This document shows, in pieces, positions 1 through 64,000 of a stretch of DNA of 64,000 bases; within the stretch, counting starts at the first letter, position 1; each line of letters begins with the position of its first letter. The DNA lies in contig NZ_AP023275.1 of NCBI RefSeq assembly GCF_013426735.1, positions 62,001 to 126,000 on the forward strand, read 5' to 3'. The stretch comes from Agrobacterium vitis (lineage in GTDB: Bacteria; Pseudomonadota; Alphaproteobacteria; Rhizobiales; Rhizobiaceae). A program made the translations under genes and the position numbers. The notes below the pieces were generated by a model, which did no database searches, was not told the origin of the DNA, and saw only the letters and a program-made list of their open reading frames with translations.

Positions 1-55
1 CCGTTCGTGATCCCCTTTATCGCCACCACCGGTTCCCAGCTGAAGTGATTGCTCA
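1..55 (+). pseudogene. IS6-family transposase, N-terminal scrap
   Basis: These bases are nearly identical to the start of the transposase gene at 62777, covering the segment VRDPLYR..HRFPAEVIA. The match stops abruptly after the bases for 'attgctca', and the downstream sequence is unrelated. The upstream part lies outside the window. It is a truncated IS6 copy left by deletion or recombination at the window edge. Confidence 0.75.
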
Positions 56-351
56 GCGACGGCGTTGTCCAGATCGGCGATTCATGCATCTAGGAGGCCC
101 GGATAGCTAGCCAGAAGCGAGCCAATCCGGGCCTTAGCTTTGCCCAGGCAATGTGGGGCATTCGGGGCAAAGCGTTAGACATCGAGATCGGTGGCAACGA
201 TCCGACGGTTATAAAATATACCAAATATTGTTCTTGGTCTTTAAAGTTATTTCCCATCGTGTGATCGTGTAGACGTATTTGATGACGAGAAGTAGCCTCG
301 GATACTGGAGATTGGCGCTTCCTATGCTACCGGCGGATCTGCATCCTGTAA
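56..351. other. No recognisable gene
   Basis: This stretch lies between the IS6 scrap and the left end of an IS5 element. No open frame with a convincing start, ribosome binding site or family resemblance was found. It may be the remains of a gene destroyed by the flanking insertions. Confidence 0.4.
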
Positions 352-462
352 GAGCCTGACTGAAAAAGAGTTGAGTGAAATCAGCCAGTTGTGCTTCCTT
401 TCGGATTTGCTTAAGATTCGATGGAGACCGCAATGGGCTGACTGATTTCATCCGTCGTCAAT

Positions 463-1124
463 ATGGCCGACGGACGGGGGCGTTATGCAAGTGATGTTAC
501 CGACAGGGAGTGGTCGCTGATCGCTCTGTTTATCCCGACGCCACGCAGGCTCGGCGGCCCCCGCAAGACGGAGTTGCGCGAGGTTTTGAACGCACTGCTT
601 TATATCGCGTCTTCCGGATGCCAATGGCGGATGTTGCCGAAGGATTTTCCACCCTATTCAACTGTGCAGGGTCACTTCTACGAGTGGCGGGCGACTGGCC
701 TTTGGCTGCGGATCAACCATCATCTCGTCATGGAGACGCGTGAACTGGAGGGAAAGGAAGCCTCGCCAACGGCGGGGTGATCGACAGTCAGAGTGTCAAA
801 ACGACTGAAAGCGGCGGGATTGCGGGCTATGACGCGGGCAAGAAGATCAAAGGTCGCAAGCGTCATATCGTTGTCGACATGCTCGGTTTGATGGTGGGGC
901 TCGTCGTCCACAGCGCTGACATTCAAGACCGCGATGACGCAGTGGCGGCTCTCAAAACCGTCCTCCGACGCTTTGAAGTGCGGCCGCGTCGCTGGGTGGT
1001 GGAGCGCACATTCGCCTAGCTTGGCCGATGCCGGCGACTGGCCAAAGATTGGGAGAAGTCAATCGCTTCCGCTGAAGCCTGGATGCTCATCGCCCACATC
1101 CGAATTCTCACCCGCAGGCACCTA
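463..1124 (+). pseudogene. IS5-family (IS427/IS1031-type) transposase, degraded
   Basis: The N-terminal half (YASDVTDREWSLIALFIP, then a QWRMLPKDFPPYSTVQGHF region) and the catalytic segment beginning [13 protein letters not shown] mark an IS5-family DDE transposase. The two halves are in different frames, overlapping near 777. About 35 residues are missing between the segments ending LRRF and starting [12 protein letters not shown], and a TAG replaces the usual Trp codon at 1017-1019. The last codons were displaced by element B and resume at 1999-2018, where the frame reads ARYHFY and then stops. It cannot encode a functional protein. Confidence 0.85.
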
Positions 1125-1930
1125 GGTGTGGACGGATTTGATCAAGATGAAGCCTGCGGCGATTGCGACGATGGAGGAGAAATTTTGTTTGGTCTTCTCG
1201 CATCGTAGCGCAACGCGCTTGAAGCGCTTGAGTTTTCCGACTGCTTGCTCGATGCGGGCGTGACCTTTGTAGAGCGCTTTGGGAAAGAAAGTCGGCTTTG
1301 ATTTTGCCGTTGAACGATAAGGAATGACGGGAACCGCACCCCGCCTTCTTGCGGCCTGGCGGTTAGCCTCGCTGTCATAGCCCTTGTCGCCCATGGCGGC
1401 GCGGGGATCTACATCGGGGCCAAGGCCAAGCAGGATTGGAAAGTGCGGAGCGTCACCTTTCTCGCCCCCGGTCAGATCAAAGGCGATGGGATGTCCGTCG
1501 AAATCGGTCTTCAGGTGGATTTTGGTCGAGAAGCCGCCTCGCGAGCGGCCAAGCGCTTGGCCATATTGCCCCCTTTTGCTCCTGCTGCCGAAACATGCGC
1601 GCGCACCACGGTGCTGTAGAACATCTGAACCAGATCGGCCGACGTGCTCAGGCTGGCAAGGTGCTCGAAGAAAATCTCAAAAACACCCGCCTTGCTCAAT
1701 CGGGAAAAGCGCTTCCAGACACTGTTCCAATGTCCATAGCGCTCCGGCAGACCGCGCCAGGTGATATTGTTGACGGAGAAATAGTGCAGGGCCTCCAAAA
1801 ACAGCCGGTCATCTCGACCCTTGTCGCCCCGCCGCGGAAGCGAGGCGCGGAAAACCTCAAGTGCGACCGTCCAGTCCGCTTCTGTCATCTTCGTCAGCAT
1901 CGCCGATCTCCTCTGAAACCGGCAACCCAT
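1122..1930 (-). CDS. IS5-family transposase read through a probable -1 frameshift
   Basis: OrfA runs from 1930 to 1511 and starts MLTKMTEADWTVALEVF. OrfB runs in the next frame through KIHLKTDFDGHPIAFDLTGG to the C-terminal GHARIEQAVGKLKRFKR and ends at 1122. The frames meet at a run of A and G bases (minus strand GCAAAAGGGGGC, near 1575-1590), which fits a slippery site as known for the IS427 group. Joined, the protein has the DDE features of the family and full length. The stop codon TAG overlaps the CTAG target repeat. It appears intact if frameshifting occurs. Confidence 0.8.
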
Positions 1931-1998
1931 GAATCATTCAAATACGGATTTGGGAATCGCAGAAATTAAACTTGCGGCAATCCGTCCACACCGCCTAG
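1122..1998 (-). mobile_element. IS5-family (IS427-type) element B with CTAG target repeats
   Basis: CTAG occurs at 1122-1125 and at 1995-1998, immediately outside inverted ends reading GTGTGGACGGATT (left, from 1126) and its complement (right, about 1980-1991). Removing the element plus one CTAG restores the reading frame of the outer transposase, so these are the true insertion boundaries. The element is about 870 bp and carries one two-frame transposase gene. A 61-bp relic of a related element, also next to CTAG, is at 37556-37616. Confidence 0.9.
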
Positions 1999-2103
1999 CA
2001 AGGTACCATTTCTATTGAGTTCTTTTCGAATCAGGTTCCAACGCTACTGATTTCAGCATAAATAACAAGACCAGATGAGCGATTTACGGCGGCAAAGCCG
2101 CTA

Positions 2104-2643
2104 GTAACGTTGAACTAAAGTAGGCATCATTTTATTTTGCTTCTGTTGTAACAGCGGGAGTTTGATTGATGGTCGGCAGGCAAGCGGGCTTTGTCGCTCT
2201 GAGCGACGAGGATAGAAATTTTCTTGAGTCTCAGGTGCGTCGGCACAAGGCGCCGCGCTCGCTGTCGGATCGATGCCGGATAGTTTTGCTGTGCGCGCAG
2301 GGCTTGCAGAGCAAAGATGTTGCCGAACGCCTTGGCGTCCACGAGCACACGGTTGGCAAGTGGCGCCGCAGGTTCGTGCAGGGTGGCATTGACGGGCTGA
2401 CCGACGAATATCGCGCAGGTCGGCCACGAACCGTCTCTGACGCCCAGGTAGCTGAGGTCGTCGAACGGACATTGAACACCACCCCGAAGGATGCCACGCA
2501 CTGGTCTATCCGTTCGATGGCAGCCGACCGCGGGCTGTCGCACACCACCATCCGTCGGATATGGACCGCGTTTGGTTTGCAGCCGCATCGTTCGGAGACA
2601 TTCAAGCTGTCTTCCGATCCCCTGTTCGTTGATAAGGTGCAAG
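2104..2643 (+). mobile_element. IS630-family element, left part only
   Basis: The end sequence following a TA dinucleotide at 2102-2103 is the same as the outer end of the intact IS630 copy at 54297. The copy runs about 540 bp and is then cut at 2643 by the left end of an IS6 element. The right part of the IS630 is not found on the other side of that IS6, so the IS6 event also removed flanking DNA. Confidence 0.85.
2166..2642 (+). pseudogene. IS630-family transposase, truncated at about residue 159
   Basis: The protein matches the first ~158 residues of the intact transposase at 53135-54232 exactly as far as can be read. It contains the N-terminal helix-turn-helix segment ([20 protein letters not shown]) and the linker, and ends at LFVDKVQ where the IS6 element begins. 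The DDE catalytic domain is missing. The start could be TTG at 2166 or ATG at 2169. Confidence 0.85.
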
Positions 2644-3461
2644 GGTGTTGTCACGTTAATCGGCTCACAGTTGGCTGCGTTTCGGGTTGGTCGTAGATTT
2701 CGACGATGCAAACATCCGATATCAGTTTCAAGCGTCACCGTTTTCCTGCGCAAATCATTGCTCATGCAGTCTGGCTTTACCTGCGGTTTAATCTGAGCCT
2801 GCGTGAAGTTGAGGAAATGCTTCTTGAGCGTGGTGTCGACGTTTCTTATGAGACGGTCCGCCGCTGGGTCGCCAAGTTCGGACCCCAGATTGCTCGCAAT
2901 TTGCGGCGGCGACAGCCGCGCCCAGGCGATGTTTGGCATCTGGACGAAGCCGTTGTGAAATGTGCTGGAGAGAAGTTCTGGCTTTGGCGTGCGGTCGATC
3001 AGCATGGCACTGTTCTTGAAGAAATCTTGCAGAAGCGACGCAACAAAAAGGCGGCCAAGCGCCTGCTGGTGGCGTTGATGAAACGCTATTGCTTTGTTCC
3101 CAAACGTATCATCACTGATAAATTGCGCTCCTACGGCGCAGCAAAGGCGGACGTGGCACCCCGCCTCGTTCATTGGTCACACAAAGGCCTCAACAATCGG
3201 GCTGAAAACAGTCACCTGCCGTTTCGAAAAAGGGAACGAACCATGCAGGGCCACCGATCAACGGGAGCATTGCAACGGTTCGTCTCCATGCACTCCGCTA
3301 CCCGGAATTGCTTTTCAGTTCCATCCCGCCGCCGAGCCGCACAAACAATTCGCTACCATCGCCTCGAAGCTTTCGACGCATGGAAAATTGCGGCTTGCAT
3401 CCCCTGAAAATCCGAGAACCTCAACCCATTCTCGGCATGGGAAACTTAACGTGACAACACC
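2644..3461 (+). mobile_element. IS6-family element type 1, copy A
   Basis: Perfect inverted ends, GGTGTTGTCACGTTAA at the left (2644-2659) and its complement at the right (3446-3461), enclose one transposase gene. The 8-bp flanks differ (aggtgcaa on the left, ttttccct on the right). The left neighbour is an IS630 and the right neighbour a helicase fragment. The copy therefore sits at a recombination or deletion junction rather than a simple insertion. Two further copies are at 37617-38433 and 40796-41612. Confidence 0.9.
2706..3407 (+). CDS. IS6-family transposase, type 1
   Basis: A 233-residue single-domain DDE transposase of the IS6 (IS26/IS240) family. Visible features are the N-terminal FKRHRFPAQIIAHAVWLYLRF segment, a helix-turn-helix around SYETVRRW, the catalytic WHLDEAVVK, the ITDKLRSY motif with the second Asp, and the conserved NRAENSH region with the final Glu. 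It replicates the element by cointegrate formation. Start ATG at 2706 lies 62 bp inside the left end. It appears intact. Confidence 0.92.
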   Translation: MQTSDISFKRHRFPAQIIAHAVWLYLRFNLSLREVEEMLLERGVDVSYETVRRWVAKFGPQIARNLRRRQPRPGDVWHLDEAVVKCAGEKFWLWRAVDQHGTVLEEILQKRRNKKAAKRLLVALMKRYCFVPKRIITDKLRSYGAAKADVAPRLVHWSHKGLNNRAENSHLPFRKRERTMQGHRSTGALQRFVSMHSATRNCFSVPSRRRAAQTIRYHRLEAFDAWKIAACIP

Positions 3462-4339
3462 CTTTTCCCTGACGAAGTTGGTTTCGTCAGCGACCAGGAT
3501 GCGGGCATTCGGATAGAGCGCCAGAAACTCGCGGGCGGCCTGCGCCAGGCAATGGCCGGGCACGACGAGCATCGCCTTGTTGATCAGGCCGAGGCGGCGC
3601 TGTTCCATGATGGCGGCCGCCATGGTCAGCGTCTTGCCGGCGCCGACGGCGTGCGCGAGGTAGGTGGCGCCGGCGGAGATGATCCGCCAGATCCCGCGTT
3701 TCTGATGGCCATACAAAGAAAAGGCGCCTGAGGCGCCGGGAAGCTGGAGATGATCGCCGTTGAAGGCTCGCGGCGCGATGTTGTTGAAAGTGTCATTATA
3801 GACCCGCGCCAATCGATCGGTGCGATCCGGATCGGACCAGATCCAGGACTGGAAGGCGGTCTTGATCTTGGCGAGCTTTTCCTTAGCGGCTTCCGTCTCC
3901 ACGGTGTTCAACACTCGTCGCTCGGTCTCGCCGTCGCGGACGGTGTCGAAGATCTGCGGCACGGACGAGTTCAAGGCGTCGGATAGAAGCTGGCCGGCAT
4001 GGCGGCGATGGGTGCCCCAGTCGGTGGTGCCGGCAGCCGACCATTCCAGCTGCCGCGCATTGACCGTCCAGGTCGCCAGTTCCGGCAGATGATATATGGA
4101 GATATCGGCCTCCATCCTCTGTTTGACGAAGGCGACGACATCATCGGCCGGGATCCATGGCGCACCGAGGCGTGCGGTGATATCCGAGGGCCTGAGATCG
4201 GCGGGCTGGACGCGCTCCAGCGCCGCGACATTCCGCAGAAAGACCGGATCCAGGTCCGCCGCCGCCCGCGCGATTACCAGCTTCGACCGGACCGCACGGG
4301 ACAGATAGGCATCAGCCATCTGCCATGAACCATCGGACG
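3462..4339 (-). pseudogene. Internal fragment of a large plasmid helicase/DNA-methylase-like protein
   Basis: The open frame is bounded by IS6 elements on both sides and has no start or stop of its own. It contains the segment YGHQKRGIWRIISAGATYLA followed by a Walker-A-like AVGAGKTLTM and a VVPGHCLAQAAREFLALYP segment. These resemble the helicase part of the very large 'N12 class adenine-specific methylase/helicase' proteins of conjugative and rhizobial plasmids. The assignment is from memory of the motif context. About 290 residues survive from a protein normally well over 1000. It is non-functional. Confidence 0.6.
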
Positions 4340-5157
4340 GGCAATGTAAACTTAGCGCTTCGCAGTCATGATTTGGGGTTGAGGTTCTGGTTTAGGCGGC
4401 TTGAATGCCAGCGATTTGGTACCATGTTTGCATGGCTGTTTCTCGCAATTCGCGATGATGGGTGGATGGAATGTCGTGGCGGGGAACGTGAAAGAGGTTG
4501 GCAATCGGATCGTGGATGGAAACGAACCGTTGAAGGTGCCTCGCTGACTTGAAGCGCCTCATAATCCTTTCACGCCGTCGGACAGGCTGATGAGAATTCT
4601 CGGCCCGATTGTTCAGGCCCTTGTGCGAGCGATGTTCGATACCGGGCATGATATCACGCTTCGCCGCACCGTAGGATCGAAGCTTGTCGGTGATTATCAC
4701 ACGCGGCGCACGGCATTGCCCTTTCAGAAGCTTTCGCATCAAACGCTTTGCCGCCTTGGCATCGCGGCGGCTTTGCAACAGCACGTCGAGAACAAAACCG
4801 TCCTGATCGACGGCGCGCCAGAGCCAATGTTTCTTGCCGGCGATCGTGATGACAACCTCGTCGAAGTGCCAGTTGTCACCGAGCCTGCCGGCAGATCGCT
4901 TGCGGATATCATTGGCAAAATGTCTACCGAACTTCTCCGCCCAGAGCCTCACGGTTTGGTGAGAGACGATGAGGCCACGGGCAGCCAGCATATCCTCGAC
5001 CATCCGCAGGCTCAGCGGAAACCGGAAATAGAGCCAAACGGCATGGGCAATCACCTCGGCTGGAAATCGATGGCGACGATAAAGAGGATCACGGGCAAAT
5101 CTGGTCATGCCACAAGATCCCAAATGTTGATCGATGCCAGGTTAACTTTACAGTGCC
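4340..5157 (-). mobile_element. IS6-family element type 2, copy A
   Basis: Ends are GGCAATGTAAACTTA (4340) and the complement of GGCACTGTAAAGTTA (ending 5157), 818 bp apart. The 8-bp flanks do not match. A complete copy in the opposite orientation lies at 15566-16383, and partial copies are at 24455, 35693, 38434 and 41613. The element bounds the left side of the NHEJ/trehalose block. Confidence 0.9.
4392..5108 (-). CDS. IS6-family transposase, type 2
   Basis: A 238-residue IS6-family DDE transposase beginning MTRFARDPLYRRHRFPAE. The family signature is complete: helix-turn-helix (IVSHQTVRLWAEKFG), WHFDEVVI, ITDKLRSYGAAK and NRAENSHQP segments. An in-frame start further upstream at 5123 is possible, but the ATG at 5108 aligns with relatives. 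It appears intact. Confidence 0.9.
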   Translation of the reverse strand: MTRFARDPLYRRHRFPAEVIAHAVWLYFRFPLSLRMVEDMLAARGLIVSHQTVRLWAEKFGRHFANDIRKRSAGRLGDNWHFDEVVITIAGKKHWLWRAVDQDGFVLDVLLQSRRDAKAAKRLMRKLLKGQCRAPRVIITDKLRSYGAAKRDIMPGIEHRSHKGLNNRAENSHQPVRRRERIMRRFKSARHLQRFVSIHDPIANLFHVPRHDIPSTHHRELRETAMQTWYQIAGIQAA

Positions 5158-5357
5158 GCGGCAGCAGTTCGCCTCCCGCAAGACCGGTTCAATAGGGTTG
5201 CCGCAGGAGGTTTAGCATAGCGCCGGCCAAAGCCCGAAACCGGGACCGACGGCCCCCGGCGCGCGGGTCCGCTTTTAACCAACCTAATCACGGGCCTTCC
5301 AAACTCGTGCCCAAGGTCGTTTCGAAGTCGGCCGCAGCACTGCTTTTGATCGGAGAC
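5158..5357. other. Non-coding junction DNA next to IS6
   Basis: Between the IS6 end and the first stress-block promoter motif no gene is seen. The sequence is GC-rich and has no convincing open frame. It probably contains the remnant upstream region of the following operon, truncated by the insertion sequence. Confidence 0.4.
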
Positions 5358-5383
5358 GGAACCACCAATGCTCTCGAAATGTT
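5358..5383 (+). promoter_or_regulatory. Candidate EcfG-type promoter
   Basis: GGAAC at 5358-5362 is followed after 17 bases by TGTT at 5380-5383. This is one mismatch from the alphaproteobacterial general-stress sigma factor (EcfG/RpoE2) consensus GGAAC-N16/17-CGTT. It lies about 30 bases before the ATG at 5415, which has a good ribosome binding site, supporting that start over the longer open frame. Confidence 0.45.
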
Positions 5384-5414
5384 TACCCCGCGGAGAAAAC
5401 CGGGGAGATACGAA

Positions 5415-5645
5415 ATGGAAAACGCATCGAAAGCTCTGGCTGATGAGTATCGGGCCCTCGGAGGCCGCCGAGTGGCTGTGATCGACGACAATGTCGGATC
5501 ATCACGCGACTGGGATGGCGATACAGCGGAAGCGGCTGCATTCTGGAACGAACGTATCGCAACCTTGCCGGACCGGGAAAAACGTGATGTCGAGACTTTC
5601 CTCCCGTCCTTGAACGATGGGAGTGACGAGCCAGCCTCCAAGTGA
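5415..5645 (+). CDS. Small conserved-type protein of unknown function
   Basis: A 76-residue acidic soluble protein starting MENASKALADEYRALGG, with a ribosome binding site GGGGAG 7 bases upstream. No family was recognised with confidence. It has no signal peptide or membrane segment. It lies 28 bases before a cupin gene on the same strand, so the two are probably co-transcribed from the EcfG-type motif at 5358. The frame is open upstream to 5307, but that extension would overlap the promoter motif. Confidence 0.55.
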   Translation: MENASKALADEYRALGGRRVAVIDDNVGSSRDWDGDTAEAAAFWNERIATLPDREKRDVETFLPSLNDGSDEPASK

Positions 5646-5673
5646 CATCGGCGCCCAGCGTAGGTTATCCCAG

Positions 5674-6162
5674 ATGAATGTCGAGAAAGTGCTTTTTCCA
5701 CGAAGCGACTGGGTACCGAATAACCAACGGTTTCCAGTTCTGGTCTATCGAGCCGCCATGCTGGATTGCCAGTCTTCCGACTTCGAACATACCTTCGCAC
5801 GGAATGGATGGATCGGCATCTGGCGCAACGGCGTTTTCGATTATCAGCACTATCACTCCGGCGCTCATGAGGTGCTCGGGGTCGGGCGCGGCAACGCCAC
5901 GCTCCTGATAGGCGGTCCGACCGGCAAGGCGTTCGAAGTCGCGACGGGCGACTGTCTTATCCTCCCTGCGGGAACAGGCCATCGCAAACTGGAGTCGTCG
6001 CCTGATTTCCAGGTCGTCGGCGCTTATCCGCCGGGTCAGCACGCCGACATCCAGACAGAAGCGGCCTCACCCGAAATGCAAGAGGCAATCTCGTCATTGC
6101 CACTGCCGGATACAGACCCTCTGTTTGGATCATCCGGTGGCATACTGGAGACGTGGCGATGA
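5674..6162 (+). CDS. YjlB-like cupin domain protein
   Basis: A 162-residue single-cupin protein. The first cupin motif appears as YQHYHSGAHEVLGV with two His and one Glu able to bind metal. The second appears as GDCLILPAGTGHRKL. The spacing and the GIWRNGVFDYQHYHS context resemble the YjlB family, whose enzymatic role is not established. The start at 5674 (MNVEKVLFPRSDW) fits relatives better than the longer frame from 5617. The stop overlaps the start of the next gene (ATGA), so translation is probably coupled. Confidence 0.75.
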   Translation: MNVEKVLFPRSDWVPNNQRFPVLVYRAAMLDCQSSDFEHTFARNGWIGIWRNGVFDYQHYHSGAHEVLGVGRGNATLLIGGPTGKAFEVATGDCLILPAGTGHRKLESSPDFQVVGAYPPGQHADIQTEAASPEMQEAISSLPLPDTDPLFGSSGGILETWR

Positions 6163-6347
6163 GAATTCCGACTTCGGACGATCCGGCACCCGAAAGGCGC
6201 CGTGCCCTTTCCCGTCTTCGCCAGATGGAGATCATAGAGGGCCTCCTGGAATTCGACCTCGCCAGCCTTGAGCAATATGCGGACGCCGTCGCCGAGGAGC
6301 GGCAAAATCTTACGAAACGATTTTTGCCGACCGGGTCCGGTTGCTAA
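6159..6347 (+). CDS. Small hypothetical protein coupled to the cupin gene
   Basis: A 62-residue charged helical protein starting MRIPTSDDPAPERRRALSR. The ATG overlaps the stop codon of the cupin gene by the ATGA arrangement. No family was recognised. Residues 20-50 look amphipathic and alpha-helical. It ends about 55 bases before the promoter motif of the Ku genes. Confidence 0.5.
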   Translation: MRIPTSDDPAPERRRALSRLRQMEIIEGLLEFDLASLEQYADAVAEERQNLTKRFLPTGSGC

Positions 6348-6402
6348 GTGGCCTTGCTCACGTAATTTTGGCTTGAGCGCCCACTTGGTGAAAGCATTGT
6401 CC

Positions 6403-6427
6403 GGAACAAAGCCGCCGTGCTACCGTT
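6403..6427 (+). promoter_or_regulatory. EcfG-type promoter of the ku pair
   Basis: GGAAC (6403-6407), 16 bases, then CGTT (6424-6427) is a perfect match to the EcfG/RpoE2 consensus. It lies 29 bases upstream of the Ku start codon. It fits the reported stress-inducible, RpoE2-dependent non-homologous end joining in Sinorhizobium meliloti. Confidence 0.75.
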
Positions 6428-6456
6428 TATGCGCGCAAGGACTTGGAGGGACACAG

Positions 6457-7344
6457 ATGGCAGCGCATCGGGCTCAGTGGAAGGGTCACTTGAAGGTCGG
6501 CGAACTGAGCTGTGCCGTCGGGCTTTACACCGCAGCGTCCACATCAGAGCGGCTCAGCTTCCACATGATCAACGAGGCGACGGGAAACCGTTTGAAGCGC
6601 GAATTCATCGACAGCGAGACCGAGGAGACAGTAGAACGCGATCAACAGGTGAAGGGCTTTGAGACCGGCAACGGTGATTATATCATGATCGACCCGGAAG
6701 AAGTCGCGGCAGTCGCGCCGGACTCCGACAAGATGCTGGAGGCCGAAGCCTTTATCCCCTGCGGAAAAATCGATGACGTCTATTTCGACAAGCCCTACTA
6801 CCTCGTCCCGGTCGATGATGCGGATCATGACGCTTTCACCAGCATTCGGGATGCCTTGGTCAAGACCAGTGCCACGGCAATTGCGCGGACGGTCCTCTTC
6901 CGCCGGATGCGAACCGTCCTGATCCGGGCGCATGGTAAAGGCATTATCGCGACGACCCTCAACTTTGACTACGAGGTCCGATCCTCCCAGGAGGCATTCA
7001 AGGATGTTGCGAAGATCAAGGTCGAAGCCGAAATGCTTGAACTGGCCAAGCATATTATCGGAGCAAAGAAGGGTGACTTCGACCCGGCCAAGTTCGATGA
7101 CCGCTATGAAGACGCACTGGCCGCCCTGGTAAAGGCAAAGGCCGAAGGCAAGGCCCTTCCGAAGCCGAAGCCCGTCAAGGTCTCCAAACCCAACGATCTC
7201 CTGAAGGCGCTGCAGGAGAGTGCTGGCATGGGTAAGCCGTCGGCGAAGAAACCGAAGGTCGCCAACGCCAACGCGGGCAAGAAAGCGCCTGCTTCAAAGT
7301 CCACCAAGAGCCGGGCAAAACCCGCAGCTAAGAAAGCGAGCTGA
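6457..7344 (+). CDS. ku: Ku-family DNA end-binding protein, first of a pair
   Basis: A 295-residue bacterial Ku starting MAAHRAQWKGHLKVGELSC, with ribosome binding site TTGGAGGG. The conserved core runs from about residue 5 to 230 (WKGHLKVG, a LSFHMINEATGNRLKREF segment, and FIPCGKIDDVYFDKPYYLVP). The C-terminal tail is rich in Lys, Pro and Ala, as in Ku proteins whose tail contacts DNA and LigD. The next gene is a second Ku only 3 bases downstream, so the two probably form a heterodimer as proposed for S. meliloti Ku3/Ku4. It threads onto double-strand ends and recruits LigD. Confidence 0.92.
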   Translation: MAAHRAQWKGHLKVGELSCAVGLYTAASTSERLSFHMINEATGNRLKREFIDSETEETVERDQQVKGFETGNGDYIMIDPEEVAAVAPDSDKMLEAEAFIPCGKIDDVYFDKPYYLVPVDDADHDAFTSIRDALVKTSATAIARTVLFRRMRTVLIRAHGKGIIATTLNFDYEVRSSQEAFKDVAKIKVEAEMLELAKHIIGAKKGDFDPAKFDDRYEDALAALVKAKAEGKALPKPKPVKVSKPNDLLKALQESAGMGKPSAKKPKVANANAGKKAPASKSTKSRAKPAAKKAS

Positions 7345-7347
7345 TCG

Positions 7348-8169
7348 ATGGCACCGCGTCGTCCCTATTGGAGAGGTTACCTCAAGCTTTCGCTCGTCAC
7401 TTGCCCTGTGGCCATGACCCCGGCGACCTCTGAATCGGAAAAGGTTCGCTTCCACACGCTCAATAAGGACACAGGCAATCGTGTCGTCTCGCACTATGTC
7501 GACAGCGTCACCGGAAAACCCGTGAAGGACGAGCAAGAGGCCAAGGGCTACGAGCGTGGCGAGAACGACTACGTACTTCTGACAGACGAGGACCTGGAGT
7601 CCGTCGAGCTGGAGACGGTCCGCACGATCGATATCGAGAAATTCATCCCACGCGGAAGCATCGAATGGGTTTACTTGGAAACGCCCTTCTATCTTACGGC
7701 TAACGACAAGATCGGCGACGAGGCTTTTGCGGTCATCCGACAAGCCATGGAGGCCGAGGACGTCGTCGGCGTATCTCGCGTTGTCCTGGGTCGCCGCGAG
7801 CGGGCGGTTGTGCTTGAACCACGCGGCGAAGGCATCGTCGTCTGGACGCTACGCTTTGGCGATGAAGTCCGGCCGGAAAGCGAGTATTTTACCGGCATCG
7901 AGAAAAAGTCGGATGCAAAGGGCGTGTCGGCCGTCGAGGCAGTTATCAAAAAGCGCATGCAGGACTGGTCACCGGAGATGGTGTCCGATCCTATTCAAGA
8001 AAGCTTGCTGAAGCTCATCGCCGATAAGAAGAAGGCAAAGAAATCGAGCAAAGCGAAGGCTTCGAAATCCACAAAGGGCGACGACGAGGAAAAGAGCAAC
8101 GTCGTCAACATCATGGATGCCTTGAAAAAGTCGGTTGCCAAAGAACTCAAATCCCGCAAAGCCGGATGA
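7348..8169 (+). CDS. ku: Ku-family DNA end-binding protein, second of a pair
   Basis: A 273-residue Ku paralogue starting MAPRRPYWRGYLKLSLVTC. The central ring-forming core is present (VRFHTLNKDTGNRVVSHYVD, and FIPRGSIEWVYLETPFYL). The short tail carries a Lys-rich stretch at about 225-245. It follows the first Ku after 3 bases and shares its EcfG-type promoter. The two proteins differ enough to suggest distinct subunits rather than a recent duplication. It is convergent with ligD. Confidence 0.92.
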   Translation: MAPRRPYWRGYLKLSLVTCPVAMTPATSESEKVRFHTLNKDTGNRVVSHYVDSVTGKPVKDEQEAKGYERGENDYVLLTDEDLESVELETVRTIDIEKFIPRGSIEWVYLETPFYLTANDKIGDEAFAVIRQAMEAEDVVGVSRVVLGRRERAVVLEPRGEGIVVWTLRFGDEVRPESEYFTGIEKKSDAKGVSAVEAVIKKRMQDWSPEMVSDPIQESLLKLIADKKKAKKSSKAKASKSTKGDDEEKSNVVNIMDALKKSVAKELKSRKAG

Positions 8170-8232
8170 TCTCTGCCTATCTTGAGCGGCGGCGACGCCA
8201 CCTAATGGCTTCTTGAAGCGGGCAATGTATGG

Positions 8233-10914
8233 TTACGCAGCCCGCCTCATAAGTTTCTCCAAGCGCTTGATCGCCTGCTCTAGCGGCCTTTGACCATCGC
8301 AATAGTCCTGCCACGCCGTATTATCCTTCAGAAGTCCAGGCACCGTGCGAATTGTGAACCGCTTCGGATCGAGGCCTTTTTTTACTTGAGCCCAGTTCAA
8401 GGGCATCGAGACGGTTGCTCCCGGCCGGGCACGGGGCGACAGGGGAGCCACCGCCGTCGAGGTGCGGTCGTTTCTCAGATAATCCAGGAAGATACGGCCT
8501 TCACGCTGCGCCTTGGACATCTTGGTCAGGTAAAGCTCGGGATTGTCGCGGGCCATCTGCAGACACACGTCGTGCGCGAAAGCCTTGCCTTCGTCCCAGC
8601 TCAGCTTCTTGCCCTTCGAAACAGCGAGCGGCGTTACAACATGGAGCCCTTTGCCGCCCGTCGTCTTGCAGAAGCTGACCAGACCCAGCTCTTCAAGCCG
8701 ATCCCTGATTTCTCGTGCACCTTCTACCACTGTCGCAAAGTCGACATCCGGGCCTGGGTCCAGATCGAAGACGAGACGACCGGGGACTTCAGGCTGATAG
8801 GGTTCGCAGTTCCACGGATGTAGCTCGGCGCCGCCGATCTGTGCGATCGCGGCCAAACCCTCGACGCGGCCGATCTGGAGGTACGGCTGCTTGTCGCCTG
8901 AGACTTTCACCTGTTCGATCAGGTTTGATGTCCCCTGCATCGCATGCCTTTGGAAGAACTGCTCCCCGCCAATACCGTCAGGCGTGCGAATGATTGAGCA
9001 CGGCCGGCCCTGGATATGATCGATGAGCCAAGGCCCGACTGCCTCATAATAGTGAGCGAGGTCCACTTTCGTTACGGGTTCGCCATCAAGTGCGTCAGGC
9101 CACAACTCCTTGTCCGGGCTGGAGACCAGGACGCCCATGACGTCGACCTTTGCACCCTTGCGAAGACGGGAAGATGTCGTCGGCGTCGGGGCCGGCTTGC
9201 GAGCGGTTTCCGGGTCGGGCGTATCGACTTCGGCAGGTTCTGCCGGCTTCTCGGCCTCGACTTCTTTTGCGGGCTTATCCTCTCGCAGCCCCTTGAACGC
9301 AGCCTGGCGCACTTGCCCATCAGCCGTCCAGCCGGCGAATTCGATCTCGGCTACCAGTTCCGGCTTCAGCCATACGATCTCGGCGGCTTTTTTTGGGGCG
9401 CCTATTCCGGTGAACGGCGATTTCGACGCTTCCAACGCTTGAAGCTTCGGTAGGATCTGGTCGACGACCTTCGCTCCATAGCCCGTTCCCACCCGTCCGA
9501 CATAGACGAAATGGTCGCCCCGATAGACACCGACCAGCAGCGATCGGAAGGCACCGTTGGTCGTGGCATAGGCTCCGATGACCACCTCGTGCCCGGCCCG
9601 GCACTTGGATTTCGTCCAGGTGTCACTCCGGCCGGATTGGTATGGTGCATCGCCCTTTTTCGACACGATGCCTTCCAGCGAAAGTCGGCACGCCGACTTC
9701 AGCACGGCGTCTCCGCCTGTCTCGAAATGCTCGACGAACCTCAGACGCGGATCGTCACCCGCATCGGACAGCATTGCCGACAATCGTTCTTTGCGCTCGG
9801 TGAGCGGAGCTTCGCGGAGATCTTCCTCACCTTCGAATAGCAGATCGAAACCGAAGAAGACGAGGTCATCGGTCTTTCCTTCCGAAAGTGCTGCCTGAAG
9901 GGCGGCGAAGTCCGGCGCACCATGATTGTCGAGAGCGCAGATCTCTCCGTCGATAATACAATCGGGAAGTGACGAGGCAGCCTTGGCGATAGCGGGCCAT
10001 TTCGCAGTCCAGTCCAGGCCTTTGCGGGTTTTCAGGGTGACATTGCCATCCACCACCCGCATCTGGATCCGGTAGCCATCGAACTTGACTTCGTGGATCC
10101 ATCCCTCGGCAGAAGGCGGGCGGGAGAGCGTTTCGCAAAGCTGCGGTGGCACGAATTCCGGCATACCGGTGTTCGGCTGCTTTGCAGCAGCGGCGCCTTT
10201 CTTGGTCGGCTTTGCCTTCGTCTTCGTTCCGGCCTTTCGCTCGTCGGCGGCCAGGCCCTCGGTGCTATCCCAGACAGCATCAGCCTCGACGACAGAGCCC
10301 TGCGTCATGAAAGGTTTCGGCTTGCGGCCCTTTCCCGACGCGATCGCCTCCATCGTGCGACCGGACGCAACGGAGGTGTCGTTCTCCTCCAGGATGGCTG
10401 CGCCGTTCTCCTCAACCGCATGGTCGTCGTGGTGCTTAATCAGGAGCCAATTGGTGCGCTTCTCGCCCTCGCGTCCGCGCATCCGGACGAGCACAAAACT
10501 ACCGTGCAGGCGCTCGCCTTCGAGCGTGAATTTGAAATCGCCCTTGGCCAGGCCTTGTTCCGCCGTTTTGTTTCCCTCGGGTTCCCAATATCCCCGGTCC
10601 CAGAGCATGACGGTTCCGCCACCGTATTGACCCTTGGGGATGGTGCCTTCGAAGTCGCCATAGTCGAGCGGGTGATCTTCGACCTCGACCGCCAATCTCT
10701 TGTCATGTGGATCGAGTGATGGACCTTTGGTGACCGCCCAGGATTTGAAAACACCATCCATCTCGATCCGAAGATCGTAATGGAGCCGTGTAGCGTCGTG
10801 CTTCTGGATGACGAAGCGACGGCGGTTCGATGACTTCACCCCGACTTCACCGCTGGGCTCGGCGGTTTTCTTGAAGTCGCGTTTCTCGCGGTATTTCGAG
10901 AGATTATCGGGCAT
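8233..10914 (-). CDS. ligD: Multifunctional ATP-dependent DNA ligase LigD
   Basis: An 893-residue protein with three domains in the order phosphoesterase, ligase, polymerase. The N-terminal phosphoesterase is at about 30-165 ([30 protein letters not shown]). A Lys/Ala-rich linker is at about 225-245. The adenylating ligase core has the catalytic Lys at about 277 in EVKFDGYR. The C-terminal primase-polymerase domain has the metal-binding DLDPGP and the [11 protein letters not shown] motif. It repairs double-strand breaks with Ku. The start at 10914 ([14 protein letters not shown]) fits relatives; the frame is open upstream to 10995. It is convergent with the ku pair. Confidence 0.93.
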
Positions 10915-10942
10915 CGGCGTCTCACGGTTGATTTGCAATGCA

Positions 10943-10968
10943 AATGTTGTCCGTGCGGCGTTTGTTCC
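10943..10968 (-). promoter_or_regulatory. Candidate EcfG-type promoter of ligD
   Basis: On the minus strand, GGAAC (10968-10964), 17 bases, then CATT (10946-10943) matches EcfG promoters except for one base of the -10 element. It ends about 28 bases before the proposed ATG at 10914, which supports that start. Confidence 0.5.
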
Positions 10969-11326
10969 ACCTCTCGTCTCGCAAAAGCTGTGCATTCATC
11001 GGAAGGGGTAGCAAGATCCCAATTGTTAGCGTCATTCAACGAATGTGGAAGCTACACCCAACTCTACCGGTGCCTTCCGAAGCTGCCGAGATGCCCGCTC
11101 TCTTAGGTCAGTAGATAACATGTCGACGGTTCTGATCTCTTCAAGTCGCTTATCTCTATACAAGGTCGTTAGGCGCAGTAACGTGCTGAGTTGATAGACG
11201 ATACGGTTATTCGGCTCACGATTGGGTAACTACCGATTAAGCCCGCGGCCCACGGTGGGATCGCGGTTGGGCAGCAAAAAAACATCTCGCTCAGCAGGCC
11301 CAAGGCCACACTCACCCCGTTGACAG
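10969..11326. other. Intergenic region between ligD and the LLM oxidoreductase
   Basis: Divergent spacer of about 360 bases. Apart from the promoter motifs at either end no gene, RNA structure or repeat was recognised. Confidence 0.5.
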
Positions 11327-11352
11327 GGAACCATCGAACTACGCAGCGCGTT
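11327..11352 (+). promoter_or_regulatory. EcfG-type promoter of the LLM/GH13 operon
   Basis: GGAAC (11327-11331), 17 bases, then CGTT (11349-11352) is a full consensus match. The ATG of the oxidoreductase follows 88 bases downstream, leaving a leader of about 80 bases. Confidence 0.65.
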
Positions 11353-11440
11353 CTCGTTTTTGGTGGATGCCTCGCGGGTGCTCGTAACCCCCATGCAATC
11401 GGCCAAACCCACGTCGAGCGAGAATGACAGGAAGCTGCGC

Positions 11441-12418
11441 ATGATCATCGGATACCATGCATCTCATGAGCAGTTTGCGCCCAGCGATCTATTATCATAT
11501 GTGCAAGCTGCGCAGGATGCTGGTTTTCAAGCCATCATGACTTCTGATCACATCGCCCCATGGTTGAGCCGTCAGGGTAATTCCGGGAACAACTGGGCGT
11601 GGCTTGGTGCAGCCATGGCCAAAACGTCGCTCCCGTTCGGCAGTCTAGCGATCCCAGGCGGCTTGCGCTATCACCCGACGGTCCTTGCACATCTTGTCGG
11701 AACGATCAGCGAAATGTTTCCCGGCCGATTGCGCTGGATCGCGATGGGGAGCGGGGAGGCTCTCAACGAACATGTCGTCGGCGGCAAATGGCCTGCAAAG
11801 GCAGAACGCAATGCGCGCTTACTCGCAGGCACCGAGATTATCCGCGCCCTTCTGCGCGGCGAAGAGGTGGACCGGCATGATCGCTGGTTTACGGTCGACA
11901 AGGCGCGGCTCTGGTCACTGCCAGCTACGCCACCAGCCCTGTTTGCCGCGGCATTGTCCAACGAGACAGCACAATGGGCGGGCGAATGGTCCGACGGACT
12001 GGTTACGGTCAACAAACCGAAGCAGAAGCTTGATGAGATGAGGGACGTTTACCGCCATGGTGGCGGGCAGGGCAAGCCGCTTGCATTGCAGGTACAAGTT
12101 TCCTGGGCGCAAACCGAGGCCCAGGCGAGAGCAGCAGCTTTTGAAGAATGGCGGAACGCAACTTTGCCGCCCGCTGCCTTGGCGGATCTTCCGATGCCCA
12201 AGGATTTCGAGAGGGCAACGCGGCACGTCAAGCCCGAGGACATCGATGAGGTCATTCCGCTTGTCACGGGTCCGGATAGGCTATTCGAGCTGATCTTCGT
12301 GGCAAAAGACTGCGGATTTGAGGAGATGTTCATCCATAACGTCTCTCGTGACCAGATAGGTTTTATCAATTTCATGAAACGTCAGGTCCTCCCCGCACTG
12401 CGCGTATCCGAAACCTGA
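11441..12418 (+). CDS. LLM-class (luciferase-like) flavin oxidoreductase
   Basis: A 325-residue TIM-barrel oxidoreductase of the luciferase-like superfamily, starting MIIGYHASHEQFAPSDLLSY with AGGAAG upstream. Family features are TSDHIAPWL near the start, the segment GGLRYHPTVLAHLVGTISEM and GSGEALNEHV. It resembles the 'probable non-F420 flavinoid oxidoreductase' group. The substrate is unknown. It is followed after 59 bases by a GH13 gene on the same strand and shares an EcfG-type promoter, so a role in osmotic or oxidative stress is likely but unproven. The frame is open upstream to 11360, but that would begin at the promoter. Confidence 0.8.
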   Translation: MIIGYHASHEQFAPSDLLSYVQAAQDAGFQAIMTSDHIAPWLSRQGNSGNNWAWLGAAMAKTSLPFGSLAIPGGLRYHPTVLAHLVGTISEMFPGRLRWIAMGSGEALNEHVVGGKWPAKAERNARLLAGTEIIRALLRGEEVDRHDRWFTVDKARLWSLPATPPALFAAALSNETAQWAGEWSDGLVTVNKPKQKLDEMRDVYRHGGGQGKPLALQVQVSWAQTEAQARAAAFEEWRNATLPPAALADLPMPKDFERATRHVKPEDIDEVIPLVTGPDRLFELIFVAKDCGFEEMFIHNVSRDQIGFINFMKRQVLPALRVSET

Positions 12419-12477
12419 CATGCACGAATTATCGTCGCGCTGAGCGCCTGGGCTTTATTACCGGAAAGGAAAGCAGC

Positions 12478-14139
12478 TTGATCAACGACCTCTGGTACAA
12501 GAACGCTGTCGTCTACTGCCTGTCCGTCGAGACCTTCATGGATGCCAACGGCGATGGAGTGGGCGATTTTCAGGGGCTGCAACGGCGGTTGGATTATCTG
12601 GCCGGTCTGGGCGTCAATGCCATCTGGCTGATGCCGTTTCAGGCCTCTCCGGGTCTCGATGATGGCTACGATGTCTCCGACTATTACAACATCGATCCCA
12701 GATACGGCACCCTCGGCGACTTCGTCGAATTCACCCATAGCGCAAAGCAACGCGGTATACGGGTGCTGATCGACCTCGTCGTCAATCATACGTCCGATCA
12801 GCATCCCTGGTTCAAACAGGCCTGCGCCGACAAGAATTCCCGATACAGGGACTGGTACGTATGGTCTGAGAAGAAGCCGGAAAATGCCGACGAGGGCATG
12901 GTCTTTCCTGGTGTACAAAAGACCACATGGACACGGGACGAAAAGTCCGGCGAATACTATTTTCACCGTTTCTTCAAATTCCAGCCGGATCTCAACACCG
13001 GCAATCCACATGTCCAGGCGGAAATCCTCAAGATCATGGGTTTCTGGATACAGCTCGGCGTATCGGGTTTTCGCATGGACGCCGTTCCCTTCGTGATTGC
13101 CGAAAAGGGTGCAGATGTGAAGGAATCGAAGCCGCAGTTCGATCTGTTGCGCAGTTTCCGCGAGTTCCTGCAGTGGCGCAAGGGTGACAGCATCATCCTT
13201 GCGGAGGCCAATGTCGTGCCCAAGGAGAACCTGCAGTATTTCGGCGACGACGGCGATCGTATGCAGATGATGTTCAATTTCCACGTCAACCAGGCTCTGT
13301 TCTACGCGCTCGCTAGCGCCGATACCCGGCCCCTTGACAAGGCGATGAACGAGACCCGGGAGCGACCGCAAACGGGGCAATGGGGAATATTCCTGCGCAA
13401 CCACGACGAACTCGATCTTGGCCGGCTGACGGAAAAACAGCGGCAAGCCGTGTTTTCCGCCTTCGGTCCAGACAAGGACATGCAGCTCTATGATCGGGGG
13501 ATACGGCGTCGCCTAGCGCCGATGCTGGGCGGCGATACCAGGCGTCTCAGGCTTGCTTATAGCCTGATGTATTCGCTGCCGGGCACCCCGGTCCTGCGAT
13601 ATGGTGACGAGATCGGCATGGGAGACGACCTAGCATTGGAGGAGCGCAACTGCGCCCGCACGCCTATGCAATGGTCGACCGAGCCGCATGGCGGCTTCAC
13701 CAAGGCGGAAAAACCCGTCTTGCCCGTCATCGAAGGAGGTCCCTATGGGTTCGAACATGTCAATGTCGCGGCACAGCGGCGGGACGCGGAATCGATGCTG
13801 AACTGGACCGAGCGGATGATCCGTATGCGAAAGGAAGCCCCTGAAATCGGATGGGGAAGTTTCAGCGTTCTGGACTGCGGCGATACCGGTGTCCTGGCGA
13901 TGCGCTACGACTGGCGCCACAACGCCGTCGTCATCATCCACAATCTCCACGACAAGCCAGTCGATATCTCGTTCGATCCCGGCGTAGGTGAGAGTGGACG
14001 CGTCCTGATCGACATCGCCGACGGCAGCGACAGCAGCGCGGACGAGAAAGGCCGGCATAACATGGTGATCGAGCCATTCGGTTATCGCTGGTACCGCGCC
14101 GGCGGGCTCGATTACCTGCTCAAGAGAAGCGACATCTGA
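12478..14139 (+). CDS. Trehalose-synthase-like GH13 glycosidase/glucosyltransferase
   Basis: A 553-residue GH13 enzyme starting with TTG behind GGAAAGGA (MINDLWYKNAVVYCLSVETF). The barrel motifs are VVNHTSDQHPWF, GFRMDAVP with nucleophile Asp201, ILAEAN with acid/base Glu243, and FLRNHDEL with Asp310. The SLPGTPVLRYGDEIGMGD segment follows. This pattern is closest to maltose alpha-D-glucosyltransferase (trehalose synthase) and relatives, which interconvert maltose and trehalose. The usual maltokinase partner is absent. It is co-oriented with the LLM gene, and a truncated second GH13 gene follows. Confidence 0.85.
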   Translation: MINDLWYKNAVVYCLSVETFMDANGDGVGDFQGLQRRLDYLAGLGVNAIWLMPFQASPGLDDGYDVSDYYNIDPRYGTLGDFVEFTHSAKQRGIRVLIDLVVNHTSDQHPWFKQACADKNSRYRDWYVWSEKKPENADEGMVFPGVQKTTWTRDEKSGEYYFHRFFKFQPDLNTGNPHVQAEILKIMGFWIQLGVSGFRMDAVPFVIAEKGADVKESKPQFDLLRSFREFLQWRKGDSIILAEANVVPKENLQYFGDDGDRMQMMFNFHVNQALFYALASADTRPLDKAMNETRERPQTGQWGIFLRNHDELDLGRLTEKQRQAVFSAFGPDKDMQLYDRGIRRRLAPMLGGDTRRLRLAYSLMYSLPGTPVLRYGDEIGMGDDLALEERNCARTPMQWSTEPHGGFTKAEKPVLPVIEGGPYGFEHVNVAAQRRDAESMLNWTERMIRMRKEAPEIGWGSFSVLDCGDTGVLAMRYDWRHNAVVIIHNLHDKPVDISFDPGVGESGRVLIDIADGSDSSADEKGRHNMVIEPFGYRWYRAGGLDYLLKRSDI

Positions 14140-14245
14140 TCCCGCACCGGAACCTCGGCTTTGCTCCACCCGTTGCCCGATAGGCGAAGCGGCGTCTCTT
14201 GCCGTCCGTCATTCCGCCAGCCGACTCAAATCAGCGAGATCCGCA

Positions 14246-14320
14246 ATGCCTGTAGTTGCTCCCGACAATCCGGTTCCCGATATCAAGTGGTGGCACACCG
14301 CGACCGTGTACCAGGTCTAC
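14246..14320 (+). pseudogene. Start of a second GH13 gene, cut after 25 codons
   Basis: ATG at 14246 begins a frame reading MPVVAPDNPVPDIKWWHTAT and then VYQVY, the typical beginning of an alpha-glucosidase of the GH13 family. It stops matching at about 14320, where IS66 sequence starts. The gene followed the trehalose-synthase-like gene in the original operon and has been lost by IS-mediated deletion. Confidence 0.65.
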
Positions 14321-14717
14321 AAGAAGCTCTACGGTAACAGATCATCGAGGCCGCCTGCATGGCGCATGTGCGCCGCAAGTTCCATGATGTGGTCAAGCTG
14401 AAGCCATCTCCGATCGCTGACGAAGGGCTGTCACGCATCGGTGCGCTCTACGATATCGAGGATCGCATCCGCGGCATGCCGGCCGACGAGCGACGCAAAC
14501 TGCGCAAGGATCACGCCAAGCCCATTCTATCGGACCTGAAGGGCTGGATTGAGGCTACGCTTTCGACGTTGCCGCAGAAGTAGAAGCTGGCCGAGGCAAT
14601 GCGATATGCCCTCTCTCGATGGGCAGCCTTGAGCGTCTACATCGACGATGGCCGGGTCGAAATCGACAACAGCGTCGAGCGGACCATCAGGCCCCTTGGC
14701 GGACCTGAGTCATTGTG
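14321..14717 (+). pseudogene. IS66-family TnpC, C-terminal fragment
   Basis: The frame contains EAACMAHVRRKFHDVVK, RIGALYDIEDRIRG and a YALSRWAALSVYIDDGRVEI segment followed by DNSVERTIRPLG. These are hallmarks of the C-terminal half of IS66 TnpC. A TAG at 14581-14583 interrupts it, and the extreme C-terminus is replaced by recombinase sequence. Neither the IS66 ends nor TnpA and TnpB are present. Confidence 0.8.
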
Positions 14718-14727
14718 CAATCCTTCT

Positions 14728-15565
14728 CTAAGTATCGGTAAACATTGGAATCGTCTCCGCATCAGCAATGCGACACGGGCGACCCTTTCGCGCTATCGCG
14801 GCTCGGACGGTCGCAGAATTGAGGTCACTGGCCCGGATTTGATACGGTGCGCCGGGAACCACCTGCTCGGCAGACAACACCCTCGTCTTGATCAAGTGTC
14901 GTATCCGGTGGTTGGTCACGCCCAAAGCCGCCGCAGCCTCGGTCATGGTCAGCCAGTCGCCGTCTTTGTCGGCTGATTTGTATGCGTGGATGGCGCGTAC
15001 GCGCCTCACCGAAGCGACACGGTGCGCGGTCCAGGTTTTTCCTTGCCCGGTCGGCATGCCCATTCGATTGAGCGACGCGGCGATATGTTCATCGGACCAG
15101 CGTCCAACCATGCTCCGCATCACCGCCAAGGCGTCTTCCGTTGTGGCGCACCCATGTTCACCGCTCTGAGGCTTGCGAACTCTCAGCTCCGAGTGCTGAC
15201 CGCCCTTCCAATGGATCGTGAGCACCACGTCGCGCACCGCATCATCAACATCGACCACAATGTCGGCGATCAGTGTACGTAGCAGTTGCTGGCGCACGCG
15301 CATGGTGACATCGGGCGTCGACGAGGCCGCTTGCAGATTGTCAGCGAGGTTTACGAAATTGCCTGGGTCAACTTCTATGGTTGAGGGGCAATCTGCAGGT
15401 TTGCGCACTTCCAGATCACGAACGCGGCGGAGCGCCGTTTCCCAATTCTTCTCTAGCTGTGCAGCAATCAAGCGATTGCCTGGATCGCATGCCGCATAAC
15501 GCCGCTCGGCAAGGCTTGCCTCGTAGCGGTCCTGCCGCAGTTCTAGGTCGTGAATGTGGCGCTGT
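14728..15565 (-). pseudogene. Large serine recombinase, C-terminal fragment
   Basis: About 280 residues are open from the IS6 junction at 15565 to a stop at 14728. The region LELRQDRYEASLAERRYAAC followed by DPGNRLIAAQLEKNWETAL resembles the coiled-coil part of large serine recombinases. It is followed by an MGMPTGQGKTWTAHRVASVR segment and a helix-turn-helix-like WLTMTEAAAALGVTNHRIRH. The catalytic N-terminal resolvase domain is missing because IS6 copy B lies at that point. It is inactive. Confidence 0.7.
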
Positions 15566-16383
15566 GGCACTGTAAAGTTAACCTGGCATCGATCAACATT
15601 TGGGATCTTGTGGCATGACCAGATTTGCCCGTGATCCTCTTTATCGTCGCCATCGATTTCCAGCCGAGGTGATTGCCCATGCCGTTTGGCTCTATTTCCG
15701 GTTTCCGCTGAGCCTGCGGATGGTCGAGGATATGCTGGCTGCCCGTGGCCTCATCGTCTCTCACCAAACCGTGAGGCTCTGGGCGGAGAAGTTCGGTAGA
15801 CATTTTGCCAATGATATCCGCAAGCGATCTGCCGGCAGGCTCGGTGACAACTGGCACTTCGACGAGATTGTCATCACGATCGCCGGCAAGAAACATTGGC
15901 TCTGGCGCGCCGTCGATCAGGACGGTTTTGTTCTCGACGTGCTGTTGCAAAGCCGCCGCGATGCCAAGGCGGCAAAGCGTTTGATGCGAAAGCTTCTGAA
16001 AGGGCAATGCCGTGCGCCGCGTGTGATAATCACCGACAAGCTTCGATCCTACGGTGCGGCGAAGCGTGATATCATGCCCGGTATCGAACATCGCTCGCAC
16101 AAGGGCCTGAACAATCGGGCCGAGAATTCTCATCAGCCTGTCCGACGGCGTGAAAGGATTATGAGGCGCTTCAAGTCAGCGAGGCACCTTCAACGGTTCG
16201 TTTCCATCCACGATCCGATTGCCAACCTCTTTCACGTTCCCCGCCACGACATTCCATCCACCCATCATCGCGAATTGCGAGAAACAGCCATGCAAACATG
16301 GTACCAAATCGCTGGCATTCAAGCCGCCTAAACCAGAACCTCAACCCCAAATCATGACTGCGAAGCGCTAAGTTTACATTGCC
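15566..16383 (+). mobile_element. IS6-family element type 2, copy B
   Basis: 818 bp, in inverted orientation relative to copy A at 4340-5157. The ends are GGCACTGTAAAGTTA and the complement of GGCAATGTAAACTTA. The flanking octamers differ (ggcgctgt and atttgtac). Copies A and B bracket the NHEJ/trehalose block as inverted repeats and could support inversion of about 10 kb. Confidence 0.9.
15615..16331 (+). CDS. IS6-family transposase, type 2
   Basis: 238 residues, differing from copy A by one readable substitution (WHFDEIVI instead of WHFDEVVI). The catalytic Asp, Asp and Glu regions are all present (HFDE, ITDKLRSYG and NRAENSH). It is presumably active and is the best donor for the partial copies in this window. 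Confidence 0.9.
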   Translation: MTRFARDPLYRRHRFPAEVIAHAVWLYFRFPLSLRMVEDMLAARGLIVSHQTVRLWAEKFGRHFANDIRKRSAGRLGDNWHFDEIVITIAGKKHWLWRAVDQDGFVLDVLLQSRRDAKAAKRLMRKLLKGQCRAPRVIITDKLRSYGAAKRDIMPGIEHRSHKGLNNRAENSHQPVRRRERIMRRFKSARHLQRFVSIHDPIANLFHVPRHDIPSTHHRELRETAMQTWYQIAGIQAA

Positions 16384-16527
16384 ATTTGTACTCCAGAGCA
16401 CATCAGCAACCTTAGATAAATTTGGCAAAATACAATTCAGCAAAAAATGGGCATTAAATTACCTGTTGTTAATGTGTCTATAGCTAACTTAAGCGCATCA
16501 CTAATTCGGCCATTCATGAGGCATTGA

Positions 16528-18312
16528 ATGCGACTTCTATCGATTTTTGGTAACGATCTCGCTTATATCATGAAGGCATTCGATCGCTCTCAGGCGATCA
16601 TTTCCTTTACGCCGGATGGCAAGATCCTCGATGCCAACCAGAATTTCTGCAAGGCGATCGGCTATACCCGCGAAGAGATCGTTGGCAAGAATCATCGCAT
16701 GTTCGTTGACCCAAAAGAGGCTCAGTTGCCCGAATACAAGGCCTTCTGGAAACGACTGGCCAGCGGCGAGTACGACCAGCGTCAGTACAAGCGCATTGGC
16801 AAAGGTGGAAAGGAAATCTGGATCGAGGCGTCCTATAACCCCGTCATTCGCGGTGGCAAGGTGGTCAAGGTGGTCAAAATTGCAACTGAGATAACCGCTT
16901 CAAAACACGAAAGCCTGGAGAGTAAAGGTAAGCTTGATGCGCTTTCGCGCGCCCAGGCGATTATCGAGTTCATGCCCGACGGCAAAATCCTGACAGCCAA
17001 TAAGAATTTCCTCGAGACACTCGGTTACACGCTTGAGGAGATTGTTGGCAAGCATCATGGAATATTCTGCGAACCCGATTTCGTGGCATCGCGCGAATAT
17101 TCGGAATTCTGGACGAGGCTTGCCAAAGGCGAATACTATAGCGATGAGTTCAAGCGCATCCGCAAAGATGGTAGCCCAGTCTATATACAGGCAACCTATA
17201 ACCCGATCTTGGACGAGGACGGCAACGTCTTCAAGGTCGTGAAATTTGCGACCGATGTATCCGGGCGCGTCTTGGCGCTGCAAAAGATTGGATCGGGGCT
17301 CGAGCGCCTTTCAGACTGCAATATACGTGTTACTATCGACGAACCCTTTGTTGAAGAATTCGAACACCTGCGTCATGACTTCAACGAGTCGCTCGCCAAA
17401 TTCCAGGAGACGCTGGAAGACGTTTTGTCACAGACCACCATGCTCTCTTCAAAAAGTGGAGACATGAGCGAGAGCGCAAACGGCATTGCCCACCGCTCGG
17501 AGCAGCAAGCAGCAGCACTGGAAGAAACCTCGGCTGCACTGGAAGAAATAACTGTTACTGTTCGTGAGTCCGTTGGGAGAACAGCCGAGGCAAGAGACCT
17601 GGTTCGAGACGCTCGATCCGCCGCCTCAAAATCGGTTCAAGTCGTCAATTCTACCGTGAATGCGATGGGGCGAATCGAGGCTGCGTCGAGGGAAATCACA
17701 AACATTATTGACGTGATCGACCAGATCTCATTTCAAACAAATCTTCTCGCCCTGAACGCCGGTGTTGAAGCAGCGCGCGCTGGTGACGCCGGCAAGGGCT
17801 TTGCGGTTGTAGCACAAGAGGTACGAGAGCTTGCTCAGCGGTCAACCAAAGCCGCCAAAGAAATCGCCGTTCTTATCGGCAATTCTTCAAATGCGGTGAA
17901 GGACGGTGTGCGCCTTGTAGGCGAAACGGGCGATGCCCTTAAGAGCATCGAAGGCTATGTGCAGTCGATAGATGCAAACATCGATGGTATCGCGTTGGCA
18001 TCGTCAGAGCAGTCGACCAGTCTCAATGAGATCAACTCAGCTGTGAACTCCCTTGACCAGATGACTCAACAAAATGCTGGCATGGTGAGCAGCATGGGCA
18101 CCATTGCCGAAGCTGTGGCATCCGGCGCTGCGGAGCTTGAAGCGCTTGTTAAACGCTTCAAGCTCAACCGTCGCGAGTGGATTCGCGAACCGGGTTCAGA
18201 GGCAGCAAAGCTTGGTCCGGAAAGCAGGGGGTATGGTAAGAATACGATTTACCAACCCGAGCGTGCTCATCAACAGACGAAAGGCTCTTCTAAGATGAAG
18301 CTTGCCTCGTGA
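16528..18312 (+). CDS. Soluble methyl-accepting chemotaxis protein with two PAS domains
   Basis: A 594-residue receptor without membrane segments. Two PAS domains occupy about 12-130 and 135-255, each with the [14 protein letters not shown] / [14 protein letters not shown] pattern and a GYT(R/L)EEIVGK(N/H)H segment, resembling Aer-type energy or redox sensors. The signalling domain is at about 300-555, with the tip [20 protein letters not shown] and methylation-helix-like EEQ-rich segments. Start ATG at 16528 has GAGG upstream. The gene lies 144 bases downstream of IS6 copy B with no other chemotaxis gene beside it. It could feed the cluster at 42-52 kb or a chromosomal one. Confidence 0.9.
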
Positions 18313-18457
18313 GTGTTTCTGAAGAAATTTCGCTATTTCAATGCGGCAGGATGTGAAACAGCACAGAAGGGTGACCCGTTCGAAAAGGTGGGAAGCGCCT
18401 GACTTTATCTGCAGAATCGCACCGAGAGTGGGTCATCCTCGGCGCTGTTTCATAGAG

Positions 18458-18688
18458 ATGACGATTTCAATCGAACAGCATATCGAGGAACTCCGACTGG
18501 AAGCACGCGAACCGGCAACCAGGTGCGAACGCCGCCAAATCGGGGCTGAACTCGGTCTGGCGCTGGCCGAGCTTGCAGTTATCACGACCGAGCAGGGCGC
18601 AACGTCAGCGCGGAGCCTCCTTTCTAGGAGGCTTACATCGTACCGCCGCCGGCAGCCTTTTCGCCTCACGCGTTCAGCGCATCCTTGA
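18458..18688 (+). CDS. Small hypothetical protein, possibly frameshifted at its end
   Basis: 76 residues starting MTISIEQHIEELRLEAREPA. The first ~50 residues form a charged helix ending ELAVITTEQG and look like a small rhizobial protein family with a short C-terminus. In the neighbouring frame the sequence reads AEPPF and stops at about 18636, the end expected for that family. A one-base indel near 18600-18610 is therefore likely. The C-terminal tail of the longer frame overlaps the HU gene and is probably artefactual. Confidence 0.45.
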   Translation: MTISIEQHIEELRLEAREPATRCERRQIGAELGLALAELAVITTEQGATSARSLLSRRLTSYRRRQPFRLTRSAHP

Positions 18689-18944
18689 CGGCCTTGCCGG
18701 GTGTAAAGGTCAGCTTCTTCGATGCGGCGATCTTGATCGTTGCGCCCGTGGCCGGATTGCGGCCTTGGCGTTCCGGAGTGTCCTTGATTTTGAATTTGCC
18801 GAACGACGGAATCGACGTTTCCGCGCCGGCAAGAGCAGCATCAGTGATATGTTTAAAGACGCTTTCGACAATGGTCTTGGCCTGCGCCTTTGTTAGGCTC
18901 TGCTCGGATGCGATCTTGTCAGCAATTTCGTTTGTGGTGGTCAT
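18666..18944 (-). CDS. HU-family histone-like DNA-binding protein
   Basis: 92 residues starting MTTTNEIADKIASEQSLTKA. The typical HU/IHF fold is visible: helical N-terminus, then IPSFGKFKIKDTPERQGRNP with the GRNPATG DNA-binding arm, and KKLTFTPGKAVKDALN at the end. The ribosome binding site is AAGGAAA. HU bends DNA and compacts the nucleoid; plasmid-borne copies are common. The frame is open upstream to 18986, but the ATG at 18944 fits the family. Confidence 0.93.
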   Translation of the reverse strand: MTTTNEIADKIASEQSLTKAQAKTIVESVFKHITDAALAGAETSIPSFGKFKIKDTPERQGRNPATGATIKIAASKKLTFTPGKAVKDALNA

Positions 18945-19283
18945 GGAAAGACATTTTCCTTGGGTACGGTGTCTTCCCAGTATCACAATGAAGATGCGGC
19001 GGGGAAAGGGGCGTGAGGCACCTCGCGTCTGCAGATCGTCCGAAAATCACAGGAAATTTAGATTCGCGGACTTTTGCGGTATTGCACCGCTTTTTATCGA
19101 CAACCTGCGGCAGGTCCAGGACGCTGTACGGCCGAATACAACGAGGGCCGTCAATCACCCCGTGGTAGCAGGGCGTTCCAGCGTGATCCACAACCCCTTC
19201 GGTGTCGGGCACATGTTGGGGGAAGAAGTCGAAAAATCGTGCTGGAATGGGCAAGAAGTTTTCACGACACTCTTGAGCGGAAC

Positions 19284-19523
19284 ATGAGAGTACGGTCGGC
19301 AGCGATTGCCATACCTGATACAGTTCCAACGGAGAACGTCACATCGATTGTCTCTGGTACCGTCATGGATGACACGCTGCCGCACGTTGCTGTAGGCTTT
19401 AACCCTTTGGAAGCATATTGCCGTGCAGTCCTTTCGCTTGTTAACGAAAGCGGCAATGAACTTGCAGCCCAATATTTGAGGTCAGCACTGAACGTACTTT
19501 CGACCCAGCCTGAACGCGAGTGA
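19284..19523 (+). CDS. Small hypothetical protein
   Basis: 79 residues starting MRVRSAAIAIPDTVPTENVT. The C-terminal half, with VGFNPLEAYCRAVLSLVNES and AAQYLRSALNVLS, looks helical and protein-like. No family was recognised. The longer open frame from 19074 has poor composition, so the internal ATG is preferred. Confidence 0.4.
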   Translation: MRVRSAAIAIPDTVPTENVTSIVSGTVMDDTLPHVAVGFNPLEAYCRAVLSLVNESGNELAAQYLRSALNVLSTQPERE

Positions 19524-19700
19524 TACCACTGCCAAATCTGCTGTGACACCTCCATGATGTATGCGGACATTTTAACTTTCTGAATTAGCGCTCTATGATA
19601 GAATGTATGCACTGACAACAAGGTCCTGATTTGTCAATATTTTGGCGCTTTCTTGCTGGTTTTGGCATATGCCTGGACCCAAGCCACCACGAGGTACACG

Positions 19701-20036
19701 ATGAACAATATCTCCCTAGCAGAGCAGCCGGACTTCGTGGAAACGAGCGCAGCGCTCCTGCAAGCGATGGCGAACCCTGCCCGCATTAACATTCTGATTA
19801 TTCTGGCTGAAAGAGAGGTTTCCGTCGGCCCGCTCAGTGAACTTGTCGGCTTGAGCCAATCGGCGTTGTCACAGCATCTCGCCAAATTGCGACAGGCTGG
19901 TCTTGTGTCGACCCGCCGGGAGGGACACACCGTCTATTATATTTGCAAGTCCAGCGCGGTTCTGCGGGTTTTGGCAATGCTCTCAGAGTTCTATCGGCCT
20001 CATCCTACGCATGTTTCGAATGCAGCGAAGCCTTAA
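19701..20036 (+). CDS. ArsR/SmtB-family transcriptional regulator
   Basis: 111 residues starting MNNISLAEQPDFVETSAALL. The winged helix is visible with ANPARINILIILAEREVSV, the recognition helix LSQSALSQHLAKLRQAGLV and the wing STRREGHTVYYIC. The metal-binding ELCVCD motif of arsenic or zinc sensors is absent, so it is more like the BigR/YgaV or phosphate-independent branches. A TGACAA / TTGTCA pair at 19613-19618 and 19631-19636 could be an operator. No target gene is adjacent because IS6 remnants follow. Confidence 0.8.
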   Translation: MNNISLAEQPDFVETSAALLQAMANPARINILIILAEREVSVGPLSELVGLSQSALSQHLAKLRQAGLVSTRREGHTVYYICKSSAVLRVLAMLSEFYRPHPTHVSNAAKP

Positions 20037-20174
20037 CATAGTGCCCTGCCAGACTAAGCGTACTTTTTTCGATACTTGAAGCCTCGTCTCTCCTACCCAA
20101 GCGATGGTTTGTTCGAGAAGCTTGCCCATCGTGCGGAAAGTTGACCCCTTATTGGATCTTGCCATAGATCTGCG

Positions 20175-20607
20175 TTGAAGATGAGCAGGCATGTTGAGTT
20201 CCAGATGATGGTCGATTTCAAAGGCAGTCACTACCCTAAAGACGTGGTTTTATACGCGGTGGTTTTCTACGTCCGATATGCATTGTCCTATTGTGATCTG
20301 GAAGAGATTCTGGCCGAGTGCGGTGTTGCCGTTGACCACGCGACGCTGAACAGATGGGTCGTAAAATATTCGCCGCTTATTGCTTGCCAGGCCCAGTCCC
20401 GCAAATCCGTGACCAGCCGTTCCTGGCGAATGGACGAAACCTATATACAGGTCAAAGGCAAGTGGACCTATTCCTATCGCGCTGTTGATAAATTCGGCAA
20501 AACCCTTGATTTCATGCTGTCCGAGCATCGTGATGAGGCTGCAGCCAGCGCCTTCTTCGCCCGCACGATCGAAACAGTATCTCAGCCATCATTGAGCAAG
20601 TTTATAT
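20175..20607 (+). pseudogene. IS6-family transposase (third type), N-terminal part
   Basis: The frame has FKGSHYPKDVVLYAVVFYVR, YCDLEEILAECGVAVDHATL and RMDETYIQVKGKWTYSYRAV. This is the first ~60% of an IS6-family transposase closer to the IS26 branch than types 1 and 2. It is cut at 20607 by the left end of another IS6 element. No other part of this copy is present. Confidence 0.8.
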
Positions 20608-21491
20608 GGCTCTGTTGCAAAGATTCCTTTTGTGCTGGAAATAGGGGAGATAGTTTTCAGCGAGACTTTTGATGAGCGATGCAAGTGGCGTCATTTTCAG
20701 GGCGAGGTGATCTTGTGGGCAGTTCGCTGGTATTGCCGCTATGGGATGTGATCTACCGCGACCTTGAGCAAATGATGGGCGAACGGGGCGTAGCCGTTGA
20801 TCATTCCACGATTTATCGCTGGGTCCAGAAATATGCCCCGGAAATCGAGAAGCGGCTGCGTTGGTACTGGCGGCGGCGCCAATCAACGAGCTGGCGGGTC
20901 GATGAAACCTATGTGAAGGTTCGTGGCAAATGGACATACTTGTACCGCGCCGTTGACAAGTTCGGGAACACGATCGATTTCTATCTTTTGCCGACGCGCA
21001 ATGCCAAAGCGGCCAAGCGCTTTCTCGGCAAGGCTCTGAATGGTCTGAAAGACTGGGAAAGCCAAGAGTTATCAACACTGACAAAGCCCCGACCTATGGA
21101 ATTGCCATCGCGCAATTGAAAGCTGAAGGCAAATGTTCCGATGAGCTTGTGCATCGACAGGTCAAATACCTGAACAATGTCGTTGAAGCCGATCACGGCA
21201 AGTTGAAATAACTGATAAAGCCAGTGAGAGGGTTCAAGACGCTGAAAACGGCCTATGCGACGATTAAAGGTTTCGAGGTCATGCGGGCGTTACGCAAGGG
21301 TCAAGCAGCTATTTTCAACCTTACAAAAGACATCCGCGGAGAGGCCCGCATCGTTGAACGGGTTTTCGGGCTTGGACCAAGCGCTCTGACTGAAGCCGCA
21401 GCTCTGCTCGCCCAGAATCTCCAAGCTCGCACCGCTTAACAGCAGAGAATACTGGAATTCCCTCGCCGTTTGAAATCTTTGCAACAGAGCC
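20608..21491 (+). mobile_element. IS6-family element of the IS26/IS6100 branch, decayed
   Basis: The ends are GGCTCTGTTGCAAAGATT (20608) and its near complement ending 21491, 884 bp apart. This terminal sequence is typical of the IS26/IS6100 branch. The transposase inside is broken in several places. On one side it interrupts another IS6 and on the other it truncates an integrase gene. Confidence 0.85.
20679..21439 (+). pseudogene. IS26-branch transposase with several lesions
   Basis: Recognisable pieces are RDLEQMMGERGVAVDHSTIY, WRVDETYVKVRGKWTYLYRA, INTDKAPTYG, VKYLNNVVEADHGKLK and GFKTLKTAYATIKGFEVMRA. They lie in different frames. There is a premature TGA near 20751, a frameshift near 21062 and a TAA at 21209-21211. 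All catalytic motifs can be found, but no single frame carries them. Confidence 0.85.
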
Positions 21492-21765
21492 CTACGAAGC
21501 TTGACGAACCGTGATCCAGCGCTATGGGATCTATAATCCCTACACCGGCCGCGGTGCCATCAAAGATCTACTACCGCACGGTCCTCACAATCTTCGGGAC
21601 ATTTTGGCAACCCATATTCTCAAACAGACCGGCTCTTGCGAACAGGCAAGCTATGCGATCCAGGACACCCCGGATGTCGTGCAGCAGCACTATGGGCGGT
21701 TTCTGCCGCAGGACAAGGCTGCCCTTGCGGCCCGGATTCTGAATCAGGTACGGGAAGCGGCATAG
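21492..21765 (+). pseudogene. Tyrosine recombinase/integrase, C-terminal fragment
   Basis: About 85 residues with HGPHNLRDILATHILKQTGS followed by QQHYGRFLPQDKAA. The first resembles the HxLR box of tyrosine recombinases and the second the C-terminal region with the nucleophilic Tyr (QHYGRF). The catalytic Arg I region is missing and the 5' part was lost to the IS6 element. It is inactive. Confidence 0.65.
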
Positions 21766-21788
21766 TTCCTCTCCTCCTATCTTGATGG

Positions 21789-21809
21789 ATATAGCACTTA
21801 GTGCTATAT
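21789..21809. promoter_or_regulatory. Palindromic operator of the toxin-antitoxin genes
   Basis: A perfect inverted repeat with 10-base arms around one central base (ATATAGCACT-T-AGTGCTATAT). It lies 7 bases upstream of the toxin start, where an antitoxin of the HigA type would bind for autoregulation. Confidence 0.75.
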
Positions 21810-21815
21810 AGGCTG

Positions 21816-22176
21816 ATGTCAGAACGAGTGTTCAAAACAGCATGGTTCGCGAAGGCAGCAAAGAAAGCGCGCATCTCCGACAAGGCGCTGTCAACGGCAA
21901 TCCGTCAGGTAGCCGTTGGACAGGCCGACGATCTTGGCGGTGGCGTTTTCAAGAAGCGTCTCAACGACAACATGCATCGTTCAATCGTTCTGGCCAAGGC
22001 CGGCGAGTTCTGGGTGTTCGCCTATCTTTTTGCCAAGAAGGATCGGGCCAAACATCGATGACAACGAGCTTCTAGCGTTCCGGAAGCTTGCTGATCTCTA
22101 CCGCCGCAAGACGCAAGCCGACATCGAGGCGGAACTCGAGACCGGTGCCCTATTGGAGATAGACCATGGCGATTAA
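21816..22176 (+). pseudogene. RelE/HigB-like toxin with a one-base frameshift
   Basis: The first frame reads MSERVFKTAWFAKAAKKARI and continues to WVFAYLFAKKDRAKHR and a stop at 22061. Removing one A from the AAA run at 22049-22053 restores a frame NIDDNELLAFRKLADLYRRK ending at 22176, the expected length for this toxin family. Members cleave mRNA. The lesion should remove the last third and probably inactivate the toxin, unless it is a sequencing error. The restored end overlaps the antitoxin start by 11 bases, indicating translational coupling. Confidence 0.75.
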
Positions 22177-22489
22177 TCGCAAGTTCAAGAGCGATGCTTT
22201 CGAGGCAATCCATAGTGCTGTCGAAGGCATGTATGCGGCTGCGACCATCGACAAGGAAACGATGCGGACCTTCGATGAAGATTGCCTAATTATCCCCCAG
22301 GAGCTTACGCCTGAGGAGATCAAGGCGCTCCGGGAGACGAACCATGTCAGTCAGCCCGTCTTCGCCCGCTATCTAAACACCAGCCAGTCGACGGTGCAAA
22401 AATGGGAGACCGGCGCCAAACGGCCTAGCGGGCCCGCGCTAAAGTTGCTTTCGCTTGTGCAGAAGCACGGACTGCAGATGCTTGCGTGA
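22166..22489 (+). CDS. HigA-like XRE-family antitoxin
   Basis: 107 residues starting MAINRKFKSDAFEAIHSAVE. The C-terminal half is a helix-turn-helix of the XRE type (LTPEEIKALRETNHVSQPVF, STVQKWETGAKRPSGPALKL). Its gene follows and overlaps the toxin gene, the toxin-first order usual for HigBA. It should bind the palindrome at 21789. The gene appears intact although the toxin is broken. Confidence 0.85.
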   Translation: MAINRKFKSDAFEAIHSAVEGMYAAATIDKETMRTFDEDCLIIPQELTPEEIKALRETNHVSQPVFARYLNTSQSTVQKWETGAKRPSGPALKLLSLVQKHGLQMLA

Positions 22490-22740
22490 CGGAAACTCCG
22501 TTCGACGGGTGCGAATTCCATTTTTGTCTTTTTTCGCCTTGAAAGGAGCCGAACCAACGGCCCTGCTCCCAACAGCATCTGTCCGCATAAAACTCTTTAG
22601 CCCCGACATTAGCCTAACTTTGGCGGAACGCCGCCTTGTGGCCTGGAGCCTCTCACCCCGCCCGATATCATAGTGCGGTCGCTATCGTTTTGAACTCGGG
22701 TTCGACCGCATTGGCGAATAACCGTATCCGATCGGGCCTC

Positions 22741-23220
22741 CTACAGCGGTGGCAAGCGGCGCTTGACGGACTGACCCTTGATCACCGCCGTGCTGGTGAC
22801 GGCATGGTCGGACAGCCCTTCTAGCACCGCGTCCATCTCCTCGACAGACCGCACAACCAGCCGTGCCAGAAGCAGGTCCTCTCCCGTGATCCGGTCGCAT
22901 TCGACGATCTCCGGCGTCTCCTGAATGAGCTTTTCCACCAGATGCAGCTTACCCGGCAGCGGCCGGATGCGCACCAGCGCCCGGATCGCATAGCCGAGCG
23001 CGCGTGTGTCGGTCTCCACGGTAAAGCCGGCGATAATGCCCGTGGCCTCCAGACGCCGAACCCGCTCAGCCACACTCGGCGCCGACAGGCCGACCAAACG
23101 ACCAAGTTCGCTCATCGACAACCGGCCTTGCGCGTCGAGCGCCGTCAGCAGGTGCGCGTCGATGGCATCGAGAGCAGAGTTTTCGGATCGAAGGGAATGG
23201 CCGTCTTTTGCTTTCGTCAT
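22741..23220 (-). CDS. Lrp/AsnC-family transcriptional regulator
   Basis: 159 residues starting MTKAKDGHSLRSENSALDAI. The N-terminal helix-turn-helix (AIDAHLLTALDAQGRLSMSE, LVGLSAPSVAERVRRLEATG) is followed by an AsnC/RAM ligand-binding domain (IRALVRIRPLPGKLHLVEKL). It is transcribed away from an EamA exporter 94 bases off, the usual arrangement for an amino-acid-responsive regulator controlling its exporter. Confidence 0.9.
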   Translation of the reverse strand: MTKAKDGHSLRSENSALDAIDAHLLTALDAQGRLSMSELGRLVGLSAPSVAERVRRLEATGIIAGFTVETDTRALGYAIRALVRIRPLPGKLHLVEKLIQETPEIVECDRITGEDLLLARLVVRSVEEMDAVLEGLSDHAVTSTAVIKGQSVKRRLPPL

Positions 23221-23314
23221 GCAGTTCAGATTAGCGGCTTCGCCTTCGATCCGCCATGGATTTCGGCCGACGATCCGGCGATGCTGAACACCTCTCGTTC
23301 CAAGGCTTTCCATC

Positions 23315-24247
23315 ATGATCATCGGCATCCTCTTCGGGCTCGCCACCTGCGCGTTCTGGGGCCTCACATTCGTCGCCGCGCGCGCGGTCGCGCCCTTTAC
23401 CCCCATCGATCTTACCGTTTCGCGCTACGGCCTGTTTGGCCTCGTCTCGCTTCTGCTGATGCTGCGTCCCCGCTTCCGCTCGGTCGCGCTCAGTCTGCGG
23501 CAATGGTGCATCGGTCTTGCGCTCGGCGGGCTTGGCTATGTCGGATATTTCGTCAGTGCTGCCCTCGCTGTCGGTCTTTCCGGACCGGCCATTCCGCCCC
23601 TCGTCACCGGACTAGTGCCGGTAATCCTGCCACTGATCGCCAATCTCAGCGATAAGGCCTTGGCCTGGCGCAGGCTGGCAAGCCCTCTGCTGTTGATCGC
23701 CTGCGGCATCGCCTTCGTCAATCTCGGCACGTTCGCAGATGTGGCGTTAGAAGGCCGGGCAAAAGTTCTGTTTGGCGTGGGCCTGTCCTTTGCGGCCCTC
23801 GCTGTCTGGGTCGTCTATGGACTGGCGAACTCCGCGATCATGCGCAATGACGGAAATGCGCCCGACAGTCTCGCCTGGACGGGCGTTCAGGGCATTGGCG
23901 CTCTGATCGGTAGCATCCTGTTGCTCCCCTTCACATCGCTCGGCGCGCAGACCGCGTTCACGCCGCCGCAGGTCGAGTCGTTCATCCTCTGGTCACTGCT
24001 GATGGGCCTTGCCGGATCATGGCTGGCGACCGTGCTATGGGTGGTCGCTTCGCGCCGCCTGCCTCTGTCGCTCGCCGCTCAATTGATCGTCGCGGAGACA
24101 GTCTTCGGCCTTGGCTATGGCTTCCTCTTCGAGGCACGTCTGCCGACATTGGCAGAGGCAACAGGCGCAGGACTGCAAATCGCAGGCGTTTGTCTCGCCA
24201 TCGCCTTCTTCACCTCAAGCTGCCGCAACGGGATGAGCGGGGCCTGA
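23315..24247 (+). CDS. EamA/DMT-family inner-membrane exporter
   Basis: 310 residues starting MIIGILFGLATCAFWGLTFV, with about ten hydrophobic segments arranged as two EamA repeats (first repeat about 2-135, second about 150-300). Family features are the WGLTFVAARAVAPFTPID segment at the start and the ETVFGLGYGFLFEARLPTLAE segment near the end. Such proteins export amino acids or other metabolites. The divergent Lrp/AsnC gene suggests amino-acid-linked control. The gene appears intact. Confidence 0.88.
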   Translation: MIIGILFGLATCAFWGLTFVAARAVAPFTPIDLTVSRYGLFGLVSLLLMLRPRFRSVALSLRQWCIGLALGGLGYVGYFVSAALAVGLSGPAIPPLVTGLVPVILPLIANLSDKALAWRRLASPLLLIACGIAFVNLGTFADVALEGRAKVLFGVGLSFAALAVWVVYGLANSAIMRNDGNAPDSLAWTGVQGIGALIGSILLLPFTSLGAQTAFTPPQVESFILWSLLMGLAGSWLATVLWVVASRRLPLSLAAQLIVAETVFGLGYGFLFEARLPTLAEATGAGLQIAGVCLAIAFFTSSCRNGMSGA

Positions 24248-24262
24248 TTTCAGCGCTTTGGA

Positions 24263-24454
24263 TCAGGCTTCATCCTCGTTCGAGCACTCGGTTCGACATC
24301 CTCGGAAGCCTGAGCCTGCACTTGGAGCGACGGGCTTGGCTAAAGCAGCATCTTTAAACGCCCGGATCGCAATGACGACACCTGCGGTTAGCACCGCGAT
24401 CCCTCCAGCCTCCATCAGTGTCGGTAGTCGCATTTGATCAATCTTACCCACGAT
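24263..24454 (-). pseudogene. C-terminal remnant of a second DMT-type transporter
   Basis: The frame runs out of the IS6 fragment and reads MRLPTLMEAGGIAVLTAGVV then IAIRAFKDAALA. This resembles the last membrane helix of an EamA exporter (compare LPTLAEATGAGLQIAGVCLA in the neighbouring gene). About 60 residues remain, ending at 24263. Confidence 0.5.
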
Positions 24455-24611
24455 GGCACTGTAAAGTTAACCTGGCATCGATCAACATTTGGGATCTTGT
24501 GGCATGACCAGATTTGCCCGTGATCCTCTTTATCGTCGCCATCGATTTCCAGCCGAGGTGATTGCCCATGCCGTTTGGCTCTATTTCCGGTTTCCGCTGA
24601 GCCTGCGGATG
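24455..24611 (+). mobile_element. IS6 type 2, left 157 bp only
   Basis: Identical in reading to the first 157 bp of copy B at 15566, including the terminal repeat and the transposase start up to ...RFPLSLRM. It ends abruptly where an unrelated gene fragment begins, so it marks a deletion junction. Confidence 0.9.
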
Positions 24612-24868
24612 ATGGCGTCGAGGCCGGGACGGAGCTGCTTTTTCAGCTCCGTGGTCAGGTCCTCTTCGATCCCGCAGGCATCCGCAATGGCCGCCCAGTG
24701 GATGCGGCCATTCAGCAAGGGCGGTGACTTGCGATAAATGATCAGGCTGACGAGGTAGGGCTTGATATTCTCTAAGGTCCGTTTGGATGTGGCCGGTGCA
24801 ATGCGCACCTCACAGAATTCCGAGATTTTTCGTTGAAACTGACGTGAGGCAATATCTTGTTTTGGCAT
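24612..24868 (-). pseudogene. N-terminal fragment of a protein of uncertain family
   Basis: ATG at 24868 begins MPKQDIASRQFQRKISEFCE and the frame remains open to the IS6 junction, giving about 86 native residues, with RTLENIKPYLVSLIIYRKSP and IADACGIEEDLTTELKKQLR. This looks like the N-terminal region of some rhizobial plasmid integrase-like proteins, but I cannot confirm it. The 3' part was removed by the IS6 event. Confidence 0.45.
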
Positions 24869-25061
24869 GCTAATATTCCTTCTCGGCCCCAATGCCGAGG
24901 ACGAGCCGAAATAGAAGCTCTCGTTTAACAAAGGATGTAACGTCCAGAGCGAACAGGTACTCAGGTGACGCATGTCTTAAAGGCCCAGTGAAGCATCTAT
25001 ACGCATGGGCCATGCCTTCGAACAAAGCGGTATGCCTAACTGGAAATATTGTCAGCTTCGT

Positions 25062-25086
25062 GCTACATAAAGCTAAATTCTGTAGC
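25062..25086. promoter_or_regulatory. Possible HipB operator
   Basis: GCTACA and TGTAGC, spaced by 13 bases, form an inverted repeat that extends imperfectly outward (cgtGCTACA / TGTAGCgcg). It ends 14 bases before the hipB-like start codon. Binding is inferred from position only. Confidence 0.4.
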
Positions 25087-25099
25087 GCGAAGGGACCAC

Positions 25100-25435
25100 A
25101 TGCCCACTCCCCATCAACCATCGGCAGCTGTCAGGCGGGCTTTGCGAAAGCTTGGTGCGGATATCCAGGATGCTCGCCGCCGCCGTAAGTTGCCGATGGC
25201 AGTCGTGGCAGAGCGAGCCTTTACCTCTCGCTCCACGCTACAAAAGATCGAGGCGGGCGACACGAATGTCAGCATCGGAATCTATGCGGGCGTCCTTCAA
25301 GCTCTCGGTCTCCTCGACGGGCTGACCCAGCTTGCTGACATCAGCAACGACAGCGTCGGCCAGGCGCTTGCCAGTGCGGATCTGCCGAAGCGTGTTCGCC
25401 TGAAGCCCGCGTCGGGATCGTCTCGCGATGACTGA
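25100..25435 (+). CDS. hipB: HipB-like XRE antitoxin
   Basis: 111 residues starting MPTPHQPSAAVRRALRKLGA, with GAAGGGA upstream. A helix-turn-helix is visible (LPMAVVAERAFTSRSTLQKI, EAGDTNVSIGIYAGVLQALG). Its stop overlaps the hipA start by 8 bases. It is expected to bind and neutralise HipA and to repress the operon. Confidence 0.85.
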   Translation: MPTPHQPSAAVRRALRKLGADIQDARRRRKLPMAVVAERAFTSRSTLQKIEAGDTNVSIGIYAGVLQALGLLDGLTQLADISNDSVGQALASADLPKRVRLKPASGSSRDD

Positions 25436-26672
25436 CTTCGAGGCTCATATCGACCTTGCTGGAGAGACTCGTAGAATTGGTCTTGCGAGGAGCAATCGCA
25501 TCCGCGGCTCCGAGACCATACTGTTCGAGTATGACGATGCCTGGCTGAAGGATCCTGATCGCTTCTCGCTGGAACCCGCGCTTGCATTGACCCGTGGGGC
25601 CTTCGCTCCGCCGGCAGGATTGGCGACGTTCGGATCGATCGGCGACTCCGCCCCCGACACCTGGGGACGACGGCTCATGCAGCGCGCCGAGCGTCGCAGT
25701 GCGGAACGCGAGGCGCGAGCTGTTCGCACCCTCGCCGAAAGCGACTACCTGCTGGGCGTCGCCGACGAAACCCGTCTCGGCGCGCTTCGATTCCGGTGGG
25801 TCGGGGAGGAGGTCTTCCAGGCTCCGATCCAGACCGGCGTTCCGGCCGTCATCGAGCTTGGTCGGCTTCTGCAGATTACTGAGCGCATTTTGCGTGACGA
25901 AGAGACTGACGAGGACCTCCAGCTCATTTTCGCTCCCGGTTCGTCACTGGGCGGCGCTCGACCGAAAGCATCTGTCATCGATCAGCATGGCCATCTTTCC
26001 ATCGCCAAGTTTCCAAAAGAGACCGACGAGTACAGCATGGAGACCTGGGAGGAGATCGCCCTCCGACTCGCCGACCAGGCCGGCATCGCCACTCCGCAAC
26101 ACCAGCTTATCGAAGTGGCCGGAAAAGCCGTCATGTTGTCTCGTCGCTTCGACCGCAACGGCGCCATCCGCGTTCCATTTCTGTCAGCGATGGCAATGAT
26201 GGGCGCCAGGGATGGCGAGCGCGGCAGTTATCCGGAAATTGTCGATGCGCTCGCCGAGCACGGGGCGCAAGGGAAGAGCGACGCCCATGCTCTTTATCGG
26301 CGCGTGGTCTTCAACGTGCTGATCTCCAATGTTGATGATCACCTGCGCAACCACGGATTCTTATGGTTGGGGAAAGCTGGCTGGTCGCTGTCGCCGGCCT
26401 ACGATCTCAATCCTGTTCCAACCGATCTCAAGGCACGGGTGCTGGCCACCAATATCGACCTTGACGAAGGCACGTGCTCGCTTGATCTTCTGGAAGCTGC
26501 ATCGGGATATTTTGCGCTCACGCTGGCTCAGGCACGCGTCATTATCAAAGAGGTCGCAACCGTTACCTCTACTTGGCGAGATACGGCCAAGGCGATCGGC
26601 GCGCGGAATAGCGAAGTCAATCGCATGGCCAGCGCCTTCGAGCACGAGGACCTACAGCGAGCGCTTGCTTAG
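25428..26672 (+). CDS. hipA: HipA-family serine/threonine kinase toxin
   Basis: 414 residues, about the usual length. Features include the N-subdomain, the phosphate-binding loop GSSLGGARPKASV at about 174-186, the catalytic segment ISNVDDHLRNHGFLW with the conserved Asp and Asn, and the metal-binding SPAYDLNP. HipA kinases phosphorylate glutamyl-tRNA synthetase or related targets and induce dormancy. The frame is intact, unlike the RelE/HigB-like toxin 3.4 kb away. Confidence 0.9.
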   Translation: MTDFEAHIDLAGETRRIGLARSNRIRGSETILFEYDDAWLKDPDRFSLEPALALTRGAFAPPAGLATFGSIGDSAPDTWGRRLMQRAERRSAEREARAVRTLAESDYLLGVADETRLGALRFRWVGEEVFQAPIQTGVPAVIELGRLLQITERILRDEETDEDLQLIFAPGSSLGGARPKASVIDQHGHLSIAKFPKETDEYSMETWEEIALRLADQAGIATPQHQLIEVAGKAVMLSRRFDRNGAIRVPFLSAMAMMGARDGERGSYPEIVDALAEHGAQGKSDAHALYRRVVFNVLISNVDDHLRNHGFLWLGKAGWSLSPAYDLNPVPTDLKARVLATNIDLDEGTCSLDLLEAASGYFALTLAQARVIIKEVATVTSTWRDTAKAIGARNSEVNRMASAFEHEDLQRALA

Positions 26673-26748
26673 TTTTATTATGTAAGTGCAGCGAGCAGGC
26701 ATGGAATTCTCGGTTTCGGCATGAGTTTTTTTTCGCTAAGAGCAGCCT

Positions 26749-26813
26749 GTTGGTTTTCACGCGGAACTGAGCCCCCCTTATCTGCCTAACCGGAGTTCTG
26801 CGTGGAAACCAAC
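26749..26813. repeat. Long imperfect inverted repeat
   Basis: Left arm 26749-26768 (GTTGGTTTTCACGCGGAACT) pairs with right arm 26794-26813 in 18 of 20 positions, with a 25-base loop containing a C-run. A T-run lies before the left arm (26726-26733). It could be a hairpin in RNA or an end of a lost element; I could not assign it. Confidence 0.6.
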
Positions 26814-27126
26814 ACTCAAGGTTACCGGTACAATCACCTCGGAGGTTCTGACGGCTTTCGGGATTGCGGCAGTAGTAGGATGCGGCATGGGCATGAAGGT
26901 AAGTCCAGAATTCTAAATTCGACAGATCTTCGTACGAATAACCGTTTTCAAAACAGCGTTTTCAGGCTGCCTACGTCGGAATGCACAAGGGCTGTCGAGC
27001 AACTCAATGAAGCTTCTGATTTTGCAACTGAAGCGTAGCAGTTTTAACGGGTCAAAGGTTCAGGTCGGTTCAAGACCAAAGGTGCAGCTCGACAACGCGA
27101 GAATTGAGCCACGTCAATCCACCGTT
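26814..27126. other. No convincing gene
   Basis: A GTG-started frame at 26802-27038 begins inside the inverted repeat and has a composition unlike the neighbouring proteins. No ribosome binding site or family feature was recognised, so the region is left as unassigned. Confidence 0.4.
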
Positions 27127-28016
27127 CTACAGCCGCGCCGCTGAGGCCGGGTCGATTGCTTTGACTTCTACGGCCACGTTCATTAACAGGAAGGCGTTCG
27201 ACCCGCCTATGAAACTCCCTGAAACCGGAACGGCGTGGGCGATGTCGCGGGTCACCGCGACTGGGATGAGGTTGGCGCCGCCCATGCTGCGGTTCGTCGG
27301 GTCGAGTGTGATCCAGCCGGCGCCGGGGACGAAGACCTCCGCCCAGGCATGCGTCGATCCACTATCGGTCGATCCTGTGAGTGCTCTGTTCGGATTGAAC
27401 AGATAGCCTGAAACGATGCGAGCGCCGAAACCCAGGCTGCGCACAGCCTCTGCGAACAAAACGGCAAAATCCCTGCAGGAGTCCCAACCCCGATCGAGGG
27501 TCGTCAGCGGCGCCTGCGTGCCTTCCTCTTCCCGGCTCTGGTACGAGATAGAAGACGCGATGCCCAGACTGATGTCTTTGAGGAGGGACAGGGTATCCGT
27601 CGGTTCGCCAGCGACGAACCCGCGCACCCACGTTCGAAGCCGCTGGTCGACATCGTCAAATTGTTGAACCGCGAGAGCTCCGAGATCAGTCCAGTCACGA
27701 TCGGCGTAGAGGAATGGGTAGTTGATCGCAGACGCTGCGATGTCGAACACGGGCCATGCCGACGCAGTCAGGTCGACGGTCGCCAGACTGTCCACCACGA
27801 GGCTGTCACTGTGGGTCCGAAACGTCGCCGAAGCGATCGCGTTTCCGAATACGTCGTCGACCAGCTCAGTTCAGCCTCAGGAGACGTCGAGATGTCATGG
27901 CCCAGCAGCTTCAGCTCCCGGCCCTCTCCGGGCCGGAGCATAAGGCGGTGCACCAGCAGCGATACGTCCTCTCGAAAACTGTAGGTCGTGCGGTGATGAA
28001 TGGTGAGCATCGGCAT
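27127..28016 (-). pseudogene. Transglutaminase-like cysteine peptidase, frameshifted
   Basis: The N-terminal part (MLTIHHRTTYSFREDVSLLV, RLMLRPGEGRELKLL) and the main part (WDSCRDFAVLFAEAVRSLGF with the catalytic Cys, HAWAEVFVPGAGWITLDPTN with the His and Asp) are in different frames. They join near 27862-27868, where the frame should read VFGNAIASATFRTHSD. One or two bases are gained or lost there. Both halves together have the length and order of bacterial transglutaminase-like proteins with an N-terminal beta domain. It is transcribed toward an empty region. Confidence 0.8.
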
Positions 28017-28109
28017 GGAACAGACCTCCTCGGGCCATGGTGAGGCAGACCGTTGCTGGGAAACACGATGAACGCGATCCGTGTCTTCGACACACTGCGC
28101 CAGCCTAAA

Positions 28110-29210
28110 TTATCGAATTAGCCCTGCGGCGCGAAGCGCGTCGTTGATAACCTTGCCGACGCCGTGATCATGTCGATCGCCGACGTTATTCACAGCGCCT
28201 GGTTTTGCATATGCCATTGCCTTGGCGATAACATTTTCAATGCCTGAGGGAATCGCGTCGTGCTTCAAGTCAGGGTTGAATACCGCCTCGGTTGCGGCGA
28301 CATCGGCATCGTCGGCAAGGCCCCATGTCCTGGCAATGCGCGTCGTCGAAGAAATTCCGGCCTCCAGCATGAACGGTCCGGAGTGCCCCAACGGGGCTTT
28401 GGCTGCGAACGACAGGGGAACACCGTGCGCCATTCCCTTGATGAGATAAACCTCCATGACCGCTTTGCCGCTTTCATCGAGCCAGGCCTTACGGCTGTGG
28501 CCATTGACGGACTCGATCAAGTCCGGTGTCGCGGAGATCTGATGCATGCCGCCCCACTGATGGGCAATCTGCTCGGCATTGATCGGCTTGACCGTCTGGT
28601 CGTGCGTCCCGTGCCAGACAGAAATCGGCGGCCATGAACCCCAGCTGGAAGCTGCGGACATCAGGGCCGATTGAAGCTGACTTTCGCTCGGCGGGTTATG
28701 GCCCCGCATCCGTTCGAAAGCCTGACCCACTCCTGAGGCCGTTCCGTAAGGAAGCCCGCCAATGATCGCGCCGCCGGCAAACAATTCGGGATAGGTCGCC
28801 AGCATGACGTTCGCCATCGCGCCTCCGGCCGACAGTCCCGTGATGAAGACACGTTCAGGATCTATCCCCTGCGACTCGATGACGTGCCCGATCATCTCCC
28901 GGATCGCAAGAGCTTCGCCCTGATCACGCCGGGTGTCGCCCGGCTCGAACCAGTTGAAACACAGATTGGCGTTATTGGCGCGCTGCTGCTCCGGAAACAG
29001 GACCGCGAATCCCTTCTCTTCCGACAGCTTCGACCAACCGGAGCCATGATCATAAGCTGCAGCGTTCTGCGTGCACCCGTGTAGGACGACGACGAGCGGT
29101 GTTTTCGGAGCCAGGATGGTCGGCAGATAAAGCCAGCACTTCAGCTTACCGGGGTTCGCTCCGAAGTTTTTCACTTCGATCAGTTGCCGTGAATTGGAGG
29201 TTAACGTCAC
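28110..29210 (-). CDS. PHB-depolymerase-family esterase
   Basis: 366 residues with an alpha/beta-hydrolase fold. The segment VVVLHGCTQNAAAYDHGSGW carries the oxyanion-hole HGCTQ. The nucleophile Ser127 lies in GLSAGGAM, and ISVWHGTHDQTVKP and IKGMAHGVPL carry the likely Asp and His. No clear signal peptide is seen, so it is probably intracellular. The family hydrolyses short-chain polyhydroxyalkanoates or other esters. The start MTLTSNSRQLIEVKNFGANP has GGAG upstream on the minus strand. Confidence 0.85.
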   Translation of the reverse strand: MTLTSNSRQLIEVKNFGANPGKLKCWLYLPTILAPKTPLVVVLHGCTQNAAAYDHGSGWSKLSEEKGFAVLFPEQQRANNANLCFNWFEPGDTRRDQGEALAIREMIGHVIESQGIDPERVFITGLSAGGAMANVMLATYPELFAGGAIIGGLPYGTASGVGQAFERMRGHNPPSESQLQSALMSAASSWGSWPPISVWHGTHDQTVKPINAEQIAHQWGGMHQISATPDLIESVNGHSRKAWLDESGKAVMEVYLIKGMAHGVPLSFAAKAPLGHSGPFMLEAGISSTTRIARTWGLADDADVAATEAVFNPDLKHDAIPSGIENVIAKAMAYAKPGAVNNVGDRHDHGVGKVINDALRAAGLIR

Positions 29211-29309
29211 TTCCGTCTCCTTTGCCCGTCTTGGCTCAAGGACTATAAGTGGGTACGAATGCTGCGCTGCACAAATTTTTTCGAGAGGAGATTAAACCGA
29301 GCGACTCGC

Positions 29310-29569
29310 TCAAACGAATTGCCGGTCACTGATCGCTTCCTTGACCGTGGCCGAGTCGAAAAGCTGGGCGACCGGTTTGGTCCGCGTTGCTTCCAGTTCG
29401 ACGGCTTCGCCGTCCGGAGGTAATAGATGGCGGTGGCGCGGCGCAAATCGACCGCATAGCCGTCAAAGCCGGCCTCGATCAGTGTGCCGACGATCTGCGG
29501 GAAGGTCATGGTGCCCGATTCCGCGCCCTCAAGGCAAGTGCGGGCCACATTTTCCCATTTGGTCGTCAT
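29310..29569 (-). pseudogene. DUF1398-like (YbcV-type) protein, one-base frameshift
   Basis: It starts MTTKWENVARTCLEGAESGT and continues TFPQIVGTLIEAGFDGYAVD. After YYL near 29419 the expected frame PDGEAVELEATRTKPVAQLF down to a stop at 29310 is reached only by adding one base to the CCGG run. Without correction the frame runs to 29243 with unrelated residues. The function of the family is unknown. It follows a MarR gene on the same strand after 40 bases, probably as one operon. Confidence 0.7.
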
Positions 29570-29609
29570 GTCAGTGTCCTTTCGTGGTGAGATGTGAGGG
29601 TGTCCGTCA

Positions 29610-30071
29610 TCAATAGACGGGCATGGATTTGAGACCGTGTTTCTCTACGATCTCCCGCAGGGTGCAGAGCAGAACCGCGCGGTCATCCGGTGCCAGGTGA
29701 TCGAAGAATTCGGCATCGTTGAGGTCGGCCAGCGCCGCCAGTTTCGGCACAAGGGCGCGGCCAGCGGACGCGAGTGAAAGCGTCTGGGCCCGCCCGTCCT
29801 CCGGATCGGCGACGCGCACCAGCATCGATTTGGCGATCAGCCGGTCGGCCAGCTTTGAGATGGCGCCGCGTGTCATGCCCATACGCTCAGCCAGACGGCT
29901 CGGAGCAAGGGCTTCGTCCTCCAGTAGATGGCGCATCAACACCCATTCCGCCACCGTCACACCATGCGCCTCAACCTTGCGGGCAAAGGCTTGCGAGACG
30001 TGGTTGGAGACGTGGCGTAGCCAGTAGCCGAGATGGGCGGTCAAGTCCGACGCGGGTTGGATTGACGGCAT
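29610..30071 (-). CDS. MarR-family transcriptional regulator
   Basis: 153 residues starting MPSIQPASDLTAHLGYWLRH. The winged helix is clear: VAEWVLMRHLLEDEALAPSR, MGMTRGAISKLADRLIAKSM, then the wing VRVADPEDGRAQTLSL. A perfect 17-base palindrome overlaps its promoter. It probably represses itself and the downstream DUF1398-like gene, with relief by a ligand that cannot be told from sequence. Confidence 0.92.
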   Translation of the reverse strand: MPSIQPASDLTAHLGYWLRHVSNHVSQAFARKVEAHGVTVAEWVLMRHLLEDEALAPSRLAERMGMTRGAISKLADRLIAKSMLVRVADPEDGRAQTLSLASAGRALVPKLAALADLNDAEFFDHLAPDDRAVLLCTLREIVEKHGLKSMPVY

Positions 30072-30083
30072 GGGGCTCTCCAG

Positions 30084-30127
30084 TGATTGACAAGGAAACT
30101 ATATCAGGAAAGTTTCCTTGTCAATCA
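30084..30127 (-). promoter_or_regulatory. MarR operator/promoter with 17-base perfect arms
   Basis: The arms 30084-30100 and 30111-30127 are exact reverse complements (TGATTGACAAGGAAACT and complement) around 10 bases. Reading toward the MarR gene, TTGACA inside the first arm and TATAGT 15 bases later resemble -35 and -10 elements, so a bound MarR dimer would block transcription. Confidence 0.8.
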
Positions 30128-30504
30128 TACTCTTGTGCAGACGGCGCCGCGGTCTGCCTTTGATACAGCGGGCGAGTGATACAGCGGGCGAGGCTTCAAG
30201 ACCGAAGAGAATGAGGTGTTTCTGCACAGGCTGCCCCGCGACGCCCCATCAGCCTCTTACCGGGGTTCCTTGGGAAGAACGATATGATCCACTCGTGGTG
30301 CAATGAGTCGCAAGTGAATTGGTTCAAGGCTCATATCCCGTGTATTCGCGACAGACTTCAAACGTGAAATGGCAAAGGAGTTCGCGCCAACCGCCCTCGC
30401 GGGCACGGAAGTCGAAAAATCATGATCCAAGACATGATCGAAGATGACAGCCTGATCCGCATCAAGATGCCTGTGACCTAGGCTGACCGACTCACGGTCT
30501 ACGA
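30128..30504. other. Intergenic DNA with a 16-bp tandem duplication
   Basis: A perfect direct repeat TGATACAGCGGGCGAG occurs twice in tandem at 30161-30176 and 30177-30192. No gene was recognised in the rest of the region, and short frames there have no family features. Confidence 0.55.
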
Positions 30505-30765
30505 TGCCGAAACTCGGCAGAAGCGCTGAACGTGCTGCTGCGGCATCCGAAAATCAACATGCTGTTCACCGATGTTGATATGCCAGGCGACATGGATGGC
30601 TTGAAACTCGCCGCCTCGGTCCGAAATCGCTGGCCGCCCATCCGACTTATCGTCACGTCTGCATTGCGCGCCGTCACCTCCGCTTCGTTGCCGGTTCCCG
30701 CGCGGTTTTTCCCCACGCCTTACAACACCCAAGCGGTAATGCGTCCGATGCGGGAGATGGGGCTT
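30505..30765 (+). pseudogene. Response-regulator receiver domain, N-terminally truncated
   Basis: The frame reads SAEALNVLLRHPKINMLFTD, then VDMPGDMDGLKLAASVRNRW, ending near PTPYNTQAVM. This is the middle and end of a receiver domain with the phosphorylated Asp in FTDVDMPG. The acidic N-terminal VVDDE-type segment is missing or out of frame, and the conserved Lys before Pro is Thr (FFPTPY). It is probably a relic related to the regulator at 35283. Confidence 0.55.
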
Positions 30766-30992
30766 AATTCTGGCTGCCAGATGGAGAGGTTTGCGGCTGG
30801 AGCGGCGAGACTAACGGTTTCCGATACGGTCCTCAACACCCAGTTGATATCGAAGACGAACGCCGCGAAGGCGCCGTCCGCAAGGATGGCACGCTCGGTA
30901 TCCGTCGGGACTGATCTATCCATGCAAAAGCATGAGAGCGGCGGTGTCACCCCACACTGCCATTCTCATTTACGGCGCGCGGTAGCCCAAGC
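30766..30992. other. No confident gene
   Basis: A 76-residue frame on the minus strand (30720-30950, containing AILADGAFAAFVFDINWVLR) is protein-like in composition but has no recognised family and overlaps the receiver relic. It is left unassigned. Confidence 0.3.
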
Positions 30993-31017
30993 GGAACATC
31001 GACGACATTTGCGAGTT
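30993..31017 (+). promoter_or_regulatory. Candidate EcfG-type promoter
   Basis: GGAAC at 30993-30997, 16 bases, then AGTT at 31014-31017, one mismatch from the EcfG consensus. It lies 41 bases before the ATG of the YrzE-like gene and may drive that gene and the DUF892 gene. Confidence 0.4.
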
Positions 31018-31058
31018 ATGGTGGCACTCACGATCCCGTGAACACCTAAGGGGCCACC

Positions 31059-31973
31059 ATGACCGAACCCGTTTCTACTCACCTCTCGCGCGATATCGCC
31101 TATGGCGTCGATGGCGGATCGACCGCAGCGCTCTACAAAGTCTCGTGGGGCGCCATCCTTGCTGGCGTTTTCGTCGGACTGGCTGTCCAGTTTCTTCTCA
31201 ACCTCCTTGGCGTGGGTATCGGCGCAGCGGTTATCGACCCGGCGCGTTACGATAACCCCGATGCCAGCACATTCTCGATCGCCGGCGGTCTGTGGTTTGT
31301 GGTCGCCGGTCTGATCGCCTCCTTCGTCGGTGGCTACATCGCCAGCCGTCTTTGCGGCCGTCCGAGCAATTCGACCGGCGGCTACCAGGGTCTGACCACC
31401 TGGGCGGTGACCACGCTGGTTATTCTCTATTTGCTGACCACCTCCGTCGGCGCTCTGGTCGGCGGTGCGTTCAGCGGTCTGTCGAGCATTGTCAGCGGCG
31501 TTGGCAGCACGACGGCGACAGCGGTGACCGCAGCAGCCCCAGCGATGGCCAACTCGGCAAACCCAATGGCCGGGATTGAACAGCAGATCCGCGATGCCTC
31601 GGGCGGCAATGATCCGGAAGCGCTGCGCAATGCTGCCATCTCCGCAGTTCAGGCCGCCGTCACCGGCGACACTGCAAAGGCCGACGATGCCCGCAACCGT
31701 GCCGCGGACGCGATCGCCAAGGCCCAGAACATTCCGGTTGATCAGGCCCGCACTCAGGTCGATCAGTACATGAAGACTTATAATGACAACGTGCAGGCTG
31801 CCAAGGCCCAGGCGTTTGAAGCTGCACAGACCGCGACCAAAGCCGTCTCGGCCGGTGCGATCCTCGGCTTCATTGCTCTCCTGATCGGTGCAATCGCCGC
31901 CTGGTTCGGTGGGGTCTACGGCACCAAGCATAACCTTTATGCCACCGAGACCTCCGTTCGCCACGTCCGTTAA
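31059..31973 (+). CDS. YrzE/PhnA-like four-helix membrane protein
   Basis: 304 residues with AAGGGG before the ATG. Hydrophobic segments are at about 25-55, 72-95, 105-135 and 265-292. Between the third and fourth lies a soluble Ala-rich helical region of about 130 residues with NPMAGIEQQIRDASGGNDPE and AADAIAKAQNIPVDQARTQV. It resembles membrane proteins annotated as PhnA-like or YrzE in rhizobia. The function is unknown. It is followed after 63 bases by a DUF892 ferritin-like gene, a common stress-gene pairing. Confidence 0.65.
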   Translation: MTEPVSTHLSRDIAYGVDGGSTAALYKVSWGAILAGVFVGLAVQFLLNLLGVGIGAAVIDPARYDNPDASTFSIAGGLWFVVAGLIASFVGGYIASRLCGRPSNSTGGYQGLTTWAVTTLVILYLLTTSVGALVGGAFSGLSSIVSGVGSTTATAVTAAAPAMANSANPMAGIEQQIRDASGGNDPEALRNAAISAVQAAVTGDTAKADDARNRAADAIAKAQNIPVDQARTQVDQYMKTYNDNVQAAKAQAFEAAQTATKAVSAGAILGFIALLIGAIAAWFGGVYGTKHNLYATETSVRHVR

Positions 31974-32036
31974 CCTTGCCGGCCCTCTCCACAAAGGGTT
32001 GGCTTCTTTTTTCCTCTCATCATTTGGAGCGCCATC

Positions 32037-32534
32037 ATGGCCAAAGCTATCAAAACCCTCGACGAACTGTTTCACGACACGTTGAAAGACGTCTACTTCG
32101 CCGAGAACAAGATTGTCGAAACCCTTCCAAAGCTGCACAAGGCTGCCAAGAGCAAGCAGCTCAAGGACGCTTTCGAAAAGCACATCGGCGAGACCAAGGT
32201 CCACGTCGAGCGTCTGGAGCAAGTCTTCAAGATCATCGGCAAGAAGCCTGAAGCCAAGACCTGCGATGCGATTCTGGGCATCACCGACGAGGGAGACGAA
32301 ATCCTGGAAGAATACGAAGGTTCTCCCGCCCTCGACGCCGGTCTGCTTGCCGCCGCACAGGCGGTCGAGCATTACGAGATGTCACGCTACGGCACCCTGC
32401 GCACCTGGGCGCTTGAGCTTGGCCTGAAGGATGCAGCCAAACTGCTACAGACGACGCTCGACGAGGAACAGGCGACCGATATTGCGTTGACTGGTATCGC
32501 CACCTCTGTCGTCAATCAGAAGGCAGAAGGCTGA
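32037..32534 (+). CDS. DUF892 (YciE/YciF) ferritin-like protein
   Basis: 165 residues starting MAKAIKTLDELFHDTLKDVY. It has the four-helix bundle typical of the YciE/YciF family, with metal-ligand candidates in DVYFAENKIVE, KHIGETKVHVERLE, QAVEHYEMSRY and LDEEQATD. Members are induced by osmotic and general stress and may bind a di-metal centre. TTTGGAGC precedes the ATG. Confidence 0.9.
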   Translation: MAKAIKTLDELFHDTLKDVYFAENKIVETLPKLHKAAKSKQLKDAFEKHIGETKVHVERLEQVFKIIGKKPEAKTCDAILGITDEGDEILEEYEGSPALDAGLLAAAQAVEHYEMSRYGTLRTWALELGLKDAAKLLQTTLDEEQATDIALTGIATSVVNQKAEG

Positions 32535-32627
32535 GGCGAATTTCCGACTTTCGCAGCCGAGGCGGGGTTCCGCTCCGCTTCGGCCTAATACCGTCTAACG
32601 ATCTCCTCTCGGCGTTGGAAGTAATCA

Positions 32628-32909
32628 ATGGCATTGGTTCTGCGAGATCTTCCGGCCTTCATTGCCGACGAAAATGCGCATATTCCGATGCGCGACAGGC
32701 ATGTAAACTGGCTGGTCATTGTGACACGGGAGGCTCTTGGACAGAGCGGCTGGAGCGCGAACGCGCCGGATAGAGAGCTGTCGCCATTATTGCCAATGTT
32801 CCAGGTGATAGCCACATACAAACTTGAGCACTGGCTTACCGGCGAAGAGGCGACGATCTGGCTCCTTGAGCAAGACATTATCGATGGGCGGTCCAGGCCA
32901 CGCAACTGA
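32628..32909 (+). CDS. Small hypothetical protein
   Basis: 93 residues starting MALVLRDLPAFIADENAHIP. The segment RHVNWLVIVTREALGQSGWS and the C-terminal YKLEHWLTGEEATIWLLEQD look like a folded domain. No family was recognised. It follows the DUF892 gene after 93 bases on the same strand. Confidence 0.5.
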   Translation: MALVLRDLPAFIADENAHIPMRDRHVNWLVIVTREALGQSGWSANAPDRELSPLLPMFQVIATYKLEHWLTGEEATIWLLEQDIIDGRSRPRN

Positions 32910-33020
32910 TCGGATGTCCATCAGATTCTACACATCAGCGGCATCGTCAGCCTCTAGCAGGCACTTGATGCGCCGGAAACCGCAGCTAGTCTTTACTCAG
33001 CTCGAGCTGGTGAGGCTGTC

Positions 33021-33766
33021 ATGAACCAAGTCGACAAGGAGGCAATCGCTTCTTTGCTGCGAGATATCGCCGAATGGCACGACGTCAGCCGGGAGGCGGT
33101 CGAACAACTGTTTGCCGGCTTGTCGCAGGTGGTGGCGTTCAAGGGCAGTTCAATCATCCGAAGTTCGGCGGCATGGGTCAGTGGTCGCAGGGCGGCATGC
33201 TTGTGATCGGCGACATGTTCAATCATAACCTCAAGGCGACGGTGGCGGCTCTCTGCGCCGCCCTCGCCGAGCTTGCCCGCCACGCGGCGGATGCGCAGCA
33301 GAGACCGGCGCAACATCAGGCTCAGTATCAGGTTCGCGGCGGAGAGGATCTTCGCATTGCGACCCCCCAGCGAATTGGTGGTCGAAGGAGTTGGGTACGC
33401 CGTCGGCGACGGGAGCTCAGAACGATATGCGCTACGCCTTCTTCCCGCGAGCAGTCGGCTCGCTCTGTCGCTAGGTGGCCAAGTCACGGCTTACGACACC
33501 CGAGATCATCTCATCAACGGAGTCTCGCAGCAACAGTCGGGCGCTCAAATCGTGACGTTCAGCTCGCAACATGGGCCGATAGACCTGTCACAGCTGGCAT
33601 CGAAAGATGCCTGGTCAGCAGTCGAGTAGTCCAGCCCGCAGCGCCGCGAATGCCGAAGAGGATATCTTCGAAAAAATCGAGCGGCTTGCCTCGCTCCATG
33701 CGGAAGGGCATTCTGACGGACACGGAAGTCGAAGCGAAGAAGAGCGAACTTCTCGCTCGCCTGTAG
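33021..33766 (+). pseudogene. SHOCT-domain protein with several frameshifts
   Basis: Pieces of one protein appear in order in different frames: MNQVDKEAIASLLRDIAEWH, then QFNHPKFGGMGQWSQGGMLV and IGDMFNHNLKATVAALCAAL, then LALSLGGQVTAYDTRDHLIN and QQQSGAQIVTFSSQHGPIDL, and finally KGILTDTEVEAKKSELLARL. The last is a SHOCT motif. At least three indels (near 33155, 33300-33420 and 33630-33700) are needed to connect them. The protein family is of unknown function. Confidence 0.75.
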
Positions 33767-33819
33767 AAGTGCCTGAAGCCTCGCGACCAGGGGTGCACTG
33801 CCGAAACAAGGGGGCGACA

Positions 33820-34680
33820 ATGACGGTACGTTATAAGCTCGGCTGCGAACTATCCTACGAGGTCAAGAGCCCGACCACTTTCATCTTCAATCTGGAGGTC
33901 GCCAGGCTCATCCGCCACCACAACCTGGTCGAACAGCTGACCATCAGTCCGGATCTGTCACGGCGGATCTATATCGTGCCCGATGTTCGCAACCGGTATT
34001 TCAGCGTCAACGCGGATCTTGGAGCTCTGCAGATCCGCTATAAGGCTGAAGTGACACTTGAGGTTTTCCGGGCGGACCCGCCAGTATCAACGAAACGCCT
34101 CTGACGGAAATGCCGCTCGACATCATCCCGTTTCTGCTGCCATCTCGATATGTCTCGTCGACTCGCCGCCTTTGCCGAGCGCGAGTTTGCGAGCCTCCCG
34201 AAAGGCCATCGACGGGTCACGGCGATCTGCAACTGGATCTATGACAATATCGACTATCAGCGCGGATCGTCGAACGAGCAGACCACGGCAGACGAAAGTC
34301 TCTTGAACCGGGCGGGGGTCTGCCGAGACTTCGCCCATATCGGAATTGCCTTCTGCCGCGCGCTGGCTATACGGGCCCGCTTCGTCAGCTGTTATGCCTA
34401 CGGCCTTGAGCCGTGTGATTTCCACGCCGTCTTCGAGGCGTATCTCGAGGGTCGGTGGTGGCTGTTCGACGCGACGCGGCAAGCCAACCTCGATGGTCTG
34501 GTCAGGAATGGCGTCGGCCGCGACGCCGCCGAAATCGCCTTTGCCTCTCCATTTGGCGAAATGGAGGCGGGACCGGTGAAGATTACCATCGAGCATGCCG
34601 ACGGATCGCCAGAAGCTCCGGGCCGGACAAATGATGCGATTTCAATGGAGGAGCCAGGGCCCAATGCCGGTGCGAACTGA
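33820..34680 (+). pseudogene. Second transglutaminase-like protein, frameshifted
   Basis: The first part (MTVRYKLGCELSYEVKSPTT, RRIYIVPDVRNRYFSV) ends early at 34104. The second, in another frame, continues ASINETPLTEMPLDIIPFLL, then NRAGVCRDFAHIGIAFCRAL with the catalytic Cys, and CDFHAVFEAYLEGRWWLFDA with the His and Asp. A one-base change near 34078-34083 separates them. All catalytic residues are encoded. The lesion resembles that of the other transglutaminase at 27127. Confidence 0.8.
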
Positions 34681-34816
34681 AGGCGCGACCGTACCCGCAT
34701 CAGTCTCGTAGAGTGCTCGCGATTTCATCCGGTTGCTTGCGAACACGTATCATTACCGCTGAAATTCGAACCCGGCGCCGCCCGCAAAACACCACTTAAT
34801 GCCACGTTAGCACCAC

Positions 34817-35288
34817 ATGAACACCGGCCGGCGGAGCGTCGACGATCTTTATGTAATTACGCTGACAATTCTCGGTTTGTCATCCTGATGACGGCCTGGT
34901 TGCCGATGGTGCTGCGACGACTTCCGCTGTCGCTGCCAATTTTCTGCCTTGCGATCGGCGCCGTGCTGGCATGGTCGCCGTTCCGCTGCTGCCGCGTTTC
35001 AATCCGCTCGACAACAGGGTGTTTACCGAGCGCCTGACCGAGGTCGTCGTCATCGTCGCCTTAATGGGGGCGGGCTTGAAGATCGATCGCCGCATCGGAT
35101 GGCGGTCCTGGGCAATGACCTGGAGACTTCTCGGGAGCGCGATGCCACTGACGATTGTAGCGATCATGCTGCTCGGTTCCTGGATTCGGGATCCCGGTTT
35201 GGCGTCCGCGCTGTTGTTAGGCGCATCGCTCGCTCCGACAGACCCGGTTCTGGCCACCGGAACTCGACGACAGCATTTTCGCTCATGA
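34817..35288 (+). pseudogene. CPA1-type Na+/H+ antiporter, N-terminal part, frameshifted
   Basis: The pieces are MTAWLPMVLRRLPLSLPIFC, VFTERLTEVVVIVALMGAGL, KIDRRIGWRSWAMTWRLLGS and ALLLGASLAPTDPVLAT, the last being a signature of NhaP-type antiporters. Frameshifts occur near 34880 and 34975. The protein ends at 35288 after about 135 residues, whereas the family has 400 or more. The 3' part was replaced by the convergent response-regulator gene. Confidence 0.75.
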
Positions 35289-35681
35289 GTTCGACGATTG
35301 CTGGCCGTGGTTGCGCAAAACCTCTCGGACCAACTCAGCGGAGATGGGCTTCGCAATAAAGCTGGCGTTGCTTGGCAGGTCATTTGGCCCCGGACGCGCC
35401 GCTGCCGAGGCGACGACAACCTGAATATGCGGCCACCGCTCTCCAACCATGCGGGCAAGCTCGAAGCCGTTGAGTTGTCCGGGCATCTGGACGTCGGTAA
35501 ACAGAAGCTGGAGGCTCGGATGGCTTTTGAGGAACGCAAAGGCCTCGTCAGCGGTGGATGCTTCGATCACCGCGTATCTTTCGTCGCTGATCATGTCGGA
35601 CGTATCCATCAGGATGAGCGGTTCGTCATCGACGACGAGGGCGATGGGCTGACGTAAGTTCGCAAATTCGGCATTTTCCAT
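35283..35681 (-). CDS. Single-domain response regulator
   Basis: 132 residues: a complete receiver domain with acidic pair Asp18-Asp19 in VVDDEPLIL, phosphorylation site Asp63 in FTDVQMPG, and Lys in FIAKPIS. No output domain. The start MENAEFANLRQPIALVV lies 11 bases from the end of IS6 copy C, so its native promoter and perhaps an upstream kinase gene have been cut off. Such regulators in rhizobia often pair with HWE or PAS kinases. Confidence 0.85.
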   Translation of the reverse strand: MENAEFANLRQPIALVVDDEPLILMDTSDMISDERYAVIEASTADEAFAFLKSHPSLQLLFTDVQMPGQLNGFELARMVGERWPHIQVVVASAAARPGPNDLPSNASFIAKPISAELVREVLRNHGQQSSNS

Positions 35682-35692
35682 GAACCTAAAGG

Positions 35693-36464
35693 GGCAATGT
35701 AAACTTAGCGCTTCGCAGTCATGATTTGGGGTTGAGGTTCTGGTTTAGGCGGCTTGAATGCCAGCGATTTGGTACCATGTTTGCATGGCTGTTTCTCGCA
35801 ATTCGCGATGATGGGTGGATGGAATGTCGTGGCGGGGAACGTGAAAGAGGTTGGCAATCGGATCGTGGATGGAAACGAACCGTTGAAGGTGCCTCGCTGA
35901 CTTGAAGCGCCTCATAATCCTTTCACGCCGTCGGACAGGCTGATGAGAATTCTCGGCCCGATTGTTCAGGCCCTTGTGCGAGCGATGTTCGATACCGGGC
36001 ATGATATCACGCTTCGCCGCACCGTAGGATCGAAGCTTGTCGGTGATTATCACACGCGGCGCACGGCATTGCCCTTTCAGAAGCTTTCGCATCAAACGCT
36101 TTGCCGCCTTGGCATCGCGGCGGCTTTGCAACAGCACGTCGAGAACAAAACCGTCCTGATCGACGGCGCGCCAGAGCCAATGTTTCTTGCCGGCGATCGT
36201 GATGACAACCTCGTCGAAGTGCCAGTTGTCACCGAGCCTGCCGGCAGATCGCTTGCGGATATCATTGGCAAAATGTCTACCGAACTTCTCCGCCCAGAGC
36301 CTCACGGTTTGGTGAGAGACGATGAGGCCACGGGCAGCCAGCATATCCTCGACCATCCGCAGGCTCAGCGGAAACCGGAAATAGAGCCAAACGGCATGGG
36401 CAATCACCTCGGCTGGAAATCGATGGCGACGATAAAGAGGATCACGGGCAAATCTGGTCATGCC
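35693..36464 (-). mobile_element. IS6-family element type 2, copy C, missing one end
   Basis: The left end (GGCAATGTAAACTTA at 35693) is complete. At the right the match stops at 36464, immediately before the transposase start codon, so the outer ~46 bp including the terminal repeat are gone. An IS630-type fragment follows directly. The copy cannot transpose by itself but still offers homology for recombination. Confidence 0.9.
35745..36461 (-). CDS. IS6-family transposase, type 2, in an end-deleted copy
   Basis: 238 residues from ATG at 36461, the same sequence as copy A by reading. The frame stays open upstream through 36710 into the IS630 fragment, which would add about 80 foreign residues; that extension is an accident of the fusion. 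The catalytic motifs are all present, so it could act on other copies in trans. Confidence 0.8.
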   Translation of the reverse strand: MTRFARDPLYRRHRFPAEVIAHAVWLYFRFPLSLRMVEDMLAARGLIVSHQTVRLWAEKFGRHFANDIRKRSAGRLGDNWHFDEVVITIAGKKHWLWRAVDQDGFVLDVLLQSRRDAKAAKRLMRKLLKGQCRAPRVIITDKLRSYGAAKRDIMPGIEHRSHKGLNNRAENSHQPVRRRERIMRRFKSARHLQRFVSIHDPIANLFHVPRHDIPSTHHRELRETAMQTWYQIAGIQAA

Positions 36465-36817
36465 GTAAAAGCACATCTGGCGGGCCGAGATCATCCTGCT
36501 GAGTGGAGATGGCGTCGGAACTGTCGAGATCATGCGCCAGACCGGAAAATCGAAGAACTGCGTGTGGCGCTGGCAGGAGCGCTTCGCCACAGAAGGCGCC
36601 GAGCGTGTGGTGGCGCTGAAGCTTGCCGATCCGCCGGGCGAGACGACGCACTGGACGGCCGACATGATGGCGAAGGCCGCTGGCATCAGCGCCAGCGCAG
36701 TCGGGCGCATCTGGAAAGCGCATGGCCTGGCACCTCACCGGTGGCGGCAGTTCAAATTGTCCAACGACCCGAAATTCATCGACAAGCTGCGAGACGTCGT
36801 CGGTCTCTATGTCAACT
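36465..36817 (+). pseudogene. IS630-family transposase fragment, a different element
   Basis: The frame MRQTGKSKNCVWRWQERFAT, then ALKLADPPGETTHWTADMMA and WKAHGLAPHRWRQFKLSNDP is the N-terminal DNA-binding region of an IS630-type transposase unlike those at 2166 and 53135. A short internal deletion follows EGAERVV, and the DDE domain is missing. It ends at about 36817, where LysR sequence begins. Confidence 0.75.
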
Positions 36818-37277
36818 TACTGGCTGGATTGCGGCGCGGCGAAATAGACTTTCTGATCAGTGCGTTACGCAGCCCGTCGAAGACGTGGAACAGCGCCAGC
36901 TATTTACCGGCACACTGGTGTTGCTTGCAGGAAGGACCATCCGCTATCGCGGCAGCATCAAATTACCCTCGAGGAACTCGCATCTTCCCTGGGTCGTGGC
37001 TCAAGCGGCACGCCCATTCGCAATCATTTTGACGCCCTGTTCGCCCGTCTCGGACTCATGCCCGAAAAGCATCGGTCGAATCCGAGTCGGTCATCCTCGT
37101 GCGCGAATTGCTGAACCGGACGGAGCATCTCGGCTGTATTTCGATGCTGCAAGCGGACGCCGAGATGGCAAGGGTGGTAGCCTTCCATCATCTTCGCGTC
37201 AGGACTTTCCTCGGGTGCGGCGCGATCCGGTTCTTCCAAAGGATAGGGAACTTCTTGCTATGTCCAGCGTTAATTAA
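36818..37277 (+). pseudogene. LysR-type regulator, effector-domain remnant
   Basis: Segments of the substrate-binding domain occur in mixed frames: LLAGLRRGEIDFLISALRSP, VEQRQLFTGTLVLLAGR, QITLEELASS, PIRNHFDALFARLGLMPEKH and VRELLNRTEHLGCISMLQAD. They are in the order of a LysR (GbpR-like) protein. The DNA-binding N-terminus is missing and at least three indels are present. Confidence 0.65.
37247..37271 (+). promoter_or_regulatory. EcfG-type promoter of the proline-rich gene
   Basis: GGAAC (37247-37251), 16 bases, then CGTT (37268-37271) is a full match to the consensus. The start codon of the secreted peptide lies 33 bases downstream behind a strong ribosome binding site. It overlaps the end of the LysR relic. 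Confidence 0.7.
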
Positions 37278-37303
37278 TCACATTAATCTGCTCCGGAGGT
37301 TTT

Positions 37304-37510
37304 ATGAGCAAGCCAAAGTTATGGATAACGGTCGCGGCGATTGCTGCGGTAGTCGCTACGTCGCCAGCTTTCGCCGACACGGTTATTATTACCCATGACA
37401 AGCCGGCAGAAAAAAAAGATCCACCGCCACCGCCACCCCCACCGCCGGAATGCGGCATACCGCCGGCGCCACCTTGCCCGCCGACACCGCCGCCGCCGCC
37501 GAAGAACTGA
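37304..37510 (+). CDS. Small secreted proline-rich protein
   Basis: 68 residues starting MSKPKLWITVAAIAAVVATS, with CCGGAGG 6 bases upstream. A signal peptide with likely cleavage after Ala-Phe-Ala (about residue 24) leaves a mature peptide of about 44 residues. This starts DTVIITHDKPAEKKD, then a run of nine Pro, then ECGIPPAPPCPPTPPPPPKN. Two Cys could form a disulfide in the periplasm. No family with known function was recognised. It has its own EcfG-type promoter although it is surrounded by gene debris. Confidence 0.7.
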   Translation: MSKPKLWITVAAIAAVVATSPAFADTVIITHDKPAEKKDPPPPPPPPPECGIPPAPPCPPTPPPPPKN

Positions 37511-37555
37511 CTGAAGGTGATCGAAGATAATTAAAAGTGCGGGCATCACTAGGCA

Positions 37556-37616
37556 GTGTGGACGGATTTGATCAAGATGTAGCCTGCGGCGATTGTGACG
37601 ATGGAGGAAAAATTTT
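37556..37616 (+). mobile_element. 61-bp relic of an IS5 (element B type) end
   Basis: It matches the left 60 bases of element B at 1126 with few differences and is preceded by CTAG at 37549-37552. The IS6 type 1 copy B begins directly after it, so the rest of the IS5 was lost in an IS6 event. Confidence 0.85.
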
Positions 37617-38433
37617 GGTGTTGTCACATTAACTTTGTCATGCCGGCAAAGCCTCTTGCACTGGAATTTTCAGGCGGTGCAAGCCGCGCTATTCCAGGCA
37701 TCGAAGGCTTCGAGGCGATGGTAGCGAATTGTTTGTGCGGCTCGGCGGCAGGATGGAACTGAGAAGCAATTGCGAGTAGCGGAGTGCATGGAAACGAACC
37801 GTTGCAATGCTCCCGTTGATCGGTGGCCCTGCATGGTTCGTTCCCGTTTTCGAAATGGCAGGTGGCTATTTTCGGCCCGATTGTTGAGGTCCTTGTGCGA
37901 CCAATGGTCGACGCCGGGTGTGACGTCCGCCTTTGCTGCGCTGTAAGAGCGGAGCTTATCGGTGATGATCCGTTTGGGAACAAAGCCATAGCGCTTCATT
38001 AACGCCACGAGCAGGCGCTTGGCCGCTCTTTTGTCACGCCGCCTCTGCAAGATTTCTTCAAGAACAGTGCCATGCTGATCGACCGCACGCCAAAGCCAGA
38101 ACGTCTCTCCGGCGCATTTCACAACGACTTCGTCCAGATGCCAAACATCGCCCGGCCGTGGCTGTCGTCGCCGCAAGTTGCGAGCGATCTGGGGTCCGAA
38201 CTTGGCGATCCAACGGCGAACCGTCTCATAAGAAACGTCGACACCACGCTCAAGAAACATTTCCTCAACTTCACGCAGGCTCAGATTGAACCGTAGATAA
38301 AGCCAAACTGCGTGAGCAACGATTTGTGGCGGAAAACGTTGACGTTTAAAACTGATAGCGGATGTTTGCATCGTCGAAATCTACGACCAACCCTAAACGT
38401 AGGCAATAGCGGGCCGGTTAATGTGACAACACC
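37617..38433 (-). mobile_element. IS6-family element type 1, copy B
   Basis: 817 bp with ends GGTGTTGTCACATTAA. The base after its right end begins the octamer gcacgtcg (38434-38441), the reverse complement of the octamer cgacgtgc found next to copy C at 41613-41620. Copies B and C are in inverted orientation. The pair marks an intramolecular transposition with inversion. Confidence 0.92.
37670..38371 (-). CDS. IS6-family transposase, type 1
   Basis: 233 residues starting MQTSAISFKRQRFPPQIVAH. It is nearly identical to the copy at 40858 and about 95% similar to that at 2706. The DDE motifs WHLDEVVVK, ITDKLRSYSAAK and NRAENSH are intact. Confidence 0.9.
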   Translation of the reverse strand: MQTSAISFKRQRFPPQIVAHAVWLYLRFNLSLREVEEMFLERGVDVSYETVRRWIAKFGPQIARNLRRRQPRPGDVWHLDEVVVKCAGETFWLWRAVDQHGTVLEEILQRRRDKRAAKRLLVALMKRYGFVPKRIITDKLRSYSAAKADVTPGVDHWSHKDLNNRAENSHLPFRKRERTMQGHRSTGALQRFVSMHSATRNCFSVPSCRRAAQTIRYHRLEAFDAWNSAACTA

Positions 38434-38810
38434 GCACGTCGAGAACAAAACCGTCCTGATCGACGGCGCGCCGGAGCCAATGTTTCTTGCCGGCGATCGT
38501 GATGACAACCTCGTCGAAGTGCCAGTTGTCACCGAGCCTGCCGGCAGATCGCTTGCGGATATCATTGGCAAAATGTCTACCGAACTTCTCCGCCCAGAGC
38601 CTCACGGTTTGGTGAGAGACGATGAGGCCACGGGCAGCCAGCATATCCTCGACCATCCGCAGGCTCAGCGGAAACCGGAAATAGAGCCAAACGGCATGGG
38701 CAATCACCTCGGCTGGACATCAATGGCGACGATAAAGAGGATCACGGGAAAATCTGGTCATGCCACAAGATCCCAAATGTTGATCGATGCCAGGTTAACT
38801 TTACAGTGCC
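38434..38810 (-). mobile_element. IS6 type 2, copy D, first part
   Basis: The 377 bases encode the N-terminal 104 residues of the type 2 transposase on the minus strand, and the outer end (GGCACTGTAAAGTTA complement) is at 38796-38810. The break point is inside the codons for VLDVLLQ. The other part is at 41613-42061 on the plus strand. The two parts share the octamer at the break, so they are one element split by insertion and inversion. Confidence 0.9.
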
Positions 38811-39906
38811 CCCCAGTGCCCTTCACTGCCAAATCAAATAGGCGAAGGCCTATCAAGCCTCGATACTCTGCTGGCCGCCGCAAACTCCGCGCGCCATGCT
38901 GAGGCGAAAGCTCAAACGGAACTGGCCGAACTTCGACAAAAACTTGCTGAAGTATCACGCAAGCGCGAAGACCTGCGCAATATCATCGCCAGCCATGCTA
39001 CCGCACGGGAAGACCTGACCGGAAAGCTCGCCGTCGCCTCCAGCGATCGCGCGCTCAGCCTGCGCACAGCCGAAACTGCGAAGGCACAAGTTACACGCCA
39101 TGCGAAAGCGATTTCGCCGCTGCTGGAGCAACTCGGCGAAACCCTGGGTGACCCCGATATATTCGACCGGCTGGAAAACCGGGTCTTAAAGATCACCAGA
39201 CTGCGCGAAACCCGCAATACGACTACGGCCGCACTCATTTCCCTCGCCCCCTTGATGGCAACGGCTGAAAGTCAAAGTCGAGCGGAGAATTCCGCCAAAA
39301 ACCTTGATCTGGGCAAAGACGCAGTCACCACACGTTTGAATGCATTGCAAAGCCTCCAGGCAGAGCGTGCACCGCTCTTGGGTGGCGAAGCCACATCGGC
39401 GCATCGAACCCGCCACAACGAGGCGCGCAAAGTTGCGGCAACCGCATTGGATACCGCCCGCGAAGCCTTGGCGGCAGCCATGAATATTTCGGCGGCGGCC
39501 CAGGCCAAGTCCGAAAATACCGCTGATGAATTATCTGGCGCCCAAAAAACACTTGAGACTGCAGAAGCGACGCTTGCGGACGCACTCGTCCTTTCCGATT
39601 TGGTCCAAGATGATTTGGACCGAATATTTGCTCTCGAAGAGACAACGATTGTCGCCCTGCGTCAACGTCTTCACAAGCTTGACGACGATGTCATTTCAGC
39701 GCGCGCCGCGCTAGATTCGCGCCGCAAGGATCATGCCGAAGCGGAAGCGGCAGGCCTGCCGGAAGATCCGCCAGAGCCATTGACAAGCGCACTGTCCGCA
39801 CTGGAAGCAGCCATACGAACGCGGGCCGAACGCATCGGCGGAATCGACAGCGAACTCCAACGCGATATTGCCGCGCGGGCCGCCCTTGCCGGGTTTCTCG
39901 ATCACG
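38811..39906 (+). pseudogene. SbcC-like coiled-coil ATPase, central fragment
   Basis: An open frame of about 360 residues without start, beginning LPNQIGEGLSSLDTLLAAAN and rich in heptad-like helices (AEAKAQTELAELRQKLAEVS, TALDTAREALAAAMN). The RLNALQSLQAERAPLLGGEA segment resembles the coiled-coil arm and hook region of SbcC nucleases. Both ATPase halves are missing. It is bounded by the IS6 copy D end on the left and a DUF1612 fragment on the right. Confidence 0.65.
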
Positions 39907-40206
39907 ATGCCGGCGCCGATCGACGGGAATAGTTTTCAGGCCGAGATTGATGGCGGCCAGATGGGCGCCGGTGGTGATGCCGGCCTGCCGTAAGATCGAG
40001 GCGCAAAGCAGTCGGCCGAGCCAGGGGACATGTTGCAGGACCAAAATCTCGTTCCAGGCGTCGAGGGCGATGATCGCCTGCAGCACTGGCGGCAAGTTCT
40101 CCGTCTGGCGCAACACGCCACGCCATTCATCGAGCCGGGTATACGGTAGATGGATCAGACCGAGAACGGCAGTGGTCGGCAGCCCGAATCGTCGAGCGCC
40201 GGCTTG
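39907..40206 (-). pseudogene. DUF1612 (plasmid-associated) protein, internal fragment
   Basis: The frame contains LDEWRGVLRQTENLPPVLQA, IIALDAWNEILVLQHVPWLG and RLLCASILRQAGITTGAHLA followed by AINLGLKTIPVDR. This is the central region of a protein family found on rhizobial repABC plasmids. The N-terminal and C-terminal thirds are replaced by Tn3 and SbcC sequences. Its role is unknown. Confidence 0.75.
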
Positions 40207-40795
40207 TCTTCCCATATGTAATCACCGGTGAGATTTACGTGCTCCCAGGTTAGCGGTGACAGGCTCGACAGCAGATGATCGGGCACATGCTGCCCGGCGC
40301 GATACAAGGCCTCGATGACACGGCCGGTATAGATTGTGTTCCAGTGAATAATGGCTGTGACGACCAGATTGAGAGCGGATGCCCGGATCGAAAGATTTTC
40401 CTGGCTGCGATCTCGGAAGCGACCGAGGCGATGGAGATTGACCGCACGCACGAGGCTGTTGCGGCTTTCCCCTTTGTTCAGCTCTGCCGTTGTCGTCTTT
40501 CTCAGATCCTCGTCATTGATCCAGTCCAGGGTGAAAGGGTTCGTTCGATCCGGCCCATCTGGCGTAGTGCCTGAGAGAAACCGCTTTGGCTGGTTTTCGC
40601 CGACAGCCTTTTGAGCATGAGCGAGGCGCTGACGGTGCGCGTGCGCAGCGAAGTAATCAGGCGCAGAATATCGTCCCAATGCGCTCGGATCAGGTCGGCA
40701 TCGATGCGATCGCCCATGACATTTTGGAGAATTCCATATTGCTTGCCAGGTCCGAAGCCATAGAGGCATCGTCCGTCGAGATCAGGAATGCGCGG
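40207..40795 (-). pseudogene. Tn3-family transposase TnpA, C-terminal part
   Basis: It runs from IPDLDGRCLYGFGPGKQYGI through RAHWDDILRLITSLRTRTVS, TTTAELNKGESRNSLVRAVN and ALNLVVTAIIHWNTIYTGRV to LSPLTWEHVNLTGDYIWEDK. These are hallmarks of Tn3 TnpA near its end. A frameshift lies near 40560. The last ~15 residues are missing and the N-terminal two thirds are cut by IS6 copy C. Confidence 0.85.
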
Positions 40796-41612
40796 CGTGT
40801 TGTCACATTAACCGGCCCGCTATTGCCTACGTTTCGGGTTGGTCGTAGATTTCGACGATGCAAACATCCGCTATCAGTTTTAAACGTCAACGTTTTCCGC
40901 CACAAATCGTTGCTCACGCAGTTTGGCTTTATCTACGGTTCAATCTGAGCCTGCGTGAAGTTGAGGAAATGTTTCTTGAGCGTGGTGTCGACGTTTCTTA
41001 TGAGACGGTTCGCCGTTGGATCGCCAAGTTCGGACCCCAGATCGCTCGCAACTTGCGGCGACGACAGCCACGGCCGGGCGATGTTTGGCATCTGGACGAA
41101 GTCGTTGTGAAATGCGCCGGAGAGACGTTCTGGCTTTGGCGTGCGGTCGATCAGCATGGCACTGTTCTTGAAGAAATCTTGCAGAGGCGGCGTGACAAAA
41201 GAGCGGCCAAGCGCCTGCTCGTGGCGTTAATGAAGCGCTATGGCTTTGTTCCCAAACGGATCATCACCGATAAGCTCCGCTCTTACAGCGCAGCAAAGGC
41301 GGACGTCACACCCGGCGTCGACCATTGGTCGCACAAGGACCTCAACAATCGGGCCGAAAATAGCCACCTGCCATTTCGAAAACGGGAACGAACCATGCAG
41401 GGCCACCGATCCCCGGGAGCATTGCAACGGTTCGTTTCCATGCACTCCGCTACTCGCAATTGCTTCTCAGTTCCATCCTGCCGCCGAGCCACACAAACAA
41501 TTCGCTACCATCGCCTCGAAGCCTTCGATGCCTGGAATAGCGCGGCTTGCACCGCCTGAAAATTCCAGTGCAAGAGGCTTTGCCGGCATGACAAAGTTAA
41601 TGTGACAACACC
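40796..41612 (+). mobile_element. IS6-family element type 1, copy C
   Basis: 817 bp. The right end is followed by the octamer cgacgtgc (41613-41620), then the remainder of IS6 type 2 copy D. The left end carries one substitution (C for the first G). It is inverted relative to copy B. Confidence 0.92.
40858..41559 (+). CDS. IS6-family transposase, type 1
   Basis: 233 residues. It differs from copy B by two readable substitutions (GHRSPGALQRF for GHRSTGALQRF and RRATQTIRY for RRAAQTIRY). All DDE motifs are present. The very high identity to copy B supports recent duplication by transposition. Confidence 0.9.
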   Translation: MQTSAISFKRQRFPPQIVAHAVWLYLRFNLSLREVEEMFLERGVDVSYETVRRWIAKFGPQIARNLRRRQPRPGDVWHLDEVVVKCAGETFWLWRAVDQHGTVLEEILQRRRDKRAAKRLLVALMKRYGFVPKRIITDKLRSYSAAKADVTPGVDHWSHKDLNNRAENSHLPFRKRERTMQGHRSPGALQRFVSMHSATRNCFSVPSCRRATQTIRYHRLEAFDAWNSAACTA

Positions 41613-42061
41613 CGACGTGCTGTTGCAAAGCCGCCGCGATGCCAAGGCGGCAAAGCGTTTGATGCGAAAGCTTCTGAAAGGGCAATGCCGTGCGCCGCGT
41701 GTGATAATCACCGACAAGCTTCGATCCTACGGTGCGGCGAAGCGTGATATCATGCCCGGTATCGAACATCGCTCGCACAAGGGCCTGAACAATCGGGCCG
41801 AGAATTCTCATCAGCCTGTCCGACGGCGTGAAAGGATTATGAAGCGCTTCAAGTCAGCGAGGCACCTTCAACGGTTCGTTTCCATCCACGATCCGATTGC
41901 CAACCTCTTTCACGTTCCCCGCCACGACATTCCATCCACCCATCATCGCGAATTGCGAGAAACAGCCATGCAAACATGGTACCAAATCGCTGGCATTCAA
42001 GCCGCCTAAACCAGAACCTCAACCCCAAATCATGACTGCGAAGCGCTAAGTTTACATTGCC
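41613..42061 (+). mobile_element. IS6 type 2, copy D, second part
   Basis: It encodes the C-terminal 134 residues of the type 2 transposase (from DVLLQSRRDAKAAKRL to TWYQIAGIQAA) and ends with the terminal repeat at 42061. Together with 38434-38810, and counting the shared octamer once, it makes a complete 818-bp element. Confidence 0.9.
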
Positions 42062-42102
42062 GATAACGCCTCAATAGAGATCTGACCCCGACAACGCGAG
42101 TT

Positions 42103-43623
42103 TTACCTTGCGGTCTCTAGTGGCATTCGGAAGATAAAGCAGGTCGATGTGTCGTCGGATGTCGCACTGACGGTTCCACCGTGAGCTTTTGCGATTTCAC
42201 TTGCGATATAGAGTCCGAGCCCAAGACCCTGCTTGCTCGCGTTTCCTTCACCTCGAGAGAAAGGCTGAAACAAGCGCTTCATGGTGGCCTCTGAAATCTT
42301 CGTGCCACCATTGCTAATCGCAAGCTGAAACAGGTTACCCTCTACTTTTGCAGAAAGCGTTATAGGCCTGTCGCTCGCGCCATGCGTTATCGCGTTCCCG
42401 AGGAGATTGGAAACCAATTGCTCCAGCCGGGCGTGATCCACATCGACAGGCCGATGCACATCAAAGTCGGTTTCGATGATACGCTCGGGATGCGCGACCA
42501 GAATTTCGTTGATGATCCTTGCGAGAAGCGATTCGATAGGCGCTGCCTTCGTTATATTAAGGGAGATACCGTCTCCGAGACGGCCGCGGGCGAGGTCCAG
42601 TAGATCGTCTATCAGGCTGCTCATACGCTGTACGCTTTCGCCCATAAGGCGCAAGATCCGTATCGTACGCTGATCGGTCACGTCTTTCGAAATCACTCGC
42701 AAACCAGCGGACATTGACGCGAGGGGATTGCGCAAGTCGTGGCCGAGCACAGCAATGAACTGTTCTCGTTCGTGGGCAATGCCGGCCAGTTCCTCGTTAG
42801 CCTCCTGCAATCTTTCTCGGATCTGTCTGGCCTCCGTCACGTCAAAAATGACCCCGACATAGCGATGCCCTCCGGAATCAACATCATCGACGTATTCGCC
42901 ACGACGCGTCAGCCACCGTTCTTGGTCGTTATCCGCCCGTCTTATGCGGAATTCGATGCTGCTGACGTCCTGGTGTTCATCGGGAAAGCTAAGGTCGATT
43001 ACCTTTCTATCGTCTGGATAGATGAGCTCGTTCAAGGTGGCGACCGCGATTACCCGAGCGGGATGAAGGCCGAACAGACGGCAGAACTGTTCCGAAACAG
43101 TGATCGTCGCCCACCCCACTCTGTGTTCGAACGTACCAATGCCCCCCGCCGACTGAGCAACACGAAGCTCTTCGGTGATCCGCTTTTGCTCCGTAATGTC
43201 GACCATATTACCGACGAACATGGTCGGCTCGTCGTCCTGATCGAATATCGCGCGGCCTCTGGCGTGCACCCACCGATACCCGCCATCGTCTTTCAACAGC
43301 CTGTAGTCTTTGGAAAAGAGTTCCGAGCCGGCCATGATCCCTGCGACAGCGAGCTTCACCCGCTTGAGGTCATCGGGATGGATCGAGTTGAAGAAACAGT
43401 TTGTAGAGGCGCCGTCCGCAAGGGCAGCCGGATCCTGCCGTGTGATTGCCGCAAACCGGGCATCGGCCACAAGCCTGTCGCGTCGAATATCCCATTCCCA
43501 GGTACATGACGCTCCCGCGACATCGAGCGCGAGCTCAAGTTGCCCACGTGCCACTGTAATATCAGGACTCGCACGCTCAAGCTCGGATTTCGCGCTATTG
43601 TCAGGGCTGTTGATGATCGTCAC
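42103..43623 (-). CDS. PAS-PAS sensor histidine kinase, last gene of the chemosensory operon
   Basis: 506 residues, no membrane segment. Two PAS domains are at about 25-150 and 155-275 (WEWDIRRDRLVADARFAAIT, GTFEHRVGWATITVSEQFCR, each followed by a PAC-like segment). A coiled linker leads to the HisKA domain with the phospho-accepting His in VLGHDLRNPLAS. The HATPase has SNLLGNAITHG, and GLGLGLYIASEIAKAHGG as G box. It starts 12 bases after cheC. A kinase inside a che operon recalls the CheS3 kinase of the Rhodospirillum centenum Che3 pathway, so it may phosphorylate or compete for the operon's CheY. Confidence 0.88.
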   Translation of the reverse strand: MTIINSPDNSAKSELERASPDITVARGQLELALDVAGASCTWEWDIRRDRLVADARFAAITRQDPAALADGASTNCFFNSIHPDDLKRVKLAVAGIMAGSELFSKDYRLLKDDGGYRWVHARGRAIFDQDDEPTMFVGNMVDITEQKRITEELRVAQSAGGIGTFEHRVGWATITVSEQFCRLFGLHPARVIAVATLNELIYPDDRKVIDLSFPDEHQDVSSIEFRIRRADNDQERWLTRRGEYVDDVDSGGHRYVGVIFDVTEARQIRERLQEANEELAGIAHEREQFIAVLGHDLRNPLASMSAGLRVISKDVTDQRTIRILRLMGESVQRMSSLIDDLLDLARGRLGDGISLNITKAAPIESLLARIINEILVAHPERIIETDFDVHRPVDVDHARLEQLVSNLLGNAITHGASDRPITLSAKVEGNLFQLAISNGGTKISEATMKRLFQPFSRGEGNASKQGLGLGLYIASEIAKAHGGTVSATSDDTSTCFIFRMPLETAR

Positions 43624-43635
43624 GCGTTTGCCCGT

Positions 43636-44265
43636 TTATGCAATCACCCGGTCGATGAAATCGGCGATAAGTCTTTTCAGTTTCTCCAGAGAGGGCAGGT
43701 CCATCAGCATGGCGATGTACCCGCGTACCTTTCGATCCTGGACGGAAAAGTTAATGTAGAGGAACAATACGAAGCTTTGGTCACTGGTGTTGTCGAAAAC
43801 GTCGAACAAAGCGGCGCTGTTACCGCGGCGAACACTGGGAAGCGACATTTTCAGCGTGTGCTGCAACATATTCGCCATCGAGCCGAGACAGCCGTTCAAG
43901 ATAACGTTCCCGGTTTCGGCGAGAGCTTCATCCTCAATTTCAGCGACGCCCGCGTCGTCCATGTCCTCGCCAATGATGGCACGGACGAGCGACAGGCCAT
44001 TGCTTTCAGGAAAAATGAGAAGCGCGCGCCCTGAAAAAGGGCCCTCGAACTGCTGTTGCACGGCGATGAGATCTTCGTTCTCTCGCTGACCAATCAAGGC
44101 AGCCGCAGACTTTCGTGTAACGACCTCGACAGAGGGGACAGACAGGATGACTTGCCTGTTGACCATCTTTCGCAAACTCGCCGCGGCACGGCTGACGCCG
44201 ATATTGACGAGTTCTGTCAGGGCATCGCGTTCGAGATCGTCCAGCGCTAACGAACCACTGCTCAT
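43636..44265 (-). CDS. cheC: CheC-family CheY-P phosphatase
   Basis: 209 residues. Two phosphatase motifs with the Glu and Asn pair are visible: DALTELVNIGVSRAAASLRK near residue 15-35, and ALAETGNVILNGCLGSMANM near 115-135. This two-site arrangement is that of CheC rather than CheX or CheZ. It overlaps cheY by the ATGA arrangement, supporting a direct role in dephosphorylating that CheY. CheC is much more typical of Firmicutes and archaea than of alphaproteobacteria. Confidence 0.82.
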   Translation of the reverse strand: MSSGSLALDDLERDALTELVNIGVSRAAASLRKMVNRQVILSVPSVEVVTRKSAAALIGQRENEDLIAVQQQFEGPFSGRALLIFPESNGLSLVRAIIGEDMDDAGVAEIEDEALAETGNVILNGCLGSMANMLQHTLKMSLPSVRRGNSAALFDVFDNTSDQSFVLFLYINFSVQDRKVRGYIAMLMDLPSLEKLKRLIADFIDRVIA

Positions 44266-44645
44266 ATGGCGGCTTTCCTCAGGCGAAGTGCTGCGCCGGA
44301 GATGAAGCCGCTCAAAGCTTCTTCCGTGACAGGCTTGGCCACGAAGGTCGCGTTCAGCGCGCGGACTCCTGCAATGATTTCATCCTGAACATTGGCGGTA
44401 ACGACGGCGATCGGCATGTTGGGATGTAAACCGCGTAGTTCTCTAGCGAGTTCAAGCCCATCCTTATCAGGCATGTTGAAGTCCAGAACGGCCACGTCAA
44501 TCCTCTGGGAGTTAACGACAGCCAAAGCATCGGCGGCGCTTCCTGCCTCAATGCGCGTCCAATCGGGCTGTAATGCCGCGATCGCCTTACCGGCTACGAT
44601 CCTGGCTAATTTGCTGTCGTCAACCATAAGGACTATGACCGTCAT
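44262..44645 (-). CDS. cheY: CheY-like single-domain response regulator
   Basis: 127 residues with acidic pair Asp9-Asp10 (MVDDSKLAR), phosphorylation site Asp55 (VLDFNMPDKDG), Thr83 (VVTANVQ) and Lys104 (FVAKPVT). No output domain. It lies between the STAS gene (89 bases) and cheC (overlap). It is the likely phosphate acceptor from CheA in this cluster, with unknown output target. Confidence 0.88.
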   Translation of the reverse strand: MTVIVLMVDDSKLARIVAGKAIAALQPDWTRIEAGSAADALAVVNSQRIDVAVLDFNMPDKDGLELARELRGLHPNMPIAVVTANVQDEIIAGVRALNATFVAKPVTEEALSGFISGAALRLRKAAI

Positions 44646-44734
44646 CTAAAACTCCACCAAAGGGCTGCGATCCACTTGGACGCCAACATAAACCTCTCTT
44701 TTAAAGGGCCTATGGGAACTCCGCAAGTTTGCCA

Positions 44735-44995
44735 CTAGGTTTTTGACGCGTCCATGAGCGAAGTTTTTACTACGTGAACCAACAGGTCCGCCGTAGTAGA
44801 CCCTTGAGGGGTGCCATTGAGTTGTGGGCCGTATACTAGTAATGCTTGCCATAGAGCCGTGTGAATTTCCGTTGCTGCCGCCACATCGACGGCAAGGTCG
44901 CGGTGATTTTCCAGATAGCTGACGAGCGTCTCCGCTTCTTCGATACCACATTTTCCAGAGAGGACGATGGTACCATTGCCAAGGTCCACTGTCAT
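44735..44995 (-). CDS. STAS-domain protein
   Basis: 86 residues starting MTVDLGNGTIVLSGKCGIEE. The pattern of a short STAS (MlaB-like) domain is visible: GTIVLSGKCGIEEAETLVSY, then LAVDVAAATEIHTALWQALL, with Thr or His near the usual Ser/Thr phosphorylation position. STAS proteins act as scaffolds or anti-anti-sigma-like partners. The start overlaps the cheA stop (ATGA), so it is translated with CheA. STAS genes next to cheA occur in some non-flagellar chemosensory clusters. Confidence 0.75.
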   Translation of the reverse strand: MTVDLGNGTIVLSGKCGIEEAETLVSYLENHRDLAVDVAAATEIHTALWQALLVYGPQLNGTPQGSTTADLLVHVVKTSLMDASKT

Positions 44996-46953
44996 GACAC
45001 CAACTCCTCTATATTCACGACCAGCAGGACCTTTCCATCCCCCAGCAGAGTCGTTCCTGCAATTCCAGGTAGGCCCTCCAGCAAGCCCCCCAGCGGCCGG
45101 GTCAGGGTCTCGGCGCGCTCGGCAATCTCATCGACGGCGACCCCGATCTCGTCTTCCCCAGCCTGCACGATCAGCACCTTGAGATCGCTGGAATGCGCGC
45201 TCGGCGATTGCACCTGCAGGAGTTCGCCGAGATGCAGCAAAGGGATCGTTCTGTTGCGCAGCACGAAGGCCTTGCCCGCCCGCAGGGACTGGATCGCGCT
45301 CATCGGCAGCTTGTGTGTCTCGATGACATCCGAAATGGGGATGCCATACCGCTCATCGCCGACCTGAACGACCATCAACTGCGTCATCGAAAAGCTGATC
45401 GGCAGCCTCAGGACGAAGGATGTGCCGGTTCCGACCGTGCTTTGCAGCTCGAGCGTCCCGCCAAGCCTTTTGACGGAACTCTGAACAGCGTCGAGGCCAA
45501 CCCCGCGGCCGGACAGGTCGGAGACCGAGGATGCGGTGGAAAAGCCGGGCGCGAAGACAAATTGCAGAACGTCCCGGTCGGAGAGAGCTGACGCCTGGCC
45601 TTCCGATATTAGACCGCGATCCATCGCTGTCGCCCGGATGCGTTGCGGATCTATGCCGCGGCCATCATCGACCACTTCGATCTCGATCTGGTCGCCACGC
45701 TGCCGGGCGCGCAACAGGAGACGACCTCGAGCGGTCTTGGACTGCTGCTGCCGGTCGGCTTCCGGCTCGATGCCATGGCCGAGACCGTTTCGTATGAGAT
45801 GCAGTAGGGGTTCGAACAGGTTCTCGACGATTTCCCGGTCGGCTTCGACGGCCTCACCCTCGATGATCAGGTCGAGCGCCTTGCCGAGCCTTGCCGATGT
45901 CTCGCGCACCAGCCGCGGAAAACGGCGGAACGTGTGTTCAAGCGGGATCATGCGCGCCTGAGTGACGGCGCTATAGAGCGAGGCGACGAGACGCTCGATT
46001 TCATGATGGTTGGCGAGGATCCGTCTCGCGAGCTGGCCATTGCCGTGGCTGCGCGCTTCATCCGCCAGCGGCACGAGGCCGTTCTTGGCGGCGATCAGCT
46101 CGCCGGCGATTTCGACGAGTTTGTCGATACGCGCGGAATCGACCCGTATAGTTGTCGACTGACGATCCGTAGGGCGGTTTGCCGATACCTCCAGCTGGGC
46201 GGTTTCCCGTTCCTCGGATGCTCCGGGCAAGGCGAAAAGCTTGACCTGATCGGGGATCAGCCGGAACACGCCTTCCGCCTCCGCTATCGAACCGCCCGAA
46301 ACGGCTTCGATCAGCAGATTGCAACGGAACGGATCGTAATCCTGCGGCGCCGGCCGGGGTTCCTTGAGCGAAAGAGCCAGATGCCTGAGGTCAGAAAGCC
46401 GCGATATCGTTGCCAGCGGATCGTCGCCATTGAAGAAACATTCGGGATGCGGCTCGTAACGGATGGCAATCAAGGTTCCTGCCGCATCCGTCGTGGGAAC
46501 CTTGTGATGCAGAGACAACGCCCAGTCCGGAACTGCCGTGGGTGCAAGGGCAGTCTCCCCGGCGTCGCGCTCGGTCATTTCGCCGCTCACCAGCCTCACC
46601 AGCCTCGGCGCCTGCTTCTCCTGCGCTTCGGAAAGACGCCCCGTCTCGGAGATGCCTTCTATGCTGTTGTCAACCCATTCGATCACCGCGAGAAGCGGAT
46701 CGATGAGCGTCGCGTCCACGACGATCTTGCCGGCGCGTGCTTGCGACAGAAGATCTTCCGCCTGGTGCAATATTCCGAGCATTGGACCGAAGTCGAAAAG
46801 GCCGACCGAGCCCTTCAGCGTGTGGATCGCCCGGAAGGCGCTTTCCAGGCTTTCCCGTTGGCGCGGATTGGCCTCCAGCGACAGCAGGTCTTCCGAGGCC
46901 TGCTGGACCAGTTCGCGCGCCTCGATGGCGAATTGGGCGATCAATTCAACCAT
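44992..46953 (-). CDS. cheA: Chemotaxis histidine kinase CheA
   Basis: 653 residues. P1 (HPt) has the phosphorylated His44 in AIHTLKGSVGLFDF. A regulatory P2-like region lies at about 150-255 (IRYEPHPECFFNGDDPLATI). P3 is the dimerisation helices at about 275-335. P4 has the N box HLIRNGLGHGIEPEA, G1 VVDDGRGIDP and G2 GRGVGLDAVQSSVKRLGG. P5 (CheW-like) is at the end with LMVVQVGDERYGIPISDVIE. The N box has Gly where most CheA proteins have Asp before His (NGLGHG instead of N-VDHG); the catalytic Asn is present. It follows cheR with no gap. Confidence 0.93.
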   Translation of the reverse strand: MVELIAQFAIEARELVQQASEDLLSLEANPRQRESLESAFRAIHTLKGSVGLFDFGPMLGILHQAEDLLSQARAGKIVVDATLIDPLLAVIEWVDNSIEGISETGRLSEAQEKQAPRLVRLVSGEMTERDAGETALAPTAVPDWALSLHHKVPTTDAAGTLIAIRYEPHPECFFNGDDPLATISRLSDLRHLALSLKEPRPAPQDYDPFRCNLLIEAVSGGSIAEAEGVFRLIPDQVKLFALPGASEERETAQLEVSANRPTDRQSTTIRVDSARIDKLVEIAGELIAAKNGLVPLADEARSHGNGQLARRILANHHEIERLVASLYSAVTQARMIPLEHTFRRFPRLVRETSARLGKALDLIIEGEAVEADREIVENLFEPLLHLIRNGLGHGIEPEADRQQQSKTARGRLLLRARQRGDQIEIEVVDDGRGIDPQRIRATAMDRGLISEGQASALSDRDVLQFVFAPGFSTASSVSDLSGRGVGLDAVQSSVKRLGGTLELQSTVGTGTSFVLRLPISFSMTQLMVVQVGDERYGIPISDVIETHKLPMSAIQSLRAGKAFVLRNRTIPLLHLGELLQVQSPSAHSSDLKVLIVQAGEDEIGVAVDEIAERAETLTRPLGGLLEGLPGIAGTTLLGDGKVLLVVNIEELVS

Positions 46954-47820
46954 TCATTTGTCTCCCGCCTCTCGGTAGACGATGGCGTCGGGAAAGCGGA
47001 CCGGCTCGAAAGTCTCCGAAATGCGTGACATGGATTCCGTATGGCCGAGGCAGATATAGCCGCCGGGATAAAGCAGTTCATGAATATTGCGGGCGGCGAT
47101 TTCGCGGGCCGCCTCGTCGAAATAGATCAGCAGGTTGCGGCAGAATATCACATCGAAACGCCCGAGTGACGCAAGGCTTGGCCGATCGACGATGTTGCCC
47201 TTAGCAAAGGTGACGGATTCCCGCAGATCGCCGATCAGCCGACGTTGCTGATCCTTTTCCGGTTCGAAATACCGGTCAAGGATATCTTTCGGGATTTTCG
47301 AAAGCGACCGCTGCCCGTAATGGCCGTCCACCGCCTGCCGCAGGATGGCGGTATCGATATCCGAGCCGGTAATCTCGATATTATAGGCATCCACCAGCGG
47401 CCAGTTTTCGAGCAGCCAGATGGCGATAGAATAGGGCTCCTCGCCGCTCGAACAGGGCATGGACCAGATACGGATACGATCGCCCGGACCTTTTGCTTTG
47501 ATCACATCGGGCAGGATGGAATTGCTGAGGCAGGCGAGCTGGTGCTGCTCGCGATAGAAATAGGTCTCGTTGACGGTGAAGCTGTTGATCAGCAACTCGG
47601 TCTCGCGCAGGTCACCGCGCAGGATAGAAATGTAGTTTTTGGCCGATTGGGCCTTGCGCTGGCTGATCAGGTCGGTGACGCGACGCTCGATATAATAACG
47701 CTTGGTCTCGCCGAACACCATGCCGCTGCGCTGGTAGATGATCGCGCAGATTTCCTCGAGATCGGCGCCCGAAAGCGGGTCCGCACCAAAATTTCCCGAA
47801 TTGGCCGGAGGGATCACCAT
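46954..47820 (-). CDS. cheR: Chemotaxis methyltransferase CheR
   Basis: 288 residues starting MVIPPANSGNFGADPLSGAD. The N-terminal helical domain is followed by the SAM-binding domain with TVNETYFYREQHQL, IRIWSMPCSSGEEPYSIAIW, ITGSDIDTAIL and FDVIFCRNLLIYFDE. It methylates receptor glutamates. ATG overlaps the cheB stop (TGATG). A longer frame upstream to 47916 lies inside cheB and is rejected. Confidence 0.93.
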   Translation of the reverse strand: MVIPPANSGNFGADPLSGADLEEICAIIYQRSGMVFGETKRYYIERRVTDLISQRKAQSAKNYISILRGDLRETELLINSFTVNETYFYREQHQLACLSNSILPDVIKAKGPGDRIRIWSMPCSSGEEPYSIAIWLLENWPLVDAYNIEITGSDIDTAILRQAVDGHYGQRSLSKIPKDILDRYFEPEKDQQRRLIGDLRESVTFAKGNIVDRPSLASLGRFDVIFCRNLLIYFDEAAREIAARNIHELLYPGGYICLGHTESMSRISETFEPVRFPDAIVYREAGDK

Positions 47821-48905
47821 CAGCAGACCCGATCCAGCAATGAAGCCCCGATGTCTTCGACGCGTCTGATCTCGCTCGCGCCATTGAGGCGTACCAGCTC
47901 TCCCGGCATGCCCCAAACGACGGCCGTCTCTTCGGATTCGGCGATCGTGTAACCGCCGGCGGCCTGCAACTCGGCCATGGCGGCGGCGCCATCATTCCCC
48001 ATGCCGGTCATCAGGATGCCGACGAGATCGGTTGCCGGCACATGTTTCATCGCCGAGCGCACCATCCGGTCGACGCTCGGATGCCACCGATAGGCCTGAG
48101 CGCTCGGAGCGGCCATCGCCACCAGCGATCCGGCGCGCGCGGAGATGACGATATCCGCATCCCCCTTGGCGATATAGATGTTGCCCGGCTCCAGTTTGGT
48201 CTGCTGGCTGACCTCGCTGACGGTCAAAGCGCAGAGCTTGTCCAGCCGCCGGGCCAGAGGTCCGGTAAACGAGGCCGGCATGTGCTGCGCCACGACCACC
48301 GGCCAGCCAAAGTTCGCGGGCAGATGGGCGAGCACCGCGTCGAGCGCCGGCGGCCCGCCGGTCGATGTGCCGATCAGCACGAGACCGGTTCGACTTGAAT
48401 CCCGGACCGGTCGTTGGGGGGCGGCCCCGCGACCGCGAGACGGGATTATGGTTTGCGATGGAACGACCTGCGTCAGCCGGACGCGCTCGGCGAGCCGCCG
48501 GCTGCGACGGATCCGCACTGTCGCTGCCATCCGCACCTTTTCGACAAGACGTGGGGTCAGTTCATTGATCGAAAGTGAAATCGCGCCGCCAGGCTTGGCG
48601 ATGAAATCGACCGCGCCGATCTCCAGCGCAGTCAACGTCTCCTCCGCGCCCTCCTCCGTTAGTGACGACACCATCACCACTGGGCACGGATGTTCGAGCA
48701 TGATGCGATCGAGACAGGCGAGCCCATCCATCAAAGGCATGTGGATATCGAGGGTCACCACATGGGGCTGGAAGCTCGAAACAGCCTTCAGAGCCTCGAC
48801 ACCGTCGCGGGCGAATTCGATCTCGAAATCCCCTTCCGCGCTGAAAATCTGGCCCAGAACCTTCCGCATCAACGCAGAATCCTCAACGATGAGAAGACGG
48901 ATCAC
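47820..48905 (-). CDS. cheB: Chemotaxis methylesterase CheB
   Basis: 361 residues. Receiver domain with Asp53 in VTLDIHMPLMDG and Lys104 in FIAKPGG, linker, then the esterase with Ser181 (GTSTGGPPALD), His208 (VAQHMPASFT) and Asp305 (TGMGNDGAAAM). It removes methyl groups or deamidates receptor glutamines. The start overlaps the end of the CheW gene by ATGA. Confidence 0.94.
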   Translation of the reverse strand: MIRLLIVEDSALMRKVLGQIFSAEGDFEIEFARDGVEALKAVSSFQPHVVTLDIHMPLMDGLACLDRIMLEHPCPVVMVSSLTEEGAEETLTALEIGAVDFIAKPGGAISLSINELTPRLVEKVRMAATVRIRRSRRLAERVRLTQVVPSQTIIPSRGRGAAPQRPVRDSSRTGLVLIGTSTGGPPALDAVLAHLPANFGWPVVVAQHMPASFTGPLARRLDKLCALTVSEVSQQTKLEPGNIYIAKGDADIVISARAGSLVAMAAPSAQAYRWHPSVDRMVRSAMKHVPATDLVGILMTGMGNDGAAAMAELQAAGGYTIAESEETAVVWGMPGELVRLNGASEIRRVEDIGASLLDRVC

Positions 48906-50323
48906 GGAACAGCCACCGCCGGCTTGTCTTCGGTGATCGCCGCCACGATATCCCGCTCCGCCCGGCTCAGAAGCTCCTTTGGATCGACGAGCAGGATCAT
49001 CCGGCCGTCGGATTCGATATGGGCGATGCGATCGAAGACCTCCGTCCGGTCGGAAGAAAACTCGGGTGCGGCCGACAATGCGGCCGAGGAAACAGCCTTC
49101 ACTTCCGATACGCCATCCACCACAAAACCGGCCTGCAACGTGCCGAGCGTCACGATGATGGCGCGCGCCTTGTCCATCTGCGCCAAAGCCAACGTGTCGA
49201 AACGGGTGCGCTGGTCGATCAGCGGGATCGCCTTGCCGCGCAGGTTGATGACGCCCATCACGAAGGCTGGCGCGCGGGGCATGCGGGTGACTTCGCTTGG
49301 AACCCGCACGACTTCGTCGACCGAACCGATGGGCAGACCGTAATTCTCGTCGCCGAGCTGGAAAATCAGGAACTGTTCGACCGTCTCTTGCCTCTCACGT
49401 GTCGTTCCCATCGGTTTGGCTCCTGTATTCTGGCCGATCGCCTGGGTGACGGCGTGGTGACCAAACAGTTTTTGCGGCGACAGGATGGAAATCAGCAGTC
49501 CGCCATCGGCAATCCGGCCGATCGCCTCGATGTGCGCATCGCCGCGCCCGCGCTGCAGAACGGCTGGGACCGTACCGATGGCATCCTCGGGCAGCCGGCG
49601 GATCACATCCATGCCATCAACGACCAGACCCACCAGATCACCCTCGTGCTCGACGACGATGATCCGGGAGCCCTCGACCGCCGAATGCACGCCTTCGAGG
49701 CCGAGAAGCGATGCCAGCGACACCAAGGGCAGAACACTGTCGCGCATCGGAATGAGACCGACCACCGCCGACGCCGCATTCGGAATGACCGCGATATCGC
49801 CGGTCAACATCGCGACTTCGCGGATATCGTCGAGCGGCAGGCCATAGAGCTGCCCGGCGACGCGAAACGACAGCAAGGCGATGAGCTGAGCGCTCGCCTC
49901 CACCTCTTTACCACGGTCGCCATGGGCGGTCCGTTCAGACGGCGAGCGCCTCGTCACCTTGAACGCGGCATCCAGCAGGCCATTCAGATCCTGAAGCGGT
50001 GCGGCCGTCGCATCCGCCGAAAGTCGCAGCACGTCATCGACGAGAAGGCCGACGGCGCCACCGTGATCGTAAACGATGATCTTGCCATCCGGGCGCGCAT
50101 TGTGGCTGCCGTTCAGGACCTTGCCCATTGACAGGACCGGGACCGGCTTACCGCGGAGATTGGCGATGCCGGCCAGCGCCTCGGGCCCATGCGGAACTCG
50201 GGTGATATACGGCACCCTCATGACCTCGATCACAAGGCCCGCTTCGATCTCGTGGCTCTGCTCTCCGACCCGGAATACCAGCCGCCGCCGATCGACATCC
50301 GCCGGGGAGGGTAACACTGCCAT
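48902..50323 (-). CDS. cheW: Triple CheW-domain adaptor protein
   Basis: 473 residues made of three CheW domains in tandem. Domain 1, about 12-130, has LVFRVGEQSHEIEAGLVIEV and GIANLRGKPVPVLSM. Domain 2, about 145-295, has LLSFRVAGQLYGLPLDDIRE and GLIPMRDSVLPLVSL. Domain 3, about 315-460, has FLIFQLGDENYGLPIGSVDE and GVINLRGKAIPLIDQ. CheW normally has one domain of about 150 residues coupling receptors to CheA. The triple form could bridge several receptors or kinases. It lies 4 bases after the receptor gene. Confidence 0.88.
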   Translation of the reverse strand: MAVLPSPADVDRRRLVFRVGEQSHEIEAGLVIEVMRVPYITRVPHGPEALAGIANLRGKPVPVLSMGKVLNGSHNARPDGKIIVYDHGGAVGLLVDDVLRLSADATAAPLQDLNGLLDAAFKVTRRSPSERTAHGDRGKEVEASAQLIALLSFRVAGQLYGLPLDDIREVAMLTGDIAVIPNAASAVVGLIPMRDSVLPLVSLASLLGLEGVHSAVEGSRIIVVEHEGDLVGLVVDGMDVIRRLPEDAIGTVPAVLQRGRGDAHIEAIGRIADGGLLISILSPQKLFGHHAVTQAIGQNTGAKPMGTTRERQETVEQFLIFQLGDENYGLPIGSVDEVVRVPSEVTRMPRAPAFVMGVINLRGKAIPLIDQRTRFDTLALAQMDKARAIIVTLGTLQAGFVVDGVSEVKAVSSAALSAAPEFSSDRTEVFDRIAHIESDGRMILLVDPKELLSRAERDIVAAITEDKPAVAVP

Positions 50324-50327
50324 GGCT

Positions 50328-52259
50328 TCAGTTTCCGGACATCTGGAGTTCGTCGGCCAGCGATGCGATTTCCTCGACCGCCGCCGCTAGGTCCTCCGCC
50401 CCGCGGGACTGCTGCCTTGCCGCGGTCGCCGCCTGCTCGGAGGCGGCACTCGCCTCCTGCGCCACAGAGGCAATCTGCTGCGTTCCGGCCTGAACCTGCT
50501 TGGCGGCGACGAGGATCGCCTGCGTCGCATTGAGGATCGATGCGTTGCCGCGCACCATCAGGTCCACATCGGCTTCCGCCGCGATCAGCCGATCGACGAT
50601 CTGCTTGTTCTTCGCGATCTCGGCCTCGGAGGCCACGACGATCATTTCCAGTTCCCACTGCACGGCGGCGATCTGCACTTGGATCTGCCGCACGATGTCC
50701 TTGACGCCATCGATATTCTCGGCGGCATCCTGGGCGAGTTTGCGGATATCGGTCGAAACGATCGCAAAACCACGGCCCGCCTCGCCGGCCCTTGCCGCTT
50801 CCACCGAACCGCTGACCGCGAGCATGCTGGTCTGCACCGCGACGAGCACGATCCGGTCCACCGTGCGCTCGATCTGAAAACCGATCTCGCCGAGCGAATT
50901 CAGATCCGTCAAAGCGTTCCGCGTTTCGCCGAGAGCATCGGAAACACCCGCCGCGATCGCATCCAGGCCGGCCTTGTTTCTGCCGAGGAACGTCTTGATC
51001 TCCTCGGCGCGCTGGCTTGCCTGCTCGGCACTCTCCTGCGTCTGGGAAGCGCTCTTTTCGATCTGAGGCATGGCCGCATTGGCCTGCTGCGTGGCAGCTG
51101 CCTGCGCTTCCGCCCCGCGGCTGATCTGCTCGATCGCAATGAGAATTTCACCAGCCGCACCGGAAAGCTCCTGAACGGTGGCGGACAGCTCTTCTGCTGC
51201 AGAACTCAGCTCTTCCGTCCGCGAGGCCCGGCCGCTTTCGTTCATCAGCTCATCGGCAAGTGTGGCCAGAGATTGCGCCGTCTGCTGGCTTTCCTCTAAC
51301 GCCGCGCTCTGTTGCTGGACCGCGCGTTGCGCCTCGGTCGCAGCCGCGGATTGCTCTTCGGCCGCTGCCGCAACAGCTTCGGCACCCTTCTGGGCCTCGC
51401 GCGTTGCGACTTCCGCTTCGACCGCAGCGATCAGGATCACCTGGCTGTTCTGCGACAGGGCGGTGAGGCCCGAGCGGATGGCATGTAGTTCCTCGGACAC
51501 CGTCCGACCCGAAGCCGTCTGCTCCTGCGCCTTGGCGGCAGCGGACCGGATGCGATCGGCAATCCGGCGAACGCCATCGACGACCGTCTCGGCATGCTGG
51601 CTGACATCGCGGGAGCTTCGCTCGGCAATTTCCGCCAGCGACCGGACCTCGTCGGCGACGACCGCAAATCCACGGCCTTCGTCACCGGCCCGCGCCGCCT
51701 CGATCGCCGCATTGAGCGCGAGCAGATTGGTGCGGTCCGAAATATCGGCAACCGCGACGGTCGTAGCGCCGATGCTTTCCGCCTGGGATTGCAGCCTGTC
51801 GATGACGGCAACGGAAGCGATCTGGCGTGAAGCATTCGCATCGATTGCGGAGATCGACGTATCGATCTGCGCAGCGGATTCGAAGACAGAGGTCTGAAGT
51901 TCCTCGGTGCGCCTGCGCGCGGCTTCCGCTTCCGTCCTAGCCTCGGAGAACCGCGCCGAAAGGTGGGTGGTGGCGGACAAAGACTCATGCGCCGCTCCTG
52001 CTGCTTCTTCGGCCCCGCTGGCGATCTGCTCAAGCGCCCGGCGCAACTCTTCTGCGGCTGCCGCGGCTTCCGACACGCCCGTCGCAAGTTGTTCCGTCGC
52101 AGCCCCGATTCGCTCGGCCGCCTGCTGTTGCCGCACGCGCGAACGATCCTGCGATCGTCGGCTGACGGATCTTGTGTTTGGCTCCGCCACAGCTCCCGTC
52201 TGGCCGGCCTTCGGAGGATTTGTCTTTGCGCCTAACTGAGAGGTTTTCACCAGTGCCAT
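50328..52259 (-). CDS. Soluble methyl-accepting chemotaxis protein with two signalling tips
   Basis: 643 residues from ATG at 52259 ([20 protein letters not shown]); a GTG at 52370 would add 37 residues. No membrane segment and no recognisable sensor domain. The protein is almost entirely coiled coil. Two segments resemble the CheA/CheW-binding hairpin tip: residues 171-210 ([20 protein letters not shown]) and 464-510 ([20 protein letters not shown]). Each is followed by GRGFA and a conserved helix. A normal receptor has one tip. Ala/Gln/Glu-rich segments around 60-95, 290-330 and 600-630 may be methylation helices. It heads the operon. Confidence 0.85.
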
Positions 52260-52610
52260 GCGTTTCCAATCTCGTGAACTTATGAGCTGAGCCTGCAACG
52301 CAAGGAATTGCCCTTGATCATACAGTCTATGGCGCAAACGACGGCATAACGCAAACCTTTCGTCATGCACAGGATATCCGAGATCGCCAACGATTATAGG
52401 AACGGGACGAGAACGACGCCAGGTGGCATTTAGAGCGCCGCGCCGCGGAGACGATCTATGCTATGCCGTCCAATAATCCTTGGGGATCGTCTAAAATGGA
52501 CCCGTTGTCCGATGTCATCTCGTTCATGGAACTGAAAAGCTGTCACGTGGGCGTTCACGGCGGACGACTGGTCGGTCCGTTTCGATCCACATGATGGCAT
52601 TAAATGCTAC
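52260..52610. other. Upstream region of the chemosensory operon
   Basis: About 350 bases between the operon's first ATG and the broken DoxX gene. The sequence presumably holds the operon promoter, but no EcfG-type or clear sigma-70 motif could be placed with confidence. Confidence 0.4.
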
Positions 52611-52960
52611 GCCGTGAAACCGCCGACCCAGACAACTGCTCCGGCGACGAAGACCAAAATTGCATTGAGCCAAAGCACTCTCGTTTCCCCGCGAGAAAGA
52701 TGCAAGGCCACACCCGACAATTGCAAGAGTACCATGCCTGCCGCGGCGAGAGTCGTAAGCCATGGCATATACGTAATGCTGCCGGGAAATGATGCCGATG
52801 GCGCTCAACCCCTCCATGATTCCGAGGAAGGTGATAAGCGAGGGTGGAACATCGACGGTCCAGTGCCAGCCCATGGCGGCAAGGGCCTCTGGTGTCCGGC
52901 TCAGCTTGAGGAAGCCGGCGTATGCAAAAAACTGGGCAAGAATTGTTCGCCTCGTCCATA
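52611..52960 (-). pseudogene. DoxX-family membrane protein, frameshifted
   Basis: Two frames join to a small four-helix membrane protein: RRTILAQFFAYAGFLKLSRT, then MGWHWTVDVPPSLITFLGIM and EGLSAIGII, then after a shift near 52790 FPGSITYMPWLTTLAAAGMV and LWLNAILVFVAGAVVWVGGF. The order and lengths fit DoxX-like proteins (about 115 residues). No start codon remains in the first frame. Confidence 0.65.
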
Positions 52961-53134
52961 GACTGATTTTCCATTCCTCATTCCAGGTCTCCTAAATTGA
53001 TGCCCACAAACATACCGGTGCGTCTTTACCCTGGCGGGATCCCCGGAAGAAGTATAAACTTAACCGACATCTCGCGGCGTCAGGACTCGCAGGGCGGCGC
53101 CAGCGCTGGCTGTGATAGCAGACTTACTGAACAT

Positions 53135-54232
53135 CTAGTCACCCGAATCTGAAGTTCGGCTCATTGTTTTTTGGCAGAATCGCTTGACGGAGGCGAGGAT
53201 TTGGCCGGCGGATTTCACCCATCTGTATGGCTTGGGATTCTCGTTGTGCGTTGCGATAAACGCGTCGATGTCGGCTTCCAGTTCGGCGGTGGAACGATGG
53301 ACACCGCGTTGCAATTGCTTGCGCGTCAGCTCTGCAAACCACCGCTCGACTTGATTGATCCAGGAGGCTGACGTTGGCGTGAAGTGAACATGCCAATGCG
53401 GGCGGCGTGCGAGCCAGGCCTTGATCCTCGGCGTCTTGTGGGTCGCATAGTTGTCCATCACCAAATGCACGTCCGGCCCCTTGGGCATCTCGGCGTCAAT
53501 CCGCTTCAAGAAGTCGAGAAATTCGGTCGCCCTGTGACGTTTGTAGCACTGGCCGATTACCGCGCCAGTCGCAACGTCGAGCGCGGCGAACAGGGATGTC
53601 GTGCCGTTGCGGACATAGGTATGGGTGCGCCGCTCGGCGATGCCCGGCGCCATGGGCAGAACCGGCTGCTCGCGATCCAGTGCCTGGATTTGCGATTTCT
53701 CATCCACGCATAGCACGACTGCCCGATCAGGTGGCGACATGTAAAGGCCGACTATGTCTTGCACCTTATCAACGAACAGGGGATCGGAAGACAGCTTGAA
53801 TGTCTCCGAACGATGCGGCTGCAAACCAAACGCGGTCCATATCCGACGGATGGTGGTGTGCGACAGCCCGCGGTCGGCTGCCATCGAACGGATAGACCAG
53901 TGCGTGGCATCCTTCGGGGTGGTGTTCAATGTCCGTTCGACGACCTCAGCTACCTGGGCGTCAGAGACGGTTCGTGGCCGACCTGCGCGATATTCGTCGG
54001 TCAGCCCGTCAATGCCACCCTGCACGAACCTGCGGCGCCACTTGCCAACCGTGTGCTCGTGGACGCCAAGGCGTTCGGCAACATCTTTGCTCTGCAAGCC
54101 CTGCGCGCACAGCAAAACTATCCGGCATCGATCCGACAGCGAGCGCGGCGCCTTGTGCCGACGCACCTGAGACTCAAGAAAATTTCTATCCTCGTCGCTC
54201 AGAGCGACAAAGCCCGCTTGCCTGCCGACCAT
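53135..54232 (-). CDS. IS630-family transposase
   Basis: 365 residues from ATG at 54232 (TTG at 54235 is also possible). N-terminal helix-turn-helix ([20 protein letters not shown]), linker, then the DDE domain with [40 protein letters not shown] and [20 protein letters not shown]. The stop codon TAG uses the TA of the target site. It appears intact. Confidence 0.93.
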
Positions 54233-54297
54233 CAATCAAACTCCCGCTGTTACAACAGAAGCAAAATAAAATGATGCCTACTTTAGTTCAACGTTAC
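53138..54297 (-). mobile_element. IS630-family element, intact
   Basis: The element lies between two TA dinucleotides (53136-53137 and 54298-54299), the target of this family. It carries one full transposase gene. The second copy at 2104 matches its left 540 bp. Removing the element and one TA restores the last codons of the cysteine-rich protein gene at 54726. Confidence 0.88.
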
Positions 54298-54726
54298 TAG
54301 CGTTTCCTGGCAGGTCAGAGAGAATTTCTGCCTGGAGTTCCTCAAGCAGCCTTTGATGGTCAGGGGATTCAACCCGTTGCAAACCTGCTTCATTTCTACC
54401 TGGCACATATGGGCGGTGACCCAAAACGCCTGGCATGTTGGCGACAGGCTTGCTTTGTTCTCTTCAACGCATGTTGAGATGGCATCAGGGGTAAGCCGCC
54501 ATGGCCTGAGGCACTTCGATCGGATCTCAGCGCCGCATTGTTCCTTCACAGCGGGAGACAGGGGAGCTGCCAAGATAGTTTGGGATGCCCCGGTCAGGCC
54601 GAGGATTACCGATATCGACTGAAGCAAACGCTTGCCCAGGACCAGGGTGCTCGAAAGGCGCTCTATGCCAAACACGCTTTGAGCTGGCCTAGACATTTCC
54701 TTTTGGAAGGCGGTCTGTTCGGTCAT
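54283..54726 (-). CDS. Cysteine-rich secreted protein, last residues changed by IS630
   Basis: 147 residues starting MTEQTAFQKEMSRPAQSVFG behind a good GGAGG. A hydrophobic signal segment near residues 30-50 (VILGLTGASQTILAAP) is followed by cysteine-rich repeats (CGAEIRSKCLRPWRLTPDAI, CVEENKASLSPTC, CQVEMKQVC, CLRNSRQKFSLTC). These resemble the cysteine-rich repeat found in Golgi-glycoprotein-like bacterial proteins. The IS630 insertion replaces the native end (DVQ, stop) by VTLN. The change is small, so the protein may still work. Confidence 0.65.
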   Translation of the reverse strand: MTEQTAFQKEMSRPAQSVFGIERLSSTLVLGKRLLQSISVILGLTGASQTILAAPLSPAVKEQCGAEIRSKCLRPWRLTPDAISTCVEENKASLSPTCQAFWVTAHMCQVEMKQVCNGLNPLTIKGCLRNSRQKFSLTCQETLVTLN

Positions 54727-54855
54727 GACCCGAACCTCCAGAAATGCATGCGGCGCAATGTAGCTCGAATAGCATCCAGGTTCGGCAATACGGTAAAGGA
54801 TGGAACCAGCATTACAATCACAGTCGATGCTACAGTTTGAATGATCTTCATCCAA

Positions 54856-55159
54856 AAGATCTTGTCTTCGTAGGGAGACATATGCTTGTTCCTTTTCTTC
54901 AAGAAGGTCCTCTTCTGTCAGCGACAGTGATCTCCGAGAATTGCATGGGCATTACATAGAAACAGCTTGATCTGGTTTTTCGCAGCCGATGGTGCGGCGG
55001 TCCAGAAGATACATTTCGAAGTGGGAGGCGATGAGCGGAGCAAGGCTGGAGGTCTGGGCTCTCGCTCCGCTCACCCGAGCCGGCGGGGATGCCGGTCTGC
55101 TCCTGCTAAGCAGTCATCCGGCCAGCAGGAGGTTTGGACGATGCTGCGTCTTCTGATGA
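54856..55159. other. No recognisable gene
   Basis: Spacer between the cysteine-rich gene and the DUF3313 gene. Short frames exist but lack ribosome binding sites and family features. Confidence 0.4.
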
Positions 55160-56062
55160 TCAATGTGCTGGCAATGTCTTCGGCTTCTTGTCGGTCCATT
55201 GTGGCGGAAGGCCATAATTTCCGGCGACCTTGCCAACAATGCCTGGTGCTCGCCCGAACGAGTCGCATGCTGCATATTTCGGTTTGCCGCCGAGCCAGGA
55301 CTGGACCCGGTTTCTGGAAGGGATGGAGATGTCCAACATCTTCGGTTCCTTGCCCGTTATCAACGTCCGGGAAAAGTCACTGGCAAATTTGGTTGCAAGG
55401 CCATAGGCATCGCCGACCTCCGAGTAGCGCGGCTTGTCCTGAATGAAGTTGGCTCCACGGCTCCACATCATGGCCGCACGTTGAACATTGGAACTATCGG
55501 TTGCCTCAGCTTCGACCGCAAGACCGCCAAGGCCGATGGGTATGCGTGGAATGCCGACAAGAGGGATGTCGCTTGGGATCATGAAACCACCGCCAACGCT
55601 TGCAACAGTCGCCGCAGCCGCAACACCTTTGTTGGTCGGCACAATATCGGTAACGACAGAACGGATTGTCAGGTCCGCTCGTTGGCCGGCCGGCACAATT
55701 TCATATTTGTCGCTCAATGCGACGCAAAGGGCGCGGTCCAGCGCATTGGATACTAGGGCACGGTCGGTCTCCAACTTGATACGAGATGCAGCATTGAAGG
55801 AGAAGCTGGTTGGAATGATCCGAACCGTCTTTATCTGGGCCAATTGTTTGCCATCGACGTAAAGCCGTCGTTTCTTGCCAAAGTTGCCCTTGGGAGGGCT
55901 CAGATTGCTGTAGGAGGTCAGCGTTCCACTTTCCGTCAGTGGCACGGATGTACAGCCGGCCACTGCAACTGTCATGATCAATATCGGAAGAGAGAAAAGC
56001 AAACGTCGTGGGGGGTCGCCGAAAAAACGACTGAAAAGCTGATTATAGATTTGCACGTGCAC
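55160..56062 (-). CDS. DUF3313-family lipoprotein
   Basis: 300 residues. A hydrophobic segment at about 20-36 ends in a lipobox (VAVAGC, Cys37), so the protein is probably a lipoprotein. The mature part has YVDGKQLAQIKTVRIIPTSF, ALCVALSDKYEIVPAGQRAD and LTIRSVVTDIVP, typical of DUF3313. The function is unknown. A motif identical in 15 of 16 bases to the operator of the adjacent two-component/RND region lies 43 bases upstream, suggesting shared control. Confidence 0.8.
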   Translation of the reverse strand: MHVQIYNQLFSRFFGDPPRRLLFSLPILIMTVAVAGCTSVPLTESGTLTSYSNLSPPKGNFGKKRRLYVDGKQLAQIKTVRIIPTSFSFNAASRIKLETDRALVSNALDRALCVALSDKYEIVPAGQRADLTIRSVVTDIVPTNKGVAAAATVASVGGGFMIPSDIPLVGIPRIPIGLGGLAVEAEATDSSNVQRAAMMWSRGANFIQDKPRYSEVGDAYGLATKFASDFSRTLITGKEPKMLDISIPSRNRVQSWLGGKPKYAACDSFGRAPGIVGKVAGNYGLPPQWTDKKPKTLPAH

Positions 56063-56104
56063 CGGCCTCCAACATTGATGTTGGAGTGACAGTCGGAGCT
56101 GAGG

Positions 56105-56141
56105 ATTGCGGCAGCATTACAAGATGCAATGAGGCTGCAAT
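56105..56141 (-). promoter_or_regulatory. Motif shared with the RND/two-component operator
   Basis: ATTGCGGCAGCATTAC at 56105-56120 differs by one base from the left arm of the palindrome at 58266. A second, weaker half-site in inverted orientation is at 56126-56141. It sits just upstream of the DUF3313 gene. Confidence 0.6.
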
Positions 56142-56214
56142 TCTCTAAGCGTTGGGGAGATAATATCGAAGAGAGCGTGGTGGGAGCGGTGAGCCGACAA
56201 GAAACAAGCCCATA

Positions 56215-57555
56215 TCATAGGCTGACTGTAACTCTTGTGCCGCCTGAATGACTCTGGATGCTAACTTGTCCACCGTGATTGTTGACGATCTGCTTCACTA
56301 GGCTTAGACCAAGCCCGGCGCCTTGGCTTCTCGGGGTGACGCGGTAGAATGGTTGGAATACCAGTTCCTGATGTTCGACTGGTATGCCAGGTCCCTCATC
56401 GCTGACGGCGATCTCACCGCTCGCGGAGACCGAGATTTCGATCGTTCCTCTTCCATCGCAATGGTCAATCGCATTGCGAACCAAGTTGCCGATCGCCCTG
56501 GTCAACGCAATGCTGTTGCCCCTGCGGGGGAGAGCTTCAACCTCGCTTTGAAATGAAATTTCATAGCCCGCTGCGATGGCGATCGGCGCAAAGTCAGCCA
56601 CAACCGCACGGGCGATCGTGACGAGATCGACCTGTTCATCAAGATCTACCGCTTGATCGTTGCGTTCGAAGTCAAGCAATTGTTCGGCTGTGTCGGCCAA
56701 GCGCGCCACATCTAGCAACATGCGTGTGCGCTCCGGACCATCTGACATGCCGTCGATGCGCGTTTGCATAATGGCGATCGGTGTTCTGAGCTCATGAGCC
56801 GCGTCGATCAAGAACCGTTGACGCTTTTTGAATTCGGTCTCAAGCCTCTCGAGGGCTCCGTTGAAGGCGACGACGAGCGGAGCGACTTCACCCGGTATGC
56901 CCTCGACAGGAAGGCGGCTGCCCTGGCGATGGGGGTCAATTTGCGCTGCCCTCTCGGCGACATCTTTGATCCTTGCAAGCCCACTTCCCACGATATAGGG
57001 GACAGCAATAAATATGGCGGGCAATGCCATCGCAAGCAGCGATACATAAATCGGATAGGCTTGCCCGAGCACCGCAAGCACCGGCGAGCCTTTGCCGGCT
57101 ATGCCTCCAAATAATACGCGCACTTCACCCAGCAGCGTCGCAACATCATCGATCGATGCGATTTCATCTATTCCGTCTGCCTCGCGGATATCCGCGGAAT
57201 CGAACAGGTAGGTTAAAGGAACGATCGCAGCATATGCCGACGGAATAGCGCCCCGAGAGACGAAAGTACCATCGGCAGTGGCCGCTACAAACCACAGATG
57301 GCTGTTCTCCTCCATCAGCGCCCGCATTAAGAGGGTGTCTTCGAGTTCAAGCTGGCCGCCGCCATTTCGCCTGATCGATTCCGCAACCGCGTTCTTAACC
57401 TCGCTCTCCATCGCTATGTTGGGCGACATCACCATCGTGCCGTATACCGACAGCCCTACGATCACACCGCCGATTACGACGCTGATCACCAGGCTGAGTT
57501 GCCAGCTTAGGCGCCACCAAAGCGATGGGTTTGTGGACCGGTATGCACCCATCAT
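56215..57555 (-). CDS. QseC-like sensor histidine kinase
   Basis: 446 residues with two membrane segments (about 14-36 and 160-185) enclosing a periplasmic sensor of about 120 residues. HAMP follows, then HisKA with the His in FLIDAAHELRTPIAIMQTRI, and HATPase with NLVRNAIDHCDG, DEGPGIPVEHQ and GAGLGLSLVKQIVNNHGG. Its start overlaps the stop of the response regulator gene. The pair probably senses an envelope signal and controls the divergent RND operon. Confidence 0.9.
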   Translation of the reverse strand: MMGAYRSTNPSLWWRLSWQLSLVISVVIGGVIVGLSVYGTMVMSPNIAMESEVKNAVAESIRRNGGGQLELEDTLLMRALMEENSHLWFVAATADGTFVSRGAIPSAYAAIVPLTYLFDSADIREADGIDEIASIDDVATLLGEVRVLFGGIAGKGSPVLAVLGQAYPIYVSLLAMALPAIFIAVPYIVGSGLARIKDVAERAAQIDPHRQGSRLPVEGIPGEVAPLVVAFNGALERLETEFKKRQRFLIDAAHELRTPIAIMQTRIDGMSDGPERTRMLLDVARLADTAEQLLDFERNDQAVDLDEQVDLVTIARAVVADFAPIAIAAGYEISFQSEVEALPRRGNSIALTRAIGNLVRNAIDHCDGRGTIEISVSASGEIAVSDEGPGIPVEHQELVFQPFYRVTPRSQGAGLGLSLVKQIVNNHGGQVSIQSHSGGTRVTVSL

Positions 57556-58223
57556 TCTTCCTTCAGGAGGTAGCCGACACCGCGGATGTTATGGATTGTG
57601 GTGCCCGCGTCGGCATCCGATAATCGCTTGCGCAACCTCGAAATGTGCGCATCCAAAGCGTTTGATTGTATCTCTTCTTCGTAGTTATAAACCGCCTGTT
57701 CGAGCGTGGAACGAAGAACGGTTTTGCCCTTGCGTTTTGCAAGCGCCTGGAGAACCAAAAGCTCCCGGCGCGGGATCTCGAGCGTATCGGTTCCGATTTT
57801 GACGGTAAGGTTCAACGGGTCGATCGACAATCGCCCAACCCTGATATCTTGATCGATCACGCCAGAGGGACGTCGCAGGAGGGCTCGAACCCGTGCCATC
57901 AACTCCTCGACCAGAAATGGCTTTCCCAGATAATCGTCCGCACCGAAATCGAGGCCCGCCACCCGTTCCATCGGCTCGTTTCGGGCGGTAAGTACAATGA
58001 TTGGCGTATCATTGCCTGCACGCCTTAATATCGGGATGAATGTCAGTCCCTCTCCGTCCGGCAAACGCCGATCCAGAAGGATGGCGTCGTAGTCATTTTG
58101 CAGAACGAGCTCATGGGCATCGGCGAGGTACATCGTGTGATCGGTAACGATCCCGTGCTTTGACAGCGCAGCCGATAGCGCTGTCGCCAGTTCCCTTTCA
58201 TCCTCGATCAACAGAAGTCTCAT
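57552..58223 (-). CDS. OmpR/QseB-family response regulator
   Basis: 223 residues. Receiver with Asp51 (ILLDRRLPDGEGL) and Lys101 (YLGKPFLVEEL), then an OmpR-type winged helix (LEIPRRELLVLQALAKRKGK, ALDAHISRLRKRL, IRGVGYLL). It is first of the regulator-kinase pair with a 4-base overlap. The palindrome at 58266 lies 43 bases upstream. Confidence 0.92.
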   Translation of the reverse strand: MRLLLIEDERELATALSAALSKHGIVTDHTMYLADAHELVLQNDYDAILLDRRLPDGEGLTFIPILRRAGNDTPIIVLTARNEPMERVAGLDFGADDYLGKPFLVEELMARVRALLRRPSGVIDQDIRVGRLSIDPLNLTVKIGTDTLEIPRRELLVLQALAKRKGKTVLRSTLEQAVYNYEEEIQSNALDAHISRLRKRLSDADAGTTIHNIRGVGYLLKEE

Positions 58224-58265
58224 CGTAGCCCCGCATCCTCGCCTGGCAGCAGTGTCGCCAAGAAC

Positions 58266-58315
58266 ATTGCAGCAGCATTACGAGGATAAAAAGATGGGGG
58301 TAATGCTGCTGCAAT
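58266..58315. promoter_or_regulatory. Long palindrome between the regulator and RND operons
   Basis: Arms 58266-58281 (ATTGCAGCAGCATTAC) and 58300-58315 are perfect reverse complements around 18 bases. It is centrally placed between divergent genes and is the likely binding site of the response regulator, controlling both directions. A near copy lies at 56105. Confidence 0.75.
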
Positions 58316-58395
58316 TGTCGAACCTCATCGTCCACCTACAGACGCGGCACCAGACGGCTTGATGTGCGGTGCTCTATCACAACGAGGTCGACCTG

Positions 58396-59251
58396 ATGGC
58401 ATCCAAATGGAATAGAATACTCACGGTAACCGCGGCACTTCTTGGCGGCGTCTATTGTTCCGTCGCTTTGATCGGCCCTGCACTGGGAACGAGCGTTGTG
58501 AACGAACGGCTGCAGGAGGTGGTGGTAACCGCGCATGTCCGTGGCGCGACATTACCGTTTGAACTGTCTCCAATGGAAGTCGCTACAATTCAGCCGGCCG
58601 TGCTCGTTGAGCGGCTCAGGGTAACGGGCGAACTTCGACCCTCACGTCTCGTAGAACTGCGCCCCGTTAGCGGCGGCAGGATTACGCATTCAAACATTCG
58701 GGAAGGACAGGCCGTAAAGGCCGGTGACGACTTGATCGGGTTTGAATCGAATGACCTTCAGGCCGGTCTGAAACAAAAAGAGGCGGACCACGAAGGCGCA
58801 ATGGCCGAAAGGGTGCTTGCAATGCAGTCGCTCAACCGGATTGAGCAACTTGCGAGCAAAAGTGTCGCAAGTCAGGACCAACTCGACAAAGCACGCAGCG
58901 AGGTTGCGGCAAGAAAAGCCCGGATGGATAGCCTTGCCGCCCACGTCGAAATAGCGCGAACAGCGTTGCCACTTCAAGGGAGGCATGTTTGTCCACGGCT
59001 CAATCCTGGTCCGGCAGACCGAAGACGCAATTGCCATTCCTGTGGCCTCAATTCGGGGAGACGATAAAGACGCTCACGTTCTCAAACTCGTGGACGGCAT
59101 TCTCATCCGCCAGCCGGTGAGCATCATCTCAAGGTGGGATGATAACCAGATGGCCGAGGTCTCTGGTCTTGCGCCCGGCGTCATGATCGTAAGGGCGCCA
59201 CTTGCCGAGCTGCAGCCGGGCCTTGTCGTCACAGTCGCGAAGATGGGATAA
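58396..59251 (+). pseudogene. RND periplasmic adaptor (membrane fusion protein) with internal deletion
   Basis: The N-terminal part starts MASKWNRILTVTAALLGGVY (membrane anchor), then a lipoyl-like half (PVSGGRITHSNIREGQAVKA) and the hairpin (QSLNRIEQLASKSVASQDQL). Near 58970 it jumps, in a different frame, to FKGGMFVHGSILVRQTEDAI and the C-terminal membrane-proximal domain ending 59251. About 75-85 residues of the lipoyl second half and beta-barrel are missing. The pump downstream is intact, so it may use another adaptor. Confidence 0.75.
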
Positions 59252-59255
59252 GTTC

Positions 59256-62200
59256 ATGTTTCTCACCCGCATTTCCATCGGTAACCCGGTTTTTGCCACC
59301 ATGATGATGGTGGTTCTGCTGGTGATCGGCGCCTTCTCGTATGATCGGCTGGGGGTCGATCAGTTTCCAAATGTCGATGTTCCAGTGGAGGTCGTGACCA
59401 CCACTTACCCTGGCGCCACGCCTGAAGCTGTCGAGATGGACGTAACCAAGCCGATCGAGGAGGCGCTCAACACGATCAGCGGTATCGAGGACGTAACTTC
59501 AACATCCTACGAAGGTCGATCCGTCGTCGTGGCGAGTTTTCAACTCGAGGTGCAAAGCCCGGTCGCGGCGCAAGACGTCCGTGACAAGGTCGCAGCCCTT
59601 GACGCAGAGTTCCCGGAAGAGGCCGACAAGCCCATCGTCTCGCGCTTCAATCCGTTGGACGAGCCGATCCTCTCGATTGCCGTCACGTCCGCAACCCTGG
59701 GCGTGCCCGAATTGACCAATCTTGTTCAGGAGCGCGTGATCCGCGAGCTCGCGGCCGTGTCCGGCGTTGGGCAGGCAACACTGGTTGGCGGCCAGAAACA
59801 GCAGATCGATATTCAAATCGACGAAACGCGGTTGACCGCTCTTAGTGTAGGCGCCGACGAAGTGATCGAAGCAATCAAGAGCAGCAACAGGAACCGGCCG
59901 GCCGGAAGCATCATCAGCGACCTCTCCGAACGCACTATTCAGATCCAGGGTCGGCTCTCGGAGCCCAAGGAATTACTTGATCTGGTGATTGCCCGCCGCG
60001 GTGGGCTCCCTGTTTATCTTTCGGACGTGGCCTCGGTAAGAACCGGCCCGGCGGATCTGGAAAGCCGGGCCATGTACGATGGTGAGACGGCGTTGGCGAT
60101 TGACCTCGTTAAGATTCAGGACGCAAACACCGTGCAGGTGGTAAGAGAGCTGCGCAAACGGCTTGATCAGCTCACCGTCGTCCTGGGTCCGAAGGATGTG
60201 CAGTTTCAAATCATCAAGGATGCATCCAAACCCATTGTGGAGTCGCTCGGTGAGGTTCAATCGACCTTGATCGAAGGGGCGGCGCTGGCAGTCGCCATTG
60301 TCTTCCTCTTCCTCAATTCGTGGCGAAGCACCGTCATCACCGCGCTGACATTGCCAATCTCGATGATCGGCACACTCGCTGTCATTGATCTCCTGGGTTT
60401 TACCCTCAACATGCTCAGTTTGCTTGCCCTGACGCTCTCGATCGGCATCCTGGTCGATGACGCCATTGTCGTCCGTGAAAATATTACCCGTCACCTGCGC
60501 ATGGGTAAGTCGCACTTCCAGGCGGCACTCGATGGCACAAACGAAATCGGGCTTGCCGTAATGGCAACCACAGCGGCAATTGTTGCCGTTTTCCTGCCGG
60601 TTGCCTTCATGGACGGTATGGTCGGTCGCTTCTTCTATGAGTTCGGCGTTACCGTCTCCACAGCCGTGATGATTTCGCTGTTCGTGGCGTTTACGCTCGA
60701 CCCCATGCTGTCTAGCATATGGCATGACCCAGATGCTGAGCCTGATGCGATTCGCGGCACGATCGGCCGCACCATCGCGCGCTTCGATAACGGCTTTGAG
60801 GTGATTGTCGCGATCTACCGGAAGATGGTCCGCTGGACGCTGCGCTATCGCCTCGTCACGCTCTTGCTGACGACAGCGGTGTTCATTGCCAGCATTTTCA
60901 TGGTTCCACTTGTGGGCGTTGAGTTTGTTTCGACTTCGGACGAGGGACAGTTTCAGATCAACATAACCGCTCCAGCGGGCTCATCGCTGGATTACACCAC
61001 TGCAAAACTTCAGCAGGTTGAAGCCGCTTTGCGTGAATTCCCCGAGGTGGCCTCCACCTATTCGACGATCAACACGGGCGGCAATCCTGGCAAACACAAC
61101 GCGACATTGCTCGTCAGTCTGGTGCCGCACCAAGATCGCGAGCGGACCCCCGTGGCACTGGCTGACCCAATTCGTAGACGTCTTTCAGTGATCCCCGGGA
61201 TCAACATCGCCATCATTCAAGCAGGTCTCGGTGGTGGTGCAAGTCCGATCCAACTGAGCTTGCTTGGTGATGATCGGGCGGTGTTGGAAAAAGCCGCAGC
61301 AGGGCTGCTTACGGGCATGCACAAGATCCCAGGAGTGGTGGATATCAATTCGAGCGCCAGCGATCGGAAATTGCTTTTCTCGGTGCGGTTGAAGCGCGAG
61401 CAGGCCGGCGACCTTGGTGTTGGCATTCGCGAACTTTCCGCGATGCTCTCACCATTCGTCAATGGCGAAGAGGTGGGAACCTGGTCCGATCCGCTTGGTC
61501 AAACTTACGATTTGGTAGTTCGACTCCCCGTGGATCAACGAGACAGCGTCTCCGCGATCCGCGATTTATTGATCAAATTGCCAGATACCGCCAACAGTGA
61601 AAGTCCACGCATGGTGAGGCTCGACCAGATTGCTGACATCGATCTGGTTCCGGCTGCATCGGAAATCCGCCGCCTGGACCAGTCACGTGAAGTTCTGATC
61701 TCCGCCGATATATCGGGTCGTGCCATGAGTGACGTCACGGCCGATCTCGAGGCCATCATAGCCAAACAGGAACTCCCTGCAGGATACCGGATCAAATTTG
61801 GGGGCGACGCCGAAGACGTTGAGAAAGCAGCTGCGAGCCTGCTTAAGGCCCTGATCATGGCAGTGATCTTCATCTACGTCGTGCTTGCGTCGCAGTTCGG
61901 AAGTTTCTTGCAACCGCTTGCCATCATGGCGGCACTTCCTCTGTCGCTGATGGGTGTGTTGATCGGGCTGTTGGCTGCCGGAAGCACCATCAACATGTTC
62001 TCGATGATCGGCTTTATCATGTTGATGGGGCTCGTCACGAAGAACGGCATATTGCTGGTCGACTTCGCGAACCGGGAGCGCCAACGCGGACTGCCCGTTG
62101 CCGAGGCCATAGCAAATGCCGGCGCTGTCCGCTTTCGCCCGATCGTGATGACAACGCTTGCGATGATCTGCGGCATGATGCCCCTTGCCTTGGAAACTTC

Positions 62201-62381
62201 CGGGGCCGGCGCACAGAGGGCTCCCATGGCACATGCGGTTATCGGTGGGCTTATAAGCTCCACAGTTCTCAGTCTGATCGTTGTCCCGGTGATCATTTCC
62301 TGCATCGACAGCTTATTTCGGAAAGTGAAGGGCCCGCCTCGCATCATTGCGCCCCAAAACCATCCGCAACCGGCGAGTTAG
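59256..62381 (+). CDS. RND-family efflux pump, HAE-1 type
   Basis: 1041 residues, full length for the family. Start MFLTRISIGNPVFATMMMVV with the first membrane helix. Helix 4 carries the proton-relay pair in ILVDDAIVVREN, and the essential Lys lies in MGLVTKNGILLVDFANRER. Two large periplasmic loops and about twelve helices are visible. It exports hydrophobic or amphiphilic compounds, normally with an adaptor and a TolC-type channel. The adaptor gene just upstream is damaged and no outer-membrane channel gene is present. Confidence 0.93.
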   Translation: MFLTRISIGNPVFATMMMVVLLVIGAFSYDRLGVDQFPNVDVPVEVVTTTYPGATPEAVEMDVTKPIEEALNTISGIEDVTSTSYEGRSVVVASFQLEVQSPVAAQDVRDKVAALDAEFPEEADKPIVSRFNPLDEPILSIAVTSATLGVPELTNLVQERVIRELAAVSGVGQATLVGGQKQQIDIQIDETRLTALSVGADEVIEAIKSSNRNRPAGSIISDLSERTIQIQGRLSEPKELLDLVIARRGGLPVYLSDVASVRTGPADLESRAMYDGETALAIDLVKIQDANTVQVVRELRKRLDQLTVVLGPKDVQFQIIKDASKPIVESLGEVQSTLIEGAALAVAIVFLFLNSWRSTVITALTLPISMIGTLAVIDLLGFTLNMLSLLALTLSIGILVDDAIVVRENITRHLRMGKSHFQAALDGTNEIGLAVMATTAAIVAVFLPVAFMDGMVGRFFYEFGVTVSTAVMISLFVAFTLDPMLSSIWHDPDAEPDAIRGTIGRTIARFDNGFEVIVAIYRKMVRWTLRYRLVTLLLTTAVFIASIFMVPLVGVEFVSTSDEGQFQINITAPAGSSLDYTTAKLQQVEAALREFPEVASTYSTINTGGNPGKHNATLLVSLVPHQDRERTPVALADPIRRRLSVIPGINIAIIQAGLGGGASPIQLSLLGDDRAVLEKAAAGLLTGMHKIPGVVDINSSASDRKLLFSVRLKREQAGDLGVGIRELSAMLSPFVNGEEVGTWSDPLGQTYDLVVRLPVDQRDSVSAIRDLLIKLPDTANSESPRMVRLDQIADIDLVPAASEIRRLDQSREVLISADISGRAMSDVTADLEAIIAKQELPAGYRIKFGGDAEDVEKAAASLLKALIMAVIFIYVVLASQFGSFLQPLAIMAALPLSLMGVLIGLLAAGSTINMFSMIGFIMLMGLVTKNGILLVDFANRERQRGLPVAEAIANAGAVRFRPIVMTTLAMICGMMPLALETSGAGAQRAPMAHAVIGGLISSTVLSLIVVPVIISCIDSLFRKVKGPPRIIAPQNHPQPAS

Positions 62382-62385
62382 GGGA

Positions 62386-62514
62386 ATGGCGACGATCCGC
62401 AAAACGGTTAACCGCATTGCCGGCCGCCTGCTCTTTTCCGCGTTTCTCTTCGCCGCGCTGCTCGGGGGCCCGATTATTCTACTGATAATGCTGTCGCGCC
62501 GCTTCATACAGTAG
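62386..62514 (+). CDS. 42-residue single-helix membrane peptide after the RND gene
   Basis: ATG at 62386 lies 4 bases after the pump stop, with AGGGG upstream. The peptide reads MATIRKTVNRIAGRLLFSAF followed by LFAALLGGPIILLIML and a basic C-terminal SRRFIQ. It therefore has one hydrophobic helix with positive residues on both sides. Size and position recall AcrZ, a small helper of AcrB, although no sequence similarity is claimed. It could also be a chance frame. Confidence 0.5.
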   Translation: MATIRKTVNRIAGRLLFSAFLFAALLGGPIILLIMLSRRFIQ

Positions 62515-62727
62515 TTCGCCCTCACTGCACCCACGTGCTGAAGCGGCGCCGGGTGGCCAATCCTGTAATGCAGCCGCAATGCTTCTCTCCCACAGTTCAG
62601 GGCAGTCGCCCATCGGCGATCTCTGCATAGCCAAAAACAGGAGACGCCCTTGACCTTATGCATGCCGGTTGGTGAGGCCGTGTCATTGCTGCCAATGGTG
62701 GCGGGGTAGACGGCCAACAGCGATCCA
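62515..62727. other. Spacer with no recognised gene
   Basis: Between the membrane peptide and the IS6 element. A minus-strand frame crosses the region but overlaps the pump's end and has poor composition. No terminator hairpin with a T-run was seen. Confidence 0.35.
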
Positions 62728-63544
62728 GGCATCGTAACGTTAACCCCTCGGCGATTGCCCTGTGCGATTTTGCGGCATGACCCAAACCGTTCGTGATCCC
62801 CTTTATCGCCGCCACCGGTTCCCAGCTGAAGTGATTGCTCATGCCGTCTGGCTTTATCTTCGCTTCCCGCTCAGCTTGCGAATGATCGAAGACTTACTGG
62901 CGGCGCGCGGGATAACTGTCTCGCACCAGACAGTCCGCCTTTGGGCCGAGAAATTCGGGCGGCGCTTTGCCAATGAAATCCGGCGGCGATCGGCCGGAAA
63001 GCTTGGCGACAAATGGTATCTCGATGAAGTCGTCATCTCCATTGGCGGCAAGAAACATTGGCTCTGGCGCGCCGTCGATCAGGATGGTTTCGTCCTTGAC
63101 GTCCTTGTCCAGAGCCGCCGCAATGCCAAGGCTGCAAAGCGTTTGATGCGAAAACTCCTGAAAGGACAAGGCCGTTCGCCTCGCGTGATGATCACCGACA
63201 AGCTCCGGTCCTACGGTGCGGCGAAGCGGGAGATCATGCCCGCCGTCGAGCATCGTTCACATAAGGGACTGAACAATCGGGCAGAAAACTCTCATCAGCC
63301 GATCCGAAGGCGAGAGCGGATCATGAAGCGCTTCAAGTCGGCACGACACCTTCAGCGTTTCGTTTCCATCCACGACCCGATCGCCAACCTCTTCCAAATT
63401 CCCCGCCACGACACTTCATCTCTCCATTATCGCGAGCTGCGAGTAGCCGCGACGCAGATGTGGAGCGAGATCGCTCATCTTCAGGTAGCCTGATTGCAGA
63501 CCTCGTGCCCTAACTTGACCCGAGGTCCATAAGTTTACAGTGCC
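62728..63544 (+). mobile_element. IS6-family element, relative of type 2
   Basis: Ends GGCATCGTAACGTTAAC (62728) and the complement of GGCACTGTAAACTTA (ending 63544) enclose a transposase about 85% similar to type 2. The scrap at 1-55 belongs to the same element type. Confidence 0.85.
62777..63493 (+). CDS. IS6-family transposase, relative of type 2
   Basis: 238 residues starting MTQTVRDPLYRRHRFPAEVI. Motifs are a helix-turn-helix in TVSHQTVRLWAEKFGRRF, YLDEVVISIGGKKHW, MITDKLRSYGAAK and NRAENSHQPIR. It is intact. Confidence 0.9.
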   Translation: MTQTVRDPLYRRHRFPAEVIAHAVWLYLRFPLSLRMIEDLLAARGITVSHQTVRLWAEKFGRRFANEIRRRSAGKLGDKWYLDEVVISIGGKKHWLWRAVDQDGFVLDVLVQSRRNAKAAKRLMRKLLKGQGRSPRVMITDKLRSYGAAKREIMPAVEHRSHKGLNNRAENSHQPIRRRERIMKRFKSARHLQRFVSIHDPIANLFQIPRHDTSSLHYRELRVAATQMWSEIAHLQVA

Positions 63545-63587
63545 CACCGACGGCATGCGTACCTCGTAATGGCAGCGCCAACCGGCT

Positions 63588-64000
63588 TCATTCAACCAAA
63601 GCACCAATAAGCGAAGCCTCCCTGACCTTCCCTGGCTTATTCAATTTGGCAGCCACGCATCCCAGCATACTTCGTAGCTCAGGCTCCCTGATCCTTAAGG
63701 CAGCGTCGTGAGGCGAAAGCCAGACAGCAACTCTCTGACCTTGCTCCGGAAAGTTGTTCGCGATCGAACCAACCTTAAGCAGATGGACTTGGACGACGGA
63801 CGGCACCTTGTCACCGCCCTCCAATGTTTTGAGATAGGTGTAATAACCAAAGGCTCGCTTTTTAGCCTTGCCCTTTATGCCGGCCTCTTCCCAAGCTTCC
63901 CGCTCCGCGACCTGATGGGGAAGCTTCTGCTCAATCGGCCAACCTTTTGGAATGATCCAACGACCGCTGTCTCGCGCAGAAATCAACAGTACTTCGACTT
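63588..64000 (-). CDS. NUDIX hydrolase, 5' end outside the window
   Basis: At least 136 residues, open to the window edge. The segment SGRWIIPKGWPIEQKLPHQV followed by AEREAWEEAGIKGK contains a Nudix box (G...REAWEEAG) close to that of diphosphoinositol-polyphosphate-type and dinucleotide hydrolases. The first Glu of the box is at an atypical position or replaced. The C-terminal extension (ELRSMLGCVAAKLNKPGKVR) is short. The substrate is not predictable. Confidence 0.8.
   Translation of the reverse strand, partial: VEVLLISARDSGRWIIPKGWPIEQKLPHQVAEREAWEEAGIKGKAKKRAFGYYTYLKTLEGGDKVPSVVQVHLLKVGSIANNFPEQGQRVAVWLSPHDAALRIREPELRSMLGCVAAKLNKPGKVREASLIGALVE

Follow-up and report, generated by a model that had tools for sequence, protein, structure and literature searches.

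Which chemosensory pathway is encoded by a compact run of che-type genes in Agrobacterium vitis, and does its output act on swimming or on something else? The operon lies on a contig that also carries a RepB gene (NZ_AP023275.1, assembly GCF_013426735.1) and was analyzed within a stretch of 64,000 nucleotides (positions 62,001 to 126,000), referred to here as the window. A preliminary description had presented it as a self-contained set of nine genes with a non-flagellar output.

Composition of the operon and its F9 class

The nine genes, from the receptor gene to the kinase gene, are as follows:

50328..52259, minus strand: double-signalling-domain (DosM-like) receptor, 643 residues (two PF00015 stretches, tip spacing, hydropathy)
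48902..50323, minus strand: triple CheW (CheW3), 473 residues (three PF01584 stretches)
47820..48905, minus strand: CheB methylesterase with receiver domain, 361 residues (PF01339, PF00072; S181, H208, D305)
46954..47820, minus strand: CheR methyltransferase, 288 residues (PF01739, PF03705)
44992..46953, minus strand: CheA kinase, 653 residues (PF01627, PF02895, PF02518, PF01584; H44; F9 clade)
44735..44995, minus strand: STAS-fold protein, 86 residues (structure model and structural matches; kept in 26 relatives)
44262..44645, minus strand: CheY-like single receiver, 127 residues (PF00072; D55)
43636..44265, minus strand: CheC/CheX-family phosphatase, 209 residues (PF13690, PF04509; two motif copies)
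42103..43623, minus strand: soluble PAS-PAS histidine kinase of the short, non-hybrid form, 506 residues (two PF08447 stretches, PF00512, PF02518; comparison of forms)

These minus-strand genes (42103-52259) are real and intact: all nine reading frames are open, their spacing is that given in the preliminary description, and inspection of the sequence confirmed the catalytic residues listed there (H44 of CheA; S181, H208 and D305 of CheB; D55 of CheY). Eight of the nine proteins have Pfam support, the exception being the 86-residue STAS-fold protein. Hydropathy indicates a membrane segment in none of the nine, in agreement with the earlier view of a soluble receptor. The catalytic motif of the CheC/CheX phosphatases is ExxN...P; the protein encoded here contains two copies of it, and both PF13690 and PF04509 match above cut-off.

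The operon is an F9-class chemosensory system by the published definition. In the available text of PMC9321776, a receptor with a double signalling domain and a CheW3 are described as architectures unique to the F9 class. Both are present: Pfam finds two MCPsignal stretches in the receptor and nothing else, hence no sensor domain, and three CheW stretches occupy the 473-residue CheW protein. The contention that the operon is unlike known che operons is thus not supported, and related clusters are moreover annotated on plasmids of other Alphaproteobacteria. The tandem signalling domains of the receptor, with neither sensor nor membrane segment, had been overlooked in the preliminary description. 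According to the same source, full F9 clusters occur in 64 of 2781 species, with a sporadic distribution and many transfers.

The phylogeny of CheA leads to the same class. In a tree of 74 proteins (a quick tree, in which ten rows have an unusual composition and the V. cholerae F9 CheA is not included), 44 sequences, that of the window among them, form one clade with an SH-aLRT value of 100. The clade comprises all 43 rows labelled as nine-gene or other DosM-CheW3 loci, including L141, labelled F9-like though its contig stops short of the receptor and CheW genes, together with L132 (genome G321), which had been labelled "other" and whose locus was not inspected. The 30 rows outside the clade include the two other CheAs of the host and that of E. 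coli. Within it is a locus of Azospirillum sp. B510 (L044); MiST 3.0 assigns one F9 system to this strain (PMC6943060), and we infer that L044 is that system. A locus of Vibrio sp. THAF191d (L043) was tried as an F9 reference and rejected: its CheW-like genes are separate ones, and its CheA lies near that of E. coli, not within the clade. For the non-flagellar reading of the preliminary description, the assignment cuts both ways: the CheA belongs to a class that carries a flagellar-class number, yet this class is described as an unlikely primary navigator (PMC9321776).

The signalling tips of the window receptor are located near residues 178 and 478, 300 residues apart. Among 120 homologues examined, 104 have two readable tips, and the spacing is exactly 300 residues in 99 of them. 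The same distance was found in 28 of the 31 receptors with readable tips from the 42 loci tried, and the set includes receptors of Azospirillum, Rhodocyclus, Methylosinus and Sphaerotilus. Tip 1 of the homologues is near-canonical, and tip 2 departs from it consistently. Such a constant distance would fit a rod of fixed length that spans two layers, and the unlike tips suggest that the two array layers are not equivalent. The structure model of the receptor, of which only the all-helical content was used, shows helix breaks near tip 1 and near residue 340 and none at tip 2.

Gene order, accessory kinase and mobile elements

With the window CheA as query, 30 loci were identified in the genome contigs; 26 share the nine-gene order and four have another, which bears out the description of the operon as self-contained. 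The order occurs as well in genomes G871, G1139 and G639. Its presence on other plasmids, to which the preliminary description had looked for support, was found in two sphingomonads, Novosphingobium resinovorum and Sphingobium yanoikuyae. When CheC served as query, a survey that would miss F9 systems without CheC, the matching genomes numbered 7 among 394 sampled from the family, 6 among 397 from the order and 14 among 385 from the class, each figure including the host. This operon was not found described in rhizobia in the open-licence literature, and some of the loci may appear in the supplementary tables of PMC9321776.

A new finding is that the PAS kinase closing the operon comes in two forms, distinguished by their catalytic core. 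Of 32 nine-gene loci, window included, five (the window, L009, L010, L012 and L022) encode a short form and the other 27 a hybrid PAS kinase, which has a receiver domain; the PAS part is recognizable in all 32. L022 lies apart from the other four short-kinase loci in the CheA tree, which implies at least one further exchange, or recombinational transfer, of the core. The two forms offer a natural experiment on the contribution of the accessory kinase.

Response regulators are the most frequent neighbors of the operon: when the flanking reading frames of 31 nine-gene loci were clustered, they were present at 19, the next cluster at seven and the others at five or fewer. A co-directional regulator of one type (type A) lies upstream of the receptor gene at 15 of the 27 hybrid loci and at none of the five short ones; L137 and L179, with larger reading frames containing a receiver stretch, were dropped from this count, which would be 17 of 27 if they were kept. 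The association between kinase form and type A regulator (0/5 versus 15/19 loci; Fisher p 0.003) is not independent evidence, since the short kinase appears at just two places in the CheA tree. In place of type A, L012 and L022 have a type B regulator that is oriented the other way; in L012 it is divergent from the receptor gene. At L029, L030 and L136, and likewise at L018, another co-directional regulator, not of type A, lies upstream. The regulators of L018 and L031 have near-equal scores for types A and B.

Three further features of the window are relevant here:

35283..35681, minus strand: type B single-domain response regulator (PF00072; 79% identity over 129 residues to the L012 regulator)
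35693..36464, minus strand: IS6-type element adjoining the type B regulator
41613..42062, plus strand: fragment of an IS6-type element that directly borders the operon block on its kinase side (99.3% to an IS6 stretch of pAvCG78b; DDE_Tnp_IS240)

The type B regulator of the window is thus located 6.4 kb past the kinase and adjoins an IS6-type element. From the few comparable cases, it may represent the displaced partner of the short kinase. The block from 42062 to 52786 is 98% identical to the A. vitis plasmid pAvCG78b, in which one IS6 transposase gene lies 0.6 kb past the receptor gene and a second 3 kb past the kinase, after pieces of GGDEF/EAL genes. The continuation of pAvCG78b on the receptor side is found 10 kb further on in the window, at 62728. 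CG5 (L010) has the same block and also matches the window at 54297-57139.

Proposed function and alternative explanations

We consider it likely that the window harbors a complete, plasmid-borne F9 system of a nine-gene alphaproteobacterial subtype, which would operate as follows and whose output would not be steering. The F9 array of V. cholerae is reported to be purely cytoplasmic, with two baseplates and DosM in between (PMC7534058); on this model, receptor rods with a tip at each end would assemble with CheW3 and CheA into a two-layered cytoplasmic array. Judging from the functions of the respective families, CheA would phosphorylate CheY and CheB, the gain of the array would be set by CheR and CheB, and CheC would strip the phosphate from CheY. 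The STAS protein may modulate CheA in the manner of S. meliloti CheS, and the PAS kinase could act in parallel as a soluble sensor, its own regulator probably being the product of 35283-35681. The output would be an altered cell state or altered surface structures, flagellar number for example, rather than momentary steering of the motor.

The flagellar genes of the carriers bear directly on this output. Fifteen sampled genomes whose best CheC match is at least 52% identical were taken as F9 carriers (G000, G075, G157, G175, G178, G321, G385, G824, G871, G984, G1101, G1139, G407, G639 and G741). FliM (PF02154) was a poor marker in this family, giving no match in the host, G175 and G178 despite their FliG_C and rod genes, and FliG_C and the rod genes were relied upon instead. 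Both are present in 11 of the 15 carriers, including the host, and neither they nor FliM were found in G824, G871, G1139 and G639. Three of these four assemblies are good (20 contigs for G871, 10 for G1139 and one for G824); that of G639 has 400 contigs, with the operon on a contig of 18 kb, and contamination is possible. The only CheA of G871, G1139 and G639 is that of the operon, and G824 has two CheAs and a variant operon. G871 and G1139 each encode one further chemoreceptor, with a membrane segment and a different tip sequence; the operon receptor is the only one detected in G639. Ten genomes with a best CheC match of 30-41% were left out of the carriers; nine have rod genes, and the exception, G731, which lacks all three flagellar markers, was not counted as a carrier because it has no CheA.

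In these markerless carriers, the operon cannot steer flagella unless the assemblies mislead, and its output is therefore not confined to flagella. What the operon controls is thus probably not swimming direction, and to this extent the non-flagellar output claimed in the preliminary description stands; the claim is too strong for a host with flagellar genes, the more so as R. centenum Che2, the closest relative that has been studied, governs flagella biosynthesis. In the flagellated carriers a role at the motor may exist, given the flagellar genes of the 11 carriers and the 97% of F9 species reported to have flagella (PMC9321776). For the host itself our best guess, drawn from the phenotype of the R. 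centenum Che2 mutants, would be control of flagellar number or of the type of surface structures made. Genomes with the operon as their only chemosensory system and no detectable flagellar genes are of particular value, as any phenotype there must be non-flagellar. The cheA deletion in the V. cholerae type system is silent under standard conditions (PMC7534058).

That same silence weighs against reading the operon as an accessory chemotaxis system, in which CheY would bind the flagellar switch and feed a cue from inside the cell, for instance its redox or energy state, into host chemotaxis. The marker counts in the carriers, the flagellar numbering and flagellated membership of the F9 class and the conserved phosphorylation site of CheY all favor such a role, but the full nine-gene order persists in carriers without flagellar markers, and che2 mutants of R. 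centenum are still chemotactic (PMC2890560); we regard it as unlikely. An output through the STAS protein, which would bind an anti-sigma factor and place a stress regulon under control of the array, appears more improbable still. The protein has no Pfam match, and the best structural matches of its model are RsbV and SpoIIAA-type antagonists. In an alignment with 26 homologues, H45 and T46 are invariant in all 27 sequences, at about the position at which the antagonists have their phosphorylated serine. Such a partner switch is nevertheless disfavored by the lack of an anti-sigma gene among the recurrent neighbors of the 31 loci, by the four-base overlap of the stas start with the cheA stop, and by S. 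meliloti CheS, likewise a STAS-only protein, for which binding to CheA is documented (PMC12654446).

IS6-type elements occur near both ends of the block in pAvCG78b and, in the window, at its kinase end; together with the sporadic occurrence in 7 of the 394 family genomes, this would be expected of a passenger carried by these elements with no present function in the host. We hold this to be very improbable, as the nine frames are open with their catalytic residues kept, and gene order, receptor tips and CheC motifs are preserved in distant relatives. A broader proposal, tentative and rather doubtful at present, is that the operon constitutes a mobile, general-purpose cassette: a sensorless array fed by the PAS kinase, independent of flagella and of other receptors, with its output rewired when kinase core and partner regulator are swapped together. 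In G639, the receptor scaffold stands without any other detected chemoreceptor, next to the operon CheA only and with no flagellar marker.

Comparison with known systems

Like the operon of the window, the Che3 system of R. centenum (ACF class, cyst formation) pairs its CheA with an additional kinase that contains PAS, CheS3. CheA3 and CheS3 both contain receiver domains and there are two separate CheW genes, as far as the available description goes, whereas neither the CheA nor the PAS kinase of the window has a receiver domain and its CheW is a single triple protein; the ACF features are thus absent. The CheA3 of Bradyrhizobium (PMC13390405) is, from the accessible part of that report, apparently a different one and was set aside.

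The F9-type cluster I of V. cholerae (DosM, CheW3, CheA) shares with the window the sensorless receptor with a double signalling domain, the triple CheW and the cytoplasmic nature of the proteins. Compared at the level of the published description, the window adds the STAS protein, CheC/CheX and the PAS kinase in a fixed order. In Azospirillum sp. B510, the F9 system is tied by MiST 3.0 both to A. brasilense Che2 and to the flagella-biosynthesis cascade of R. centenum (PMC6943060). The CheW of R. centenum Che2 is tripartite, and mutants of this system are either hyperflagellated or without flagella; the Che2 CheA contains a receiver domain (PMC2890560), unlike that of the window. A plasmid cluster of A. 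brasilense Sp7, which we take to be Che2, codes for a receptor, CheW, CheB, CheR, CheA and CheC, and its CheA falls in the clade of the window; it differs in a HEAT-repeat gene, an extra regulator and the gene order. Arrays visible as clusters were not observed for A. brasilense Che2 in one published study, according to its available text. The plasmids of N. resinovorum and S. yanoikuyae share the nine-gene order, with a hybrid PAS kinase unlike that of the window, and on a plasmid of Rhizobium sp. L51/94 the nine genes recur in identical order, with the short kinase as in the window.

A second receptor and plasmid cargo in the window

The window codes for a second receptor, of PAS-PAS-MCP type, in which the second signalling domain is absent and the tip region is like those of the host's other receptors, unlike that of the operon's receptor. 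Four further loci represent plasmid cargo.

16528-18312, PAS-PAS-MCP receptor gene
8233-10995, LigD-type DNA ligase (cargo)
12478-14139, alpha-amylase family protein (cargo)
32037-32534, DUF892 protein (cargo)
56215-62381, two-component pair, with an AcrB-type efflux gene nearby (cargo)

Acquisition and neighbours of the nine-gene operon

Two genomes of the same genus (g458) carry nine-gene operons (L135 and L136). Their CheAs are widely separated in the tree, one of them adjoining Bosea, and this placement suggests that the operons were acquired separately.

The kinase end of the operon on the A. vitis plasmid pAvCG78b adjoins a row of four CDSs annotated as PAS, GGDEF, EAL and EAL (L047:16080-17777); all are short, and together they look like fragments of a single c-di-GMP gene. 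GGDEF- or EAL-like ORFs also occur downstream of the operon at L009, L010, L016 and L032.

Additional genes in other F9 clusters

In two F9-carrying genomes (G639 and G407), another CheC homologue is located about 3 kb past the first one. The F9 clusters of Methylosinus and Methylobacterium each contain a ParA-family gene after the STAS gene, which might serve in the positioning of cytoplasmic arrays.

L137:11615-15096 and L139:11014-14730, regions with two CheC homologues (G639 and G407)
L046:12962-13813, ParA-family gene (Methylosinus)
L177:12882-13643, ParA-family gene (Methylobacterium)

The clusters arranged in another order (five loci below) harbor a HEAT-repeat gene between cheB and cheR, whereas the nine-gene subtype has none in this position.

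L044:8059-8724, HEAT-repeat gene
L046:8139-8771, HEAT-repeat gene
L174:7115-7732, HEAT-repeat gene
L177:8207-8743, HEAT-repeat gene
L178:8039-8665, HEAT-repeat gene
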